Shown: piece by piece, positions 1 to 64,000 of the stretch
How the letters are laid out: every line of letters starts with the position of its first letter
How positions within the stretch are numbered: the stretch's first letter is position 1
Assembly: GCF_011383005.1 (NCBI RefSeq)
Contig: NZ_CP049935.1
Location: 620,001-684,000, forward strand
Length of the DNA stretch: 64,000 nucleotides
Direction of reading: 5' to 3'
Source of the DNA: Phycicoccus sp. HDW14
Lineage (GTDB): Bacteria; Actinomycetota; Actinomycetes; Actinomycetales; Dermatophilaceae
Notes under the pieces: generated by a model
Seen by the model: only the letters and a program-made list of their open reading frames with translations
What the model was told of the DNA's origin: nothing
Database searches by the model: none
Position numbers and translations under genes: made by a program

Positions 1-105
1 TCGCTCGCGTGGGCCGGCTGGATCCTCGTGCCGTACGCGGTGTGGATGACCGTCGCGACGAGCCTGTCCGTGGGCTACTGGCGGCTGGTGCCGGGGACGC
101 GGTGA
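1..105 (+). CDS. TspO/MBR family protein, C-terminal fragment
   Basis: Open from the window edge in frame 1 and ending at TGA 103-105, giving the last 34 residues of a protein. The Trp- and aromatic-rich stretch ([11 protein letters not shown], then [10 protein letters not shown]) matches the last transmembrane helix of TspO/MBR sensory membrane proteins, which end in a W-x2-YxxW...A-x-L...Y-x-W-R-L pattern. The family binds tetrapyrroles or cholesterol in the membrane. Only the end is visible, so the call rests on a short motif. Confidence 0.55.
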
Positions 106-165
106 GCCCGGCGCCGGCACCGGGTCGAGTGGCGGGATGGCCCAGCGGCCGCGGTGCCGCGAACC

Positions 166-171
166 TAGGAT
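166..171 (+). promoter_or_regulatory. Leaderless -10 box of ilvD
   Basis: TAGGAT at 166-171 is a good actinobacterial -10 (TANNNT). It ends seven bases before ATG 179, so transcription would begin at or next to the start codon. The same geometry recurs in front of many other genes in the window. No convincing -35 is needed or seen. Confidence 0.5.
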
Positions 172-178
172 GACCGGC

Positions 179-1879
179 ATGACGAGCACCCCCGACATCA
201 AGCCCCGCAGCCGCGACGTCACCGACGGCCTCGAGAAGGCCGCCGCGCGGGGGATGCTGCGCGCCGTCGGGATGGGCGACGACGACTGGGTCAAGCCGCA
301 GGTCGGGGTGGCCAGCTCCTGGAACGAGATCACCCCGTGCAACCTCTCCCTCGACCGGCTCGCCAAGGCCGTCAAGGACGGCGTCCACGCGGCGGGTGGC
401 TACCCGCTCGAGTTCGGCACCATCTCGGTGAGCGACGGCATCTCGATGGGTCACGAGGGGATGCACTTCTCGCTCGTCAGCCGCGAGATCATCGCCGACT
501 CGGTCGAGACGGTGATGAACGCCGAGCGGCTCGACGGCTCGGTGCTGCTCGCCGGCTGCGACAAGTCCCTGCCCGGGATGCTCATGGCCGCCGCGCGCCT
601 CGACCTCTCGTCGGTCTTCCTCTACGCCGGCTCGATCCTGCCCGGCATCGCCAAGCTGTCCGACGGCAGCGAGAAGACGGTGACGATCATCGACGCCTTC
701 GAGGCCGTCGGAGCCTGTGCCCGTGGGCTGATGAGCCGCGAGGACGTCGACGCCATCGAGCGCGCCATCTGCCCGGGCGAGGGCGCCTGCGGCGGCATGT
801 ACACCGCCAACACGATGGCCTCCGTGGCCGAGGCGATCGGGATGTCGCTGCCGGGGTCCGCCGCCCCGCCCGCCACCGACCGCCGCCGGGACGGGTTCGC
901 CCGCAAGAGCGGTGAGGCCGTCGTCGAGCTGCTGCGCCGCGGCATCACCGCGCGCGACATCATGACCAAGGAGGCGTTCGAGAACGCCATCGCGGTCGTC
1001 ATGGCCTTCGGCGGCTCGACCAACGCGGTGCTGCACCTCCTGGCCATCGCCCACGAGGCCGAGGTCGACCTCACCCTCGAGGACTTCCGCCGGGTCGGGG
1101 CCCGCGTGCCGCACCTCGCCGACGTCAAGCCCTTCGGCTCCTACGTCATGACCGACGTCGACCGTGTCGGCGGCGTGCCCGTGGTCATGCGCGCCCTGCT
1201 CGATGCCGGTCTGCTGCACGGCGACTGCCTCACCGTCACCGGTCGCACGATGGCCGAGAACCTCGCCGACATCGCGCCGCCGGACGTCGACGGCAAGGTC
1301 GTCCGGGCGATGTCCGAGCCGATCCACCGCACCGGCGGCATCACCATCCTCACCGGCTCGCTGGCGCCCGAGGGAGCCGTCGTGAAGTCGGCCGGCTTCG
1401 ACTCCGACGTCTTCGAGGGCACCGCCCGCGTCTTCGACGGCGAGCGGGCCGCGATGGACTCCGTCGAGGACGGCACGCTGGCCGCCGGCGACGTCGTCGT
1501 CATCCGCTACGAGGGCCCCAAGGGCGGCCCGGGGATGCGCGAGATGCTCGCCGTCACCGGGGCGATCAAGGGCGCCGGCCTCGGCAAGGACGTCCTGCTC
1601 CTCACCGACGGCCGGTTCTCCGGCGGCACCACCGGGCTGTGCGTCGGCCACGTCGCGCCCGAGGCCGTCGACGAGGGCCCCATCGCGTTCGTCCGTGACG
1701 GCGACCGGATCCGCCTCGACGTCGCCGCCGGCACCCTCGACCTGCTCGTCGACGACGCGGAGCTCGAGCGCCGCCGCGCCGACGGCGTCACGCACCCCGA
1801 GCCCAAGTACACCCGCGGCGTCCTCGCGAAGTACCGCAAGCTGGTCCGCAGCGCGAGCACGGGCGCCGTGTGTGACTGA
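179..1879 (+). CDS. ilvD: Dihydroxy-acid dehydratase
   Basis: Fe-S enzyme that dehydrates 2,3-dihydroxy-isovalerate and 2,3-dihydroxy-methylvalerate to the 2-oxo acids, the third step of valine and isoleucine synthesis; cytosolic. Family signatures are clear: the cluster-ligand region [10 protein letters not shown] near residue 127, [16 protein letters not shown] near 199, [11 protein letters not shown] near 279 and the C-terminal [14 protein letters not shown] near 480. About 566 residues, the normal length. ATG 179 is chosen because a TAGGAT -10 box lies seven bases upstream, implying a leaderless transcript; ATG 170 and 137 are in frame but less likely. It stands apart from the ilvBNC operon and overlaps the start region of the following ABC transporter genes. 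Confidence 0.95.
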
Positions 1880-1942
1880 CGCACGGGGGAGGGGCCGGCC
1901 CTCGAGCTGGTCGGCCTCGTCAAGGAGTTCCGGGGGCGGCGC

Positions 1943-2644
1943 GTGGTCCACGGGCTGTCGCTCAGCGTCCCCCGGGGCTCGCTGTTCGGCCTCGTCGGAC
2001 CCAACGGCGCCGGCAAGACGACGACCCTGTCGATGGCCACCGGCCTGCTGCGCCCCGACGGCGGCACGGCCCGCGTCCTCGGGCTCGACGTCTGGGCCGA
2101 CCCCGCCGCCGCCAAGGCGGTCATGGGCGTCTCGCCCGACGGGCTGCGCCTCTTCGAGCAGCTGTCCGGTCGCGAGCTGCTGCACTACGTCGCCGACCTG
2201 CGCCGGATGCCGGTGGGGGAGAGCCGTGCCCGCACCGAGGAGCTGCTCGCGGTCCTCGACCTCGCTGACGACGCGAACGTCGTCGTCGCCGACTACAGCG
2301 CCGGCATGGTCAAGAAGATCAGCCTCGCCGCGGCCCTCATCCACGCCCCGCGCCTGCTCGTGCTCGACGAGCCGTTCGAGGCCGTCGACCCCGTCTCCGG
2401 GCAGGCCATCCGCACCATCCTCCGGCGCTACGTCGGCACGGGCGGCACGGTCGTCATGTCGAGCCACGTCATGGAGCTCGTCGAGGGACTGTGCGACCGG
2501 GTCGCCGTCGTCGCCGGCGGCCGGGTGCTGGCCGACGACACGGTCGGCGCGCTGACGGCGGGCGGTTCGCTGCACCAGCGCTTCCTCGAGCTCGTCGGCG
2601 CCGGTGAGGTGTCCGGCGACGGGCTCACCTGGCTCGGCGGATGA
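1943..2644 (+). CDS. ABC transporter ATP-binding protein
   Basis: ATPase subunit of an ABC exporter. Walker A is GPNGAGKTT about 20 residues in, the signature is YSAGM instead of LSGGQ, Walker B is LLVLDEPFEAVDP and the H-loop is SSHVMELVE. The first in-frame start is GTG 1943, but homology-like coding (LELVGLVKEFRG) continues upstream to the ilvD stop in the same frame with no start codon. If one G is missing from the G run at 1885-1889, GTG 1872 becomes the start, overlapping the ilvD stop, and the protein gains about 24 residues. That fits the base-loss pattern seen elsewhere here. It pairs with the permease that follows; substrate unknown. Confidence 0.85.
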   Translation: MVHGLSLSVPRGSLFGLVGPNGAGKTTTLSMATGLLRPDGGTARVLGLDVWADPAAAKAVMGVSPDGLRLFEQLSGRELLHYVADLRRMPVGESRARTEELLAVLDLADDANVVVADYSAGMVKKISLAAALIHAPRLLVLDEPFEAVDPVSGQAIRTILRRYVGTGGTVVMSSHVMELVEGLCDRVAVVAGGRVLADDTVGALTAGGSLHQRFLELVGAGEVSGDGLTWLGG

Positions 2645-2657
2645 GCGGCGCCCGACC

Positions 2658-4228
2658 GTGACCCTCCTCGTCGTCCGGCTCCGGTTCACGATGTGGCGCA
2701 CCGCGATGAGCCGCAGCTCGCTGCACCTCACGTCGTCGGTCGTCGGCGGGCTCGTCGCCCTCGGGGTCGTCGGGGTCCTCGGGCCGGCGCTCGCACTGCT
2801 CGCGGCCCGGCCGGTGCGCCTCACGGCCCTCACCGTGCCGCTGTTCGCGACCTTCACCCTCATGTGGGTGGTGCTCAGCCTCGTCGCCACGGGCGTCGAC
2901 AACGTCCTCGACCCCGCCCGCTTCACGGTGCTGCCGCTGCGCCCGCGCGAGCTGGCCCGTGGGCTGCTCGCCGCGGCCTACACGGGCATCCCGGCGATGA
3001 TGTTCGTCCTGCTGGCCCTGGCCCAGGTGGTGGCCTGGGCGGGCCACCCCGCCGCCCTGCCGGCCGCGCTGCTCGCCGCGGCCCTCGGCACGCTGACGGC
3101 GATCCTCGGGTCCCGGGCGGTGACCAGCGCCCTCGCGCGGGTCATGGGCAGCCGGGGCGGTCGGCTCGTGGGGCCGTCGTCGTCTCGCTCGTCACCCTCC
3201 TGCCGCTCGTGCTCAACCTCGTGCTGAGCACCGGCACGGTGGGTCCCGACGTGCGCGCCTTCGACGCCGGCGCCTCGGCGCGGATCGCCTCCTGGACCCC
3301 GCTCGGGTGGTCGTGGGGCCTGCCGTACGACGTGGCGACCGGCCGCTGGTGGCAGGCCGGGGTCCAGCTCGTCCTCGCCGTGGCGCTCGTCGTGCTGCTC
3401 TGGGAGGTGTGGGTCCGCCAGCTCGCCCGCACCCTCACCTCACCGATGACGGCGGGCGGCGGGCAGCGCATCGGCCGGGCCCGGCTACTGCCGGCAGCGT
3501 TGGGGCACAGCCCGACCGCGACGATCGCGGCCCGACGCATCCGGGCCTGGTACCGCGACAGCCGGCTGGTCAGCATCGCGCTGCGCACCGCCGTCCTGCC
3601 GGTCTTCTTCGTCGTGCAGTCGGCGCTCACCGGCTCCGGGGCCTTCGCCGGCGTCGGGGTCGTCACGCTCGCGGTGTTCGCCGGGCTGACCCTGATGAAC
3701 GACCTCGCCTTCGACGGCCCGGCCTGGTGGGTGCACGTCAGCACGGGCGTGCGCGGGTGGGAGGACCGGCTCGGGCGGGCCCTGGCCTCGACCATCGTCT
3801 TCGGACCGGTGCTCGTCGTCACCTTCGTCGTCGCGGCCTCGCTCGGGTTGCTCGCACCCGTCGTCCCGTGGGCCGGTGTCTCCATCGCCGCGTTCCTCGC
3901 GAGCCTCGGGCTGGCCGTCGGTGTCGGGGCCGTGCTCCCCGGTACGGCGCCGCGCACCGGAGGCAACCCGTTCGCCGCCTCGTCCGGCGGTGCCGCACAG
4001 GGCTGCCTCACGGCGCTCATCTCGTTCGTCGGGCCGCTCGTGCTCGTCCTCCCGGTCGGCGTCGCCGCGGCCCTGACGGCCGGCAGCCCAGTCGGACGCT
4101 GGGTCGTCCTCGTCCTCGCCGTGGCCTACGGCGGCGCGCTGCTGCTCGCCGGAGTGGTCCTCGGCGGGCGACGGCTCGACGAGCGGGCCCCCGAGATGCT
4201 CGGCCAGCTGGCGCACGCCCAGATCTGA
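2658..4228 (+). CDS. ABC transporter permease (reading frame broken at 3170-3173)
   Basis: Integral membrane partner of the preceding ATPase, with many hydrophobic helices over about 520 residues. Coding runs from GTG 2658 (protein starts near TLLVVRLRFTMW) in one frame to about 3170 and then continues in another frame from VVVSLVTLLPLVLNL to the end. One extra G in the four-G run at 3170-3173 restores a single protein, so the break is probably a homopolymer error. An alternative start is ATG 2641, overlapping the ATPase stop as ATGA, if one C is also missing near 2651. The architecture (two large hydrophobic blocks, no periplasmic binding protein nearby) suggests an exporter. Substrate not predictable. 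Confidence 0.75.
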
Positions 4229-4234
4229 GCCCGG

Positions 4235-5182
4235 TCAGGCGGGGGCATCAGCCCGGCTCGAGCGCTCGACGCGCCAGAGGCCGGCGGCGACCAGCGCCGC
4301 GAGCGCGGCCCCCGCACCGGTGAGCAGCAGCCGCTCGAGGGCCAGCCCGGCCCCGGACCCGAACAGCCCGCCCGAGCCGACGAGCACGACGGCCGCGCTG
4401 CTCGCGGCCGACATCCACCGGGTCTCGCGGACCGCGGTCCAGGCCAGGGCGAGCACGCCGAGCAGGGCCGAGGCGGTGAGGGCGACGACGGTGGGCAGCA
4501 CCGCGACCGCGAGGACCGCGGCGAGCACGCCCGTCACCGTGCCGACGACCCGGGCCGTTGCCTGCGCGGAGGTCTCCTCGCGCGAGACCGCGAGCACCAT
4601 GGCGACCGCGACGACCAGCCAGTAGCCGTGACCCAGCCCCAGCGCCGTCGTGACCACCGTGCCGGCCCCGGCGACGAGCGCGGTGGCCACGGCGTGCCGG
4701 CCGGCCTCGGCGGCGGGCACCGGCTGGGCGGGGACGGCCACGCGGGCCAGGGTCGTCAGCGCCACGACGACGAGGCCGCCCACGGCCACCCAGCCGGTGA
4801 CGGCCGGCCCGGCGGACCCCAGCGGCAGGGCGGCGCCCAGGGCCGCGAGCACCGGCAGGAAGGTGGCGGTGCGCGCCCCGTGACGCGTCGGCGGCACCTG
4901 CGCCAGGGCGGCGACGGCGACGGCGGCACCGGCGGCCAGCGCGTGCCCGTGGGCGAGCCAGCCGAGGCCGAAGGACGCGGCCCCGAGAGCGGCGACGAGG
5001 CCCCGGACACGCACCGGCACGGCGGCGACCGCGGCCGTCGAGACCCCGAGGGCGCCGAGCAGCACCCCGACGGCGGCCGCCCTCCCGACGCCCCAGCCGA
5101 CGGCCGCGGCGAGCACCCCGACGCCCGCGACCAGCGCGACGGCGAGCGCGAGGACGCGTCGAGGCGGCCAGGGGACGTGCAC
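4235..5182 (-). CDS. FUSC-like aromatic-acid exporter family membrane protein
   Basis: Very hydrophobic Ala/Val/Leu-rich protein of about 315 residues with perhaps eight to ten helices. The segment GHGYWLVVAVAMVLAVSREET followed by RVVGTVTG resembles the conserved core of FUSC/fusaric-acid-resistance-type membrane proteins (YW...R..GT..G). Start GTG 5182 is preferred because GGAGG lies four bases upstream; an in-frame GTG at 5254 would add 24 residues. Convergent with the ABC permease, whose stop is seven bases away, and divergent from ilvB. Role and substrate are inferred from the fold only. Confidence 0.6.
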   Translation of the reverse strand: MHVPWPPRRVLALAVALVAGVGVLAAAVGWGVGRAAAVGVLLGALGVSTAAVAAVPVRVRGLVAALGAASFGLGWLAHGHALAAGAAVAVAALAQVPPTRHGARTATFLPVLAALGAALPLGSAGPAVTGWVAVGGLVVVALTTLARVAVPAQPVPAAEAGRHAVATALVAGAGTVVTTALGLGHGYWLVVAVAMVLAVSREETSAQATARVVGTVTGVLAAVLAVAVLPTVVALTASALLGVLALAWTAVRETRWMSAASSAAVVLVGSGGLFGSGAGLALERLLLTGAGAALAALVAAGLWRVERSSRADAPA

Positions 5183-5287
5183 GGGACCTCCGGTGGGACG
5201 GGGAGCCGGTGGCGAGGCTAGCGCGGCGCCCGCGGCCGACGTGAGCAGCGCCACGGTCCCGGATGGTGGGACCGGCCGTCTCGCAGG

Positions 5288-5317
5288 TTGACACCTTCAC
5301 CGGCGCGGGACGACAGT
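5288..5317 (+). promoter_or_regulatory. Promoter of the ilvB leader
   Basis: Perfect -35 TTGACA at 5288-5293, an 18-base spacer and a -10 of GACAGT at 5312-5317. The -10 ends six bases before the GTG of the leader peptide, so the leader is probably translated from a leaderless transcript. Confidence 0.55.
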
Positions 5318-5323
5318 GTCCAC

Positions 5324-5359
5324 GTGGCCCGAGTCCTCGTACTTCCGCAGCGCGCCTGA
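5324..5359 (+). CDS. ilvB attenuator leader peptide (MARVLVLPQRA)
   Basis: Eleven-residue ORF starting GTG and ending TGA 5357-5359. Residues 4-7 are Val-Leu-Val-Leu, encoded GTC CTC GTA CTT; GTA and CTT are rare codons in this genome, which suits ribosome stalling when charged Val- or Leu-tRNA is scarce. It sits six bases after a -10 box, directly before a hairpin and a U-tract terminator ahead of ilvB. Peptide attenuators with clustered branched-chain codons upstream of ilvBNC are established in other actinobacteria such as Streptomyces and Corynebacterium. The peptide probably has no function except regulation. Confidence 0.8.
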   Translation: MARVLVLPQRA

Positions 5360-5418
5360 CGCCCACGCACCAGGCGCGCTCCCTCCGTCGTCCCGCCACG
5401 GGACAGGAGGGTTTTTTT
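5350..5418 (+). terminator. ilvBNC attenuator: leader hairpin and intrinsic terminator
   Basis: Two consecutive structures. A perfect 9-bp stem (5350-5358 with 5371-5379) begins inside the leader ORF and covers its stop codon. Immediately after comes a terminator: CCCTCC (5381-5386) and GTCCC (5390-5394) pair with GGGAC (5400-5404) and GGAGGG (5406-5411), followed by seven T at 5412-5418. The layout is that of transcription attenuation: ribosome position on the Val/Leu codons decides which stem forms. The alternative antiterminator pairing was not resolved by eye. Confidence 0.75.
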
Positions 5419-5473
5419 GTGCGTGGACCACGGACCCCAGCCCCCACGGCGACCAGAGAGCGGTGACCCCGAC

Positions 5474-7353
5474 GTGAGCGACACCCGACCGGCGACCCCG
5501 GCAGCCCTGCACCCCGCACCGAGCCCTGCGCAGGTCGCGCAGCAGGCCCGGGCGCGGACCCCCGTCGAGGTCACCGGGGCCCAGAGCCTCGTGCTCTCGC
5601 TCGAGGCGATGGAGGTCGACACCGTCTTCGGCATCCCGGGCGGCACGATCCTGCCCGCCTACGACCCGCTGCTCGACTCGGCCAAGGTGCGTCACATCCT
5701 CGTCCGCCACGAGCAGGGCGCCGGCCACGCGGCCGAGGGCTACGCCGCCGCGACCGGCAAGGTCGGCGTGTGCATGGCCACCTCCGGCCCGGGCGCGACC
5801 AACCTCGTGACGCCGCTCGCCGACGCGTACATGGACTCGGTGCCGATCGTCGCCATCACCGGGCAGGTCGTCTCGTCGGCCATCGGCACGGATGCCTTCC
5901 AGGAGGCCGACATCCGCGGCATCACGATGCCGATCACCAAGCACAGCTACCTCGTCACCGACGGCGCCGACATCCCGCGCGTCATCGCCGAGGCGTTCCA
6001 CATCGCCTCCACCGGGCGCCCCGGGCCGGTGCTCGTCGACATCCCCAAGGACATCCTCCAGGCGCGCACGACGTTCTCGTGGCCGCCGAAGATCGCCCTG
6101 CCGGGGTACCACCCGGTCACCCGCCCGCACGGCAAGCAGATCCGCGAGGCGGCCCGGCTCATCGCCGCCGCCGAGCGCCCGATCCTCTACGTCGGCGGCG
6201 GGGTCATCCGGGCCCGGGCGAGCGAGGAGCTGCGACGCTTCGTCGAGCTGACCCAGATCCCGGTCGTCACGACCCTCATGGCCCGCGGCGCCCTGCCCGA
6301 CAGCCACCCGCTGCACCTCGGCATGCCGGGGATGCACGGCTCGGTCGCGGCCGTCACCGGGCTGCAGAAGTCCGACCTCATCATCGCCCTCGGCGCCCGC
6401 TTCGACGACCGCGTCACGGGCCAGCTCTCGACCTTCGCGCCCGAGGCCAAGGTCATCCACGCCGACATCGACCCCGCCGAGATCAGCAAGAACCGCAAGG
6501 CCGACGTCCCGATCGTCGGCGACTGCCTCGCGGTCATCACCGACCTCGCCGAGGCCGTCGACGCCGACCTGGAGGCCGGTCGGGGCGGCGACTACGCCGG
6601 GTGGCGCGAGCGCGTCGCGGGCTGGAAGGAGACCTTCCCGGTCGGTTACACCGCGCCCGAGGACGGCACCCTCTCGCCGCAGCTGGTCATCGAGCGGCTC
6701 GGGGCCATCGCCGGACCGGAGGCGGTCTACGTCGCCGGCGTCGGGCAGCACCAGATGTGGGCCGCCCAGTTCGTCCAGTACGAGCGCCCCAACTCCTGGC
6801 TGAACTCCGGGGCCTCGGCACGATGGGCTACTCGGTCCCGGCGGCCATGGGGGCCCAGGTCGGCGAGCCCGACCGGGTCGTGTGGGCCGTCGACGGCGAC
6901 GGCTGCTTCCAGATGACCAACCAGGAGCTCGCGACCTGCGTCATCAACAACATCCCGATCAAGGTCGCGATCATCAACAACAGCTCGCTCGGCATGGTGC
7001 GGCAGTGGCAGACCCTCTTCTACAACGAGCGGTACTCCAACACCGACCTGCACACCTCGGTCGGCTCGCGCGTGCCCGACTTCGTCAAGCTCGCCGACGC
7101 CTACGGGTGCGTCGGGCTGCGGTGCGAGACACCGGAGGACGTCGACGAGACGATCCGCCAGGCGATGGCCGTCACCGACCGCCCGGTCGTCGTCGACTTC
7201 GTCGTGCACCGCGACGCGATGGTGTGGCCGATGGTCCCCGCCGGCGTGAGCAACGACGCGATCCAGGTCGCCCGCGACACCGCGCCCCAGTGGGACCGCG
7301 AGGAGTCCGAGGCCATCGAGCAGGACACCGACGCCGACCACGACGGCCAGTGA
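5474..7353 (+). CDS. ilvB: Acetolactate synthase large subunit (frame broken at 6809-6812)
   Basis: Thiamine-diphosphate enzyme that condenses pyruvate with pyruvate or 2-oxobutyrate, the committed step to valine, leucine and isoleucine. The catalytic Glu sits in [13 protein letters not shown] near residue 78; the ThDP/Mg motif [11 protein letters not shown]...NN is near 475-493, followed by LGMVRQWQ. About 626 residues. GTG 5474 ([12 protein letters not shown]) is the start. Frame changes at the four-G run 6809-6812 inside the conserved [11 protein letters not shown] motif; one more G restores it, so the gene is read as intact. Forms an operon with ilvN (10-base gap) and probably ilvC, under the attenuator upstream. 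Confidence 0.93.
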
Positions 7354-7363
7354 GGAAGCACCC

Positions 7364-7876
7364 ATGAGCAAGCACACCCTGTCCGTCCTCGTCGAGAACA
7401 AGCCCGGCGTCCTCGCGCGCATCGCGGCGCTGTTCTCCCGGCGCGGCTTCAACATCGACAGCCTCGCGGTCGGTGAGACCGAGCACGCCGAGGTCTCCCG
7501 GATGACCGTCGTCGTCGACGTCGAGGACCTGCCGCTCGAGCAGGTGACCAAGCAGCTCAACAAGCTCGTCGAGGTGCTCAAGGTCGTCGAGCTCGAGCCG
7601 GGCTCGGCCGTCCAGCGCCAGGTCATGCTCATCAAGGTCAGGGCCGACGCCGCGACCCGCAGCCAGGTCCTCGAGATGGTGCAGATGTTCCGCGCCAAGG
7701 TCGTCGACGTCGCCACCGAGTCGCTGACCATCGAGGCGACCGGCACCTCCGAGAAGCTCACCGCGCTGCTCGAGGTCCTCGAGCCGTTCGGCGTCCGCGA
7801 GCTCGTGCAGTCCGGCATGGTCGCCGTCGGCCGCGGGCCGCGCTCGATCACGGACCGGGCGCTCCGGACCGCCTGA
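7364..7876 (+). CDS. ilvN: Acetolactate synthase regulatory small subunit
   Basis: 170-residue partner of IlvB that confers valine feedback inhibition. The N-terminal ACT domain is at residues 4-78 (HTLSVLVENKPGVLARIAALFSRRGFNIDSL, with the ligand-binding GVLAR and GFNI segments), followed by the ALS_ss_C domain. Starts ATG 7364 ten bases after the ilvB stop with AGGAAGC as ribosome site. Confidence 0.95.
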   Translation: MSKHTLSVLVENKPGVLARIAALFSRRGFNIDSLAVGETEHAEVSRMTVVVDVEDLPLEQVTKQLNKLVEVLKVVELEPGSAVQRQVMLIKVRADAATRSQVLEMVQMFRAKVVDVATESLTIEATGTSEKLTALLEVLEPFGVRELVQSGMVAVGRGPRSITDRALRTA

Positions 7877-7888
7877 GCGCGCAGCGCC

Positions 7889-8977
<1,089 letters not shown>

Positions 8978-8989
8978 ACCCCGACGACC

Positions 8990-9037
8990 GACGAGAACAT
9001 GCCGTGCCACCCCCGAGGTGCACGGCATGTTCTCGTC
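8990..9037 (+). terminator. Strong hairpin terminator after ilvC
   Basis: A perfect 18-bp stem (8990-9007 with 9020-9037) around a 12-base loop, 12 bases after the ilvC stop. There is no T-run, as often in actinobacteria. It closes the ilvBNC operon. Confidence 0.75.
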
Positions 9038-9063
9038 CCTCGACCTCCACCTAGTCTGGCGCC

Positions 9064-9528
9064 GTGCGTGACCTCGTCGACGGCTGGCCCTTCTGGGTGG
9101 TCGTCGTCGTCTTCTGGCTGGGTGCGACGGCCCGTGGCACGGCCACCTACTGGGTGGGGCGCGGCGTGCGCGCCGGGGGAGCGCGCACCCGCTGGGCGCA
9201 CCACCTCGATCGGCCCGCCATCGCCCGCGCCGAGCGGTTCGTCCGCCGCGTCGGGCCGCCGGCGGTCACCCTCGGCTTCCTGACCATCGGTCTGCAGACG
9301 GCCATCAACGCCTCGTCGGGGATGCTCCGGATGCCGCTGCGCCGCTTCCTTCCCGCCGTCGTCCTCGGGGCCCTCCTCTGGGCGCTGCTCTACGCGACCG
9401 CCGGGATGGCCGTCGTCGACGCAGCCCTCGGCCGCGTGCCCTGGTGGTGGCTGCTCGTCGTCGCGGCGCTCGTCGTCGGGGTCGTGCTCGTGGCCCGGGG
9501 CGTGCGCCGCGCGGCCGACCGTTCCTGA
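9064..9528 (+). CDS. VTT/DedA-type membrane protein
   Basis: 154 residues with about four transmembrane segments. The middle part, with RVGPPAVTLGFLTIGLQTAINASSGMLRMPLRRFLPAVVLGALLW, resembles the VTT (SNARE-associated, DedA) domain: a Gly/Pro-rich re-entrant stretch, then Arg residues and a final helix. DedA proteins are linked to lipid flipping, but no activity can be assigned here. GTG 9064 follows a -10 TAGTCT (9052-9057) by six bases, so the transcript is probably leaderless. Confidence 0.6.
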   Translation: MRDLVDGWPFWVVVVVFWLGATARGTATYWVGRGVRAGGARTRWAHHLDRPAIARAERFVRRVGPPAVTLGFLTIGLQTAINASSGMLRMPLRRFLPAVVLGALLWALLYATAGMAVVDAALGRVPWWWLLVVAALVVGVVLVARGVRRAADRS

Positions 9529-9533
9529 GAGGC

Positions 9534-9554
9534 GACCACGATCACATCGTGGTC
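9534..9554. promoter_or_regulatory. 21-bp palindrome upstream of serA
   Basis: A perfect 9-3-9 inverted repeat (GACCACGAT-CAC-ATCGTGGTC) eight bases after the preceding stop. It lies about 28 bases upstream of the TACGAT -10 at 9582-9587 that probably serves serA, so it covers the -35 region. It could be an operator for serA or a short terminator of the VTT gene; the near-perfect symmetry and low GC of the arms favour an operator. Confidence 0.45.
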
Positions 9555-9674
9555 ACTGGTGTCCACATGCTGGCAGCGACCTACGATGGAGCACCCCGGC
9601 ACAGCGGCGTGCCGGACGGCAGTCACCCGCATCGGCGGACCCCACAGACCACACCGAAGCAAGGGATCAGACAC

Positions 9675-11261
9675 GTGACCAAGCCCGTCGTCCTCATCGC
9701 CGAGGAGCTCTCGCCCGCGACCATCGACGCCCTCGGACCCGATTTCGAGGTGCGCCACACCGATGGCGCCGACCGCTCCCAGCTGCTCCCGGCCATCGCC
9801 GACGTCGACGCGATCCTCATCCGCTCGGCCACGAAGGTCGACGCGGAGGCGATCGCCGCCGCGAAGAACCTCAAGGTCGTCGCCCGCGCCGGTGTCGGCC
9901 TCGACAACGTCGACGTCGACGCCGCCACGAAGGCCGGCGTCATGGTCGTCAACGCGCCCACCTCGAACATCACCTCCGCCGCCGAGCTCGCGGTCGGCCT
10001 GCTGCTGGCCTGCGCGCGCAACATCGCGCCGGCCAACGAGGTCCTCAAGGGCGGCAAGTGGGCCCGGAGCAGGTACGGGGGCGTCGAGCTGCTCGAGAAG
10101 AAGGTCGGCATCGTCGGCTTCGGGCGCATCGGCCAGCTCGTCGCCGAGCGGCTCAAGGGCTTCGGCGTCGAGATCCTCGCCTACGACCCCTACGTCTCGG
10201 TCCAGCGCGCCGGCCAGCTCGGCGCCCGCCTCGTCACCCTCGACGAGCTGCTCGCCGAGTCCGACTTCATCACCATCCACCTGCCGAAGACCGCCGAGAC
10301 GATCGGCCTCATCGGCAAGGAGGCGCTCGAGAAGGTCAAGCCGAGCGTGCGCATCATCAACGCCGCCCGCGGTGGGGTCCTCGACGAGGAGGCCCTCGCG
10401 GCCGCCATCTCCGAGGGCCGGGTCGCCGGTGCCGGGCTCGACGTCTTCGCCACCGAGCCCTGCACCGACAGCCCGCTCTTCGCCTTCGAGTCGGTCGTCG
10501 TCACGCCGCACCTCGGCGCCTCCACGGAGGAGGCCCAGGAGAAGGCCGGCGTCGCGGTCGCGAAGTCGGTGCGCCTCGCGCTCGGTGGCGACCTCGTCCC
10601 CGACGCGGTCAACGTCTCCGGCGGCGCCGTCGACGAGGAGGTCCGCCCGGGCATCGACCTCGTCGAGAAGCTCGGCCGCGTGTTCACCGCCATCGCCGGC
10701 TCGGTGCCGGTGCAGCTCGACGTCGAGGTCCGGGGCGAGATCACCGCGCACGACGTCTCGGTCTGGGAGCTCTCGGCGCTCAAGGGCCTGTTCACCGACA
10801 TCACCGAGGACCCGGTCACGTACGTCAACGCCCCGCTCCTGGCCAAGGAGCGCGGGCTGGAGTCCCGGCTGGTCACCGACGGCAGCAGCGAGGACTACCG
10901 CAACGTCACGACGCTGCGCGGCACGCTCGCCGACGGCACGGTCGTCTCGGTCGCCGGCACCCTCACCGGGCCGAAGCTCGTCCAGAAGGTCACCGGCGTC
11001 CACGGCTACGACCTCGAGGTCCCGCTGAGCCGGCACCTCGCGTTCTTCTCCTACGTCGACCGTCCCGGCGTCATCGGCTCGATCGGTCGCCTGCTCGGCG
11101 ACTCCGACGTCAACATCGCCGCGATGCAGGTCTCGCCGCACGATGCCGACGGCACCGCCATGGTCGCGCTGACCGTCGACCGGGAGATCCCGGACGAGGT
11201 GGTCGCCGCGATCGGCCGCGAGATCGGCGCGGACACCGTCCGGGTCGTCAACCTCGTCTGA
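9675..11261 (+). CDS. serA: D-3-phosphoglycerate dehydrogenase
   Basis: First enzyme of serine biosynthesis, oxidising 3-phosphoglycerate with NAD+. 528 residues, the long actinobacterial type: substrate domain, NAD domain with GFGRIGQLVAERL near 148, catalytic Arg in NAARGGVLDE near 230, Glu in ATEP and His in TPHLGAST near 278, then an allosteric substrate-binding domain (about 315-450) and a C-terminal ACT domain (FFSYVDRPGVIGSIG) for serine feedback. GTG 9675 follows AAGGGATCA. Its 3' end overlaps the convergent gene by 14 bases. Confidence 0.95.
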   Translation: MTKPVVLIAEELSPATIDALGPDFEVRHTDGADRSQLLPAIADVDAILIRSATKVDAEAIAAAKNLKVVARAGVGLDNVDVDAATKAGVMVVNAPTSNITSAAELAVGLLLACARNIAPANEVLKGGKWARSRYGGVELLEKKVGIVGFGRIGQLVAERLKGFGVEILAYDPYVSVQRAGQLGARLVTLDELLAESDFITIHLPKTAETIGLIGKEALEKVKPSVRIINAARGGVLDEEALAAAISEGRVAGAGLDVFATEPCTDSPLFAFESVVVTPHLGASTEEAQEKAGVAVAKSVRLALGGDLVPDAVNVSGGAVDEEVRPGIDLVEKLGRVFTAIAGSVPVQLDVEVRGEITAHDVSVWELSALKGLFTDITEDPVTYVNAPLLAKERGLESRLVTDGSSEDYRNVTTLRGTLADGTVVSVAGTLTGPKLVQKVTGVHGYDLEVPLSRHLAFFSYVDRPGVIGSIGRLLGDSDVNIAAMQVSPHDADGTAMVALTVDREIPDEVVAAIGREIGADTVRVVNLV

Positions 11262-11760
11262 GCCCCACCGCGTCCGGACGGCGGCCGGCCCCCTCGGGGG
11301 TGGGCCGCCGTTCGCGTGTGGCCCAGAGCCCGGCGGCCAGGGCCAGGGCCCACAGCAGGAAGAGCGGGTCCCAGAGCAGGACGTGGCCGCGGGTGGCCAC
11401 CGGGTCGTCGAGGGGGCCGAGGACGCCGGTGAGCGCCACGGCGCCGGCCACGGTGTTCGCCAGCCCGTAGAGCCCGAGCCCGGCGGCACCGAGCCAGGCC
11501 GCGAGACGCAGGCCGTGGCGCGGTCCGCCGCGCCGGGCGGCCACCCAGGGCACCCAGGCCGCGGCGAGCTTGCCGACCCCGATCGTGCCGAGGGCCAGCC
11601 CGGCGGACAGGGGTGAGGCCTCGCGCCACGAGCGCGCCCACTCGCCGACGGTCTCGACGAGCAGGTCCCCACCGAGGGCCCAGGAGATGCTGGCCACGGC
11701 GTGCACCGTGCCGAGCACGGCCGCGAGGGTGAACCAGGACAGGGGAGGGCGGCGGGTCAT
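11248..11760 (-). CDS. DUF3995 domain membrane protein
   Basis: 170 residues with four hydrophobic segments. The ASISWALGGDLLVETVGEW motif near the N-terminus and the DPLFLLWALALAAGLW end are typical of DUF3995 proteins, small four-helix membrane proteins of unknown function in actinobacteria. ATG 11760 is preferred (MTRRPPLSWFTLAAV); longer starts upstream would add a Gly/Arg-rich tail not expected in the family. Convergent with serA. Confidence 0.6.
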   Translation of the reverse strand: MTRRPPLSWFTLAAVLGTVHAVASISWALGGDLLVETVGEWARSWREASPLSAGLALGTIGVGKLAAAWVPWVAARRGGPRHGLRLAAWLGAAGLGLYGLANTVAGAVALTGVLGPLDDPVATRGHVLLWDPLFLLWALALAAGLWATRERRPTPEGAGRRPDAVGLRRG

Positions 11761-12085
11761 GCCTCCATCGTCGGTCGGCCCCACGGTGGAGGACATGGGG
11801 GTCGACCCGGAGCGACCCCGGAGTGGCGCCGGGTCGTGCACCGGTGCAACCTCTCCTCGAGCTCGCCGCTGCCGTGGTCTCGAGGCGCCGGTCGGGCCAG
11901 GCCGCGCGCACCTCCGTGTCGGGGCCGACCACGCGGTCGTCCTGCTGCCGCCGCGTCTGCGGATCCCGGCGTCCGGAGTGGTCGTCGGTGCCGGATCCGG
12001 TGGTCACGGCCCCGTGTGACGCGCATCTCAGCGGTGCAGGCGTCCACATGGTGAAAGCCGGATGACCGGTACTAGGACGTCCACG
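11761..12085. other. Intergenic stretch with no supported gene
   Basis: About 325 bases between the divergent DUF3995 gene and the branched-chain leader. Several short open frames exist on both strands but none shows a start with ribosome site, a conserved motif or consistent codon bias. It may hold regulatory DNA or a decayed gene. Confidence 0.4.
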
Positions 12086-12091
12086 TACCGT
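12086..12091 (+). promoter_or_regulatory. -10 box of the leuB-region leader
   Basis: TACCGT at 12086-12091, six bases before the leader ATG, with ATGACC at 12062-12067 as a possible -35 at 18-base spacing. Same leaderless geometry as the ilvB leader. Confidence 0.4.
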
Positions 12092-12097
12092 CGAGGC

Positions 12098-12148
12098 ATG
12101 ACGCGGCTCGTGGTACTCCTCATTCCCGGCCGCGGCGAGGCCCGGTAG
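12098..12148 (+). CDS. Branched-chain leader peptide (MTRLVVLLIPGRGEAR)
   Basis: Sixteen-residue ORF with six branched-chain residues in a row, Leu-Val-Val-Leu-Leu-Ile, encoded CTC GTG GTA CTC CTC ATT; GTA and ATT are rare in this genome. The stop TAG is 12146-12148. A GAGG lies just before the ATG and a -10 box six bases further up. A stem begins inside its 3' end. This is the signature of a transcription-attenuation leader sensing Leu/Val/Ile-tRNA, and leuB is the next biosynthetic gene, 336 bases downstream. Confidence 0.7.
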   Translation: MTRLVVLLIPGRGEAR

Positions 12149-12209
12149 TCAGCACCCTCGCCGCGGAGACCCCGCGACGTCGCTGACCGCTCGCCGGCTG
12201 AACGCCGGC
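12130..12209 (+). promoter_or_regulatory. Leader hairpins after the branched-chain peptide
   Basis: A perfect 11-bp stem (12130-12140 with 12156-12166) overlaps the end of the leader ORF and its stop codon; a second 6-bp GCCGGC stem lies at 12193-12198 with 12204-12209. The first stem has the same position relative to the leader stop as in the ilvB leader. Which alternative structure is the antiterminator was not resolved. Confidence 0.55.
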
Positions 12210-12267
12210 TCGAGCTCCGGACCATCCCCACCCCGTGCGGCACCGCGCCGCGGATCGAGAGACGACG

Positions 12268-12363
12268 ATGAACGAGACGACCACGACCACCGAGGCCGAG
12301 CTGGCCCGCCAGGCGCTGCAGGAGTCGATGGACCTGCGCGACCAGGGTCACTCGGACGACTGA
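12268..12363 (+). CDS. Candidate 31-residue acidic small protein
   Basis: Complete ORF from ATG 12268 to TGA 12361-12363. It begins MNETTTTT, continues [12 protein letters not shown] with a likely amphipathic helix, and ends in an Asp-rich tail (GHSDD). No known domain. The ribosome site (GAGAG, eight bases up) is weak. It lies between the branched-chain leader and two strong hairpins, upstream of leuB. It could be a real micro-protein of the attenuated transcript or chance; synonymous-site conservation in relatives would decide. Confidence 0.4.
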
Positions 12364-12372
12364 CTCCCGCCG

Positions 12373-12395
12373 GGGCCCACGCTCGGCGTGGGCCC
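12373..12395 (+). terminator. Hairpin, 10-bp GC stem
   Basis: GGGCCCACGC-TCG-GCGTGGGCCC, a perfect 10-bp stem with a 3-base loop, ten bases after the small ORF. No T-run. Probable terminator of the leader transcript. Confidence 0.55.
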
Positions 12396-12410
12396 GACCG
12401 AGGACCGGCC

Positions 12411-12450
12411 GACGGCCGTCCCACCCGTTCCGCGGGCTGGGACGGCCGTC
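12411..12450 (+). terminator. Second hairpin with duplicated palindrome GACGGCCGTC
   Basis: A 13-bp perfect stem (12411-12423 with 12438-12450) whose loop can pair further. Each arm contains the self-complementary 10-mer GACGGCCGTC, so the pair could also be a repeated protein-binding dyad. It ends 21 bases before the leuB -10 box. Confidence 0.5.
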
Positions 12451-12471
12451 CGCATCCCGGACCGATGTTCC

Positions 12472-12477
12472 TACAGT
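12472..12477 (+). promoter_or_regulatory. Leaderless -10 box of leuB
   Basis: TACAGT at 12472-12477 ends seven bases before ATG 12485. It gives leuB its own promoter downstream of the leader hairpins. Confidence 0.5.
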
Positions 12478-12484
12478 GGAGCCC

Positions 12485-13558
12485 ATGACCGCCGCCACGG
12501 ACGCCCCGGTGCCGACCTCCCTCGACCTCGCCGTCATCGGCGGCGACGGCATCGGCCCGGAGGTCGTCGCCGAGGGGCTCAAGGTCCTCGAGGCGGTGCT
12601 CGGCGCGGACGGCCCGAAGGTCACGACGACCGAGTACGACCTCGGCGCCCGTCGCTGGCACGCGACCGGCGAGACGCTGCCCGAGTCGGTGCTCGAGGAG
12701 GTCAAGGCGCACGACGCCATCGTCCTCGGCGCCATCGGCGACCCCACCGTGCCGAGCGGGGTCCTCGAGCGCGGGGTCCTGCTGCCGCTGCGCTTCGCCC
12801 TCGAGCACTACGTCAACCTCCGTCCGGCCAGGCTGTACCCGGGCGTCGAGAGCCCGCTCGCCGTCGAGCGGGTCGCACCCGACGGCATCGACTTCGTCGT
12901 CGTCCGCGAGGGCACCGAGGGTCCGTACACCGGCAACGGCGGCGCCCTGCGCGTCGGCACGCCCCACGAGATCGCCACCGAGGTGAGCGTCAACACCCGC
13001 TTCGGTGTCGAGCGCGTCGTCCGCGACGCCTTCGCCCGCGCCCAGGCCCGCCCGCGCCGGCACCTGACGCTCGTCCACAAGCACAACGTGCTGACCCACG
13101 CCGGCCACCTGTGGCGGCGCACGGTCGAGGAGGTCGGCGCCGAGTTCCCCGACGTCGAGACCGCCTACCAGCACGTCGACGCCGCGACGATCTTCCTGGC
13201 CACCGACCCCGGACGCTTCGACGTCGTCGTCACCGACAACCTCTTCGGCGACATCATCACCGACATCGCCGCGGCGATCGCGGGCGGCATCGGGCTGGCC
13301 GCGAGCGGCAACATCAACCCCGAGGGCCGCTACCCGAGCATGTTCGAGCCGGTGCACGGCTCGGCCCCGGACATCGCCGGGCAGGGGAAGGCCGACCCCA
13401 CGGCCACCGTGCTGTCGGTCGCGATGCTCCTGGCCCACGTCGGGCTGCCCGACGCTGCCGCGCGGGTCGAGCAGGCGGTCGCGGCCGACCTCGCCGAGCG
13501 GGGGAGCGCGCCGCGCTCGACCACCGCCGTCGGTGAGGCCATCGCCGCCCGCCTCTGA
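12485..13558 (+). CDS. leuB: 3-isopropylmalate dehydrogenase
   Basis: NAD+-dependent oxidative decarboxylation of 3-isopropylmalate in leucine synthesis. Starts with the family motif [12 protein letters not shown] near residue 18; [14 protein letters not shown] carries substrate arginines; [12 protein letters not shown], the Lys of VHKHNVL and the Asp cluster [15 protein letters not shown] complete the active site; [14 protein letters not shown] binds the cofactor. 357 residues, normal. ATG 12485 is set by the leaderless -10. Followed by ilvE 73 bases on, with a short stem (CCCCGGC/GCCGGGG) in the gap. Confidence 0.95.
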
Positions 13559-13631
13559 CCCACCCCGGCGGCGGGTAACCTGCCGGGGAAGCATGCACCG
13601 TCGCGCCCCGAGGAAAGGACCGACCCGTCCC

Positions 13632-14726
13632 ATGAGCCTGACCTTCGACGTCGAGCGCCGGACCGACCCCGCGAGCGACGAGCGCCGCGCCGAGATCCTC
13701 GCCAACCCCGGCTTCGGGGTGTACTTCACCGACCACATGGCCAGCGCCACGTGGACCAAGGGCGAGGGCTGGCACGACGGTCGCATCCACCCGTACGGCC
13801 CCATCACGATCATGCCGAGCGCCGCGGTGCTGCACTACGCGCAGGAGGTCTTCGAGGGCCTCAAGGCCTACCGGCACGCGGACGGCTCGGTCTGGTCCTT
13901 CCGCCCCGAGGCCAACGCCGAGCGGATGCAGCGCAGCGCGCGCCGCCTGGCCCTGCCCGAGCTGCCGACCGACGACTTCCTCGCCTCGCTCAAGGCCCTC
14001 GTCGAGGTCGACGAGCCGTGGGTGCCGGCCGCCGGCACGGGCGAGACGAGCCTCTACCTCCGTCCGTTCCTCTACGCGTCCGAGGCCTTCCTCGGGGTGC
14101 GCCCGGCCAACGAGGTCACCTACTCGGTCATCGCCTCGCCCGCCGGTGCCTACTTCCCGCGCGGCCTGAAGCCGGTCACCCTCTGGATCTCCGAGCACTA
14201 CGCCCGGGCCGGCGCCGGGGGCACCGGCGCCGCGAAGACCGGTGGCAACTACGCCTCGTCGCTCGCCGGCCAGCTGGAGGGCATCGAGAACGGGTGCGAC
14301 CAGGCCGTGTTCCTCGACTCCGCGACGCACACGTACATCGAGGAGCTCGGCGGGATGAACCTGTTCCTCGTCACCGACGACGGACGCCTGCTGACCCCCG
14401 AGCTCACGGGCACCATCCTCGAGGGCGTCACCCGCAGCTCCATCCTCGAGCTCGCCAAGGGCCTGGGCCTGGAGCCCGAGGAGCGGCGCATCGAGATCGA
14501 GGAGTGGAAGGACGGCGTGCGCGACGGCAGCATCACCGAGGTGTTCGCCTGCGGTACGGCTGCCGTCGTCACGCCGGTCGGCGAGCTGCGCTGGGAGGGC
14601 GGGTCGGCCCCGTCCACCGCGGGCGAGGAGGGCGGCGAGGTGACGCGCTCGATCCGCGCGGCGCTGCTCGACGTGCAGTACGGCCGCGCCGAGGACACCC
14701 ACGGCTGGCTGACCCGCCTCGCCTGA
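13632..14726 (+). CDS. ilvE: Branched-chain amino acid aminotransferase
   Basis: PLP enzyme that makes the final transamination of valine, leucine and isoleucine with glutamate. Class IV fold: EVFEGLKAY near residue 75, the PLP lysine in GAAKTGGNYA near 202, and IEELGGMNLF and ACGTAAVVTPVG near the C-terminus. 364 residues, the actinobacterial BCAT length. ATG 13632 follows GAGGAAAGGACC. Probably cotranscribed with leuB. Confidence 0.95.
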   Translation: MSLTFDVERRTDPASDERRAEILANPGFGVYFTDHMASATWTKGEGWHDGRIHPYGPITIMPSAAVLHYAQEVFEGLKAYRHADGSVWSFRPEANAERMQRSARRLALPELPTDDFLASLKALVEVDEPWVPAAGTGETSLYLRPFLYASEAFLGVRPANEVTYSVIASPAGAYFPRGLKPVTLWISEHYARAGAGGTGAAKTGGNYASSLAGQLEGIENGCDQAVFLDSATHTYIEELGGMNLFLVTDDGRLLTPELTGTILEGVTRSSILELAKGLGLEPEERRIEIEEWKDGVRDGSITEVFACGTAAVVTPVGELRWEGGSAPSTAGEEGGEVTRSIRAALLDVQYGRAEDTHGWLTRLA

Positions 14727-14740
14727 CCTGCGGCGTCGCG

Positions 14741-14776
14741 CCGACCCGGAACTGCCGCTGCGGTTTCCGTGGTCGG
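14741..14776 (+). terminator. Hairpin after ilvE
   Basis: CCGACC (14741-14746) pairs with GGTCGG (14771-14776), with an inner GGAA/TTCC pairing, 15 bases after the ilvE stop. Probable terminator of leuB-ilvE. Confidence 0.45.
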
Positions 14777-14796
14777 GTCCCGGTGTCCACCATGGA

Positions 14797-14818
14797 AATG
14801 GTCCTCCCGGGAACCATT
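14797..14818. promoter_or_regulatory. GntR/FadR-type operator 1 overlapping the permease -35
   Basis: Half-sites TGGTCC (14799-14804) and GAACCA (14811-14816) at N6 spacing, flanked as AA/TT. The same motif with the same spacing precedes the GntR gene at 19969-19990. The right end overlaps a perfect -35 TTGACA at 14817-14822; a weak -10, TTGTCT, is at 14841-14846. Binding here would block RNA polymerase. Confidence 0.6.
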
Positions 14819-14867
14819 GACAGCCGGGTTGCGGCGGGTGTTGTCTGTGCAGCACTCGATCCGCCCC

Positions 14868-14880
14868 GGACCAATGGTCC
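14868..14880. promoter_or_regulatory. GntR/FadR-type operator 2 (GGACCA-A-TGGTCC)
   Basis: A perfect 13-bp palindrome built of the same half-sites as operator 1 but in everted order, 25 bases before the permease start and downstream of the probable transcription start. It could support repressor looping or a second dimer. Confidence 0.5.
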
Positions 14881-14904
14881 GCTTCTGGACACCAAGAGGT
14901 GCAC

Positions 14905-16572
14905 GTGAGCACGTCCCGGACGACCGACAACAGCAGCAGCGACGAGGACCTCCTCGCCTCACTGGGCTACAAGCAGGAGCTGAACCGCACCTGGTCGAGC
15001 TTCTCCAACTTCGCGATCTCCTTCTCGATCATCTCCATCCTCGCCGGGTGCTTCACGACCTTCGGGCAGGCCTGGAACAACGGCGGCCCGATCGCCATCT
15101 CGATCGGCTGGCCGCTGATCTCGATCTTCATCCTCATCATCGGCTTCTGCATGTCCGAGCTGGTCTCGGCCTACCCGACGTCGGGCGGCATCTACTGGTG
15201 GGCCGCCAAGCTCGGCGGCGCCAAGGCCGGCTACTACACCGGCTGGCTCAACCTCGTCGGGCTGCTGGCCATCGACGCCTCGGTGGCCTACGGCGCCGCG
15301 ACGTTCTTCGACCTCTCGTTCAGCACGATGAGCGAGTCGTGGGCGGCGGGGTACTCGCTGACCCGCGTCTTCATCATGTTCCTCGTCGTCCTCGTCATCA
15401 CCGCCTGCATCAACATCTTCGGCGGCCACCTGCTCGCACTGCTCAACAACATCTCGGTGTGGTGGCACGTCATCGGGGCGGCGGTCGTCATCGCGATCCT
15501 CGTGTTCCTGCCGGACAAGCACATGAGCATCAGCGACGTCTTCACCATGCGCGTCAACAACAGCGGTGGCCTGGCCGGCGGTGAGGACAGCGGCATCGGC
15601 TTCTGGTTCTACGTCCTGCCCCTCGGCTTCCTCCTGACGCAGTACACGATCACCGGGTTCGACGCGTCGGCCCACCTCTCCGAGGAGACCCAGGGCGCGG
15701 CCGACGGTGCGGCCAAGGGCATCTGGCGCTCGATCTTCTACTCGGCGATCGGCGGCTGGTTCCTCCTGCTGGCCTTCCTCTTCGCCGTGCAGGACCCCGA
15801 GGCCGTGACGGCCGGTGGTGGCGGAGTCGCCGTCATCTTCAACCAGGCGCTCTCGTCCGGCTGGGCCGGCACGGTCCTGCTCATCGCGAGCATCGCCCAG
15901 GTGTTCTGCACCGCGGCCTGCATGACGTCCACGAGCCGGATGCTCTTCGCGTTCAGCCGCGACGGTGCGGTCCCCGGGTCGGCGAACTGGGCGCGGCTCA
16001 ACGCCCGCAAGGTGCCGGCCAACGCCGTCATCGTGTCCTCGGTCATCGCCGCGATCATCACGCTCCCGGCCCTCGTCGAGGTCAACCTCGGCACCGAGGA
16101 GGCCCCGCTCATCGTCCCCGTGGCCTTTTACGCCGTGGTCTCGGTCGGCGTCATCGGGCTCTACACGGCCTTCGCCATCCCGATCTTCCTGCGCTGGCGG
16201 ATGGGTGACGCCTTCCCCCAGGGGAAGTGGAACCTCGGGACGAAGTGGAAGTGGATGGCGCCGGTCGCGGTCCTGGAGATCGTCCTCATCTCGATCTACT
16301 TCATCCTCCCGTTCACTCCCGCGGCCAACCCGTTCCACGAGACCTTCGAGTGGAAGTTCGTCAACTACGCCCCGATCCTCATGGGCGGCACGCTGATCCT
16401 GCTGTGGATCGGCTGGCACCTGTCGGCGAAGAAGTGGTTCACCGGGCCCAAGACGACGGTCGACCTGCCCGCGGGCATGACGAGCGCCGACGAGATCCGC
16501 CTGGAGCACCACGGCAAGACCGCCCACGGCGGCACGGAGCACGACTGGAAGCCCGGCGACCCGCTCGCCTGA
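14905..16572 (+). CDS. APC-superfamily amino acid/amine permease
   Basis: 555-residue secondary transporter with 12 predicted helices. The N-terminus DLLASLGYKQELNRTWSSFSNFAISFSIISILAG is characteristic of the GABA/choline/ethanolamine-type branch of the APC superfamily, and YPTSGGIYWWAA and TGFDASAHLSEETQGA are further family motifs. GTG 14905 follows AAGAGG by five bases; GTG 14899 is also in frame. First gene of a three-gene operon with the kinase-like and FAD-GcvT genes, preceded by two operators shared with the downstream GntR operon. Likely imports the amine used by this cluster. Confidence 0.85.
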   Translation: MSTSRTTDNSSSDEDLLASLGYKQELNRTWSSFSNFAISFSIISILAGCFTTFGQAWNNGGPIAISIGWPLISIFILIIGFCMSELVSAYPTSGGIYWWAAKLGGAKAGYYTGWLNLVGLLAIDASVAYGAATFFDLSFSTMSESWAAGYSLTRVFIMFLVVLVITACINIFGGHLLALLNNISVWWHVIGAAVVIAILVFLPDKHMSISDVFTMRVNNSGGLAGGEDSGIGFWFYVLPLGFLLTQYTITGFDASAHLSEETQGAADGAAKGIWRSIFYSAIGGWFLLLAFLFAVQDPEAVTAGGGGVAVIFNQALSSGWAGTVLLIASIAQVFCTAACMTSTSRMLFAFSRDGAVPGSANWARLNARKVPANAVIVSSVIAAIITLPALVEVNLGTEEAPLIVPVAFYAVVSVGVIGLYTAFAIPIFLRWRMGDAFPQGKWNLGTKWKWMAPVAVLEIVLISIYFILPFTPAANPFHETFEWKFVNYAPILMGGTLILLWIGWHLSAKKWFTGPKTTVDLPAGMTSADEIRLEHHGKTAHGGTEHDWKPGDPLA

Positions 16573-16587
16573 CGCGGGGCACCCACC

Positions 16588-17490
16588 GTGACCCGCACCG
16601 ACGACGAGGTGCTCGACGGCATCCCCGTCCTCGCCGGGCAGGGGCGTGAGACCACGCCCCTGCCCGGTGGGCTCACCAACCGCAACCTCCGGGTGCGCAC
16701 CGACTCCGGGCTCGACGTCGTCGTACGCATCTCCTCGCCGGACACCGGCCTGCTCGGGGTCGACCGGCACGCCGAGTTCGTCAACACCCTCGCCGCTGCG
16801 GCCACCGGGGTCGGGGCGCCGGTCGTCGACTACCTCGGGGGCCGCGGGGTGCTGGTCGTGGCGTTCCTGCCGGGCCGCACCTGGGGCGACGCCGACGTCG
16901 CGGCCAACCTGCCCCGGCTCGCCGCGGCGCTGCGGCGGCTGCACGCTGCGCCGGGTTTCGTCGGCCGCTTCGACATGACCGTGCTGCGCCGCCGCTACCT
17001 CGAGGTGGTGCAGGAGAAGGGGTTCCGCCTCCCCGACGGCTACCTCGACCTCGAGCCCTGGGTGCAGCGGGCGGAGGACGCCCTCGCGCTGGCCCCCGAG
17101 CGGCTCGTGCCCTGCCACAACGACCTGCTCGCCGCGAACGTCCTCGACGACGGCGGCGACCTGCGCATCATCGACTACGAGTACTCCGGGATGAACGAGC
17201 CCTCCTTCGAGCTCGGCAACGTCGTCGCCGAGGCGCGCCTGGGCCCCGACGCCCTCGCCGAGCTCTGCGCCGCCTACTACGGACGCCACGACCCCGCCGA
17301 TGCCGCGCGTGCCGAGCTCTGGGGGTTCCTCGCCCGCTACGGCTGGACGCTGTGGGGCGTCATCCAGGAGGGGGCCAGCGAGCTCGACTTCGACTTCCGC
17401 GCCTGGTCGATGGCCAAGCTCGACCCCGCCCGCGAGCTGGCCCACGGGCCGCGCTTCGAGGGCCTGCTCGCGACGGTGGCCGGACGATGA
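16588..17490 (+). CDS. Choline/ethanolamine kinase-like protein
   Basis: 300-residue APH-fold kinase. The catalytic loop CHNDLLAANVL near residue 172 and the metal-binding IIDYEYSGMNEPSFELGN near 190 are the choline/ethanolamine kinase version of the HxDxxxxN and DxE motifs. Such enzymes phosphorylate small amino-alcohols with ATP. GTG 16588 is 15 bases after the permease stop; the stop overlaps the next start as ATGA, indicating tight coupling. In this setting it may act on an imported amino-alcohol, but the substrate is inferred. Confidence 0.75.
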   Translation: MTRTDDEVLDGIPVLAGQGRETTPLPGGLTNRNLRVRTDSGLDVVVRISSPDTGLLGVDRHAEFVNTLAAAATGVGAPVVDYLGGRGVLVVAFLPGRTWGDADVAANLPRLAAALRRLHAAPGFVGRFDMTVLRRRYLEVVQEKGFRLPDGYLDLEPWVQRAEDALALAPERLVPCHNDLLAANVLDDGGDLRIIDYEYSGMNEPSFELGNVVAEARLGPDALAELCAAYYGRHDPADAARAELWGFLARYGWTLWGVIQEGASELDFDFRAWSMAKLDPARELAHGPRFEGLLATVAGR

Positions 17491-19955
17491 GCACGGTCGC
17501 GCTCCCCGGCCGGGCCCGCGTGGTCGTCATCGGCGGAGGGGTCATCGGCGCCTCGGTCGCCTACCACCTCGCCCACCTCGGCGTCACGGACGTGCTCGTC
17601 CTCGAGCAGGGCACCCTGTCGTGCGGAACCACCTGGCACGCAGCCGGACTCGTCGGCCAGCTGCGGGCCAGCGAGGCCGGCACGCGGCTGGTCCGCTGGT
17701 CGACCGAGCTCTACGGGCGGCTCGAGGCCGAGACCGGGCTCTCCACCGGCTACCGGGTCTGCGGGGGCCTGACCCTGGCCCGCACGCCGGAGCGGATGGT
17801 CCAGCTGCGGCGCACCGCGGCCAGCGCGGCCGCCTACGACCTCGACTGCGAGCTGCTGACGCCGGGGCAGGCCGCCGAGCGCTACCCGCTCATCCGGTCC
17901 GACGACCTCGAGGGCGCCATCTGGCTCCCGGGGGACGGGCGGGCCGATCCCGCCGACCTCACCCAGGCGCTGGCCCGCGGCGCGCGGATGCTCGGGGTGC
18001 AGGTCGCCGAGCGGGTGCGCGTCACCGGCCTGCGGGTGCAGGAGCGGGGCGATCGGCGTCGGGTCACCGGCGTGGTCACCGAGCACGGCGAGGTCGAGTG
18101 CGAGGTCGTCGTCAACGCGGCGGGGCAGTGGGCGCCGCTCGTCGGGGCGATGGCGGGCGTCGACGTGCCGCTGCACTCCGCCGAGCACTTCTACGTCGTC
18201 ACCGACCAGGTCGAGGGGGTGCACCGCGACCTGCCGGTGCTGCGCGACCCCGACGGGTACACCTACGTCAAGGAGGAGGTCGGCGGCCTGCTCGTCGGCG
18301 GCTTCGAGCCCGAGGCCAAGCCGTGGGTGGCGCCGGAGGACATCCCGCACCCCTTCGAGTTCCAGCTGCTCGACGAGGACTGGGAGCACTTCGAGGTGCT
18401 CATGGACAGCGCCATCCACCGGCTGCCCGTGCTCGCGGAGACCGGGATCCGCAAGTTCTACAACGGCCCGGAGTCGTTCACGCCCGACAACCAGTTCGTC
18501 CTGGGGGAGGCGCCCGAGTGCGCCGGCCTGTTCGTGGCGGCCGGTTTCAACTCGGTCGGCATCGCCTCGGCCGGCGGGGCGGGGCGCGCGCTGGCCGAGT
18601 GGGTGGTGCACGGCGAGCCGACGCTCGACCTCACCGCCGTCGACATCCGCCGCTTCCCGACCGTGGCCGCCAACCGCTCCTGGCTCCGTTCACGGGTGGC
18701 CGAGGTGCTGGGCCTGCACTACGCCGTGCCGTGGCCGAACCGCGAGCTCGACACCGGTCGGCCGCAGCGGTGCTCGCCCCTGTACGACCGGACCCTCGCG
18801 CGGGGAGCGGTGATGGGCAGCCGCAACGGGTGGGAGCGTCCGCTCGTCTTCGCGGCGCCCGGGGAGGAGCCGCGGCTCGACTACTCGTGGGAGCGACCGG
18901 CGTGGGCCGACTGGTGCGACACCGAGCAGCGGGCCACCCGCTCGGCCGTCGCGGTGTTCGACCAGACCTCCTTCAGCAAGTACCTCGTCACCGGGCCGGA
19001 CGCGCTCGCGACCCTCCAGTGGGTCTGCACCGCCGACGTCGACGTGCCCGTGGGGAGGGCGGTCTACACGGGGATGCTCGACTCCTCGGCCGGCTACCAG
19101 GCCGACGTGACGGTGACCCGCACCGGACCCGAGGAGTTCCTCGTCGTGTCCAGCGCGGCCACGACGCGGCGCGACCTCGACCACCTCGCGCGCCACCGGG
19201 TCGGCACCCCGGCCGTCGTCGACGTCACGAGTGCCTACGCGGTGCTCGGGGTGATGGGTCCGCGCTCGCGCGAGCTCCTGTCGCGCCTGACGCCGGCCCC
19301 GCTCGACGACGCGGCGCACCCGTTCGGCACCTCGCGCGTCATGGACGTCGGACGGACGCGCCTGCGCGCCACTCGGATCACGTACGTCGGTGAGCTCGGC
19401 TGGGAGCTGTACGTCCCGACCGAGCAGGCCACCGTGCTGCACGACGAGCTGTTCGAGGCCGGTGCCGACCTCGGGGTCGTGCCGGCCGGTTACTCGGCCA
19501 TCGAGGCTCTGCGGCTCGAGAAGGGGTACCGGGCGTTCGGGCGCGAGCTCACCCCCGAGGTCACGCCCGTCGAGGCCGGGCTGCTCTTCGCCTGCGCCCT
19601 CTCCGGCCCGGGCGACTTCCTCGGCCGCACCGCCCTGGAGGCGCGCCGGGCGCAGGGGCCGGCCCGGCGGGTGGTCTCCCTCGTCGCGCAGGACCCCGAG
19701 GCCTGGCTGTGGGGCGGCGAGCTCGTGCTGCGCGACGGCGAGCCGGTGGGGCAGGTGACCAGTGCCGCCGGGGGCGCGACCCTCGGCGCCTCCGTCGGGC
19801 TGGCCCTCGTCGGTGACCGGCGCACGGCGACGGCGACGACGGCGTGGTGCGACACGGGCTCGTGGGAGGTCGACCTCGCGGGGGAGCGGGTGCCCGTCCG
19901 GGTGTCACGCCGGCCCCCGTTCGACCCGGACGGCGACAGGCTGGGCCGGACGTGA
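17487..19955 (+). CDS. FAD-dependent oxidoreductase-GcvT fusion (dimethylglycine/sarcosine dehydrogenase-like)
   Basis: 822 residues. The N-terminal DAO domain has VVIGGGVIGASVAYHLA at 13-29 and TWHAAGL near 49-55, whose His is the covalent FAD attachment site in dimethylglycine and sarcosine dehydrogenases. A central FAO_M-type linker follows, then from about 430 a GcvT folate-binding domain (YTGMLDSSAGYQADVTVTR, LGVMGPRSRELL, GYSAIEALRLEKGYRAFG) and a GcvT C-terminal barrel. The family oxidises N-methyl amines and passes the one-carbon unit to tetrahydrofolate. ATG 17487 overlaps the kinase stop. In this cluster it may oxidise a methylated or glutamylated amine; no substrate is proven. Confidence 0.8.
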   Translation: MSTVALPGRARVVVIGGGVIGASVAYHLAHLGVTDVLVLEQGTLSCGTTWHAAGLVGQLRASEAGTRLVRWSTELYGRLEAETGLSTGYRVCGGLTLARTPERMVQLRRTAASAAAYDLDCELLTPGQAAERYPLIRSDDLEGAIWLPGDGRADPADLTQALARGARMLGVQVAERVRVTGLRVQERGDRRRVTGVVTEHGEVECEVVVNAAGQWAPLVGAMAGVDVPLHSAEHFYVVTDQVEGVHRDLPVLRDPDGYTYVKEEVGGLLVGGFEPEAKPWVAPEDIPHPFEFQLLDEDWEHFEVLMDSAIHRLPVLAETGIRKFYNGPESFTPDNQFVLGEAPECAGLFVAAGFNSVGIASAGGAGRALAEWVVHGEPTLDLTAVDIRRFPTVAANRSWLRSRVAEVLGLHYAVPWPNRELDTGRPQRCSPLYDRTLARGAVMGSRNGWERPLVFAAPGEEPRLDYSWERPAWADWCDTEQRATRSAVAVFDQTSFSKYLVTGPDALATLQWVCTADVDVPVGRAVYTGMLDSSAGYQADVTVTRTGPEEFLVVSSAATTRRDLDHLARHRVGTPAVVDVTSAYAVLGVMGPRSRELLSRLTPAPLDDAAHPFGTSRVMDVGRTRLRATRITYVGELGWELYVPTEQATVLHDELFEAGADLGVVPAGYSAIEALRLEKGYRAFGRELTPEVTPVEAGLLFACALSGPGDFLGRTALEARRAQGPARRVVSLVAQDPEAWLWGGELVLRDGEPVGQVTSAAGGATLGASVGLALVGDRRTATATTAWCDTGSWEVDLAGERVPVRVSRRPPFDPDGDRLGRT

Positions 19956-19968
19956 CACACTTTCGGGA

Positions 19969-19990
19969 ATTGGTCCAGAACCGGACCATT
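19969..19990. promoter_or_regulatory. GntR/FadR-type operator 3, upstream of the regulator gene
   Basis: TGGTCC (19971-19976), six bases, GGACCA (19983-19988), flanked AT/TT. Identical half-sites and spacing to operator 1 upstream of the permease. It lies 60 bases before the GntR start, in the gap after the FAD-GcvT gene, consistent with autoregulation and a shared regulon. Confidence 0.65.
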
Positions 19991-20049
19991 GGATGCGGCG
20001 CCCCGTGTACGGGCACGCCGCGAACGGCCGGCGCGCGAGGAGGACGGCG

Positions 20050-20774
20050 ATGACGCACCCAGCGGGCGCCACCCACCTGCCGTCGGTCATCCTGCGGCAC
20101 ACACCGGGCAACCCGTTCGAGACCACCGTCGAGCAGCTGGCGACGGCCATCCGCCTCGGGGTGCTCGTCGACGGCGACCAGCTGCCCCCGAGCGCGAGCT
20201 CGCCGAGCAGCTGGGGGTCGCGCGCAACACCCTCCGCGACGCCATCGCGGCGCTGCGCGACGCCGGGCTCGTGACCACCCGGCGGGGCCGCGGCGGCGGC
20301 ACGGTCGTCACGTACGCGGCCCCGGCCCCCGGGTCCGGAGGTCCGGGCGTGCGCCGCGGCGCCACCCTCCTCGACGCCCTCGACTTCCGGAGGGTCGTCG
20401 AGCCCGGGGCGGCCTGGCTCGCGGCCACCCGCGAGTTGTCCGGCGACCAGCGCTCCTGGCTCGCGACGTCGCTGCGCGAGACGACCGCGGCGAGCAGCCC
20501 GGGCGCGCACCGGCTGGCCGACAGCCGGCTGCACCTGGCCATCGCCACCGTGTCGGGCTCGCCGATGCTCATCGAGGCGGTCACCCGGGCCCAGGCGGCC
20601 CTGGGCGAGCTCCTCGAGGCGATCCCGGTGCTGCGCAAGAACATCCAGCACTCCCACGACCAGCACGAGGCGATCGTCGGTGCCATCCTGTCGGGAGCGG
20701 CAGAGAACGCACGGACCGCCATGGAAGAGCACTGCGACGCCACGTCCGCGCTGTTGCGCGGACTCATCGGATGA
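20050..20774 (+). CDS. GntR-family (FadR subfamily) regulator (frame broken at 20185-20189)
   Basis: About 241 residues after repair. The N-terminal winged helix reads NPFETTVEQLATAIRLGVL, then PERELAEQLGVARNTLRDAIAALRDAGLV, and a C-terminal all-helical FCD ligand domain follows (LDFRRVVEPGAAWLAA, DSRLHLAIATVSGSPML, DQHEAIVGAILSG). The frame changes at the C run 20185-20189; one more C gives the conserved LPPERELAEQLGVSR-like motif, so the gene is taken as intact. ATG 20050 follows GAGGAGG. Operators of TGGTCC-N6-GGACCA type lie upstream of it and of the permease operon; it is the natural candidate to bind them and respond to an amine or its glutamyl derivative. Confidence 0.85.
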
Positions 20775-20787
20775 CTGGAGGAGCACC

Positions 20788-22173
20788 ATGACGAGCTCGA
20801 TCCACCGCGGGGGACCGCCACAGCTCACGCTCGAGCAGCTGCGCGCCGACGTGGCCGACGGCACGGTCGACACCGTGATCGTCGCGTTCACGGACATGCA
20901 GGGGAGGTTGCAGGGCAAGCGGATCCACGGCGCGTTCTTCCTCGAGCACGTCCTCGAGGCGGGCACCGAGGGCTGCAACTACCTGCTCGCCGTCGATGTC
21001 GACATGAACACGGTCGACGGCTACGCCATGTCCTCGTGGGAGCGTGGCTACGGCGACATGTTCTTCGAGATGGACCTCTCGACCCTGCGCCGCACGCCCG
21101 GCTTCCCGACCTCGGTGACCATCCAGAGCGACCTCACCTGGCTCGACGGGTCCGGCGAGGTCGTGCAGTCGCCGCGCAGCATCCTCAAGAAGCAGGTGGC
21201 CGTCGCCGAGGAGGCCGGGTGGGGCGCCTTCGCCGGGACGGAGCTCGAGTTCATCCTCTTCGACGAGACCTACGAGCAGGCCTGGGACCGCCGCTACCAC
21301 GGGCTCACGGGGTCCAACCGGTACAACGTCGACTACTCGATCCTCGGCGGCAGCAAGGTCGAGCCGGTGCTGCGCGAGATCCGCAACGAGATGTACCGCG
21401 CCGGGATGACCGTCGAGTCGGCCAAGGGCGAGTGCAACTTCGGCCAGCACGAGATCGGCTTCCTCTTCGACGAGGTGGTGCGCACGTGCGACAACCACAC
21501 CGTCTACAAGACCGGGGCCAAGGAGATCGCCGCCCGCCACGGCCAGTCCCTGACCTTCATGGCCAAGTTCGACGAGCGCGAGGGCAACTCCTGCCACATC
21601 CACCTGTCGCTGCGCGGCACCGGCGGCGAGGTCGTCTTCGCCGACGACGAGCGCGACGGCGGGCGCTCCGAGCTGTTCGACCACTTCCTCGCCGGCCTGC
21701 TGGCGACGATGCGTGAGCTCACGTACTTCTACGCGCCGAACATCAACTCCTACAAGCGGTTCGCCGCCGGGTCGTTCGCGCCCACCGCCGTCGCCTGGGG
21801 CACCGACAACCGCACGTGCGCGCTGCGGGTCGTCGGCCACGGTGCCGGTCTGCGCGTCGAGAACCGGGTGCCCGGGGGCGACGTCAACCCCTACCTCGCG
21901 GTCGCCGCGATGATGGCCGGCGGGCTGCACGGCATCCGCGAGGGCCTCGAGCTGCCTCCGGTCTGCGAGGGGAACGCCTACAAGGGCGACTACGAACACG
22001 TCCCGACGACCCTGCGGGAGGCGCGCGACCTGCTCGCGTCCAGCGAGGTCGCCCGGGCAGCGTTCGGCGACGAGGTCGTCGACCACTACGTCAACGCCGC
22101 CGACGTCGAGATCACCGCGTTCACCGCGGCGGTCACCGACTGGGAGCGGGTCCGCGGATTCGAGAGGCTGTGA
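20788..22173 (+). CDS. Glutamine synthetase-like gamma-glutamyl-amine ligase
   Basis: 461-residue GS-fold enzyme, shorter and distinct from housekeeping GlnA. Motifs: [19 protein letters not shown] (beta-Grasp start), GTELEFILF near 150 (metal Glu), [26 protein letters not shown] near 266 and [12 protein letters not shown] for ATP/phosphate. It resembles GlnA3/GlnA4-type or PuuA-type ligases that join glutamate to polyamines or ethanolamine. ATG 20788 follows GGAGGAGCACC, 13 bases after the regulator. With ALDH, SDR and the PuuD-like amidase it forms a gamma-glutamylation pathway; which amine is used cannot be read from sequence. Confidence 0.85.
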
Positions 22174-22183
22174 GCACCCAGCG

Positions 22184-23569
22184 ATGAGCACCACCACGCA
22201 CGACGTCATCGACCCGGCGACCGAGGAGGTCGTCACGACGATCGACCTCGCGGGCCTTGAGGAGACCGACGCCGCCGTCGCCCGCGCCGTCGAGGTCGAC
22301 CCGGCCTGGCGGGCGGTGAGCCCCGCCGACCGCGGGATGTTGCTGCGCCGCTTCGCCGACGTCGTCGAGGAGCACGCCGAGGAGCTAGCCCGGCTCGAGG
22401 TCCGCAACGCCGGGCACACCATCGGCAACGCGCGGTGGGAGGCGGGCAACGTCGTCAACGTCCTGCGCTACTACTCCGCCGCGCCCGAGCGCCTCTTCGG
22501 CCGGCAGATCCCCGTCGCCGGCGGCCTCGACGTCACCTTCAAGGAGCCGCTCGGCGTCGTCGGCGTCATCGTCCCGTGGAACTTCCCCATGCCGATCATG
22601 GGGTGGGCGATGGGCCCGGCCCTCGCGGCGGGGAACACGGTGGTGCTCAAGCCCGCCGAGCTGACCCCGCTGACGGCGATGCGCATCGGCGAGCTCGCGC
22701 TCGAGGCGGGCATCCCGGAGGGCGTGCTGACCATCCTGCCCGGGCCCGGCCGCGTCGTCGGCGAGCGCTTCGTCACCCACCCCGACGTCCGCAAGGTCGC
22801 GTTCACCGGCTCGACCCCGGTGGGGCAGGGCATCATGCGCGGCGCCGCCGAGCACCTCAAGCGGGTCACCCTCGAGCTCGGCGGCAAGTCCGCCAACATC
22901 GTCTTCGCCGACGCCGACCTCGACAAGGCGGCCGCCGCGGCCCCGATGAGCTTCCTGGACAACGCCGGCCAGGACTGCTGCGCCCGCACCCGGATCCTCG
23001 TGCAGCGCAGCGTCTACGACGCCTTCATGGAACGCTTCGAGGCGGCCGTCAAGGGCGTCGTCGTCGGCGACCCGGGCGACGAGGCCACCGAGATGGGCCC
23101 GCTCGTCAGCGACCGCCAGCGCGAGGTCGTCCGGGGCTACGTCGACGGGACCGACGGCCACGACGCGGTCGACGTCGCCTTCCGCGGCTCGGCGCCCGAG
23201 GGCCGCGGCTGGTGGTACCCGCCCACGGTCGTGCTGCCGCGGGACACCGACGACCGTGTCTGGCGCGAGGAGGTCTTCGGGCCGGTCGTCGCCGTCCTGC
23301 CCTTCGAGGACGAGGCCGACGCCGTCGCCAAGGCCAACGACACCGAGTACGGCCTCGCCGGGTCGATCTGGACCCGCGACGTCGGTCGTGCCCTGCGCGT
23401 GGCACGAGGCGTCGAGGCCGGCAACCTGTCGGTCAACAGCCACAGCTCGGTGCGCTACTCCACCCCGTTCGGCGGCTTCAAGAGCAGCGGCATCGGGCGC
23501 GAGCTCGGCCCCGACGCCCTCGACGCGTTCACCGAGGTGAAGAACGTCTTCATCTCGACCGAGGACTGA
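22184..23569 (+). CDS. NAD(P)+-dependent aldehyde dehydrogenase
   Basis: 461 residues. General base Glu in [10 protein letters not shown] near 231; catalytic Cys in [12 protein letters not shown] near 265; [11 protein letters not shown] and KPAELTPL bind the cofactor; [12 protein letters not shown] near 366 and [15 protein letters not shown] near the end are typical. The length is slightly below the usual 480-490. ATG 22184 is 11 bases after the GS-like gene. Likely oxidises the aldehyde of the gamma-glutamylated amine, as PuuC does in putrescine degradation. Confidence 0.85.
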
Positions 23570-23600
23570 CCCCACCCCACCAACACCCCAGGGAGAGAAC

Positions 23601-24368
23601 ATGGCAGGCAGGCTCGAGGGCAAGGTCGCCGTCGTCACCGGTGGCTGCTCCGGCATCGGCCTCGCGACGGTGCGCCGCTTCGCCGAGGAGGGCGCGACGG
23701 TCGTCGTCGGCGACCTCGCCGACGACGCCGGCGAGGCCCTCGCGGCGGAGATCGGTGGCGCGTACGTGCACACCGACGTGGCGAGCAAGGAGGACGTCGA
23801 CCGCCTCTTCGCGACCGCCGTCGAGAAGTTCGGGAAGCTCGACATCGCCTTCAACAACGCCGGCATCAGCCCGCCGGAGGACGACTCGATCCTCGACACC
23901 GACCTCGAGGCGTGGCGCCGCGTGCAGGAGGTCAACCTCACCTCCGTGTACCTCTGCTGCAAGGCGGCCCTGCCGTACATGCTCGAGAACAAGCGCGGCT
24001 CGATCATCAACACGGCGTCCTTCGTCGCGGTGATGGGTGCGGCGACGTCGCAGATCTCGTACTCGGCGTCCAAGGGCGGTGTGCTGTCGATGACCCGTGA
24101 GCTCGGGGTGCAGTTCGCCCGAGAGGGCATCCGGGTCAACGCCCTGTGCCCCGGCCCGGTGAACACACCGCTCCTCAAGGAGCTGTTCGCCAAGGACGCC
24201 GAGCGGGCCGCCCGCCGCCTCGTCCACGTGCCGATGGGCCGCTTCGGCGAGCCGGAGGAGATGGCCAACGCGGTGCTCTTCCTCGCCTCCGACGAGTCGA
24301 GCTTCATGACCGCCTCGACCTTCCTCGTCGACGGCGGCATCTCCGGCGCCTACGTCACGCCGCTCTGA
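23601..24368 (+). CDS. SDR-family 3-oxoacyl-like oxidoreductase
   Basis: 255-residue classical short-chain dehydrogenase. TGGCSGIGLA at 13-22 binds the cofactor, NNAGISPP near 90 stabilises it, catalytic YSASK at 154-158 with the Ser of NTASF upstream, and DGGISGAY at the end. ATG 23601 follows AGGGAGAGAAC. In this operon it may oxidise a hydroxyl of the glutamylated substrate (for example of an amino-alcohol such as ethanolamine) to the aldehyde taken by the neighbouring ALDH; this is inference from context. Confidence 0.85.
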   Translation: MAGRLEGKVAVVTGGCSGIGLATVRRFAEEGATVVVGDLADDAGEALAAEIGGAYVHTDVASKEDVDRLFATAVEKFGKLDIAFNNAGISPPEDDSILDTDLEAWRRVQEVNLTSVYLCCKAALPYMLENKRGSIINTASFVAVMGAATSQISYSASKGGVLSMTRELGVQFAREGIRVNALCPGPVNTPLLKELFAKDAERAARRLVHVPMGRFGEPEEMANAVLFLASDESSFMTASTFLVDGGISGAYVTPL

Positions 24369-24376
24369 GGTCCGAC

Positions 24377-25174
24377 GTGACGCAGCACCGCCCGGTCATC
24401 GGCATCACCTGCTACGTCGAGGACGTCGACCGGCCCCCGTGGGTCGGCCAGCGCAGCGCCGTGCTGCCGTACCGGTACGTGGCGCAGGTCGAGGCGGCGG
24501 GCGGCCTCGCGGTCGTCCTGCCGCCGCGCACCGACGTCGACGAGGCGATGGCCCGCGAGGTCGTCGCGCGGGTCGACGGGCTCGTCGTCGCCGGGGGAGC
24601 GGACGTGTCCGCGCACCTGTACGGCGCTGCGCCGCACCCGACCTCGCAGGACCCGCGCCCCGACCGTGACGCCTGGGAGACCGCCCTCGTGCGGGCCGCC
24701 GAGGAGGTCGACCTGCCACTGCTCGGCATCTGCCGGGGGATGCAGGTGATGGCGGTGGCCGCCGGCGGGCGCATCGAGCAGCACGTGCCCGACCGGGTCG
24801 GCCACGAGGCGCACTCGCCACGGCCGGGCGTCTACTCGTCGCACCACGTCGACCCGGTCGTGGGCAGCCGGCTCGCCGGGGTGATCGGCGAGGACGCCGT
24901 CGACGTCCCGACCTACCACCACCAGGCGGTCGTCGCCGACTCGCTCGAGGGCACCGGGTGGGCGCCCAGCGCGTGGCACGACGACGGGACGCTCGAGGCG
25001 ATGGAGGTGCCGGCCGCGCGCTTCCGGCTCGCCGTCCAGTGGCACGCCGAGGAGGGCGAGCACCCGGCGCTGTTCACCGCGCTCGTCGAGGCCGCGTCCG
25101 AGGCACCCTCAGGCGTTGAGCCGGCGCCGCAACCGAGCCCGCCCGACGACCCCGGAGGCGAGCACGAGCGCTGA
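24377..25174 (+). CDS. Gamma-glutamyl-gamma-aminobutyrate hydrolase-like (PuuD-like) class I amidotransferase
   Basis: 265 residues. Class I GATase fold with nucleophile Cys in LLGICRGMQVM near 119, and His/Glu in QWHAEEGEHP near 223; PVIGITCY at the start and VDGLVVAGGADV are typical of peptidase C26 / PuuD. Would release glutamate from the oxidised gamma-glutamyl intermediate, closing the pathway begun by the GS-like ligase. GTG 24377 is nine bases after the SDR. The last 21 residues, after EAASEAPS, run 66 bases into the convergent gene and are Pro-rich, so the native end may have been changed by whatever brought that neighbour. Confidence 0.8.
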   Translation: MTQHRPVIGITCYVEDVDRPPWVGQRSAVLPYRYVAQVEAAGGLAVVLPPRTDVDEAMAREVVARVDGLVVAGGADVSAHLYGAAPHPTSQDPRPDRDAWETALVRAAEEVDLPLLGICRGMQVMAVAAGGRIEQHVPDRVGHEAHSPRPGVYSSHHVDPVVGSRLAGVIGEDAVDVPTYHHQAVVADSLEGTGWAPSAWHDDGTLEAMEVPAARFRLAVQWHAEEGEHPALFTALVEAASEAPSGVEPAPQPSPPDDPGGEHER

Positions 25175-26797
25175 CAGCAGCGCGACGACGGACACGGCGT
25201 CGTCGAACAGCGACGCGATCCCGACCGCCGAGACGGCAAGGAGGAGCGAGACCTCGCGTAGCTCGATCAACGCCTGATCGGTGCGGTGGGCTCGGACCCG
25301 CACTGCAGCAAGGGGACGGGCATCGACACCGAGGCGTTCCCTCGTGGTGAGGTCCATGAAGATCCAGGGCAGGTCGGGGGAGACGGCCAGGAGGTCCCGG
25401 GCGGAGGGGAAGCGCGCGTCCTCCCCGCCACTCATGTGCTGCCGGAGACCCAGCGTGCTGTCCGGGGCCTCGATCGCGCGTACGGTCACGGTGCGGGGCT
25501 GCTGCTCGTCGGGCTGCGGTAGCCCCTCGACGACGACGCGGGCCCCCGACCCCAGGCCCAGCGCGTCCAGCGTGACCTTGGGCAGCAGGCAGACCTCGGT
25601 CTCGGCCGTCGAGGCGTCGGCGGCCTGGACCCGGCAGACCACGTACCGGCGTCGGGCCGTCAGCACATCGGCTACAGGGGTCCGGGGTACGGAGGCGGGT
25701 CGCAGAGCCACAGCCTCCCCGACCAGGACGCCGATGGCCGCGCGGGCCGTCTGGTCGACGCGCACCTCGTTGCGGGGCTGGTCCGACGGGTGGACCCGGA
25801 CGACGAGGCCCGGGCGGGACGGGTCGCGGTCCGGGCTGATGATGGCATGAGCGCCGAGGCCCAGGGCCCTCGCGTGCACCCTCGACACCTGCACGGCCGG
25901 CTCGCCCTCGCGGTTGATCCGTGCGGGGGTCGTGGTGACGCGGAGGAGCGGAACGGTGTCCCATGAGCTGACAACGTCGCGATACCGGGGCCCGCTCCCA
26001 TCCTCGACGGCGAGTCCCGCGGGGGCGCCGTGTCGCGACCCCAGGAAGTCGGTCACCCGGCGGCGGAGCCCCTCGTCGTCGTGCAGGGCAGCTGCGGCTT
26101 GCTGTGCGGAGTCGAACCCCCGCAGGGGCGAGCCCTCGAGGCCGACGATGCGGCCGAGGACCTCCTCCTGTGTCGCGAACTCCAGCGGCTTCGCGCCCGA
26201 GGCCAGGACGGGCCAGCGGGAGACGTAGAGCTGCGCCGCACTGAGGGTCTCCCCGCCGGCCAGGATCAGCTCGTCCGCGGGTGCGTGCAGAGTCGTTCGG
26301 CGGTAGTTCGGCTCCGTCCGGTCCATTGCCTCCAGCTGCCTCTCGTCGAGGAACGCGACCACAACCGGGGTCGTCGCGCCGACGAGGCGGTAGGGGGCCG
26401 CCGGGACGTAGCCACCCTTGCTGACGTGTGCCGAGTGACCGACGGCGATGTTGCCCAACGTCCCTGTGAGGCACGGCAGCACGATGCTGAGCCCGGCGTC
26501 GCCCATCTTCCGTCGCAGGACGGCGGCCGAGGAGTTGGACCCGATCGAGACGAGTGGCGTCCGCGAGTCGAGGATCATCGAGTTCCAGCGGAGGAGCTCG
26601 TGGCCCAACGGCACAGACAGCGTCCGCTTGCCCTGCCGACACCGCTCGCACCGTCTCGTGCGGGCGGCGCCGAGGCGCCGGCCCTGCACCGGGTCGATGT
26701 CATGGCTGCACTCCGGGAGCAGCAACGTGCTCCGGACGATGGCCTCCCCGGGGTAAGTCCACGGCGTGGACGTCAGGTGGCCTGCGGTGTCGCTCAC
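25109..26797 (-). CDS. Unrecognised multidomain membrane-anchored protein
   Basis: 562 residues; no confident family. Visible parts: residues 25-60 carry PECSHD and CERC, possibly metal-binding; 65-230 has DSRTPLVSIGSNSS, GHSAHVS and EPNYRR, reminiscent of the gamma-glutamylcyclotransferase-like fold (GSN loop); 260-510 contains three or four short repeats of the type (V/C)xLxxxTxxxLGLxxGAxVxV (for example EVCLLPKVTLDALGLGSGARVVVEG) that look like double-psi beta-barrel or CDC48-N-like units; 515-552 holds two hydrophobic helices and an Arg-rich cytoplasmic end. GTG 26797 is the first start. It is convergent with the PuuD-like gene and follows a MarR gene on the same strand, 110 bases away. 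By eye it is less GC-extreme than its neighbours, so it may be acquired. Confidence 0.6.
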   Translation of the reverse strand: MSDTAGHLTSTPWTYPGEAIVRSTLLLPECSHDIDPVQGRRLGAARTRRCERCRQGKRTLSVPLGHELLRWNSMILDSRTPLVSIGSNSSAAVLRRKMGDAGLSIVLPCLTGTLGNIAVGHSAHVSKGGYVPAAPYRLVGATTPVVVAFLDERQLEAMDRTEPNYRRTTLHAPADELILAGGETLSAAQLYVSRWPVLASGAKPLEFATQEEVLGRIVGLEGSPLRGFDSAQQAAAALHDDEGLRRRVTDFLGSRHGAPAGLAVEDGSGPRYRDVVSSWDTVPLLRVTTTPARINREGEPAVQVSRVHARALGLGAHAIISPDRDPSRPGLVVRVHPSDQPRNEVRVDQTARAAIGVLVGEAVALRPASVPRTPVADVLTARRRYVVCRVQAADASTAETEVCLLPKVTLDALGLGSGARVVVEGLPQPDEQQPRTVTVRAIEAPDSTLGLRQHMSGGEDARFPSARDLLAVSPDLPWIFMDLTTRERLGVDARPLAAVRVRAHRTDQALIELREVSLLLAVSAVGIASLFDDAVSVVALLSALVLASGVVGRARLRRRLNA

Positions 26798-26907
26798 GAC
26801 GCGGGCTCCTTGCTGCGCGACCGGCGGGTGCGGTCAAGTATCGCCTGCCGGACCACGGGGGCAGCGTCCCGGCGCAACCGACCGAGCGCGCCACGAGCCG
26901 ACCGGGC

Positions 26908-27327
26908 TCAGCCCTGGCGTGGGCCGGCGAGCTCCTCGAGCACCCGGCGGAACGTGGCGTAGCGACGTGGGCCGACCTCGGCGGCGAACCGCTCCTCCAG
27001 GGCGGTGGCGCCGTCGAGGACTCTGCGCAGGAAGCGGTCACCCTCGGCGGTTCGCAGCACCAGGCGGACCCGGCCGTCGCCGGGAGCGCCCGTCGTCGCC
27101 ACGTGGCCGGTCTCGACCAGCCGGGTGACGAACTGCCCGCAGCCCTGCTTCGTCATGCCGATGCCGGAGGCGAGGTCGGTGACGCTCGCCCCCTCGGCGG
27201 GAATGCCCAGCAGCACCCGCACGTGCGAGAAGCGCAGGTCGTCGACGAGCGTGGGGGACAGGTCGGACCGGATGCGGCCGAACAGTGCCGCGAGCACCTC
27301 GGGCAGCGGGCCCTTGACATCGGTCAT
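26908..27327 (-). CDS. MarR-family transcriptional regulator
   Basis: 139 residues. Winged-helix core: FSHVRVLLGIPAEGASVTDLASGIGMTKQGCGQFVTRLVETGHVATTGAPGDGRVRLVLRT, with the recognition helix MTKQGCGQFVTRL and the DGR wing. ATG 27327 lies inside a TAAAG-CAA-CTTTA palindrome. Divergent from the kinase-like gene with only 56 bases between, so it probably represses both through two operator copies there. Ligand unknown. Confidence 0.85.
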   Translation of the reverse strand: MTDVKGPLPEVLAALFGRIRSDLSPTLVDDLRFSHVRVLLGIPAEGASVTDLASGIGMTKQGCGQFVTRLVETGHVATTGAPGDGRVRLVLRTAEGDRFLRRVLDGATALEERFAAEVGPRRYATFRRVLEELAGPRQG

Positions 27328-27368
27328 AAAGCAACTTTACCTTCTGGGATGATGGTAAAGCCACTTTC
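27327..27368. promoter_or_regulatory. Two MarR-type operators
   Basis: TAAAG-CAA-CTTTA at 27327-27339 and TAAAG-CCA-CTTTC at 27356-27368, centres 29 bases (about three helical turns) apart, in the 56-base gap between the divergent MarR and kinase-like genes. The stretch is unusually AT-rich for this genome. The first copy overlaps the MarR start codon. Confidence 0.65.
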
Positions 27369-27383
27369 CTGAACGGGGGCGTC

Positions 27384-28526
27384 ATGGGTGACCTGTCCGG
27401 CCTCGGCACCGCGGCCGTCGACGAGCCGACCCTGGCGACGATGCTCGCCGCGCACCTGGGGCTCGACGGCCCGGTCGAGGTCGTCGACGTCGAGGCCGCC
27501 GAGTTCCCGTACGACCTCGTGAGCATCACGACCCGCTCCAGGCATCGCGTCCACGGCACCCTCTCGACACCCGCTGGGCCGGTGCCGTTCCGGCTCTTCG
27601 TCAAGGTGGTGCAGGCCTGGGAGCGGTCGCCCTTGTTCGCCCAGGTCCCCGAGCACCTGCGAGACATCGCGGCGAAGGGCGTGCCCTGGCGCACGGAGCC
27701 CCTGGCCTACCGCTCCGACCTCGCCCGCCGCCTCCCGGACGGCCTGACGATGCCCGCCGCCGTCGCCGTCCGGGACCTCGACGACCTGTCCTGCGCGATC
27801 TGGCTCGAGGAGCTGGACGTCGTCGACGTGCCGTGGGACGAGGCACGTCACCGGCGCGCGGCCCGGCTGCTCGGTCGGCTCTCGGGCAGCGCCGCCGTCG
27901 CCCCGCTGGCCGGCGTCGGGGGTCTCGACTGGACCCTGCGCGACTACCTCGCCGGGCGCTTCGACAACCAGGTGCACCCGATGCTGCGCGACGACGGCAT
28001 CTGGGCGCACCCCCTCGTGGCCGGCGCCTTCGACACCGGGCTGCGCGATCGCCTCCGCGCGGCGGCCGACGGTGCCCGCGGGATCGTCGAGGAGGCGCTG
28101 TCCCTGCCGCACCTTCCGGCGCACGGCGACGCCTGCCCGAACAACCTGCTCGCGGTCGACGGGGTCGACGGATTCGTGCTCATCGACTACTCGTACTGGA
28201 TGCCGATGCCGCCCGGCGCCGACCTCGGGCAGCTGCTCGTCGGCGACGTGCAGATCGGACGGACCCGGGCCGGTGACCTCGCCGGCCGGGACGCCGCGCA
28301 CCGTGAGGCCTACGTCGCCGGACTGCGCGACGAGGGGTGCGACGTGCCCGCCGAGGTGGTCGCCCGGGGCCACGCCCTGCACCACCTGCTGCTCACCGGG
28401 CTGTCCAGCGTGCCGTGGGAGCACCTCGGGTCACCGCCCACCGCGGAGCTGGCCGCGCTCGCCGCCGACCGCGCGGCCATCGCCCGGTTCTGTCTCGACC
28501 GGGTGGACGAGACGGCACCGGCCTGA
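27384..28526 (+). CDS. Aminoglycoside-phosphotransferase-fold kinase
   Basis: 380 residues. The catalytic loop AHGDACPNNLL near 248 and metal-binding FVLIDYSYW near 264 match the APH/choline-kinase superfamily (HGDxxxxN, IDY). Upstream the small lobe has FRLFVKVVQAWERSP with the ATP-binding Lys. ATG 27384 is 56 bases from the divergent MarR gene and directly after its operators, so it is very likely the regulator's main target. Substrate could be an antibiotic or a metabolite; nothing in the sequence decides. Confidence 0.7.
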   Translation: MGDLSGLGTAAVDEPTLATMLAAHLGLDGPVEVVDVEAAEFPYDLVSITTRSRHRVHGTLSTPAGPVPFRLFVKVVQAWERSPLFAQVPEHLRDIAAKGVPWRTEPLAYRSDLARRLPDGLTMPAAVAVRDLDDLSCAIWLEELDVVDVPWDEARHRRAARLLGRLSGSAAVAPLAGVGGLDWTLRDYLAGRFDNQVHPMLRDDGIWAHPLVAGAFDTGLRDRLRAAADGARGIVEEALSLPHLPAHGDACPNNLLAVDGVDGFVLIDYSYWMPMPPGADLGQLLVGDVQIGRTRAGDLAGRDAAHREAYVAGLRDEGCDVPAEVVARGHALHHLLLTGLSSVPWEHLGSPPTAELAALAADRAAIARFCLDRVDETAPA

Positions 28527-28547
28527 CCGCCGGGTGACAATGGGCCG

Positions 28548-29672
28548 GTGAGCCGACTCAACAGACTGGCCGTGGCCGCCGGTGCCGCCAGCGCCCTCGG
28601 GGCCCTCGCCGCCGCCGGACGGGGCGTGGGTGCCGCGATGGGGGCCCGACCCGACGGCGTCCGCCTCGAGCGGATGCGCCGCTCGCCGAACTTCCGAGCG
28701 GGCGCGTTCCACAACCGGCGCCGCGGCACGGCCTCGATGCCCACCAGCCAGCGCGACGTCCTCGAGCGCTACCGCGCGAACGCCGAGACCCGCCGCCCGC
28801 CCGGCCCGATCCCGGTGGTCAGCGCACACCGCGAGCCGGCCTCGTCGGGGCTGCACGTCACGTGGTTCGGCCACGCCAGCGCGCTCGTCGAGCTCGACGG
28901 CGTCCGGCTCCTCCTCGACCCGGTGTGGAGCGAGCGCTGCTCGCCGAGCCAGCACGTCGGGCCACGCCGCCTGCACGCCACGCCCGTTCCGCTCGACCGG
29001 ATCGGCCGGGTCGACGCCGTCGTCATCTCGCACGACCACTACGACCACCTCGACATGGACAGCATCAAGGCGCTGGCCGACGGCACGGACGCGCTCTTCC
29101 TCGTGCCGCTCGGCGTCGGGGCCCACCTCGACGTCTGGGGCGTGCCCGGCTCTCGCGTGCTCGAGTGCGACTGGGGCGAGGGCGCCGACGTCGGCGGCGT
29201 GCGGGTCACCGCGGTCGAGTCGCAGCACTTCTCCGGGCGCGGCCTGCGCCGCGACGGCACGCTCTGGGCCTCCTGGGTCATCGCGGGCGAGGCCGGCAAG
29301 GTCTTCTTCAGCGGCGACACCGGCTACTTCGACGGCTACGCGGGCCTCGGCGCCGAGCACGGGCCGTTCGACGTCTCGCTCATGGCCGTCGGCGCCTACG
29401 ACCCGGCGTGGCGCGACATCCACCTCGACCCGGAGGAGGCCGTCCGCGCCACCGCCGAGCTCGGGGGAGGGCTGCTCCTGCCCATCCACTGGTGCACCTT
29501 CGTCCTCGCGCCCCACCCGTGGGCCGAGCCGGTCGAGCGCCTGCTCGTCGCCGCCGCCACCGAGGGCGTGCCCGTCGTCGTCCCGCGGGTCGGCGACCGC
29601 ATCGACGTCGCCGACCCTCCCGGGCTCGACCCGTGGTGGGAGAGCGCCGTCGCGGTGTCGACGAGCCCCTGA
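28548..29672 (+). CDS. MBL-fold hydrolase, NAPE-PLD-like
   Basis: 374 residues. An N-terminal hydrophobic segment (residues 6-30, Ala-rich) may anchor or export it. The metallo-beta-lactamase core has WFGHASALVELDG, LLDPVWSERCSPSQHVGPRR and the metal motif SHDHYDHLD near 163-171, then VESQHFSGRG, FSGDTGY and IHWCTF. The DPVWSERCSPSQHVGPRR region is typical of the N-acyl-phosphatidylethanolamine phospholipase D-like group. GTG 28548 follows a -10 GACAAT (28536-28541) by six bases. Likely a zinc phosphodiesterase on a lipid or nucleotide. Confidence 0.75.
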   Translation: MSRLNRLAVAAGAASALGALAAAGRGVGAAMGARPDGVRLERMRRSPNFRAGAFHNRRRGTASMPTSQRDVLERYRANAETRRPPGPIPVVSAHREPASSGLHVTWFGHASALVELDGVRLLLDPVWSERCSPSQHVGPRRLHATPVPLDRIGRVDAVVISHDHYDHLDMDSIKALADGTDALFLVPLGVGAHLDVWGVPGSRVLECDWGEGADVGGVRVTAVESQHFSGRGLRRDGTLWASWVIAGEAGKVFFSGDTGYFDGYAGLGAEHGPFDVSLMAVGAYDPAWRDIHLDPEEAVRATAELGGGLLLPIHWCTFVLAPHPWAEPVERLLVAAATEGVPVVVPRVGDRIDVADPPGLDPWWESAVAVSTSP

Positions 29673-29774
29673 CGGACCGGCCGGCGCTGCGGCTCGCGTC
29701 GTGCGGCGCGTCCGCGGCGGCCACGATGTGGACGCCTCATGGCCTCGGTGCAGCGTGCGTGGGAGGCTCGACCC

Positions 29775-29819
29775 GTGACGTTCCGTGACGCGGCCACCAC
29801 CGCGATCATCATCGTGTAG
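29775..29819 (+). CDS. cimA attenuator leader peptide (MTFRDAATTAIIIV)
   Basis: Fourteen-residue ORF from GTG 29775 to TAG 29817-29819, with GGAGG at 29762-29766 as ribosome site. It ends Thr-Thr-Ala-Ile-Ile-Ile-Val, codons ACC ACC GCG ATC ATC ATC GTG, just before an 11-bp hairpin that starts at the stop codon and a U-tract terminator. An in-frame ATG at 29739 would give 26 residues. The downstream gene is cimA, an isoleucine-pathway enzyme, so the Ile run fits charged tRNA-Ile sensing. Confidence 0.75.
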   Translation: MTFRDAATTAIIIV

Positions 29820-29877
29820 CGCGACGAGAGCACTTTCTCGTCGCGCAGACCTCCCGCACCCGGGGGTCTTTTCGTTT
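29819..29877 (+). terminator. cimA attenuator: leader hairpin and terminator
   Basis: A perfect 11-bp stem (29819-29829 with 29836-29846) starts at the last base of the leader stop codon. It is followed at once by a terminator: AGACC (29847-29851) with GGTCT (29865-29869), inner CCC/GGG, then TTTTCGTTT at 29869-29877. Same order as in the ilvB attenuator. About 170 bases of plain leader follow before cimA. Confidence 0.7.
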
Positions 29878-30056
29878 GACGGGACGTCGCCCGGAGGGGG
29901 ACGTCCCGTGAGGCGGACCGGGTCCCCGCCCACCCCCGCGGGCACCCGGGCGCAGGCTGGACGATGATGGGCACCGAGCAGCACGCGTCGACGCCCCGGC
30001 CCACCCGGGCCGGGGCACGGGCGCCGGGAGACCGGCACGAGCCGCGGATGGATCCG

Positions 30057-31649
30057 ATGACCGACCTGCACGTGTACGACACGACGTTGCGCGACGGGGC
30101 CCAGCAGGAGGGGCTCAACCTCACGGTGGCCGACAAGCTGGCCATCGCGTCGCACCTCGACGAGCTCGGCGTCGGCTACATCGAGGGCGGCTGGCCCGGG
30201 GCCAACCCCAAGGACACCGAGTTCTTCGCCCGCGCGGCCCGCGACCTGCGCCTGCGCAACGCCACCCTCGCCGCCTTCGGGGCCACCCGGCGGGCCGGCG
30301 GGAAGGCCGAGACCGACCCGCTCGTGCGGGCCCTGCTCGACAGCCAGGCCCAGGTCGTCACCCTCGTCGCGAAGTCGCACACCGGCCACGTCGAGCGGGC
30401 GCTGCGTACCACCCTCGCCGAGAACCTCGAGATGATCCGCGACACCGTCTCCTTCCTCACCGGGGAGGGGCGCCGCGTCTTCCTCGACGCCGAGCACTTC
30501 TTCGACGGGTACCGCACCGACCGCGCCTACGCCCTCGAGGCGGTACGGGCCGCGGTCGAGTGCGGGGCCGAGGTGGTCGCCCTCTGCGACACCAACGGCG
30601 GGCTGCTGCCGGGCGAGGTCGCGGCCGTGGTCGAGGACGTCGTCGCCACCACGAGCGCGCGCGTCGGCATCCACTGCCACAACGACACCGGGTGCGCGGT
30701 CGCCAACTCGATGGCCGCCGTCGAGGCCGGCGCCACCCACGTGCAGGGCACCATCAACGGCTACGGCGAGCGCACCGGCAACGCCGACCTCCTGACCGTC
30801 GTCGCCAACCTCCAGCTCAAGCAGGGCCGCGAGCTCCTCGAGCCGCACCGCCTCCAGGACGCCACCCGCATCGCGCACGCCATCGCCGAGGTCACCAACG
30901 TGCCGGCGTACTCGCGCCAGCCGTACGTGGGCTCGAGCGCGTTCGCGCACAAGGCCGGCCTGCACGCGAGCGCCATCAAGGTCGACCCCGACCTCTACCA
31001 GCACCTCGACCCCAAGCACGTCGGCAACGACATGCGGATGCTGGTGTCCGACATGGCCGGTCGGGCCTCCATCGAGCTGAAGTCGCGCGAGCTCGGGTTC
31101 CCCCTCGACGCCGCCGACGAGAACGACGCCGCGACGTTGCGGCGGGTCCTCGCCGCCGTCAAGGAGAAGGAGCTGCGGGGCTACACGTTCGACGCCGCGG
31201 ACGCCAGCTTCGAGCTGCTGCTGCGGCGCGAGATCGACGGCACCCTGCCCGCCTTCTTCGGGGTCGAGTCGTGGCGGGTCATCACCGACGCCCGCGGCGA
31301 CGACGACGCGCTGTCCGAGGCGACCGTCAAGGTCCGGGCGGCCGGCACGCGGCACGTCGAGACCGGCGAGGGCAACGGCCCGGTCAACGCCCTCGACCAC
31401 GCCCTGCGCACGGCGCTCGCGACGACCTACCCGGAGATCGGCGGGCTCGAGCTCATCGACTACAAGGTGCGCATCCTCGACGCCGCGCACGGCACCGATG
31501 CCGTGACGCGCGTGCTCATCGAGACCTCGGACGGCACGACGTCGTGGACGACCATCGGCGTCGCGGCGAACATCCTCGAGGCCAGCTGGCAGGCGCTCGT
31601 CGAGTCCGTCACCTACGGGCTCGTGCGGGCTGGTGTCGCCCCGCGCTGA
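30057..31649 (+). CDS. cimA: (R)-citramalate synthase
   Basis: Condenses pyruvate and acetyl-CoA to citramalate, which LeuCD and LeuB convert to 2-oxobutyrate for isoleucine, bypassing threonine. DRE-TIM fold: VYDTTLRDGAQQEGLNLTV at residues 4-22, GGWPGANPKDTEFF, the metal His pair in GIHCHNDTGCAVANS, GYGERTGNADL, then a LeuA-type regulatory dimer domain from about 370. 530 residues. GGWPG..P.D..FF and the short N-terminus favour citramalate over 2-isopropylmalate synthase. ATG 30057 is chosen; ATG 30048 is equally in frame. Controlled by the Ile-rich leader upstream. Confidence 0.88.
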   Translation: MTDLHVYDTTLRDGAQQEGLNLTVADKLAIASHLDELGVGYIEGGWPGANPKDTEFFARAARDLRLRNATLAAFGATRRAGGKAETDPLVRALLDSQAQVVTLVAKSHTGHVERALRTTLAENLEMIRDTVSFLTGEGRRVFLDAEHFFDGYRTDRAYALEAVRAAVECGAEVVALCDTNGGLLPGEVAAVVEDVVATTSARVGIHCHNDTGCAVANSMAAVEAGATHVQGTINGYGERTGNADLLTVVANLQLKQGRELLEPHRLQDATRIAHAIAEVTNVPAYSRQPYVGSSAFAHKAGLHASAIKVDPDLYQHLDPKHVGNDMRMLVSDMAGRASIELKSRELGFPLDAADENDAATLRRVLAAVKEKELRGYTFDAADASFELLLRREIDGTLPAFFGVESWRVITDARGDDDALSEATVKVRAAGTRHVETGEGNGPVNALDHALRTALATTYPEIGGLELIDYKVRILDAAHGTDAVTRVLIETSDGTTSWTTIGVAANILEASWQALVESVTYGLVRAGVAPR

Positions 31650-31652
31650 CCC

Positions 31653-32984
31653 TCAGCGCACGCCGTAGCGGCGCCGGGCGAGCAGCACGGTGACGAAGGA
31701 CAGCACGGCGATGACGACGAAGTAGATGCTCGGCGCCGTCCGCGAGCCCGTGGCCTCGATGAGGAAGGTGAAGATCGCGCCGGTGAACCCGCCGAAGACC
31801 AGCACGCCGACGTTGTAGCCGACGGCCATCCCGGTGGTGCGGACGTTGGTCGGACAGAGCTCGGCGTACAGGCCGGGCAGCGGTCCGAAGTAGGCGGCCA
31901 TCAGCGCCCCGAAGACCACCTGGACGACGGTGAGCACGGCCACGCTCGGCACGGCGACGAGCACCTGGAAGAGCGGCCACGCGAGGACGACCCCGGCGCC
32001 GGCCGCGACGAGCATCACCCGGCCGGGCCCGACCCGGTCGGCGAGCCGGCCGATGAACGGCGTGCCGACGAGCGTGACGAGGCCGGCGATCATCCCGCCG
32101 ACGAAGCCCGCCCAGCCCGGCAGGCCGAGGCTCTTCACGGCGAAGGTCGGCATGTAGAGGATGAGGTAGACCGACAGGGACGCCAGAGCCACTGCTCCGG
32201 CAGCGGTGAGCACACGGGCGAGGTGGGTGCTCAGGGCCGCGCCGAGCGGGTTGTCGAGCTTCTCGGCCCGCTCGAAGTCCTCGGTCTCGTCCATCCGGCG
32301 GCGGATGTACCAGCCGACCGGGCCGATGAGCATCCCGACGACGAACGGCACCCGCCAGCCCCACGTGTAGAGCTGGTCATGGGTGAGGAAGGTCGTCAGC
32401 CCGAAGCCGAACGCGGAGGCGAGCAGCAGCGCCGCGCCCTGGGTCGCCACCTGCCAGCTGCCGTAGAAGGCCTTGCGGTCCGGGGCCGACTCGACGAGGA
32501 ACGTCGTCGCGGTGCCGAACTCGCCTCCGGCCGAGAACCCCTGCACGAGACGGGAGACCAGCAGCCAGAGGCCGCCGGCGACGGGACCGACGACGGCGGC
32601 GGTGGGTGCGACGGCCATCAGCCCGGTGCCCAGCATCATCAGGAGGATGGTCGCCGAGAGGGCGCGCTTGCGGCCGTGCCGGTCGGCCCAGCTGCCGATG
32701 ACGGCCGCCCCGACCGGGCGCACGAGGTAGGACACGGCGAAGGTGAGGAAGGTGAACATCAGAGCCGCGAAGCCGGAGACCTCGGGGAAGAACAGCTCGC
32801 TGATGACGACGGCGAAGCTCGAGTAGACGATGACGTCGAACCACTCGAGGGCGTTGCCGACCGACGAGGCGATGACCGCCTTGCGCGCACGGGCGACCGC
32901 CTCGGGCGACGGCGGGAGTGCTTGCGGTGGTGCGTCCCCCGGGTTCGCGGCGCGGTCGACGGTCGTGTGGTCGCTCTGAGCCAT
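31653..32984 (-). CDS. MHS-family MFS transporter
   Basis: 443 residues, 12 helices. The start KAVIASSVGNALEWFDVIVYSSFAVVISELFFP, the loop GSWADRHGRKRAL and RLVQGFSAGGEFGTATTFLVE are the signature of the metabolite:H+ symporter group (ProP, ShiA, citrate and dicarboxylate permeases). Imports an organic acid or osmolyte with protons. ATG 32984 by start of family homology. Convergent with cimA, stops three bases apart. Confidence 0.85.
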   Translation of the reverse strand: MAQSDHTTVDRAANPGDAPPQALPPSPEAVARARKAVIASSVGNALEWFDVIVYSSFAVVISELFFPEVSGFAALMFTFLTFAVSYLVRPVGAAVIGSWADRHGRKRALSATILLMMLGTGLMAVAPTAAVVGPVAGGLWLLVSRLVQGFSAGGEFGTATTFLVESAPDRKAFYGSWQVATQGAALLLASAFGFGLTTFLTHDQLYTWGWRVPFVVGMLIGPVGWYIRRRMDETEDFERAEKLDNPLGAALSTHLARVLTAAGAVALASLSVYLILYMPTFAVKSLGLPGWAGFVGGMIAGLVTLVGTPFIGRLADRVGPGRVMLVAAGAGVVLAWPLFQVLVAVPSVAVLTVVQVVFGALMAAYFGPLPGLYAELCPTNVRTTGMAVGYNVGVLVFGGFTGAIFTFLIEATGSRTAPSIYFVVIAVLSFVTVLLARRRYGVR

Positions 32985-33082
32985 CCGTCGACCCTCGCAC
33001 CGTCGGCGGGCCGGTGGTGCCGGAGGTGCGCGTGGGATGCGGGCGTCCCGCAGGGCGGATGCCTCGGCGCCGGCCGGGGCCC

Positions 33083-33997
33083 TCAGGCGGGGAAGACGCC
33101 GCTGGAGAGGTACCGGTCGCCGCGGTCGCAGACCACGAAGACGATCGTGGCCCCTTCGACCTCGCGGGCCACCTGCAGCGCGGTCCAGCAGGCGCCGGCC
33201 GCGGAGACACCCCCGAAGATGCCCTCCTCGCGGGCCAGCAGCCGGGCGGTCTTTTCGGCATCGGCCTGGGTGACCTCGAGGGTGCGGTCCACCGCCGACG
33301 GGTCGAAGATGCTCGGCACGTACTCCGGTGGCCAGGCCCGGATGCCGGGGATCTTCGAGCCCTCCGCGGGCTGGGCCCCGACGATCTGGACGCTCGGGTT
33401 GCGGGACCTGAGGAACCGCGAGACCCCGGTGATCGTGCCGGTGGTCCCCATCGCGGACACGAAGTGCGTGATGCGCCCGTCGGTCTGGCGCCACAGCTCC
33501 GGGCCGGTCCCGTCCTCGTGGGCGCGGGGGTTGTCCGGGTTGCCGAACTGGTCGAGGACGTGGCCCCGGCCCTCCTGCTCCATCCGCGTCACGACGTCGC
33601 GGGCCTCCTCCATGCCACCCGCGGCCGGGGTGAGGACCAGCTCGGCTCCGTACGCCCGCATCGTCTGGATGCGCTCGAGCGAGGCGTCCTCGGGCATGAC
33701 GATGACGAGGGGGTAGCCGCTGATGGCTGCCGCCATCGCCAGGCCGATCCCGGTGTTGCCGGACGTGGCCTCCAGCAGGGTGTCGCCGGGGGAGATCTCC
33801 CCCCGCTGCTCGGCGCCCCGGATCATGCTGATCGCCGGCCGGTCCTTGACCGAGCCGGCCGGGTTGTTCCCCTCGAGCTTGGCGAGGAGGACGTTGCCGC
33901 GGCGTTCGTTCTCCGGACCGGGCATCCGCTGCAGGCGCACCAGCGGGGTGTCGCCGATGACGTCCTCCATCGTCGGGTAGTCGCTGGGGTCGCTCAC
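33083..33997 (-). CDS. cysM: Cysteine synthase, CysM type
   Basis: 304-residue PLP enzyme of the beta-substituting family. PLP lysine in NNPAGSVKDRPA near 47, phosphate loop ATSGNTGIGLA near 80, and AMGTTGTITGVSRFL near 182. The GSVKDRP motif, the MPxxxSxER-like MPEDASLERIQTMRAYGAEL and overall length point to the CysM (cysteine synthase B) group, which can use sulfide, thiosulfate or a sulfur-carrier with an activated serine. GTG 33997 is the start. Monocistronic by position. Confidence 0.88.
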   Translation of the reverse strand: MSDPSDYPTMEDVIGDTPLVRLQRMPGPENERRGNVLLAKLEGNNPAGSVKDRPAISMIRGAEQRGEISPGDTLLEATSGNTGIGLAMAAAISGYPLVIVMPEDASLERIQTMRAYGAELVLTPAAGGMEEARDVVTRMEQEGRGHVLDQFGNPDNPRAHEDGTGPELWRQTDGRITHFVSAMGTTGTITGVSRFLRSRNPSVQIVGAQPAEGSKIPGIRAWPPEYVPSIFDPSAVDRTLEVTQADAEKTARLLAREEGIFGGVSAAGACWTALQVAREVEGATIVFVVCDRGDRYLSSGVFPA

Positions 33998-34094
33998 GGT
34001 CCGCGAGTCTACGGGCGGCGGGGGTTCCCTCGATCGAGGCCGTCCGGACTCCTAGGCTGGGATGGTCGGCCCGGACCCGGAAGGTGGACACGCG

Positions 34095-34496
34095 GTGGCG
34101 CAGCAGGGACGGCACCTGAGCCTCGAGCAGGCCCTGGCGTGGAACCCGGACTGGTCGCACGGCGACCGGGTGCGGATCGCCGAGGCGCTCGGCGTGCTGC
34201 CGGACCTCGAGTTCGTCGTCCCGGCCCACGGCAAGCACGTCGGCGTCTGGGTCGACGGCCACCGGGCCCTCGAGATCAAGCCGGGCTACCTCTCCTGGCC
34301 GGTGATGAAGTGGACGCTCGGCCTCCCGTCCACGATCATCGACGCCATCGAGCACGACGACACGCACGCGTGGTTCCTGCTGAGCACGCACCGACCCCAC
34401 GAGGGTCGACGGGCCACACCGGGTGCGGCAGTGGAGGTCTGCCCGACCTGCTGGCAGCAGCTGCCGGCCACGAAGGTCTGTGGCAACTGCGCCTGA
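34095..34496 (+). CDS. Hypothetical protein with C-terminal zinc ribbon
   Basis: 133 residues. The first 110 have no recognised domain (SLEQALAWNPDWSHGDRVRIAEALGVLPDLEF). The C-terminus has two Cys pairs, VCPTCW and KVCGNCA, a likely single zinc knuckle. A TAGGCT -10 at 34053-34058 and AAGGTGG ribosome site support GTG 34095. Not recognised. Confidence 0.55.
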   Translation: MAQQGRHLSLEQALAWNPDWSHGDRVRIAEALGVLPDLEFVVPAHGKHVGVWVDGHRALEIKPGYLSWPVMKWTLGLPSTIIDAIEHDDTHAWFLLSTHRPHEGRRATPGAAVEVCPTCWQQLPATKVCGNCA

Positions 34497-34600
34497 GCCG
34501 GTCGGTCCGTCCGCCCGGTGGCCCACGCCCCGGCTCTGTGCGGCGCACCCTTGCCGCGGGCTGATCCCGAGATTCGGCATGAGCGGGTCGTTGGCCGGCC

Positions 34601-35056
34601 CTATCGACGTGGGAGCCAGCGCCGTCGCCGAGGGCGGCCAGACAGCAGTCTGGTGATCTTGTCAATGTGGAGGATGGCGTCGTTGACGGCCCAGAACTCT
34701 GTGAGTCGAGGGTGGGTCAAGGCACGGTCCCGGTCGAGCTTGACGCCGAATCGCGGGTCATCCGGCGCCATCTCCGCTCCGGTCACCAAGGTGCTCGCTG
34801 GACGCGACTGGCCCTCGACAGCACCGGTGCGCGCACCGAACGTCTCGTGATCGGCCGTGTACCCCTCGATGCTCCAGGTCCCGAACGTTGCGTCGATGAA
34901 CACCTCAGGTGCGCCGGGGTGGTCGTACAGGAAGGCCCAGAACACCGCCACCGTGCCCTCGTCGCCGATCGCTTCGCCGGTATAGAGAACGCGCCGACCG
35001 CCGCAGTCGGGGCAGTTCATGGTCTGGCGCTTCCAGACGTCGATCTGAGGTTGCAC
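34601..35056 (-). CDS. Hypothetical protein with N-terminal zinc ribbon
   Basis: 151 residues. MNCPDCGGRRVLYTGEAIG near the start is a half zinc ribbon (CxxC). The rest (FIDATFGTWSIEGYTADHETFGARTGAVEG) is unrecognised. GTG 35056 has AAGGTG upstream; ATG 35020 directly at MNCPDCGG is the alternative. Ends in an Arg-rich tail. Convergent with the preceding zinc-ribbon gene; the 104 bases between hold nothing clear. Confidence 0.5.
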   Translation of the reverse strand: MQPQIDVWKRQTMNCPDCGGRRVLYTGEAIGDEGTVAVFWAFLYDHPGAPEVFIDATFGTWSIEGYTADHETFGARTGAVEGQSRPASTLVTGAEMAPDDPRFGVKLDRDRALTHPRLTEFWAVNDAILHIDKITRLLSGRPRRRRWLPRR

Positions 35057-35201
35057 TCCCGCACCTTGTCAGACCCAGCCCGGCGAAGATCGACGTCGAA
35101 CATGCGGGGGGTCGGTGCGCGTCGGGTGGTGCGCTGCCACAGGGGAACGTCGAGGTCTCTGGGCGGGTCAGTGGTGGAGGGCTCATGCTGGGGAGGTGTG
35201 C

Positions 35202-35920
35202 ATGCGGGCAGCTCGTCACGCAGCGCTGATCGCTGTCGGCGTCGTGCTGTCGGCGTGCTCGCTGGGGAGCCCGAGCACCATGGACTCTCTGCGAGCCCCC
35301 ACTGAAGGTGGGGCGGCTGTCGGCCCTACGACTCCCTTGACGACCTCTTGGGCAACGCACGCTTCCGCTTCGGGGAGGCGGCGCCCGAGGCGCTGACTAC
35401 CGCTGTGGTGACCGGCCACTTCCAGTCGGTAGCGCCCGGCAGGGCGTTCACGGTCGCCGGCGGCGACGCCCCGGGTGGGCAGGCGGTGGACTTCGACACG
35501 GATGGCGCAGTCTGGAAGACAGTGGAGGCGCGGTTCACGGTCGACCATGTCGTCAGTGGCCGGCTCGCGGTGGGCGAGGAGATCACTGTCGGGTTGGCAC
35601 TTGGCCCCGACGTCGACCCACGTCGCGTCGAGCGGGACCTTCGTGCTCTTGGTCGCACATTGCTCCTTCTCGACAAGTCACCGGTCTTCGCGTACGACCC
35701 TTCGCTCTACGGCACGGCTGAGGGCGGCTCGCTCCTTGCCGTGGTGGCGGAGGACGGGAGACTCTCCCTCCCCGCACGCAGTCCCGACGAGGCCACAGCG
35801 CTGCTGCAACGAACCCCCGATCTGCCCAGTATCGATGCCGCCGCGGCCAGCCCCGGCAGGATCCTGCGGACAGACCCCGCCGGGTGTCAGGTCATCGACG
35901 AGGTGGCTGCTCCGACCTAG
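35202..35920 (+). CDS. Putative lipoprotein (frame broken at 35310-35313)
   Basis: A signal peptide ALIAVGVVLSAC with lipobox LSAC at residues 16-19 starts at ATG 35202, with GGGAGG upstream. Coding then continues in another frame from YDSLDDLLGNARFRFGE to the stop at 35920. Adding one G to the four-G run 35310-35313 joins them into a protein of about 239 residues with a mixed beta-rich secretory domain (AVVTGHFQSVAPGRAFTVAGG, VWKTVEARFTVDHVVSGRL). No named family. Likely membrane-attached on the outside. Neighbours are small unknown genes. Confidence 0.6.
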
Positions 35921-35987
35921 CGGCGCCATCACCATCTGTCGCCAAGCGGCAGGCAAGGGCTCTTCGCGCAGGCCATAGCCTCGCCCC

Positions 35988-36275
35988 ATGGAGGCCCACA
36001 TCCTGTGGCATGTTCGACACGCTCGGAACCTCGATGGCTCGCCCACTGAGCACCGCGACCCTGGCGGCGAGCTGCTCATCGACGACGAGTTCGACGACGT
36101 CAAGCTGATAGGCGTGTACAGCAGCGAGCGGTCCGCCGAGTCGGCGATCGCGAGGGCCAGTCTGCGTGAAGGTTTCCGCGATGAGCCCGAGTGCTTCTAC
36201 TTCGGCACGTACACCGTCGACGAGGACCACTGGACCGACGGCTTCGTGAGCATCCCGGCCGGCCAGGGGGACTGA
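35988..36275 (+). CDS. DUF7336-like small protein
   Basis: 95 residues, acidic. ILWHVRHAR at the start, DDVKLIGVYSSERSAESAIARASLREGFRDEPECF in the middle and DHWTDGFVSI at the end form the pattern of a widespread small family (DUF7336) in which a short strand-helix unit reports W/H..KLIGVYSS..A..AI..GF. Function unknown; often beside immunity-like or accessory genes. Confidence 0.6.
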   Translation: MEAHILWHVRHARNLDGSPTEHRDPGGELLIDDEFDDVKLIGVYSSERSAESAIARASLREGFRDEPECFYFGTYTVDEDHWTDGFVSIPAGQGD

Positions 36276-36321
36276 CCCGTCGGCGGCATTGAGCGTTGGG
36301 CTGCGCGGGAGGAGCCAGCGG

Positions 36322-36357
36322 CCGGAGAAACCGGTGCCATGACCCCGGGTTGTCCGG
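36322..36357. repeat. REP-like palindromic element, copy 1
   Basis: 13-base arms (11 of 13 paired) around the 10-base loop TGCCATGACC. A second copy with the identical loop and perfect arms lies at 57182-57217. Intergenic, after the DUF7336-like gene. Looks like a small dispersed palindromic repeat. Confidence 0.5.
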
Positions 36358-36380
36358 TCCTTCCCGTCCGCGCGCACGAA

Positions 36381-36429
36381 GGGTGGCAGTCGGCTCTCCA
36401 TCTCAGCGGATGACGACCGTCTGCCACCC
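36381..36429. repeat. Inverted repeat GGGTGGCAG/CTGCCACCC
   Basis: Nine-base perfect arms at 36381-36389 and 36421-36429 with a 31-base loop, in the gap before the DUF222 gene. Could be a terminator or operator; the rest of the 330-base gap shows no gene. Confidence 0.35.
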
Positions 36430-36608
36430 CTCGGGCACGCGTCTCAATTCGGCATGAGTGGTCGCTTCACCTTGGTCGCTTCGCCGCGACGGCCGGAACG
36501 TGGGCTCGGTTGTGGCGCACCGGCGGTGACGGCGAGCGACCTCGCTTTGGCCCTCCCTCTGTCGGTGGTCGCCTCTAGGGTGAGCAGTACAGGGGAAAGG
36601 CAGGGGCG

Positions 36609-37985
36609 ATGGGCGCGATCAGGTTGCGGGAGAGGCGAGATGACGCCCTGCCCTCCGCCGTGGTGGCGGGCGTCCGGGCCCAGCTGGCAACCATTGATGT
36701 GAGCGTCATGAGCGACCACGAGCGGGTGGCCCTGGTCGCCGAGCTCGAGCGGCTCAAGGGGGCCGCAGCGGCGTGCCAGGCGAGGGCGACCGACGCGTTG
36801 CGGGAGTCGCGGGAGAGGTCGGCCCCGCAGGACGTGGCTCGTTCGGTGGGGTCCGAGGTCGCCCTGGCCCGGCGGGAGTCCCCGAGCACCGGGGACCGGT
36901 TCGTCGGGCTCTCGCGGGCGCTGGTGCACGAGATGCCGCACCTGCTGGCCGCGCTGACCGACGGGGTGGTCGCCGAGCGTGCCGCGGTCGAGGTCGTGCG
37001 CGAGACGGCGACGCTCAGCCGCGAGCACCGGGGCGAGGTCGACCGGCGGATCGCCGAGGCGCTGCCGGGCCTCTCGGCGCGGATGGCCGGTCGTGCGGCT
37101 GCGCGGGTGGCGGCCGAGCTCGATGCGGCCTCGGTGGTCCGTCGGATGGAGGCCGCCGTGCGGAGCCGGCGGGTGTCGGTGCGGCCGGCCCCGGACGGCA
37201 TGGCGTACCTGACGGTGCTCGGACCGTTGCGGGAGGTCGTCGGTGCCCATGCCGCTCTCCTGCGCAGGGCCAGGAGCGTCGTCGGCGGTCAGTGCGAGGA
37301 CGAGGCCCCTCAGGGGCGCGGGGTCGGGGCCGTCAGCGCTGACACCGCCCTGCGGCTGCTGGCCGGGCTGGTCCACGGGCAGGTGCAGCCGGTCGAGGTC
37401 CAGCTCGTCATGACCGACCGCGCGCTCCTGGGCACCGGCGACCCCCACCGCCCCGTTGACGAGCCGGCCCGCATCCCCGGACACGGATCGGTGCCGGCCC
37501 CGGTCGCCCGGGCCTGGGTCCGCGCAGCCGGACCAGCGTCGGTGTGGCTGCGCCGCCTCTACACCAGCCCCGACGGGCGCGACCTCGTCGCCCTCGACTC
37601 CCGCCGCCGCACCTTCCTCGGCGGCCTGCGCCGGATGCTCGTCCTGCGCGACGACGTGTGCACCACCCCGTACTGCGACGCACCGGTCGTCCACGCCGAC
37701 CACGCCCATCCCTCCCGCGACGGTGGCCCGACCAGTGCGTTCAACGGCAACGGGAAGTGCGCCCGCTGCAACCTCGTCAAGGAGGCGCCGGGCTGGCAGG
37801 TCGTCGTGGAGCGCGCCTCACCCCACGAAACCCTGACGCGCACACCGGCGGGACACGTCTACCGCTCGATTGCTCCGCCACTGCTCGGATGGGGCAGCGA
37901 GACCCATCCGCCCCCAGACCCCCGGCGCATGGACGACTCCGCCCTGGAGTCACGCATCGACTGGTTCCTCGCGGCGGCGTCGTGA
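36609..37985 (+). CDS. DUF222/HNH endonuclease domain protein (13E12-like)
   Basis: 458 residues. The N-terminal DUF222 region (about 30-300, helical, with VARSVGSEVALARRESPSTGDRFV and RAAARVAAELDAASVVRRM) is followed by a C-terminal HNH nuclease: RDDVCTTPYCDAPVVHADHAHPSRDGGPTSAFNGNGKCARCNLVKE, with zinc Cys pairs and catalytic His-Asn-His near 360-385. These are abundant multi-copy actinobacterial proteins (13E12 repeat family), associated with mobile or defence-related DNA but of unproven role. ATG 36609 has GGGAAAGG upstream. Its end overlaps the convergent gene by 36 bases. Confidence 0.85.
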   Translation: MGAIRLRERRDDALPSAVVAGVRAQLATIDVSVMSDHERVALVAELERLKGAAAACQARATDALRESRERSAPQDVARSVGSEVALARRESPSTGDRFVGLSRALVHEMPHLLAALTDGVVAERAAVEVVRETATLSREHRGEVDRRIAEALPGLSARMAGRAAARVAAELDAASVVRRMEAAVRSRRVSVRPAPDGMAYLTVLGPLREVVGAHAALLRRARSVVGGQCEDEAPQGRGVGAVSADTALRLLAGLVHGQVQPVEVQLVMTDRALLGTGDPHRPVDEPARIPGHGSVPAPVARAWVRAAGPASVWLRRLYTSPDGRDLVALDSRRRTFLGGLRRMLVLRDDVCTTPYCDAPVVHADHAHPSRDGGPTSAFNGNGKCARCNLVKEAPGWQVVVERASPHETLTRTPAGHVYRSIAPPLLGWGSETHPPPDPRRMDDSALESRIDWFLAAAS

Positions 37986-38840
37986 ACTGCCGAGCACATC
38001 GAGGAGCCTGCGCCGCAACGCGTTCGAGCGGACGGTGAAGGCCCGCTGCCGCTCGAGGTACTCGGCCTTGCCCTCCGGCGTCTCGATGGGCACCGGGTCG
38101 TACCCGAGCTCGCGCAGGTCGTACGGCGAGGCCTCCATGTCGAGCACCCGGATGTCGCGCGCGAGGTCGAAGGCGTCGGCGGTGAGGTCGCTCGGCACGA
38201 GGGGTGCCAGCTTGAAGGCCCACTTGTAGACATCCATCCCGGCGTGGAGGCAGCCCGGCTGCTCGAGCGCCACCTGGGTGGCCCGGGTGGGCTGGAGCTG
38301 GTTGCGCGGCACGGCGGTCGGGGTGAAGAAGCGGTGCGCGTCGACGTGCGAGCAGCGCACCGTGTGCCGCTCGAGGACGGCGTCGGTGCCCTCGGCGCCG
38401 AGCCGCAGCGGCCATCCGGCGTGGCGCACGTCGTCGGGGTCGAGGCGGTGGACCATCGCCCACTCGTGCAGGCCGAAGCATCCGAGGTGCGGCGGGCGCG
38501 AGAGGGTCGCTGCGAGCAGGCCCGTGACGAAGTCGACCGTCGCGCCCCGGTGGTCGAGGAAGGACTCGACGTCGAGCTCGACCCCGTCGCCGACGCAGCG
38601 GTGATGGCGCCAGCCCGCCCGCTCGGTGCCCGCGGCTCCCTCGAGCAGCACACCCGGTCCCGGGTGCCACCGGCGCAGCCGGGCGGGGGAGTGGTTGTAG
38701 TAGCGGAAGAGGAAGTCCTCGACGGGGTGGCTGCGGCCGTCGCCGCCGCGCTCGCGGTGGGCGGCCGTCGCGGCGTCGACCCGGGCGGCGTGGGCGGCCT
38801 CGAGAGCGGTCCACGCCTCACGGGTCAGCACGGTGCGCAC
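37950..38840 (-). CDS. Conserved actinobacterial protein often named 3-methyladenine DNA glycosylase
   Basis: 296 residues. Features: EDFLFRYYNHSPARLRRWHPGPG near 40, HHRCVGDGVELDVESFLDHR, CFGLHEWAMVHR near 120 and PGCLHAGMDVYKWAFKLAPLVPSDLTADAFDLARDIRVLDMEASPYDL. These are conserved in a family that databases label 3-methyladenine DNA glycosylase, without a clear relation to Tag, AlkA or Mpg. Treat the enzymatic name as weak. GTG/ATG 38840 by homology-like start MRTVLTREAW. Confidence 0.5.
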   Translation of the reverse strand: MRTVLTREAWTALEAAHAARVDAATAAHRERGGDGRSHPVEDFLFRYYNHSPARLRRWHPGPGVLLEGAAGTERAGWRHHRCVGDGVELDVESFLDHRGATVDFVTGLLAATLSRPPHLGCFGLHEWAMVHRLDPDDVRHAGWPLRLGAEGTDAVLERHTVRCSHVDAHRFFTPTAVPRNQLQPTRATQVALEQPGCLHAGMDVYKWAFKLAPLVPSDLTADAFDLARDIRVLDMEASPYDLRELGYDPVPIETPEGKAEYLERQRAFTVRSNALRRRLLDVLGSSRRRREEPVDA

Positions 38841-38966
38841 CGCGCCACGGTACCGGCGGGCACACCGGGGACCGCCCGCGCGTTGGCCCGGGAGAGGATG
38901 GTGGCCTCGGCCCGCCCGTCCGTCGATGTCCGTCCCGCCCGACCAGTCACACCCGGAGGTCCGCCC

Positions 38967-39918
38967 GTGCGCCGCACGCCCGCCGTCGCCGCCCTCGCGG
39001 TCGTGCTCGCCCTCACCGCCTGCGGCGGGGCTCGGACGACCCGTCGACCGGGGCCGCGAGCCCGTCGTCCGCGGCGCCCAGCCCGTCCGCGTCGCCCACC
39101 CCGTCGGAGTCGGCCTCGGCGTCGGGTGAGGGCTCGCGTCCGGTGCCGACGACGGTGCCCGACGGTCCGCTCTACGTCGCCCTCGGCGACTCGCTGGCCG
39201 CCGGCTACCAGCCCGGCGGTGCCGAGCTGCGTGACAGTGCCTACCCCGCGCTGGCCGCGGCCCGGCTCGGCTCGGGCGGCGACGCGCTCGGTGTCGCCAA
39301 CCTCGCCTGCAGTGGCGAGACGACCGGCACGTTCCTCGCGGGCGGCAAGTGCACCTACCCGGAGAAGACCCAGGTCGCCGAGGCCGAGAAGCTGCTGCGC
39401 GAGCGGCGTGCCGACGTGCGGCTGGTGACCGTCGACATCGGCGGCAACGACCTGCTGCGGTGTGCCGCCCGCCTGCGGGTCGACGCGAAGTGCGCCGCCA
39501 CCGGGCTCGGCACGGTCGACGACAACCTCCCGAAGATCCTGTCCCGGCTGCGTGCCGCGGCCGGGCCCGACGTGCCGGTGCTGGTCCTCGGCTACTACAA
39601 CCCGTGGCTCGCGGCGAAGTACCTCGGCGCCGGGCAGGCCCAGCTGAAGGTCGCGACCAAGGCGTTCACCGACCTCGACGCGGCGATCTCCGGCGCGGTG
39701 AAGGGGTCGGGGCCCGGTTCGTCTCGCTCGACAAGGCCTTCGCGCTCGACGACGACACCCCGACGACCTTCAACGGCCGCGAGGTGCCGAAGAACGTCGC
39801 CCAGGTCTGCTCGCTCACCTACATCTGCACCGCGTTCGACATCCACCTCACCGACGAGGGGGCGGCCGTCGTCGGTCGGGTCCTGGCCGACGCGGCGAGC
39901 AGGGCCGGCGTGCGCTGA
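38967..39918 (+). CDS. SGNH/GDSL hydrolase lipoprotein (frame broken at 39027-39030 and 39709-39712)
   Basis: About 317 residues after repair. Signal peptide with lipobox LTAC near residue 17, a Ser/Pro-rich linker, then block I LYVALGDSLAAGYQP with nucleophile Ser, the block III motif VDIGGNDLL and a C-terminal DIHLTDEG with catalytic Asp/His. The frame shifts at two four-G runs; adding a G to each restores TACGGGSDDPSTG and KGSGARFVSLDKAF. GTG 38967 has CCGGAGG upstream. Probably a membrane-bound esterase or lipase outside the cell. Confidence 0.8.
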
Positions 39919-40006
39919 CCCCGCCGGACCCGCGGACCCCTCGAGCGACGGGGCCCGTCGTCGTGGCCTCCTCACGCCCCGGGCCCCCCGGCCCTACGCT
40001 GGCGCC

Positions 40007-40519
40007 GTGAGCTTCCCCGAGAACGTGCTCGCGCAGGACGAGAAGGTCGTGCGCCACCTCCACCCGCACTGGTTCACCGTGCTGCTGCCGACGGTGGTCG
40101 GTGTCGTCGTCGTGGCCGCCGCGGTCATCGCCCTGCTCGTGCTTCCGGACGGGTCGGTCGGCACCGTCCTGCTCTGGGTCGTGCTCGGCGCGGCGGTGCT
40201 CGTGCTGCTGCTCTTCGTGCTCGTGCCGTACGTGCGCTGGCGGGCCACCCACTACGTCATCACGACGCACCGCGTGATGGTGCGCCGCGGCGTCCTCACG
40301 AAGTCCGGCAAGGACATCACCCTCGCCAAGATCACCGACGTCAGCTTCCGCCAGACCCTGCTCGACCGGGTCATCGGCGCGGGGTCGCTGCACATCGAGT
40401 CCGCCGGGGACAGCCCCGACGAGGACCTCGTCAACGTGCCCGACAGCGACGACGTGCAGCAGCTCATCAACCGGCTCGTCGACGAGGACTCCCGCGGCCG
40501 TCGCGGCGAGGGCGGCTGA
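40007..40519 (+). CDS. Bacterial PH-domain membrane protein
   Basis: 170 residues. Two hydrophobic helices at about 24-46 and 52-75, then a bacterial PH domain (RWRATHYVITTHRVMVRRGVLTKSGKDITLAKITDVSFRQTLLDRVIGAGSLHIESAG). Such YdbT/YdbS-like proteins occur at the membrane; function unknown. GTG 40007 follows a -10 TACGCT (39995-40000) by six bases. Confidence 0.8.
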   Translation: MSFPENVLAQDEKVVRHLHPHWFTVLLPTVVGVVVVAAAVIALLVLPDGSVGTVLLWVVLGAAVLVLLLFVLVPYVRWRATHYVITTHRVMVRRGVLTKSGKDITLAKITDVSFRQTLLDRVIGAGSLHIESAGDSPDEDLVNVPDSDDVQQLINRLVDEDSRGRRGEGG

Positions 40520-40553
40520 GCGCACGTCCGGACCGGGGCACTAGCCTCGGACC

Positions 40554-41324
40554 ATGCGCATCGCGAGGTTCACCACCGGGGACGACCCCGTGTACGGGCT
40601 GGTCGACGGGGCCGGCGAGAAGATCGCCGAGGTCACCGGCGACCCGCTCTACCAGCGGATCGAGCTGACCGGGGCGACCCACCTCGTCGAGGACGTGCGG
40701 CTGCTCGCGCCGGTCATCCCGCGCAGCAAGGTCATCGGCATCGGTCGCAACTACGCCGACCACGCCGCCGAGATGGGCACCGAGGTCCCGGCCGAGCCGC
40801 TGATGTTCCTCGTGCCGAACACCGCCGTCATCGGGCCCGGTGACCCCGTGGTCTACCCGCCGCAGTCCTCCGAGGTGCACTACGAGGGCGAGCTGGCCGT
40901 CGTCATCGGCCGGGTCTGCAAGGACGTCGAGCCCGAGGACGCCGCCGCCGTCGTCTTCGGCTACACCGTCGCCAACGACGTCACCGCCCGCGACCTCCAG
41001 CGCTCGGACGGCCAGTGGGCCCGGGCCAAGGGCTTCGACACCTTCTGCCCGCTCGGGCCGTGGATCGAGACCGACCTCGACGTCTCGGGCCTCTCGCTCG
41101 TCACCCGCCTCGACGGCGAGGTCGTGCAGGACGGCACGACGGCCGACATGGTGCACGGCGTCGGCGCGCTCGTGTCGTTCGCGTCGAAGGCCTTCACCCT
41201 GCTGCCGGGCGACGTCATCCTCACCGGCACGCCGGCCGGGGTCGGCCCGATGGTCGCGGGGCAGCGGGTCGAGGTCGAGGTCGAGGGCATCGGCACGCTG
41301 ACCAACCCCGTCGTCGCGCCCTGA
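40554..41324 (+). CDS. Fumarylacetoacetate hydrolase family protein
   Basis: 256 residues. Metal-binding core: NYADHAAEMG near 64, SSEVHYEGELAVVIG near 105 with the two Glu ligands, and YTVANDVTARDLQ near 140 with the Asp. This fits the FAHD1-like group of acylpyruvases, oxaloacetate decarboxylases and related hydratases. ATG 40554 follows a -10 TAGCCT (40542-40547) by six bases. In Actinomycetota it commonly lies upstream of gltX, as here with several genes between. Exact substrate open. Confidence 0.85.
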   Translation: MRIARFTTGDDPVYGLVDGAGEKIAEVTGDPLYQRIELTGATHLVEDVRLLAPVIPRSKVIGIGRNYADHAAEMGTEVPAEPLMFLVPNTAVIGPGDPVVYPPQSSEVHYEGELAVVIGRVCKDVEPEDAAAVVFGYTVANDVTARDLQRSDGQWARAKGFDTFCPLGPWIETDLDVSGLSLVTRLDGEVVQDGTTADMVHGVGALVSFASKAFTLLPGDVILTGTPAGVGPMVAGQRVEVEVEGIGTLTNPVVAP

Positions 41325-41349
41325 CCGGGCTCGGGCACCGCCCCGACGA

Positions 41350-41808
41350 CTACAGCCAGCGTCGGACGCGGGCGCGGTAGGACTCGTACTCCTGGCCGAA
41401 GACGGTGGTCAGGTACCGCTCCTCGGGCAGGTTCGCGCCCCACAGCAGCGCGGCGACGCCGACGGGCACGAGCAGCAGCGCCCACGTCGACCCCGCGAGC
41501 AGGGCCAGGGCGGCGTCCAGCGCGACGAGACCGACGTAGAGGGGGTTGCGGCTCACCCGGAAGGGGCCGGAGTCGAGGATGGTCGTCGTGGCGCCGCCGG
41601 GCAGCAGGGCCGTGCGGTGCCGACCCATGAGCAGCAGGGCCCAGCCGTTCCACACGGCGAACGCGACGAGGAGGACCGTGCCGACGAGGCGGCTCGGTCC
41701 GGGCGCGAGCTCGAACGGGTCGCCGGGTGTGGCCGAGAGGACGACGCCGAGGAGCAGCGGCACCCCGAGCGCGACGGGGGGCCAGATGCGGTAGGCCGGG
41801 GCGTCCAT
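41350..41808 (-). CDS. Isoprenylcysteine carboxyl methyltransferase-like membrane protein
   Basis: 152 residues with four helices. GPFRVSRNPLYVGLVALDAALAL near 80 and the end NLPEERYLTTVFGQEYESYRARVRRWL are the signature of the ICMT/PEMT-like family of small membrane methyltransferases (R.xRxPxY..., E...FG.eY..Y...V.R.). ATG 41808 chosen. Substrate unknown; bacteria lack prenylated CAAX proteins, so a lipid or other target is likely. Confidence 0.8.
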   Translation of the reverse strand: MDAPAYRIWPPVALGVPLLLGVVLSATPGDPFELAPGPSRLVGTVLLVAFAVWNGWALLLMGRHRTALLPGGATTTILDSGPFRVSRNPLYVGLVALDAALALLAGSTWALLLVPVGVAALLWGANLPEERYLTTVFGQEYESYRARVRRWL

Positions 41809-41885
41809 CCGGCCATGGTCCGCTGTCTGCCGCTCGGGGACAAGGCGTCCGGCGTCGGTCCCGTCGGCGGGCAGGCAAGCGTCCT

Positions 41886-42611
41886 TCAGCGGGTGGCGAG
41901 CAGCCGGAACTCGGTGCCGTCGACGTCCGCGACGCGCCACGACCCGTCCGCCTCCGGGCCCTCCGTCAGCCGACGGGCACCCAGGCCCTCGAGCCGCTCG
42001 ACCTCGGCCACGGCGTCCGCCCCGGACCCGTCGACGGCCACGTCGAAGCGCAGCCTGTCGCGGCCGGTCGTCGGCATGAGGGGCGGGCCGCCCCACGCGA
42101 TCTTGGGACCACCCGTCGGTGACCGGACGGCGGTCTCCTCGCCCTCGTCCCACACCAGCGGCCAGCCGAGCGCCTCGGCCCAGAAGACCCCGACGGCGTG
42201 CGTCCCGTCGCAGGCGAGGTCGCCGAAGAACCCGCACTCCGCGAGGAAGGAGTTGCCGGCCGCGAGGACGCACAGCTCGTTGCCCTCGGGGTCGGCGAGC
42301 ACGACGTGGGTCTCCTCGGGCCGCTGGCCGACGTCGACGTGACGGCCCCCGAGCCCGAGCACCCGGGCCACCGTGTCCGCCTGGTGCTCGGGCGTCTCGC
42401 TGGTCACCTCGACGTGCACCCGGTTCTGCGTCGACTTGGGGATGTCGTTGTGCAGGAACCGCATCCGGAACGGTGTGTCGTCGGTCGGCTCGAGGGCGGC
42501 GTCGGCGTGCGGGTCGTCGACGGCGTCCCACCCGAGCAGCCCGCCCCAGAACCGCGCCAGCCCGGCGGGGTCCTGCGCGTCGACGGTCAGGGCGTCGAGT
42601 CGGACGGCCAC
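41886..42611 (-). CDS. VOC-family protein, two glyoxalase-like domains
   Basis: 241 residues in two similar halves: LDALTVDAQDPAGLARFWGGLLGW at the start, HVEVTSETPEHQADTVARVLGLGGR, ADPEGNELCVL near 110, then a second unit with GVFWAEALGWPLVWDEGEETAV, RLRFDVAVDGS and ADVDGTEFRLL. The pattern belongs to the glyoxalase-like superfamily proteins common in actinobacteria; no metal or substrate can be fixed. GTG 42611 is the start. Confidence 0.8.
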   Translation of the reverse strand: MAVRLDALTVDAQDPAGLARFWGGLLGWDAVDDPHADAALEPTDDTPFRMRFLHNDIPKSTQNRVHVEVTSETPEHQADTVARVLGLGGRHVDVGQRPEETHVVLADPEGNELCVLAAGNSFLAECGFFGDLACDGTHAVGVFWAEALGWPLVWDEGEETAVRSPTGGPKIAWGGPPLMPTTGRDRLRFDVAVDGSGADAVAEVERLEGLGARRLTEGPEADGSWRVADVDGTEFRLLATR

Positions 42612-42779
42612 GTCATCACTCCCGTCGGGGAGGGCCTCGGCGCCCCCGTCGACACGCTAGGCAGCGACCCCGGCCAGGGCAACAGGGTTTCGGTCGGCAC
42701 CCCTCGGCGTTTGCGCCGGCTCGCCACCGGGCAGGTCGAGGTCGACCGCGCGCGCCCGCGCGCAGAGGATGGAGCAGCG

Positions 42780-43073
42780 ATGTCCGACACCGAACCCACC
42801 GCCGGCGAGCCCACCGCGGGCGAGACCACCGCGGGCGAGGCCGACGAGGCGGCGACCGAGGCCGCACAGAACGTCGTCGACGAGGTCACGACCTGGGAGT
42901 ACAGCGCCGAGAAGGAGACCATCGAGGAGCAGCTGGACGACGGCCTCGACGAGGCCGGCGTGCAGGTCGGCGACGCCGAGCGCGACCGGCTCGTCGACGA
43001 GATCGACGACGTCAAGGGTCACGAGGGCGAGGGGTCGCCGCGCGTGCACGAGGCGCGGCCCGACGACGCCTGA
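42780..43073 (+). CDS. Small acidic hypothetical protein
   Basis: 97 residues, strongly acidic. Begins with Glu/Thr/Gly repeats (TAGEPTAGETTAGEADE) followed by a helical part, NVVDEVTTWEYSAEKETIEEQLDDGLDEAGVQVGDAERDRLVDEIDDV. ATG 42780 has GGAG seven bases up. Not recognised; the WEYSAEKETIEEQLDDGLDEAGV core looks conserved rather than random. Confidence 0.6.
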   Translation: MSDTEPTAGEPTAGETTAGEADEAATEAAQNVVDEVTTWEYSAEKETIEEQLDDGLDEAGVQVGDAERDRLVDEIDDVKGHEGEGSPRVHEARPDDA

Positions 43074-43098
43074 CGGCGACTCCGGCGGTCGTCGGCGC

Positions 43099-43785
43099 TC
43101 AACCGTCGAGGTCGGGGGTGCGACGCAGCCACCACTCGCCGACGGCCACGTGCGTCCCGAGCCCGAGCCAGAAGGCGATGCCGAAGGTGCTGCGCGCCGG
43201 CATCGTCTCGTCGCCCATCCCGAGCAGGCCGAGCTGGATGCCGGTGAAGAGCCCCACCCAGAGCCGGATCGTCGCGATGCCGAGGCCCACCGCGTAGGCG
43301 CGCACCATCCACCGGCGGTGCTCGGCGACCCGGCCGGCGCGGATCGCGACGAACGCCCGGACGAGCGCGACGAGGAACCAGGAGCAGAAGACGGCGGTGG
43401 CGGAGGACTCGGCGCTACCGCCCCACGCGACGACGAAGCCGAGGACGACCGCGAGGACGCCCGTGACCAAGGCACACCCGAGCAGCACCCGGCCGAGCCC
43501 TCGGTGCAGCGTGTAGTGCCGGGTTCGGAACCGCAGCGACAGCTGGAGCGGGGCACCGAGCAGGTACACGACGCCGGGCACCATGTGCCCGTAGGCGAGC
43601 CAGGGGTGGGCGACGTACTTCTCGGCCAGGTCGTCGTCGGGCACGGAGCCGTCGAGGATGTGCGGCCAGTCGGTGGCGATGCGTCGCGCGACGAAGACGA
43701 GCACGATCGTCGTCAGCACCGCGATGGCGACGCCCATCCTCCGGCCCCGTACTCGCCCGGCCGCGTCCCCCGCCGTCTGAACCAT
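43099..43785 (-). CDS. DUF2306 membrane protein
   Basis: 228 residues, six to seven helices. Core: [43 protein letters not shown], then [32 protein letters not shown]. The H..P...LGP.Q and LHR..G and HR.WM.R.yA motifs are those of DUF2306 proteins, possible heme- or electron-transfer-linked membrane proteins of unknown function. ATG 43785; a later ATG at 43737 is also possible. Confidence 0.75.
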
Positions 43786-43886
43786 CAGGTCAGTCTCGCA
43801 AAGAGCAGGCGACGACGACCGGCCCGGCGCCGGACGGACCCGGCGGCCACGACCGCCGGGACGCCCGGCACTACGCTGGTCCGACC

Positions 43887-45435
<1,549 letters not shown>

Positions 45436-45439
<4 letters not shown>

Positions 45440-46215
45440 CGGCGGACGCGCTCGGCCTCGGTGTGGAGGCCGTCCTCCTCGACGCCGACGACACCCTCTA
45501 CGACACCCGCTCGGCGATGCACACCGCCGGCGCCGCGGCGGCCGCCGCGCTCTGGCCGGACGCCGACCCCGACCGGCTCGCCGTGGCCGGGGTGCGCTTC
45601 CGTGACGACCCCGAGGGCCACTTCTCGGCCTACACGCGGGGCGAGATCGAGTTCGACGAGATGCGCCGGGCCCGGCTCGCCGAGCTCGCGGCCTGGCTCG
45701 ACCAGCCCGCCGACGGCGACTGGTGGGACGACTTCGAGGACCGCTACGAGCCGACCTTCCTCGCCTCGATGACCGCCTTCGACGACGTGCGGCCCGCGGT
45801 CGCGGCGCTGCGGGCCGCCGGGCTGGCGGTCGGCGTCCTCACGAACTCCTCGGGCGAGTACACGCGGGCCAAGCTCGCCGCCGCCCGGCTCGACGACCTC
45901 TTCGACGTCGTCTGCAGCCGCGACACCCTGGGCTTCGGCAAGCCCGACGCCCGGGCCTTCCACGAGGCCTGCCGCCGGCTGGGGTCCGAGCCCGCCCTGA
46001 CGCTGTACGTCGGGGACGAGGTGGCGACCGACCCGCTCGGTGCCGCCGACGCCGGGCTGTCGGCCGCCTGGCTGGTGCGCGACGGCCTCCCGGACGAGCG
46101 CTCGCTGCGCCTCGTCGAGGCCCGCAAGATCCCCGTCGTCGGCTCGCTGACCGACGTGCTCGCCCTCGCGGGACCGGACACCGTGCGATTTGGGCCGGGG
46201 GAGCGGGGCCGGTAG
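45436..46215 (+). CDS. HAD-family hydrolase
   Basis: 259 residues. Motif [12 protein letters not shown] near 14 (nucleophile DxD), motif II VLTNSSG near 138, motif III Lys in [10 protein letters not shown] near 173, motif [19 protein letters not shown] near 195. A small helical cap lies between motif I and II. Probably a phosphatase of a small metabolite. GTG 45436 overlaps the gltX stop as GTGA. Confidence 0.85.
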
Positions 46216-46274
46216 CATCACGTCTCGGTTCGCCGCTCGACGGCCCCTCGCGGGACATCGGTCGGCATACCCCA

Positions 46275-46349
46275 TGGGGTATGGTGTAATTGGCAACACT
46301 GGTGATTCTGGTTCATCCGTTCTAGGTTCGAGTCCTGGTACCCCAGCCA
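46275..46349 (+). tRNA. tRNA-Gln (anticodon CTG)
   Basis: Cloverleaf with acceptor TGGGGTA/TACCCCA, anticodon stem GGTGA/TCATC with loop TTCTGGT (CTG at 46308-46310), T-loop GGTTCGAGTCC and discriminator G followed by an encoded CCA (46347-46349). Confidence 0.93.
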
Positions 46350-46377
46350 TCGCCCCCGGGTCCGCCCGGGGCGATTT
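46349..46377 (+). terminator. Terminator after tRNA-Gln
   Basis: Eight-bp stem ATCGCCCC/GGGGCGAT (46349-46356 with 46368-46375), inner GGG/CCC pairing and a TTT tail. Confidence 0.6.
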
Positions 46378-46453
46378 CGGAGAAAGCCCTCCCGTTCGGT
46401 AAGGTTCTCTCCCGTTGCCCGAGCCGCCGCTGCGCGGTCCGGACAGCCGCCAC

Positions 46454-46526
46454 GGCCCCGTTGTGTAGTGGCCTAGCACGCCGCCCTCTCAAGGCGGTAG
46501 CGCGGGTTCGAATCCCGTCGGGGCTA
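46454..46526 (+). tRNA. tRNA-Glu (anticodon CTC)
   Basis: Acceptor GGCCCCG/CGGGGCT with a G-U closing pair, D arm TGTAGTGGCCTAGCA, anticodon stem CCGCC/GGCGG with loop CTCTCAA (CTC at 46488-46490), T arm GGGTTCGAATCCC. CCA is not encoded. Confidence 0.92.
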
Positions 46527-46533
46527 CATCGGT

Positions 46534-46565
46534 CGAAGGCCCGGTCCACCAGGACCGGGCCTTCG
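46534..46565 (+). terminator. Terminator after tRNA-Glu
   Basis: Perfect 14-bp stem (46534-46547 with 46552-46565) around a four-base loop. No T-run. It also ends the convergent MerR gene's transcript. Confidence 0.7.
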
Positions 46566-46581
46566 TCGTGTCCGGTGCGCG

Positions 46582-47183
46582 TCAGGCGCGGTCGGCGCTC
46601 GCGGCCTCCTGGGCCACCCGCCGCAGGGCGAGCAGCACCGGGTCGACCATCACCGTGCCGACGACGACCGTGTGCATCGCCTCGGCGGGGTCGCGGGCCC
46701 CGAGCGCGAGGTCGACGTCGACCTCGGCGACCGCGCGCATCGCCTCGGCGTACCGCCGCAGGGCCTCGGGGGTCAGCGGGGCGCCGGCGGCGCGGGCGGC
46801 CTCGACCGCCCGGCTCAGCTCGGCGGCGAACGGGCCCGTCGGCCAGGTGCACCAGCCGAGCTCGGCGAGCAGGGCCAGGACCTCCGCGGACGCGCCGGCA
46901 CCGGCCTCCTCGCCGGCCAGCGTGGAGTGGGCCGTGCCGAGCACCTCGTGGGTCGAGGGGGAGGGGACTCGAGGACGCCGACGATGCGGCGCACCGCGGC
47001 GACCGCCACGCCACCGTGCTCGATGAGGGCCCGGACGAGCCGGACCCGCTCGACGTGCTCCTCGCCGTACTCGGCCGAGGTGCGGCTCGTCGCGCGACCC
47101 GGGGGCAGGACCCGTTCGCGCAGGTAGAACTTCAGGGTGTGCACGGGGACACCGGTCCGCTCCGCCAGCTGGGAGATCCGCAC
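46582..47183 (-). CDS. MerR-family regulator (frame broken at 46963-46966)
   Basis: About 200 residues after repair. The N-terminal MerR winged helix VRISQLAERTGVPVHTLKFYLRERVLPPGRATSRTSAEYGEEHVERVRLVRALIE is followed by a helical effector domain (EVLALLAELGWCTWPTGPFAAELSRAVEAARAAG). The frame breaks at a four-G (plus strand) run 46963-46966; one more base joins ESPSPSTHEVLG. GTG 47183 is preferred with AGGAG five bases upstream; GTG 47231 would lie inside the operator region. Divergent from the DUF4188 gene and probably regulating it through the long dyad between them. Confidence 0.8.
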
Positions 47184-47232
47184 CCTCGCTCCTGCCTGTC
47201 CGTCGACTCGGTGGGCCGGGGCCCTTGACACC

Positions 47233-47280
47233 GGATAGTGCCACTGTCCACCATGGTGCCACCAGACAGTTGCACTATCC
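47233..47280. promoter_or_regulatory. Long dyad operator between MerR and DUF4188 genes
   Basis: Arms of 16 bases, GGATAGTGCCACTGTC (47233-47248) and GACAGTTGCACTATCC (47265-47280), match in inverse at 15 of 16 positions; the centre contains CACCATGGTG, another palindrome. A -35-like TTGACA is at 47225-47230. Fits two MerR dimers or one dimer plus polymerase. Confidence 0.65.
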
Positions 47281-47294
47281 AGTCAGGAGCCACC

Positions 47295-47804
47295 ATGGAC
47301 CGGGTCACCCACGCGTACGACGGCCCCCTCACCGTCTTCCTCATCGGCCTGCGGGTCCACAAGCCGTGGAAGTGGCGGATCGTCCAGCAGGCCGGCGCGG
47401 CCATGCCGCGGATGATCACCGAGCTCGAGCGCAACAAGGCGGCGGCGGCCCGTGGCGAGGAGGAGTCGCTGGGCTACCTCGGCAGCCGCTCGACGGTGCA
47501 CCTCATGGCGACGACGATGATCCAGTACTGGAGCAGCACCGAGCAGCTCTACGCCTACGCCAACGCCGCCGACCACACGCACCGGCCGGCGTGGACGGAG
47601 TTCTACAAGGTCGCCAAGGACGACCCGTCGGCGGTCACCATCTGGCACGAGACCTACTCGCTCGCCGACCACGGCGCCGAGAGCATCTACTCGGGGCCCA
47701 AGCCGTTCGGGCTGGCCTCGGTCGCCGGTGTCATCCCGGTGCGGCGGCGCGGCGAGAGCGCACGCCAGCGGATGGGTGCGGCGCTACCGGCCGACGCCGA
47801 CTGA
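47295..47804 (+). CDS. DUF4188 domain protein
   Basis: 169 residues. VFLIGLRVHKPWKWRIVQQAGAAMPRMITELERNK near 12, GSRSTVHLMATTMIQYWSSTEQLYAYANAADHTHRPAWTEFYK near 65, and WHETYSLADHGAESIYSGP match DUF4188, a dimeric alpha/beta-barrel-like family related to small monooxygenases or aldoxime dehydratase-like proteins. ATG 47295 follows CAGGAGCC. Divergent from MerR with the dyad operator between, so probably induced by the MerR ligand. Confidence 0.75.
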   Translation: MDRVTHAYDGPLTVFLIGLRVHKPWKWRIVQQAGAAMPRMITELERNKAAAARGEEESLGYLGSRSTVHLMATTMIQYWSSTEQLYAYANAADHTHRPAWTEFYKVAKDDPSAVTIWHETYSLADHGAESIYSGPKPFGLASVAGVIPVRRRGESARQRMGAALPADAD

Positions 47805-47826
47805 CGCCGACCGGCGCGACCGCTCG

Positions 47827-48165
47827 TCAGGCCACCCGCGTGCGCGCGGTCGTCGCCAGGGCGCACACCCGGGCGTCGAGCCGGGCGTCGCCGGTGGCGG
47901 CGTGCACCAGCCAGGCCGAGCGCAGGTCGGCGACGGTGGGCCAGCGGTTCTCCCACGTGACCAGCCGCTCGGCGAGCAGGTCGAAGGCGTCGTCGCACAG
48001 GGCGGGCGCGAAGACGACGACGGGGGTGTGCGCCCGGGTGAGGGCCGCGGCCCGGCGCGCAGCCACCGGTCCGCCGCCGACGACGACGGCCGGCCGGTCG
48101 GGGCGCGGGAAGGCGAGCACGCGGGTGCGGTCGCGGGCGATGCGCTGCGCGGGCGTCGTGGTCAC
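47827..48165 (-). CDS. Stand-alone siroheme synthase N-domain-like (precorrin-2 dehydrogenase-like) protein
   Basis: 112 residues. RPAVVVGGGPVAARRAAALTRAHTPVVVFAP is the NAD-binding start of CysG-B/Met8 proteins, and SAWLVHAATGDARLDARV corresponds to the ATxDxxLN segment. Only the Rossmann part is present; the dimerisation domain and the SUMT half are missing. GTG 48165 follows GAGGAG. May be a degenerate or specialised remnant; activity cannot be assumed. Confidence 0.6.
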   Translation of the reverse strand: MTTTPAQRIARDRTRVLAFPRPDRPAVVVGGGPVAARRAAALTRAHTPVVVFAPALCDDAFDLLAERLVTWENRWPTVADLRSAWLVHAATGDARLDARVCALATTARTRVA

Positions 48166-48260
48166 GGCGGCTCCTCGGTCGGCGGGTGCCTCCGAGGCTG
48201 CCCCGCCGATGTTGCCGCTGCCGCCGCGGCGTGTTGCGATCGTGTTGCGCCGAGGGGGCG

Positions 48261-49004
48261 TCAGACGTTGTTCTGCGCGTCCTGCTGGGCCGCGTGCCGG
48301 GTGAGGACCTCGGTCAGCTTGTTGGCGCCGGCCATCACGGTGGCGGCGTGCAGGCGCCCCGGCTGGCGGGACAGCCGCTCGATGGGACCGGAGATCGACA
48401 CGGCGGCGATGACCCGGCCGGAGGGGGAGCGCACGGGCGCCGAGACCGAGGCGACGCCCGGCTCGCGCTCGCCGACGCTCTGGGCCCACCCGCGGCGACG
48501 GACGCCGGAGAGGGCGGTGGCGGTGAACGCCGCTCCCTGGAGGCCGCGGTGCAGCCGGTCGGGCTCCTCCCAGGCCAGGAGGATCTGCGCCGCCGACCCC
48601 GCGCGCATCGAGAGCGTCGCGCCGATCGGGATGGAGTCGCGCAGGCCGACCGGGCGCTCGGCGGCCGAGACGCAGACGCGGTACTCGCCCTGGCGGCGGA
48701 ACAGCTGGGCCGACTCGTTCGTGTGGTCGCGCAGGGCGCCGAGCACCGGGCCGGCGGCGGCGAGCAGGCGGTCCTCGCCCGCGGCGGCGGCGAGCTCGCC
48801 GAGGCGCGGGCCGAGCACGAACCGCCCCTGGAGGTCGCGCGTCACGAGCCGGTGGTGCTCGAGCGCGACCGCGAGTCGGTGGGCCGTCGGGCGGGCCAGG
48901 CCGGTGGCGGTGACGAGCTGGGCGAGCGTCGACGGGCCGGCCTCGAGGGCGGACAGGACGATGGCCGCCTTGTCGAGGACGCCGACCCCACTGCTGTTGT
49001 CCAT
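48261..49004 (-). CDS. ndgR: IclR-family regulator of leucine biosynthesis (NdgR/LtbR-like)
   Basis: 247 residues. The winged helix is VLDKAAIVLSALEAGPSTLAQLVTATGLARPTAHRLAVALEHHRLVTRDLQGRFVLGPRL, followed by the IclR effector domain (ESAQLFRRQGEYRVCVSAAERPVGLRDSIPIG, SAPVRSPSGRVIAAVSISGPIERL). Divergent from leuCD, the conserved position of NdgR (Streptomyces) and LtbR (Corynebacterium), which control leuCD and other amino-acid genes. ATG 49004 (MDNSSGVGVLDKAAIV) is preferred over 49025. The palindrome at 49019-49035 is its likely operator. Confidence 0.85.
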   Translation of the reverse strand: MDNSSGVGVLDKAAIVLSALEAGPSTLAQLVTATGLARPTAHRLAVALEHHRLVTRDLQGRFVLGPRLGELAAAAGEDRLLAAAGPVLGALRDHTNESAQLFRRQGEYRVCVSAAERPVGLRDSIPIGATLSMRAGSAAQILLAWEEPDRLHRGLQGAAFTATALSGVRRRGWAQSVGEREPGVASVSAPVRSPSGRVIAAVSISGPIERLSRQPGRLHAATVMAGANKLTEVLTRHAAQQDAQNNV

Positions 49005-49018
49005 GCATTGATATTGAC

Positions 49019-49035
49019 GTCTCATTGCCTGAGAC
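49019..49035. promoter_or_regulatory. GTCTCA-N5-TGAGAC operator between ndgR and leuC
   Basis: Perfect 6-5-6 inverted repeat, 14 bases upstream of the ndgR start and about 125 bases before leuC, next to a TTGACG -35-like hexamer at 49014-49019. Candidate binding site for the IclR regulator, acting on both divergent promoters. Confidence 0.6.
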
Positions 49036-49159
49036 GCAAGTCCATCGGGGGTGTGCCCGTGCGAATCTCGGGAGGACGGCGACGGCGCTCCGGCGCGGGT
49101 CGCCCGTGAAGCAGTCGTCCGGGCCGCCGTCTCGCGGCCCTCCTCGGAAGGTGTGAGAG

Positions 49160-50577
49160 ATGGCCGGAACGCTGGCCGAGAAGGTCTGGGAGCAGCACGT
49201 CGTCCGTCGCGGCGAGGGCGAGCCGGACCTGCTCTACATCGACCTCCACCTGCTCCACGAGGTGACCAGCCCGCAGGCCTTCGACGGGCTGCGCCTTGCC
49301 GGCCGCCCGGTGCGACGTCCCGACCTCACCCTCGCCACCGAGGACCACAACGTCCCGACGACACCGGGCCCCATCACCGACCCCGTGAGCCGCACCCAGG
49401 TCGAGACGCTGCGCCGGAACTGCGAGGAGTTCGGCGTCACGATCTACCCGATGGGCGACGCCGAGCAGGGCATCGTCCACGTCGTCGGCCCGCAGCTCGG
49501 GCTCACCCAGCCGGGCGCGACCATCGTCTGCGGCGACAGCCACACCTCCACCCACGGCGCCTTCGGCGCGCTGGCCTTCGGCATCGGCACCTCCGAGGTG
49601 GAGCACGTGCTCGCCACGCAGACCCTGCCGCTCAAGCCGTTCCGCACGATGGCCGTCACGGTCGAGGGTGAGCTGCAGCCCGGCGTCACGGCCAAGGACG
49701 TCGTCCTCGCGGTCATCGCCAAGATCGGCACCGGCGGCGGGCAGGGGTACGTCCTCGAGTACCGCGGCAGCGCCATCCGCGCCTTCTCGATGGAGGCGCG
49801 GATGACGGTGTGCAACATGTCGATCGAGGCCGGAGCCCGGGCCGGCATGATCGCCCCGACGAGACGACGTTCGAGTACCTGAAGGGCCGCGACCACGCGC
49901 CCACCGGCGCCGACTGGGACGCCGCCGTCGCCGCGTGGAGCGAGCTGCGCAGCGACGACGACGCCGAGTTCGACGCCGAGGTCGTCCTCGACGCCGCGAC
50001 CCTCACCCCCTTCGTCACCTGGGGCACCAACCCCGGCCAGGGCAGCCCGCTCGGCGAGGCCGTGCCCGACCCCGAGACGCTGGGCGACGACAACGACAAG
50101 GTCGCGGCCCAGCGCGCCCTCGAGTACATGGGCCTGACGGCCGGGACCCCGTTGCGCGAGGTCCAAGTCGACACCGTGTTCGTCGGCTCGTGCACCAACG
50201 GGCGCATCGAGGACCTGCGCGCCGCCGCCGAGGTCATCAAGGGCCGCCGGGTCGCCGACGGCGTCCGGATGCTCGTCGTCCCCGGCTCGGCGCGGGTGCG
50301 CCTCCAGGCCGAGGGCGAGGGCCTCGACCGCGTCTTCACCGAGGCCGGGGCCGAGTGGCGCCTGCCAGGCTGCTCGATGTGCCTCGGGATGAACCCCGAC
50401 CAGCTCGCGCCGGGGGAGCGCAGCGCGTCGACCTCGAACCGCAACTTCGAGGGACGGCAGGGCAAGGGCGGTCGCACGCACCTCGTCAGCCCCCTCGTCG
50501 CCGCGGCCACGGCGGTGCGCGGCACCCTGTCGAGCCCGGCCGACCTCGAGCCCGCCCGCGTGGAGGAGACCGTCTGA
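49160..50577 (+). CDS. leuC: 3-isopropylmalate dehydratase large subunit (frame broken at 49854-49857)
   Basis: Aconitase-type 4Fe-4S isomerase of leucine synthesis, also serving citramalate from CimA. The Fe-S cysteines are in [19 protein letters not shown] and [16 protein letters not shown]; other motifs are [41 protein letters not shown] and [12 protein letters not shown]. About 472 residues after repair. The frame changes at the four-C run 49854-49857 in [17 protein letters not shown]; one more C restores it. ATG 49160; overlaps leuD by three bases. Confidence 0.94.
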
Positions 50578-51167
50578 TGGAGAAGTTCACGACGCACACC
50601 GGCATCGGGGTCCCGCTGCGGCGCAGCAACGTCGACACCGACCAGATCATCCCGGCGGTCTACCTCAAGCGGGTCACGCGCACCGGCTTCGAGGACGGGC
50701 TGTTCGCCGCCTGGCGGGGCGACGAGACCTTCGTCCTCAACGACCCGACCTTCGCCGCGGGGTCGGTCCTCGTCGCCGGACCCGACTTCGGCACCGGCTC
50801 CTCGCGCGAGCACGCGGTGTGGGCCCTGATGAACTACGGCTTCCGCGTGGTGATCTCGTCGCGCTTCGCCGACATCTTCCGCGGCAACAGCGGCAAGCAG
50901 GGGCTGCTCACCGCGCAGTGCACCCAGGACGACGTCGAGCTGCTCTGGAAGCTGCTCGAGAACGAGCCGGGGACGTCGGTGACCGTCGACCTCGAGTCGC
51001 GCACCGTCACCGCCGGCGACCTCACGGCGAGCTTCGAGGTCGACGACTACACGCGCTGGCGCCTGCTCGAGGGCCACGACGACATCAGCCTCTCGCTGCG
51101 GCACGAGCCGGACATCACGGCCTACGAGGCGTCGCGCCCCTCGTGGAAGCCGGCCGTCACCTCCTGA
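50577..51167 (+). CDS. leuD: 3-isopropylmalate dehydratase small subunit
   Basis: 196-residue swivelling domain partner of LeuC. Motifs: [16 protein letters not shown] near 18, [34 protein letters not shown] near 68 and GNSGKQGLL. The start ATG 50577 overlaps the leuC stop (TGATG), the usual translational coupling. Confidence 0.96.
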
Positions 51168-51439
51168 CGGAGAACTGGTGCGGGAGAGCGCTTCCCGCGG
51201 ACCGGATGGTGTCTCGTGGCGGCCTCCGGGGGTTCGCCGACCGCCCCGACCTGTGGTGCTGATGGGACGGATGTGACGAGCGGCTCGGCCAAACCGTCTC
51301 TCGCGCAACCGGAACACGCCGAGAGAGTTGTGGACGTCCCTGTCACGCAGGCATACCGTCAGTTCCAAGGTCGGTGCTTCCGGCCGTCACGTCACCACCG
51401 CCGGGCGTCAGGCCGGCGCCCCATCGATGGAGGAACCAC
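51168..51439. promoter_or_regulatory. HU upstream region
   Basis: About 270 bases between leuD and the HU gene. A plausible promoter is TTGTGG at 51328 with TACCGT about 20 bases on. A ribosome site GGAGGAACC lies at 51429-51437. No gene seen. Confidence 0.35.
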
Positions 51440-52144
51440 GTGAACAAGGCAGACCTCATCAAGGAGCTCGAGAAGACCCTCGGGAACCGCAAGGCCGCGA
51501 ACGACGCCCTCGAGACGGTCCTCGACACGATCGTCCGCGAGGTAGTCCGCGGCGGGAAGGTGGCCATCACCGGCTTCGGCACCTTCGACCGCGCCGAGCG
51601 CGCCGCCCGCACGGGCCGCAACCCGCACACCGGCACCTCGGTGCGCATCCCCAAGAGCAAGTCCCCGCGCTTCCGCCCCGGCACGGCGTTCAAGGCCTTC
51701 ACGAAGAAGCCGAGCAGCCTCCCCAAGGCCGCCCCGGCCACGGGTCGGGCCAGCGCCGGCTCGGCCGCCCCCGCCGCGCCGGCCGCGAAGACCGCGGCGA
51801 AGAAGACGGCCACCAAGGCGGCGCCGGCCAAGAAGGCCGCCGCCAAGAAGGCCACGACGGCGAAGACGGCCGCGAAGAAGACGGCCACCAAGGCCGCGGC
51901 GCCGGCGAAGACCGCCGCCAAGAAGGTGGCCACGAAGGCCGCCCCCGCGAAGACGGCCGCCAAGAAGGTCGCCACGAAGGCGGCACCGGCGAAGAAGGCG
52001 CCCGCCAAGAAGGTCGCGACCAAGGCGGCACCGGCGAAGAAGGCCCCCGCCAAGAAGGCGCCGGCGAAGACCGCGGCGAAGAAGGCCCCGGCCAAGAAGG
52101 CTCCCGCCAAGAAGGCGCCGGCCAAGAAGGCCGCGAAGCGCTGA
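51440..52144 (+). CDS. hupB: DNA-binding protein HU with lysine-rich tail
   Basis: 234 residues. The HU fold occupies 1-95 (MNKADLIKELEKTLGNRKAANDALETVLDTI, GGKVAITGFGTFDRAERAARTGRNPHTG, PRFRPGTAFKAF). The remaining 140 residues are low-complexity Ala/Lys/Pro repeats of PAKKA, TAAKKVATKAA type, like the histone-H1-like tail of mycobacterial HupB and Streptomyces HupS. Nucleoid-associated; bends and compacts DNA. GTG 51440 follows GGAGGAACCAC. Confidence 0.93.
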   Translation: MNKADLIKELEKTLGNRKAANDALETVLDTIVREVVRGGKVAITGFGTFDRAERAARTGRNPHTGTSVRIPKSKSPRFRPGTAFKAFTKKPSSLPKAAPATGRASAGSAAPAAPAAKTAAKKTATKAAPAKKAAAKKATTAKTAAKKTATKAAAPAKTAAKKVATKAAPAKTAAKKVATKAAPAKKAPAKKVATKAAPAKKAPAKKAPAKTAAKKAPAKKAPAKKAPAKKAAKR

Positions 52145-52150
52145 CCCGGA

Positions 52151-52195
52151 CGGGCCGGGCGGGGCCTCCCTCAGCGGATGGTCTCGCCCGGCCCG
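52151..52195. terminator. Bidirectional hairpin terminator between hupB and cofC
   Basis: Perfect 11-bp GC arms (52151-52161 with 52185-52195). The right arm is inside the last codons of the convergent cofC gene. Probably stops both transcripts. Confidence 0.5.
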
Positions 52196-53037
52196 ATCCC
52201 GACGATCCACACCCGGGTCGCCGCGGTGCCCGCGTCGTCGAGCTCGAGGCTCACGCGCTGGCCGACCCGCAGGTGCAGCAGGCCGCTGTCGACCAGCGCC
52301 GCCACCGGCACCGCGACCACGCGCCCGTCGTCGAGCAGGGCGCTGCCGCCCTCGTCGCCGGGTACCCGGTGGATCGTCGCCTGCACGCCCGGCAGGGTAG
52401 CGCGGGCCAGGGCGCGGCGGGTGTGGGAGCCGACCCCCAACCCGATGGCGTCCGCGAACGAGGCCGGGTCGTCGACGTCGGCGCGCAGCCCCGGGGCGTG
52501 CACCTCGAGCCGCTCCCAGCCCAGCGCCTCGTGCGCAGCGGCACTGCCCGGCCCGAACCGGGTGCGCGGGACGGCGACCGGCTGGCCGGTGTCGTCGACG
52601 AGCGGCAGGTGCAGCAGGGCCGTCCCGGTGCCCTCGGCGTCCGGGACGAGCACCGGCCCCCGGCCCCGCGCGGCGGTGAGCGCCGCGAGCAGCTCCTCGG
52701 GACGCAGGGCGGGGTGGTCGGCGAGCAGGACGCTGGCGCTCTCGGCGCCGAGCGCCGTGGCGGCCGCGAACCCGGCGGCGACGGCGGCGTCGAGCCCCCC
52801 GCCCGGGTCGGCGACCACCCGGAACCCGTCGGTCGTGACCCCGAGGCGCACCCCGGGGTCCGAGGTCACGACGAGCACGAGCGCCTCGGGCAGTGCGCTG
52901 CTCGCGGCGGCGAGGGTGTCGCGGGCGAAGGCCTCGGCGAGCGTGCGACGCGCCCCGTCGGGCAGGTCGAGGCGCGACTTGGCGAGCGGGCCACCCTTGA
53001 CGGGGACGACGATCGCGTGGTCCGGGAGTGTGCCCAT
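52171..53037 (-). CDS. cofC: 2-phospho-L-lactate/phosphoenolpyruvate guanylyltransferase with C-terminal extension
   Basis: 288 residues. Residues 1-205 are the CofC/FbiD nucleotidyltransferase that activates phospholactate or phosphoenolpyruvate with GTP in coenzyme F420 synthesis: AIVVPVKGGPLAKSRL near 9, VTSDPGV, DPGGGLDAAV and LLADHPALRPEEL with metal Asp, LVPDAEGTGTALL and FGPGSAAAH. The last 80 residues (TIHRVPGDEGGSALLDDGRVVAVP...LRVGQRVSLELD) form an added small beta domain resembling a cold-shock-type barrel. ATG 53037 chosen. Other F420 genes are not in this window. Confidence 0.82.
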   Translation of the reverse strand: MGTLPDHAIVVPVKGGPLAKSRLDLPDGARRTLAEAFARDTLAAASSALPEALVLVVTSDPGVRLGVTTDGFRVVADPGGGLDAAVAAGFAAATALGAESASVLLADHPALRPEELLAALTAARGRGPVLVPDAEGTGTALLHLPLVDDTGQPVAVPRTRFGPGSAAAHEALGWERLEVHAPGLRADVDDPASFADAIGLGVGSHTRRALARATLPGVQATIHRVPGDEGGSALLDDGRVVAVPVAALVDSGLLHLRVGQRVSLELDDAGTAATRVWIVGIGPGETIR

Positions 53038-53126
53038 CCCACGATCCTGACAGGCCGACGTGGCACGCTCGACATCACCCCGGCCGCGGACCACAATGCG
53101 GTGACCCCCCGCACGGAAGGCCCCAG

Positions 53127-53885
53127 GTGAGCACCCCCACGGACAACAGCCGTCCCGTCGGCTACCGGTTCGCCATCGCGGTCCTCCGCCCGCTCTTCCG
53201 GGCCCTGACCCGGCGCGACTGGTCGGGTGTCGAGCACCTGCCCACCGAGGGCGGCTGGGTGGTCTGCCCCAACCACGTCTCGCACGTCGACCCGCTCGCC
53301 TTCGCGCACTTCCTCGTCGACCAGGGTCTCTCGCCGCGCTTCCTCGGCAAGAACGAGGTCTTCCGGGTGCCGTTCGTGGGCTGGGTGCTGCGCTCCGCCG
53401 ACCAGATCCCCGTGTACCGCGAGTCGGGGCGCGCGGCCGACGCCTACCGAGCCGCCGTCGCCGCCGTGCGGGCCGACAAGTGCGTCGCGATCTACCCCGA
53501 GGGCACCCTGACCCGCGACCCCGACCTCTGGCCGATGCGCGGCAAGACCGGTGCCGCTCGGGTCGCCCTCGAGACGCGCTGCCCGGTGGTCCCCGTCGCG
53601 GTGTGGGGTCCGGAGCAGATGCTGCCGCCGTACGCGAGGCGTCCGCGCCTCTTCCCGCGGAAGGTGATGCACGTGCGCGCCGGCGCCCCGGTGCCCCTCG
53701 ACGACCTCTACGGCCGCCCCGTCTCCGCCGAGGTCCTCGCCGAGGCCACGGCGCGGATCATGGCCGGCATCACCGCCGAGCTCGAGGTGCTGCGGGGCGA
53801 GCGCGCCCCGAGCACCCGCTTCGACCCGCGCCGGGCGGGCATCACGCCCACCGGTCGACCCCGACCCCTCGAGGAGGCCTCGTGA
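53127..53885 (+). CDS. plsC: 1-acyl-sn-glycerol-3-phosphate acyltransferase
   Basis: 252 residues. Acyltransferase motifs: VVCPNHVSHVDPLAFA (NHxxxxD) near 46, KNEVFRVPFVGWVLRSADQIPVYR near 80, IYPEGTLTRDPDLWPMRGKTG near 124 and PVVPVAVWGPE near 155. Makes phosphatidic acid at the inner membrane. GTG 53127 has AAGGCCCC upstream (weak). Stop overlaps gpsA start as GTGA; together they supply phospholipid precursors. Confidence 0.9.
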   Translation: MSTPTDNSRPVGYRFAIAVLRPLFRALTRRDWSGVEHLPTEGGWVVCPNHVSHVDPLAFAHFLVDQGLSPRFLGKNEVFRVPFVGWVLRSADQIPVYRESGRAADAYRAAVAAVRADKCVAIYPEGTLTRDPDLWPMRGKTGAARVALETRCPVVPVAVWGPEQMLPPYARRPRLFPRKVMHVRAGAPVPLDDLYGRPVSAEVLAEATARIMAGITAELEVLRGERAPSTRFDPRRAGITPTGRPRPLEEAS

Positions 53886-54880
53886 GCCGCGCCGCCGTCT
53901 ACGGGACCGGCAGCTGGGGCACCGCGTTCGCGGCCGTCCTCGCCGACGCCGGCACCCCCGTCACCATGTGGGGCCGCCGTGAGGAGGTGGTCGCCCAGGT
54001 CAACGCCGGGGTCAACGAGGACTACCTCCCCGAGCTGCGGCTGCCCTCCACCGTGCGGGCCACCACCGACCCCGCCGAGGCGGCCGAGGGGGCCGACGTC
54101 GTCGTCCTCGCCGTCCCCTCGCAGACGTTGCGGGACAACCTCGGCGCGTGGGGGTCGGTGCTGCCGCACGACGCCGCCGTCGTCTCGCTCATGAAGGGTG
54201 TCGAGCTCGGCACGACGAAGCGGATGTCGGAGGTCATCGCCGAGGTCGGCGGCGTCGAGGACGAGCGCGTCGTCGTCGTGTCCGGGCCGAACCTCGCGCG
54301 CGAGATCGCCGCCAAGCAGCCCGCGGCGTCGGTCGTCGCGTCGCGCAGCGAGCACATGGCCGAGCGGGTCGCCGCAGCCTGTGCCGCACCGTACTTCCGC
54401 CCGTACACCGGCACCGATGTCGTCGGCACCGAGATCGCCGGCGCGGTGAAGAACGTCATCGCGCTGGCCGTCGGCATGGCCGAGGGGCTCGGGATGGGCG
54501 ACAACTCCAAGGCCTCGATCATCACCCGCGGCCTCGCCGAGACGATGCGCCTCGGCACCGCGGTCGGGGGCGACGCCGTGACCTTCGCGGGGCTCGCGGG
54601 GGTCGGCGACCTCATCGCCACGTGCATGTCCCCGTTGTCGCGCAACCACTCCTTCGGGGTGCGGCTGGGCCAGGGGATGGCCGTCGACGAGGTCGTCGCG
54701 GTGACCCGGCAGACCGCCGAGGGCGTCAAGTCGTGCACCTCCATCCTCGACCTCGCGAGCGCGCACGGGGTCGACGTGCCGATCATCGAGCAGGTCGACG
54801 CGATGATCCGGCACGGCCGGACGGCCCAGGAGGTCGTCGCGGCGCTGCTCAGCCGTCCGCGGAAGGCCGAGACCGACTGA
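53882..54880 (+). CDS. gpsA: Glycerol-3-phosphate dehydrogenase [NAD(P)+]
   Basis: 332 residues. NAD-binding VYGTGSWGTAFAAVLADAG at 6-24, PSQTLRDNL, MKGVELGTTKRMSEV, VVSGPNLAREIA, the catalytic Lys region GTEIAGAVKNVIALAVGMAEG near 178-196 and LAGVGDLIATCMSPLSRNHSFG near 230. Reduces dihydroxyacetone phosphate to glycerol-3-phosphate for lipids. GTG 53882, coupled to plsC. Confidence 0.95.
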   Translation: MSRAAVYGTGSWGTAFAAVLADAGTPVTMWGRREEVVAQVNAGVNEDYLPELRLPSTVRATTDPAEAAEGADVVVLAVPSQTLRDNLGAWGSVLPHDAAVVSLMKGVELGTTKRMSEVIAEVGGVEDERVVVVSGPNLAREIAAKQPAASVVASRSEHMAERVAAACAAPYFRPYTGTDVVGTEIAGAVKNVIALAVGMAEGLGMGDNSKASIITRGLAETMRLGTAVGGDAVTFAGLAGVGDLIATCMSPLSRNHSFGVRLGQGMAVDEVVAVTRQTAEGVKSCTSILDLASAHGVDVPIIEQVDAMIRHGRTAQEVVAALLSRPRKAETD

Positions 54881-54893
54881 GACCCTGCCGGGC

Positions 54894-55993
54894 TCAGTCG
54901 GCGGCGTGGTCGAGGGCCGAGGACAGGTCGCGCCAGAGGTCCTCGACGTCCTCGACGCCGACCGAGAGGCGCAGCAGCTCCTCGGGGACCTTGGCCGGCT
55001 CGTTCGGCTGGCGCCGGCGCCGCTCCAGCAGGCTCTCGACCCCTCCGAGGCTCGTCGCGTGCACCCAGAGGCGCGTCGCCGCGGCCACCCGCTCGGCGCC
55101 CTCGCGCCCGCCCGCGACCTCGATGCTGACGATGGCCCCGAGGTCCGGGTAGCGCACGCGCTGCACGGCCGGGTGGCTCTCGAGGCGCGCGGCGAGCTCG
55201 GCGGCGTTCGCGCAGGCCCGCTCGAGCCGCAGGTGGAGGGTGCGCATCCCGCGCAGCGCCAGCCAGGCCTCCATCGGACCGGGGATGCCGCCCTGCAGCT
55301 GCCGGTGCCGGTACAGGCGTGCGTGCAGCGCGCGACCGGCGTCGGTGCGTCCGGTGACGACCGCCCCGAGCAGGACGTCGCTGTGGCCGGCGAGGTACTT
55401 GGTGACCGAGTGGACGACGACGTCGGCGCCGTCGGCCAGCGGCCGCTGCAGCAGCGGCGTGGCGAACGTGTTGTCGACGACGCTCAGCACCCCGTGCTCG
55501 CGGGCCGCCGCGGTGAGGGTGGGCAGGTCGGCCACCTCGAGCAGCGGGTTCGTCGGGGACTCGAGCCACAGCAGGTCGGCACCGGGGAGGGCGGCCACGA
55601 CGGCCGCGGTGTCGGTGAGGTCGACGCGGCGCACGGTCGCGGCGCCGGCGGCCTCGAGGTCGGCGACGGTGGCCATCACGCCGTTGTACGCGGCGTCCGG
55701 GACGACGACGGTGCCGCCGTGGGGCAGGAGCGAGAAGGCGGCCGAGACCGCGGCCATCCCGGAGGCGAGGACGAGCGCGTCGCCGCCCTCGAGGTCGCCG
55801 AGCGCGGTCTCGAGCGCCGTCCACGTCGGGTTGCCCCCCGGCCGTAGCTGACCTCACCGTCGGCGTGGTAGGTCGAGGTGAGGACCAGGGGTGCGCCGAC
55901 CTGGGCGCCGGGCGTCGCCGGCTCGCGTCCGAGCGCCACGAGCCGGGTGGCAGGGGCGAGTTCCTCGGGTCCGTCGGCGGGGAGGTCGGTCAC
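54894..55993 (-). CDS. Cystathionine gamma-synthase/lyase-like PLP enzyme (frame broken at 55834-55839)
   Basis: About 366 residues after repair. Cys/Met-metabolism PLP family: YGRGGNPTWTALETALGDLEGG near 50, ALVLASGMAAVSAAF, LESPTNPLLEVADLPTLTAAAREHG, DNTFATPLLQRPLADGADVVVHSVTKYLAGHSD with the PLP Lys near 205, and GGVESLLERRR. The frame breaks at the six-C run 55834-55839 in the invariant YxRxxNPT motif; one more base restores it. GTG 55993 lies eight bases after a TACGCT -10 on this strand. Synthase versus lyase cannot be told apart here. Divergent from ddl. Confidence 0.85.
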
Positions 55994-56015
55994 GAGCCAC
56001 CAGCGTAGGGGCGGC

Positions 56016-56021
56016 TAGAGT
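56016..56021 (+). promoter_or_regulatory. -10 box of ddl
   Basis: TAGAGT at 56016-56021, eight bases before ATG 56030. The divergent TACGCT box of the PLP enzyme gene is at 56002-56007 on the other strand, so two near-leaderless promoters sit back to back. Confidence 0.45.
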
Positions 56022-56029
56022 CGCGTGCG

Positions 56030-57153
56030 ATGACCGACCGAAACGCCGCCGACAAGATCCGCGTCGCCCTCGTCTTCGGGGCCGATCGTCCGAGCACGCC
56101 GTCTCGTGCGCCACCGCCGCCTCGGTGCTGGAGGCCCTCGACCGCGACCGCTACGACGTGGTCCCCGTGGGCATCGCCAAGGACGGCCACTGGGTGCTCG
56201 CCGCCGACGACCCCGAGCCGCTGCGCCTCGCACCCGGGCACTCCCCGGAGGTCGACGGCGCCGCGGCCAGCGTCATCGTTCCCACCTCGGCCACCGACCG
56301 CACGCTCGTCGTCCACGAGGCCGGGCAGCCGCCGCGCACCCTCGGTGAGGTCGACGTCGTCTTCCCGCTCCTGCACGGCCCGTTCGGCGAGGACGGCACC
56401 ATCCAGGGGCTGCTCGACCTCGCCGACGTCCGTTACGTCGGGTCGGGCGTCACCGCGTCGGCCGTGATGATGGACAAGGCGATGATGAAGACCGTGCTCG
56501 CCGCCGCCGGTCTGCCCATCGGGCCGTACGTCGTCATCACCGACCGCGAGTGGCGCCGTGACCCGGCCGCCGCGATGGAGGCCGTCGGCGCGCTGAGCTT
56601 CCCCGTGTTCGTCAAGCCGGCCCGCGCCGGGTCGAGCATGGGCATCAGCAAGGTCGCGTCGATGGACGGGCTGGAGGCGGCGGTCGAGGCCGCGCGCGAG
56701 CACGACCCGAAGGTCGTCGTCGAGCAGGGCATCGCCGGGCGCGAGATCGAGTGCGGCGTCCTCGAGGGCCACGGCACCGACGCCCCGCGCACGAGCGAGC
56801 TGGGGGAGTGCGTCGTCGTGCAGAACCACGAGTTCTACGACTTCGAGGCCAAGTACCTCGCGGCCGACGACGTGCGGCTCGAGGCCCCGGCCGACGTGCC
56901 GACCCTCGTGGCGGAGCGGATCCGGTCGATGGCGGCGACGGCGTTCGAGGCCGCGGGGTGCGAGGGCCTGGCCCGGGTCGACTTCTTCCTCACCGACGGC
57001 GGCGACGTGCTCGTCAACGAGGTGAACACGATGCCCGGCTTCACGCCGAGCTCGATGTACCCGCGAATGTGGGCCGCGACCGGGGTCACCTACCCCCAGC
57101 TCATCGACGAGCTCGTCGCCCTGGCGCTGGAACGTCGCACCGGCCTGCGCTGA
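56030..57153 (+). CDS. ddl: D-alanine--D-alanine ligase (frame broken at 56078-56081)
   Basis: ATP-grasp enzyme making the D-Ala-D-Ala end of peptidoglycan precursors. About 374 residues after repair. VALVFGGRSSEHAVSCATAASVLEAL at the start, FPLLHGPFGEDGTIQGLLDLADVRYVGSGV near 110, MDKAMMKTVLAAAGLP, FVKPARAGSSMGISKV near 200, EIECGVL and FFLTDGGDVLVNEVNTMPGFTPSSMYP near 325. The frame changes at the four-G run 56078-56081 in the GGRSSEH motif; one more G restores it. The Phe/Tyr-type YFD..AKY region reads HEFYDFEAKYLA, typical for D-Ala specificity. Confidence 0.93.
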
Positions 57154-57181
57154 CGCGGCGTCGGTGGCCGCGGTCCGGTCC

Positions 57182-57217
57182 CCGGCGAAACCGGTGCCAT
57201 GACCCCGGTTTCGCCGG
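57182..57217. repeat. REP-like palindromic element, copy 2
   Basis: Perfect 13-bp arms (57182-57194 with 57205-57217) around the loop TGCCATGACC, identical to the loop of the copy at 36322-36357. Lies 28 bases after ddl and could act as its terminator. Confidence 0.55.
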
Positions 57218-57555
57218 CCGTCTCGGCGCGGGTCTGCCCGTCCCTGCGCGAGGCCGCGGAGTCGCCCGACGCGCCGTACTTCTACGAGGGGCTGCTCATG
57301 TTCGCCCACCGCAGCAGTGACTTCGGGACCGACAGGTGGCGGGCCGAGCGAGATGTGGCGATGAGGGCCGGGAGAGAGATCTCCTACTGCGGCCGACCGG
57401 CGCAGCCACCATCAGCCGACCGCTGAGGAGGGACCGGGGACGGACGGCGCCGAGCGGACGGACAGGCAGGGCCGGGCGACCGGGTGCCTGGCATGCGTGC
57501 CGGGGGTACGGGATCGGCCTTCTGCCGGTCGCTGTGGCCGTGGTCGGAACCTCGG
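57218..57555. other. Intergenic stretch with no supported gene
   Basis: About 340 bases between the REP-like element and the DUF3515 gene. A short open frame from 57199 (75 codons) starts inside the repeat loop and shows no ribosome site or known motif; it is not called. Confidence 0.4.
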
Positions 57556-58023
57556 TCAGCGGCACTGGAGGCCGTTGCGGGGCAGCGACTTCGCGATCGC
57601 CCCGAACGCCGGCAGGAGCAACGGCGCGGGGTCGTAGTCGCTGGGCACGAGCACCTCGACGGCAGGGTCGGTGCCGAACGAGGTGAACCGCGTGCCGTCC
57701 GAGAGCTCCTGCGGGATCCAGCCGACGCCGTCGACGTCGACGCACTCGGTGTCAGTGGGCCCGAGCGCGGCCACACCGCAGCGCGCGACGACGGCCGGGT
57801 CACCCCACGCCGCGACGGCGGCGTCGTTGGGGGAGGTGTCGCGGCGCTCCATCCCGCTGACCGTGCGCGGCCACGCGGCCGACGCGCAGGCGGGGGCGTC
57901 GCCGCCACCCGGGACGGACACCTCGACGGCCGAGGAGCATCCCGACAGCACGACGGCGGCAACGCCGAGCGCTGCCGCCGTCGGGCGGAGTCGGAGGGGG
58001 GTCAGACGTGGACCACCGTGCAC
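57556..58023 (-). CDS. DUF3515 family lipoprotein
   Basis: 155 residues. Signal peptide PTAAALGVAAVVLSGC with lipobox LSGC near 26, then GDAPACASAAWPRTVSGMERRDTSP, AAWGDPAVVARCGVAALGPTDTECVDVDGVGWIPQEL and ending in FGAIAKSLPRN. The WGDPAIVLRCGV-like motif defines DUF3515, a conserved actinobacterial secreted lipoprotein between ddl and thiL. GTG 58023 overlaps the Lrp-like stop by 22 bases. Confidence 0.75.
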   Translation of the reverse strand: MHGGPRLTPLRLRPTAAALGVAAVVLSGCSSAVEVSVPGGGDAPACASAAWPRTVSGMERRDTSPNDAAVAAWGDPAVVARCGVAALGPTDTECVDVDGVGWIPQELSDGTRFTSFGTDPAVEVLVPSDYDPAPLLLPAFGAIAKSLPRNGLQCR

Positions 58024-58235
58024 GTGAGCGTCCGGGTGATGCCCTCGGTGTCCTGGATCCGGGAGATGACGAGCTTGCCCAGCTCGTCGACCGTGGAGGC
58101 CTCGACACGCGCGATGACGTCGTAGGGGCCGGTGACGTCCTCGGCGAGGACCACGCCCTCGATGTCGGCGATCGTCGCGGCCACGGCCGCAGCGCGACCG
58201 ACGTCGGTCTGGATCAGGATGTAGGCCTGGACCAC
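58002..58235 (-). CDS. Stand-alone Lrp/AsnC ligand-binding domain protein
   Basis: 77 residues. VQAYILIQTDVGRAAAVAATIADIEGVVLAEDVTGPYDVIARVEASTVDELGKLVISRIQDTEGITRTLTCTVVHV is a complete RAM/AsnC effector domain (YDvi...v dxxeL..lV...i....GV..T.T) without a DNA-binding helix. Such proteins form dimers or larger rings that may sense amino acids. GTG 58235 has GGTGGAG just upstream. Confidence 0.85.
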   Translation of the reverse strand: MVQAYILIQTDVGRAAAVAATIADIEGVVLAEDVTGPYDVIARVEASTVDELGKLVISRIQDTEGITRTLTCTVVHV

Positions 58236-58376
58236 TGCTCTCCACCTTGTCGTCGGGTCGACGGGTCGTCGGTGACTCCGCCGGTGCACCCCCTCCTGGT
58301 GGGGAGGGGTGCACGGCAGACGCTACCGTGCCGGTGGTCCGGACGACACCGCGGGGAAGCCCGGGGAGGAGGAGCG

Positions 58377-59369
58377 ATGGAACGCCTGCGCGATCTCGAC
58401 GAGTCGCGGCTGCTCACCCGGCTGTTCCCGCTCTACGACACCGCGGTCCCGCGCGCCTGGGGGTCGGTGCCGGTCGGGCCGGGTGACGACGCGGCCGTCG
58501 TCGGCGCCCCCTCGGGCTCGGTCGTCGCCACGACCGACGGGATGGTCCGTGGTCGCGACTGGCGCGACGACTGGTCGAGCGGGCACGACGTCGGCGTCAA
58601 GGTCGCCGTCCAGAACCTCGCCGACGTCGCGGCGATGGGCGCCGAGCCCACGGCACTGCTCGTCTCGCTCGTCGCCGACCCGGACACCGAGGTCTCGTGG
58701 GCCCTCGACCTGGCTCGCGGCATCGCCTCGGTGGCCGCTCAGGCGGGGGCGCCGGTGGTCGGCGGTGACCTGTCGTCCGGGCCGGCAGGGGTGCTCGTCG
58801 TCACCGTCACGGCGCTCGGTGACCTGCGCGGACGCCGGCCGGTGCTGCGGTCCGGGGCGCAGGTGGGGGACCTCGTCGCCGTATGCGGCTCGCTGGGGCG
58901 CTCCGGGGCGGGACTGGCGCTCCTGCAGGCCGGGGCGCTGCCCGGCGACGACCCGCTCGTGCGGGCCCACCTCGCGCCGAGGCCGCCCTGGGAGTCCGGG
59001 CCGGTGGCCTCCGACGCGGGCGCCACGGCGCTCGTCGACGTGTCCGACGGGCTGGTCACCGACCTCGGCCGGGTCGCCCGGGCGTCCGGGGTCGCCGTCG
59101 ACCTCGACGGCCGGGTGCTGCGCGAGCGCTTCGCGGCCGGGGCGCTCACCGCTGCGCTCGGCACGACCGAGGCCCTGCGCCAGGTGCTGGCCGGGGGCGA
59201 GGAGCACTCGCTCGTGGGCTGCTTCCCGGCGGGGACGCGGCTGGAGGCGCTCGCGGGGGAGCCGTGGGTCGTCATCGGGCGGGTCGGCGAGGTCGGGCCG
59301 GCCGGGCCGCGGGTCACCGTCGACGGGGTTGTGCCGGATGCCCGCGGCTGGGACCACTTCGCCGGCTGA
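58377..59369 (+). CDS. thiL: Thiamine-monophosphate kinase
   Basis: 330 residues. Phosphorylates thiamine phosphate to the diphosphate cofactor (needed by IlvB here). PGDDAAVVG near 35, DWSSGHDVGVKVAVQNLADVAAMGAEP near 65, VGGDLSSGPAGVLVVTVTALG near 120, and VDVSDGLVTDLGRVARASGV near 222. ATG 58377 follows GGGGAGGAGG. Upstream of rpmB in the conserved actinobacterial order. Confidence 0.93.
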   Translation: MERLRDLDESRLLTRLFPLYDTAVPRAWGSVPVGPGDDAAVVGAPSGSVVATTDGMVRGRDWRDDWSSGHDVGVKVAVQNLADVAAMGAEPTALLVSLVADPDTEVSWALDLARGIASVAAQAGAPVVGGDLSSGPAGVLVVTVTALGDLRGRRPVLRSGAQVGDLVAVCGSLGRSGAGLALLQAGALPGDDPLVRAHLAPRPPWESGPVASDAGATALVDVSDGLVTDLGRVARASGVAVDLDGRVLRERFAAGALTAALGTTEALRQVLAGGEEHSLVGCFPAGTRLEALAGEPWVVIGRVGEVGPAGPRVTVDGVVPDARGWDHFAG

Positions 59370-59498
59370 CCTGCCCCGCTCCGGGGGTCCGGGTGCGACC
59401 GGGGGCGCAGCCGCGCATCTCGCCGGGAGCCTGGGGGATGTCGCCGCCTCTGGTCGGCGGATGCCGCACACGGTCCGACGGGGCTCGGCCGCGGATGG

Positions 59499-59539
59499 CC
59501 CGGACGTGCGGAGCTACGGACGACCCCCGGACGTGCGGA
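59499..59539. repeat. Short direct repeat CCCGGACGTGCGGA
   Basis: The 14-mer occurs at 59499-59512 and 59526-59539, 27 bases apart, in the gap between thiL and rpmB; the second copy runs into the terminator stem. Role unknown. Confidence 0.4.
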
Positions 59540-59574
59540 ACGGGCGGCCTCCACGAGGGAGGCCGCCCGTTCCG
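59536..59574. terminator. Bidirectional terminator between thiL and rpmB
   Basis: Perfect 17-bp stem (59536-59552 with 59558-59574) with a five-base loop, 18 bases past the convergent rpmB stop. Confidence 0.75.
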
Positions 59575-59592
59575 GGGTGCGTCAGGTCCGGG

Positions 59593-59787
59593 TCAGCGCT
59601 TGACCTTGCCGGCCTTGAGGCACGAGGTGCAGACATTGAGCCGCTTCGGGGTCACACCGGCCTCGCCGACCAGAGCCTTGACCCGCTGGATGTTCGGGTT
59701 CCAGCGGCGCTTGGTGCGGCGGTGCGAGTGCGAGATGTTGTGCCCGAAACCGGGGCCCTTGCCGCAGACGTCGCAGGTGGCAGCCAC
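59593..59787 (-). CDS. rpmB: 50S ribosomal protein L28
   Basis: 64 residues. [35 protein letters not shown] and [15 protein letters not shown] contain two CxxC pairs, so this is the zinc-binding (C+) form of L28. GTG 59787 follows CAGGAGATC. Confidence 0.96.
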
Positions 59788-59922
59788 GGGTGATCTCCTG
59801 TGCAGTACTGGTCGAGTGGTCCGTCGGCGCAGCGCTCGGTGGCGCACGCCCAACCGGGCAAGCGTAGCCGAGCGTCACCCGCCGCACCAAAACGGCTCCG
59901 CGGTGGCGACGGGGGTCCCCGT

Positions 59923-59928
59923 TACCCT
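59923..59928 (+). promoter_or_regulatory. Leaderless -10 box of the DAK2 gene
   Basis: TACCCT at 59923-59928 ends six bases before GTG 59935. Confidence 0.45.
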
Positions 59929-59934
59929 GACCTC

Positions 59935-61598
59935 GTGCCAGACGTGTTCACCGCCGACGACGCCCGGCACTGGGCCCTCCTCACCCGGGCGGCGCTCGCC
60001 GCGCGCCGTACCGAGATCGACGAGCTCAACGTCTTCCCGGTGCCCGACGGCGACACGGGCACCAACCTCTACCTCACCCTCGACGGCGCCATCGACGACG
60101 TCGTCGCGACGCACGGTGCCCGCGGGGTGCTGGGGACCGCCGACCTCGTCGAGGAGTGCCGCACGCTGCGCCGGGCCATCCTCATGTCGGCGCGGGGCAA
60201 CTCCGGGGTCATCCTCAGCCAGGTCGTCGGCGGCCTCTGCGACGTCGTCGTCGAGCAGGAGGCGGCCGAGGTCGACGCCGCCCTCCTCGTCGAGTGCCTC
60301 GAGCGCGGCGCCGCCAAGGCCCGGGCCAGCGTCGCGCACCCGCAGGAGGGGACGATGCTCACCGTCGCCGACGCCGCGGCCGCGGGGGCCCGCGCGGCGG
60401 GGGACGCCGGCGGAGCGCTGGCCGAGGTGTCGGCGGCAGCCGTCGAGGCCGCCACCGCGGCGCTGGCCCGCACCCCCGAACAGCTCCCCGCGCTCGCCCG
60501 GGCCGGGGTCGTCGACGCCGGTGGCGCCGGGTGCGTCCTGCTCCTCGAGGCCCTGCACCGTGTCGTCACCGGCGCCTGGACCGCCTCCGACGACCGGCTC
60601 CTCACCACGGCCGAGGACCTCGGCCGCCCCGAGTGGCACGCCGCCGCCGGTGCCGGCCAGACGGCCGCCGGGGCCGACGACGACGCCACCGACGGCCCGG
60701 CCTTCGAGGTGATGTACCTCCTCACCGACACCGACGGCGAGGCGGTCGCGACCCTGACGACGGCCCTGGACCGGCTCGGCGACTCCCTGCTCGTCGTCGG
60801 TGGGCCCGACCTGTGGAACGTCCACGTGCACGTCGACGACGCCGGCGCCGCGGTCGAGGCCGGCATCGCCGCCGGTCGCCCCGAGCGCATCCGCATCACC
60901 CACCTGCCGAGCCAGGTCGCCGCGCGCGAGGAGGTCGTCCCCGTCGGGGTCGTCGCCGGTGCGTCGGGCCCCGGCGTGGCCACGCTGCTGCAGGAGGCGG
61001 GGGCGGTCGCCGTGCCGTTCGGCCCCGGGCGGCGCATCTCGGCCAGCCAGCTGCTCGACGCCGCCCGCCGCACCGGCGCCTCGGCGGTCGTCGTCCTGCC
61101 CGCCGACCCCGACGGCCTCATGGCGGCCGAGGTCGCGCGCGAGGCGGCGGCCGGCGACGGGCTCGAGGTCCACGTCGTCCCCGCCCGCACCACCGTCCAG
61201 GCGCTCGCGGCCCTGGCCGTCCTCGACCCCGAGCGCACCGTCCACGCCAACGTCGTCGCGATGACGGGGCCGCGGTCTCGACCCGCCACGGCGCGGTCAC
61301 CGTCGCGACCAAGGAGGCGCTCACCTGGGCCGGTGTCTGCCACCCCGGCGACGTCCTCGGCATCGTCGACGGAGACGTCGCCTTCCTCGGCTCCGACCTC
61401 GCCGACTCCGCGCGCGACGTCCTCGAGCGGCTGCTGTCGGCCGGCGGCGAGCTGGTCACGCTCGTCACCGGCGAGGACGCCGACCCCGGTCTTGCCGAGC
61501 GCATCTCGGGCGCCCTGGGCCGCGAGCGCCCGGAGGTCGAGGTCGTCGTCATCGACGGCGGCCAGCCCGTGTACCCGCTGCTCATCGGGGTGGAGTGA
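59935..61598 (+). CDS. DAK2/FakA-like fatty-acid kinase subunit (frame broken at 61266-61269)
   Basis: About 554 residues after repair. The N-terminal DhaL domain has DELNVFPVPDGDTGTNLYLTLDGA near 25 with the metal Asp cluster, SARGNSGVILSQVVGGL near 85 and GVVDAGGAGCVLLLEAL near 195; a DegV/FakA-type middle and C-terminal part follow (FEVMYLLTD, PVGVVAGASGPGVATLL, AVSTRHGAVTVATKEALTWAG). These proteins bind ATP and phosphorylate fatty acids held by FakB. The frame shifts at the four-G run 61266-61269; one more G restores MTGAAVSTRHG. Stop overlaps recG start as GTGA. Confidence 0.85.
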
Positions 61599-63767
61599 AC
61601 GTGGCCACCGAGGCCAGCAAGCTCAAGCCGATCATCGCCGCGGCCGCGGACAAGTTCGCCAAGCACCGCGACATCCACACGGTCGGCGACCTGCTGGCCT
61701 TCTGGCCGCGCCGCTACCGCAGCCGGGAGGCCGACCTCGGGGCGGTGACGCCGGGGGAGTTCCTCGTCGGCGTCGCCGAGGTGAAGTCGGCGCACACCCG
61801 CCCGATGCAGAAGCGCCGCGGCACGATGCTCGAGGTGGTCATCACCGACGGCCGCCACGACATCGACATCACCTTCTTCAAGGCCTGGGGCCACGAGCGG
61901 GCCCTCGTCCCCGGCGCCCGGGGCATCTTCGCCGGCACGGTCGGCAGCTACCGCGGCCGCAACCAGCTGACCCACCCGGGCTACACGATGCTCGACGACT
62001 TCGACGCCGGCGACCGGCGCGACCTCATCCCGATCTACCGCTCCGTCGGCTCCCTGCACACCTGGACGGTCACCGAGTCGGTGCGGCGGGTGCTCGACGT
62101 CCTCGACGACGTCCCCGACGCCCTGCCCGAGGAGGTGCGCACGCGGCGGAACCTCGTCTCGCGCACCGACGCCCTGCGGGGCATCCACGGCCCCGACACC
62201 CTCGAGCAGGTGGCCGCCGCCCAGCAGCGGCTGCGCTACGAGGAGGCGTTCGTCCTCCAGGCCACCCTCGCCCAGCGCCGCCGCGCGTCGGCGGGCACCG
62301 CCACCCGGGCCCGCCCCGGACGTCCCGACGGGCTGCTCGCCGCCTTCGACGAGCGGCTGCCGTTCTCGCTCACCGCCGGCCAGCTCGAGGTCGGCGCGAC
62401 CATCGAGGAGGAGATGTCGCGCGAGCTGCCGATGCACCGGCTGCTCCAGGGCGAGGTCGGCTCGGGCAAGACGGTCGTCGCGCTGCGCGCGATGCTGCGA
62501 GCCGTCGACTCCGGCGGCCAGGCGGCGCTGCTCGCGCCCACCGAGGTGCTCGCCGCGCAGCACCTGCGCACCATCACCCGGATGCTCGGCGACCTCGCCG
62601 AGGGCGGGATGCTGGGCGGCGCCGAGCAGGCCACCCGGGTGGTCCTGCTCACCGGCAGCCAGTCCACCGCCGAGCGCCGCAGGGCCCTCCTCGACGTCGT
62701 GAGCGGCGACGCGGGCATCGTCGTCGGCACACACGCCCTGCTCCAGGAGAACGTCGACTTCCTCGACCTCGCGCTCGTCGTCGTCGACGAGCAGCACCGC
62801 TTCGGGGTCGAGCAGCGGGACGCGTTGCGCGGCAAGGGCGCCACTCCGCCGCACGTGCTGGTCATGACCGCCACGCCCATCCCGCGCACCGTGGCGATGA
62901 CCGTCTTCGGCGACCTCGAGACCTCGACGCTGCGCGAGCTGCCCGCCGGCCGGGCGCCCATCACCACCCACGTCGTGCCCGAGCAGGCGCCGGGTGGATG
63001 GCGCGCACCTGGGCCCGGATCGCCGAGGAGGTGCGCGCGGGGCGGCAGGCCTACGTCGTCTGCCCGCGGATCGGCGACGACGACGCCGCCGACGAGGGCG
63101 CGATGATCACCACCGAGGCCGAGTCGGAGGGCGACGAGGCGCCGGTGCCGCCCAGGCCGCTCAAGAGCGTCACGGCGGTGTCCGCCGAGCTCGCCGAGGA
63201 GCCTTCTCTCGCAGGCCTGTCCGTCGAGGTGCTGCACGGCCGGATGCCGCCGGAGGAGAAGGACGCGGTGATGGGGCGTTTCCAGCGCGGTGAGACCGAC
63301 GTCCTCGTCTCCACCACGGTCGTCGAGGTCGGGGTCGACGTGCCCAACGCCAGCGTCATGGTGGTCATGGACGCCGACCGCTTCGGCGTCAGCCAGCTGC
63401 ACCAGCTGCGCGGTCGCATTGGCCGCGGTGGCTTCCCGGGCTCTGCCTCCTCGTCACCGGCACCGACGCCGAGCCCGCCCTGACACGGCTGGCGGCCGTC
63501 GCCGGCACCACCGACGGCTTCGAGCTCGCGCGCCTCGACCTCTCCCAGCGCCGCGAGGGCGACATCCTCGGGGCGGCCCAGCACGGCCGCCGCACGCACC
63601 TGGAGTTCCTCCGGATCCTCGAGCACGAGGACGTCATCGAGGCGGCCCGCGAGGACGCCTTCGCGATCGTGGACGCCGACCCGGACCTCGCCGACCACCC
63701 GGTGCTCGCCGAGGCGGTCCGGGCTCGGGTCGACGCCGAGCAGGCCGCCTACCTGGAGCGCGGATGA
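61595..63767 (+). CDS. recG: ATP-dependent DNA helicase RecG (frame broken at 62992-62994 and 63438-63440)
   Basis: About 724 residues after repair. Wedge/OB domain at 1-200 ([34 protein letters not shown]); SF2 helicase motifs: [18 protein letters not shown] near 285, [14 protein letters not shown] near 398, [49 protein letters not shown] and [17 protein letters not shown]. It rescues stalled replication forks and Holliday junctions. The frame changes at two three-G runs where the family motif needs four ([23 protein letters not shown]). GTG 61595 overlaps the DAK2 stop; its stop overlaps rsmD. Confidence 0.93.
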
Positions 63768-64000
63768 CGCGGATCATCGCCGGCACGCACGGGGGTCGCA
63801 CCCTGCGCACGCCGCCCGGCTCGGGCACCCGTCCGACGAGAGACCGGGTCCGCGAGGCGCTCTTCTCGGCTCTCGACGCCCGGGACGCGGTGCGGGGCAG
63901 CCACGTCCTCGACCTGTACGCCGGCTCGGGCGCGCTCGGGCTGGAGGCGATGAGCCGCGGCGCGCGCTCGGCGGTGCTCGTCGAGTCCGACCGGCGCGCG
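63764..64000 (+). CDS. rsmD: 16S rRNA (guanine966-N2)-methyltransferase, N-terminal part
   Basis: Runs off the window. 79 residues visible: [34 protein letters not shown] at the start and the SAM-binding [20 protein letters not shown] near 46. ATG 63764 overlaps the recG stop (ATGA), the usual order in this phylum. Confidence 0.92.

Follow-up and report, generated by a model that had tools for sequence, protein, structure and literature searches.

Why would a bacterium keep a choline-kinase-like protein and a FAD-GcvT demethylase-like enzyme beside a gamma-glutamylation pathway for amines? The question is raised by Phycicoccus sp. HDW14, in a window of 64,000 nucleotides in which all eight proteins of the cluster were found on the forward strand between positions 14905 and 25174 (Table 1). 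The gene order is permease (PERM), kinase (KIN) and demethylase (FAD), then a GntR/FCD regulator, a GS-like ligase, an aldehyde dehydrogenase (ALDH), an SDR and a PuuD-like amidase, and the KIN and FAD reading frames share an ATGA (17487-17490). Domain searches confirmed each family listed by the first-pass annotation of this DNA, namely the ligase, ALDH, SDR, PuuD-like amidase, FAD-GcvT fusion and choline-kinase-like protein. The host is a soil-type actinobacterium.

Table 1. Features of the two operons, with positions in the window.
Feature	Position	Strand	Evidence and assignment
Operator, permease-kinase-demethylase operon	14797..14818	.	AATGGTCCTCCCGGGAACCATT; whole-genome pattern scan, 0 mismatches
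APC-type permease PERM, 555 aa	14905..16572	+	PF13520, 168 bits
Choline/ethanolamine-kinase family protein KIN, 300 aa	16588..17490	+	PF01633, 63.1 bits (cut-off 29)
FAD-GcvT demethylase FAD (FAD-A clade), 822 aa	17487..19955	+	DAO + FAO_M + GCV_T + GCV_T_C
Operator, regulator-ligase operon	19969..19990	.	ATTGGTCCAGAACCGGACCATT; whole-genome pattern scan, one mismatch
GntR/FCD regulator	20050..20774	+	FCD + GntR domains; family and neighbourhood as EpuRI of S. coelicolor
GS-like ligase, GlnA4 type, 461 aa	20788..22173	+	PF00120 (Gln-synt_C); gamma-glutamyl-ethanolamide synthetase by homology
Aldehyde dehydrogenase	22184..23569	+	PF00171, 542 bits; gamma-glutamyl aldehyde to gamma-glutamyl-glycine by analogy
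SDR	23601..24368	+	PF13561; NCBIfam PRK06057, 489.9 bits (cut-off 404); gamma-glutamyl-ethanolamide dehydrogenase by analogy
PuuD-like amidase, 265 aa	24377..25174	+	Peptidase_C26, PF07722, 195.9 bits; gamma-glutamyl-glycine hydrolase by analogy

The first-pass annotation had placed these genes in one regulon, and we uphold this because a single palindrome, AATGGTYC-N6-GRACCATT, precedes both the permease and the regulator. A whole-genome scan returned only these two sites at up to one mismatch; allowing two mismatches added a single operator-like site, at genome position 2229821 (two mismatches; locus L133), and a control pattern had no genome match at up to two mismatches. Against shuffles of dinucleotide blocks, a simple control, the motif score of the permease-operon site was attained by 0 of 2000; in three genomes of the host's family where the kinase-demethylase module is sited elsewhere (G333, G288 and G328), the operator is kept upstream of the module and its score was attained by 0, 1 and 0 of 2000 shuffles, respectively.

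By homology, this second operon encodes the GlnA4-type gamma-glutamyl-ethanolamide pathway described in Streptomyces, where ethanolamine use has been demonstrated for S. coelicolor GlnA4 (SCO1613) (Krysenko et al. 2019, PMC6529630). Matched by motif to the published GlnA4 residues, the Phycicoccus ligase keeps the metal and glutamate residues E152, E154, E215, E222, H270 and E358 and has Phe330 at the position of the GS flap Glu, as described for GlnA4. Phe occupies the flap position in 115 of 120 ligase matches from the fetched loci (at least 43% identity; some genomes counted twice), and SDR, ALDH and amidase all lie beside the ligase in 82 of 87 fetched ligase loci. The best NCBIfam match of the ALDH, an aminobutyraldehyde dehydrogenase subfamily, falls below its cut-off.

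The regulator gene is split over two frames. Alignment with three intact relatives (L086, L010 and L088) showed that a C/G run near position 20186, where the frame is interrupted, differs in length by one base; the cause is either an error of assembly or a broken regulator gene. The permease, whose best NCBIfam match (TIGR00907) is below its cut-off, probably imports ethanolamine and/or methylated ethanolamine. We considered a change of permease as a pointer to a methylated substrate and rejected it: permeases of this type (64-67%) also adjoin ligase clusters without KIN and FAD (L120, L121), the type recurs at clusters L134/L135 where KIN-FAD is not adjacent, and the permease is therefore uninformative on methylated substrates.

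KIN gave profile matches to 3dxq, the LicA choline kinase 4r77 and human choline kinases. The APH model outscores the Choline_kinase model (71.4 vs 63.1 bits), and the best NCBIfam match, GntI, is far below its cut-off (180.6 vs 357). Across 13 aligned proteins N178, D179, N184, D196, E198, W253 and W256 are invariant, with His or Asn preceding N178. Aligned to 3dxq, 4r77 and the human enzymes, KIN carries (H/N)ND...N and IDYEY, which we take to be the catalytic motifs, and WxLW, presumably the amine-pocket motif of choline kinases. With the choline/ethanolamine-kinase motifs kept, phosphorylation of choline or ethanolamine is its putative activity.

We propose, giving the idea about an even chance, that the two operons form a regulon in which ethanolamine is used alongside its N-methylated form (N-methylethanolamine, perhaps N,N-dimethylethanolamine), the latter by way of a phosphorylated amine. 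Methylated ethanolamines derive from lipid head groups. PERM would bring in the N-methylated amine, KIN would add phosphate to its hydroxyl, and the FAD-GcvT enzyme would demethylate the phosphorylated amine to phosphoethanolamine and methylene-THF; a phosphatase would free ethanolamine, which the ligase, SDR, ALDH and amidase would turn into glycine by way of gamma-glutamyl derivatives, recovering glutamate. The ligase step would follow by analogy with the published Streptomyces work, and we infer the substrate, the phosphorylated intermediate, the action of the kinase before the demethylase, and the phosphatase. A substrate that is both an amino alcohol or amine and N-methylated had already been suggested for this locus, and an N-methylated amino alcohol would fit best. 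A broader reading, which we hold tentatively and at somewhat less than even odds, is that the phosphate added by KIN replaces the carboxylate needed by sarcosine-type demethylases, that a dedicated FAD-GcvT group demethylates phosphorylated ethanolamines with the phosphatase and glutamyl pathway following, and that the route is widely distributed among Actinobacteria of soil and freshwater, one of them with a complete 1.55 Mb genome.

The kinase is a steady partner of the demethylase. KIN adjoins FAD in 33 of 34 FAD-A genomes (the searches were made with FAD, and the one miss lies on a short contig), and when KIN was the query, the top 80 matches in named genomes included 73 actinobacterial loci with a FAD-GcvT gene within 2.5 kb (69 whole and 4 cut by a contig end). 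Exceptions among the 80 include L189, with a DAO-domain protein only, L210, with no such gene, and L226, with a weak match at 8.5 kb. KIN occurred in none of the 20 loci of sister-clade members. The FAD-GcvT partners of KIN are spread over separate FAD clades, and this pairing, which also occurs away from the ligase, argues against the most probable alternative, in which FAD demethylates free N-methylethanolamine and KIN has a side task, for instance recovering ethanolamine or choline for phospholipid or keeping the free pool low. We regard this alternative as unlikely, although the ligase does need free ethanolamine and the free-amine route would require no phosphatase, and no dedicated phosphatase was found in the host genome. 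A phosphatase of one HAD subfamily occurs with KIN in 8 of the 80 loci; it adjoins KIN in L070/L071 and the ligase cluster in G328. Were the amine demethylated in its free form, a phosphatase beside kinase and demethylase would create a futile cycle. The host genome has no clear ortholog of this HAD phosphatase (best match 37% over part of the protein), and the window has none. An IMPase (HisN-like) beside KIN in L207 was rejected as the route phosphatase; at 268 bits against a histidinol-phosphatase cut-off of 275, it is probably an ordinary HisN.

Demethylation after phosphorylation, as we propose, would be the work of an enzyme whose domains DAO, FAO_M, GCV_T and GCV_T_C, in that order, all score above cut-off, and whose closest solved structures are DMGDH (4pab, 5l46 and 4p9s) and DMGO (1pj5). 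H51, H234, Y260 and D540 are invariant in 14 aligned proteins and align with rat DMGDH and/or DMGO; we take H51 to be the covalent-FAD His, H234/Y260 the active-site His/Tyr and D540 the folate Asp. Domains and conserved positions point to a DMGDH/SARDH-type demethylase with a predicted covalent flavin. The structural matches and the conserved flavin, His/Tyr and folate positions also suit a second alternative, doubtful and a step below the first, that FAD serves choline/betaine breakdown as a sarcosine or dimethylglycine dehydrogenase and shares its regulation because both routes end in glycine, with KIN salvaging choline. However, two further FAD-GcvT paralogs in the host genome (L050 and L051), which belong to other FAD clades and have no KIN in their loci, could do that job, and KIN-FAD tracks the ethanolamine ligase. 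We set these paralogs aside as clues; L050 has no conserved neighbour linkable to amines (genes judged by eye), and L051 was mapped with window proteins only.

In a tree with weakly supported deep branches and without MABO and SARDH sequences, the FAD clade is separate from rat DMGDH and DMGO. Arg60, Gly272 and Ala360 are common to KIN-linked and rhizobial FAD proteins, whereas all three differ in rat DMGDH and Arthrobacter DMGO. Arg60 is not exclusive to the group, occurring in 7 of 20 sister-clade proteins, and may presumably be the ordinary carboxylate-binding Arg of sarcosine-dehydrogenase-like enzymes; three proteins on the DMGDH side also have Ala360, and two different ones have Gly272. 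Outside the Actinobacteria, the nearest FAD-A relatives examined speak for the proposal: all 8 of their rhizobial loci, two of them of S. meliloti, have 2-aminoethylphosphonate genes no more than 8 kb away. Phospho-N-methylethanolamine is a close look-alike of N-methyl-2-aminoethylphosphonate.

Coupling of KIN-FAD to the ethanolamine ligase pathway is well supported, and the linkage survives the comparison of neighbourhoods among relatives that had been suggested as a check. Within the host's family the ligase is present in all 30 FAD-A genomes versus 51 of 119 genomes without FAD-A, and it is adjacent in 26 of the 30, apart in 3 and unclassed in 1. The first-pass annotation had named separation of the two operons in relatives as evidence against a joint pathway. 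Such separation does occur, in at least 3 of the 30 family genomes and in 55 of the 80 KIN loci, which have no pathway gene within the fetched stretch, but the operator is kept in the three family cases, and among 42 KIN-FAD genomes whose locus has no pathway genes, 39 carry the ligase at another place, compared to 103 of 396 sampled (101 of 394 in the Fisher test on the phylum sample, with two genomes removed; the statistics ignore kinship). A ligase match was absent in 3 of the 42 genomes searched. Nine KIN loci outside the family arrangement contain pathway genes in different orders; L208, for example, reads HAD-SDR-ALDH-PuuD-GS, then FAD-C, KIN, permease, FAD-A, serine dehydratase and PurU.

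The ligase in those 39 of 42 genomes, together with the FAD-GcvT gene beside nearly all of the best 80 KIN matches, also speaks against the use of a different substrate, an amino alcohol or N-methylated amine that may not derive from ethanolamine, with the ligase operon shared for a later product. This we judge improbable, even though rhizobial, Paracoccus and Arthrobacter plasmids carry remote relatives of KIN (about 30%) in different gene settings that include amidases and M20/Zn hydrolases; EutBC or a GlnA4-type ligase cluster is also present in some of these sets. Least probable of all, and near a second idea of the first-pass annotation, is that the ligase glutamylates N-methylethanolamine itself in a route ending in sarcosine, which FAD demethylates: the identical gene set and the one operator would suit it, but it needs no kinase, and ligase clusters mostly lack an adjacent FAD (62 of 87 fetched loci, a partly FAD-selected set, are without KIN and FAD, three of the 62 having the module elsewhere). 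FAD action on a glutamylated methylamine, a variant raised by the first-pass annotation, is not favoured because KIN and FAD also form a unit at loci lacking the ligase, and the demethylase goes with a kinase.

If the route through a phosphorylated amine is right, it would provide a gene set for methylated-ethanolamine breakdown, extend the known ethanolamine route, give a function to the kinase-demethylase pair, which is widespread and at present carries general annotations, and reach freshwater bacteria with very small genomes. The earlier remark that no established pathway combines all these parts agrees with our search of open-licence PMC papers, which yielded neither a description of the kinase-demethylase and glutamyl combination nor a gene set for methylated-ethanolamine breakdown by such a route. 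New here are the kinase as a steady demethylase partner and the ligase operon as the known GlnA4-type ethanolamine cluster.

Among known systems, the DMGDH/DMGO/sarcosine dehydrogenase family resembles the Phycicoccus enzyme in domain order and in the flavin His, His234/Tyr260 and folate Asp540 positions; the Phycicoccus enzyme differs in being kinase-paired and in its separate clade. MABO (4-methylaminobutyrate oxidase), from a nicotine breakdown operon, is a FAD enzyme whose substrate is a secondary N-methylamine and whose gene has folate genes beside it, and we know of no kinase or glutamyl pathway in that operon. A similar trait appears in the two-demethylase clusters L176 and L208, which are adjoined by PurU and serine dehydratase. 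The PbfC/PbfD oxidases likewise carry out flavin amine oxidation within the same superfamily, on N-methyl-2-aminoethylphosphonate rather than sarcosine; they differ from FAD as predicted here in apparently binding flavin non-covalently and in cleaving the other C-N bond, releasing methylamine, and the paper does not mention GcvT (PMC10590968). For the Streptomyces GlnA4 cluster, the figure legend names no kinase and no FAD-GcvT gene, and in the paper 'dimethylglycine' is absent and 'kinase' appears in the reference list only; the regulator points the other way from glnA4 in S. coelicolor, whereas it heads the ligase operon in Phycicoccus (PMC6529630). What the two clusters share is the grouping of ligase, ALDH, SDR, glutamine amidotransferase, regulator and, in other streptomycetes, permease, together with the same ligase residue motifs (PMC6529630).

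The first-pass annotation listed eight genes here, and all of them are found in the window, each whole apart from the regulator. The genes for an APC-type permease (PERM), a choline/ethanolamine-kinase family protein (KIN) and a FAD-GcvT demethylase (FAD), the last two joined by an ATGA overlap, precede a ligase operon encoding a GntR/FCD regulator, a GS-like ligase, ALDH, SDR and a PuuD-like amidase. As the regulator is intact in three relatives (L086, L010, L088), its split over two frames would reflect either misassembly of a C/G run or a recent break. The genome is one contig of 4.07 Mb, and the ligase of another genome of the family (Dermatophilaceae), G369, is 94% identical to the one here. 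By eye, the genes directly before the permease read as ilvC, serA, leuB and ilvE, and in G733 and G757 (L072, L073) those directly before the PERM-KIN-FAD module read as ilvB, ilvN and ilvC, reflecting either chance or old synteny.

Coordinates of features around the module and ligase operon
Feature	Window position	Remark
ilvC, serA, leuB, ilvE	7946-14726	by-eye reading; directly upstream of permease
Operator before permease	14797-14818	palindrome AATGGTYC-N6-GRACCATT
Candidate second operator site	14871-14891	ACCAATGGTCCGCTTCTGGAC; before permease; by eye almost the reverse complement of the 19969 operator; may be a site
Operator before regulator	19969-19990	palindrome AATGGTYC-N6-GRACCATT
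Frame-split part of regulator gene	20040-20330	reads in two frames; intact in L086, L010, L088

Judged by its sequence, the ligase operon is a GlnA4-type cluster. The ligase is present in 51/248 genomes of the order and 81/149 of the family, and it forms a block with ALDH, SDR and PuuD, all three partners occurring in 82 of 87 fetched ligase loci. Krysenko et al. (PMC6529630) demonstrated ethanolamine gamma-glutamylation for the S. coelicolor GlnA4-type cluster and give the SDR, ALDH and amidase steps, ending in glycine and glutamate, as predictions. In its corresponding motifs the window ligase carries the GlnA4 residues that they list, Phe replacing the flap Glu among them.

Within the family, FAD-A, the demethylase clade of the window's enzyme, was detected at ≥64% identity in 30/149 genomes (partial in G255 and G347, with one internal stop in G288). 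All 30 carry the ligase, versus 51/119 others (Fisher p = 6e-10, relatedness uncorrected). Of these 30 genomes, 26 show the gene order PERM-KIN-FAD-GntR-GS-ALDH-SDR-PuuD, counting the window together with 25 fetched loci and leaving G347, on short contigs, unassigned. The module stands apart from the ligase operon in G333, G288 and G328, by 2.3 Mb on the same contig in G333. We trained an operator motif model on the sequence upstream of the regulator in 25 loci (23 sites), with these three genomes excluded, and found a site preceding each stand-alone permease (equalled by 0, 1 and 0 of 2000 shuffles, respectively). Sites above 98.5% of 200 shuffles likewise precede 25/25 permeases of adjacent clusters and 17/17 permeases of ligase clusters with no FAD in the locus. 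These shared sites indicate that a single regulator type controls the whole set.

Beyond the family, FAD-A at ≥60% identity was found in 5/396 genomes of a phylum sample, the window's included; in the other four (G414, G728, G733, G757) KIN adjoins FAD and ligase homologs lie elsewhere (62, 62, 46 and 46% identity). In FAD-based searches KIN adjoins FAD-A in 33/34 genomes. A KIN-alignment scan of named genomes yielded at least 565 relatives, and in 69 of the best 80 loci an entire FAD-GcvT gene lies no more than 2.5 kb from KIN, with 4 more having one truncated by a contig end. In L225 two such genes lie 3 and 7 kb away, L226 shows just a weak match, 8.5 kb off, and L189 has only a DAO-domain protein next to KIN; none was found near KIN in L210, and in L167, L173 and L183 the flank is shorter than 2 kb on one side or both. 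A pathway ligase, SDR or ALDH (>55% identity) lies in the same stretch in 25/80; the family arrangement accounts for 16 of these, and the genes are ordered otherwise in 9 (L170, L176, L177, L180, L207, L208, L211, L215, L225). The 55 KIN loci that hold no pathway genes gave 42 genomes (13 omitted: L149, L150, L189, L210 and nine short-contig loci), 39 of which have a ligase elsewhere (54-67% identity), against a background of 103/396 phylum genomes at the identical threshold, with relatedness uncorrected in the co-occurrence tests. These 39 include 1.0-1.8 Mb assemblies, mostly MAGs, and one complete 1.55 Mb chromosome (L193).

In a midpoint-rooted FastTree of 115 FAD-GcvT proteins, KIN-linked enzymes divide among three groups, FAD-A (41 actinobacterial), FAD-B (39) and FAD-C (3), with low deep node supports in places (0.11 at one). 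FAD-B genes were collected via KIN, making their pairing figures one-directional. No KIN was found in the loci of the 20 proteins sister to FAD-A plus the rhizobial pair, the genome's own paralog (L050) included. The KIN-demethylase pairing is clearly retained across separate clades. FAD-C members are the second enzymes of two-demethylase clusters; L176, L208 and L225 each combine a clade A with a clade C FAD-GcvT gene, perhaps for two demethylations in succession. Together, operator, synteny and co-occurrence tie the kinase-demethylase pair to the GlnA4-type pathway, a coupling in which we have high confidence.

Several neighbors favor a phospho-intermediate. A HAD phosphatase subfamily (sequence DFNGTLS(D/N/E)DEP) lies within 8 kb of KIN in 8/80 best-KIN loci, sitting between KIN and FAD in L191, L195 and L199 and divergent from KIN in L070 and L071 (G728 and G414, which we take from gene order to be probably mycobacteria). 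In G328, where the module is elsewhere, HAD is 50 bases from the ligase cluster (L085). On the other side of the balance, no close HAD ortholog was found in the window's own genome. A single stretch of Planosporangium thailandense (L208) holds HAD, SDR, ALDH, PuuD, GS, FAD-C, KIN, permease, FAD-A, L-serine dehydratase and formyl-THF deformylase, the last two of which would dispose of glycine plus methylene-THF. As a separate observation, distant KIN relatives (~30%) on plasmids of Paracoccus, Arthrobacter, Agrobacterium and Shinella (L139, L141, L143, L144) recur with a Zn/M20 hydrolase, a second phosphotransferase gene, an IMPase/HisN-like phosphatase and often an amidase, adjoined by EutBC in L139 and L144 and by a GlnA4-type cluster in L141; this set may be an uncharacterized route with ethanolamine as end product.

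Also favoring a phospho-intermediate, the nearest FAD-A relatives outside Actinobacteria among those examined are on rhizobial replicons (56-57% identity). In the eight loci sampled (L136, L137, L142, L231-L235), against a total of 975 plasmid records matching FAD, they accompany a DeoR gene, with 2-aminoethylphosphonate genes within 8 kb in 8/8, in two arrangements; L137 has an APC permease-GS-GMC-amidohydrolase-ALDH set 1.6 kb further on. The rhizobial enzyme is possibly an N-methyl-2-aminoethylphosphonate demethylase.

FAD residues His51, His234, Tyr260 and Asp540 align with what we take to be the flavin-linking His, active-site pair and folate Asp of DMGDH/DMGO. Six positions in the alignment are common to FAD-A, B and C and absent from most sister-group and other proteins. 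They include Arg60, 9 residues past the flavin His but also carried by 7/20 sister-clade proteins and perhaps, we presume, by mitochondrial sarcosine dehydrogenase, and Ala360, also in three DMGDH-side proteins, at what is presumably the carboxylate-binding Lys of monomeric sarcosine oxidase. Such a pattern would fit an anionic group of another kind, short of proof for phosphate.

We predict that the substrate is probably an N-methylated ethanolamine, and more tentatively that demethylation takes place at the phosphate level. The phosphonate-breakdown flavoenzymes PbfC and PbfD use N-methyl-2-aminoethylphosphonate and not sarcosine (PMC10590968), which gives the need for a phospho group a precedent. 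Compared with the open-licence PMC literature, the GlnA4-type ethanolamine cluster is the known, ordinary part of this system, and the kinase-demethylase pair, held in separate demethylase clades, is new.
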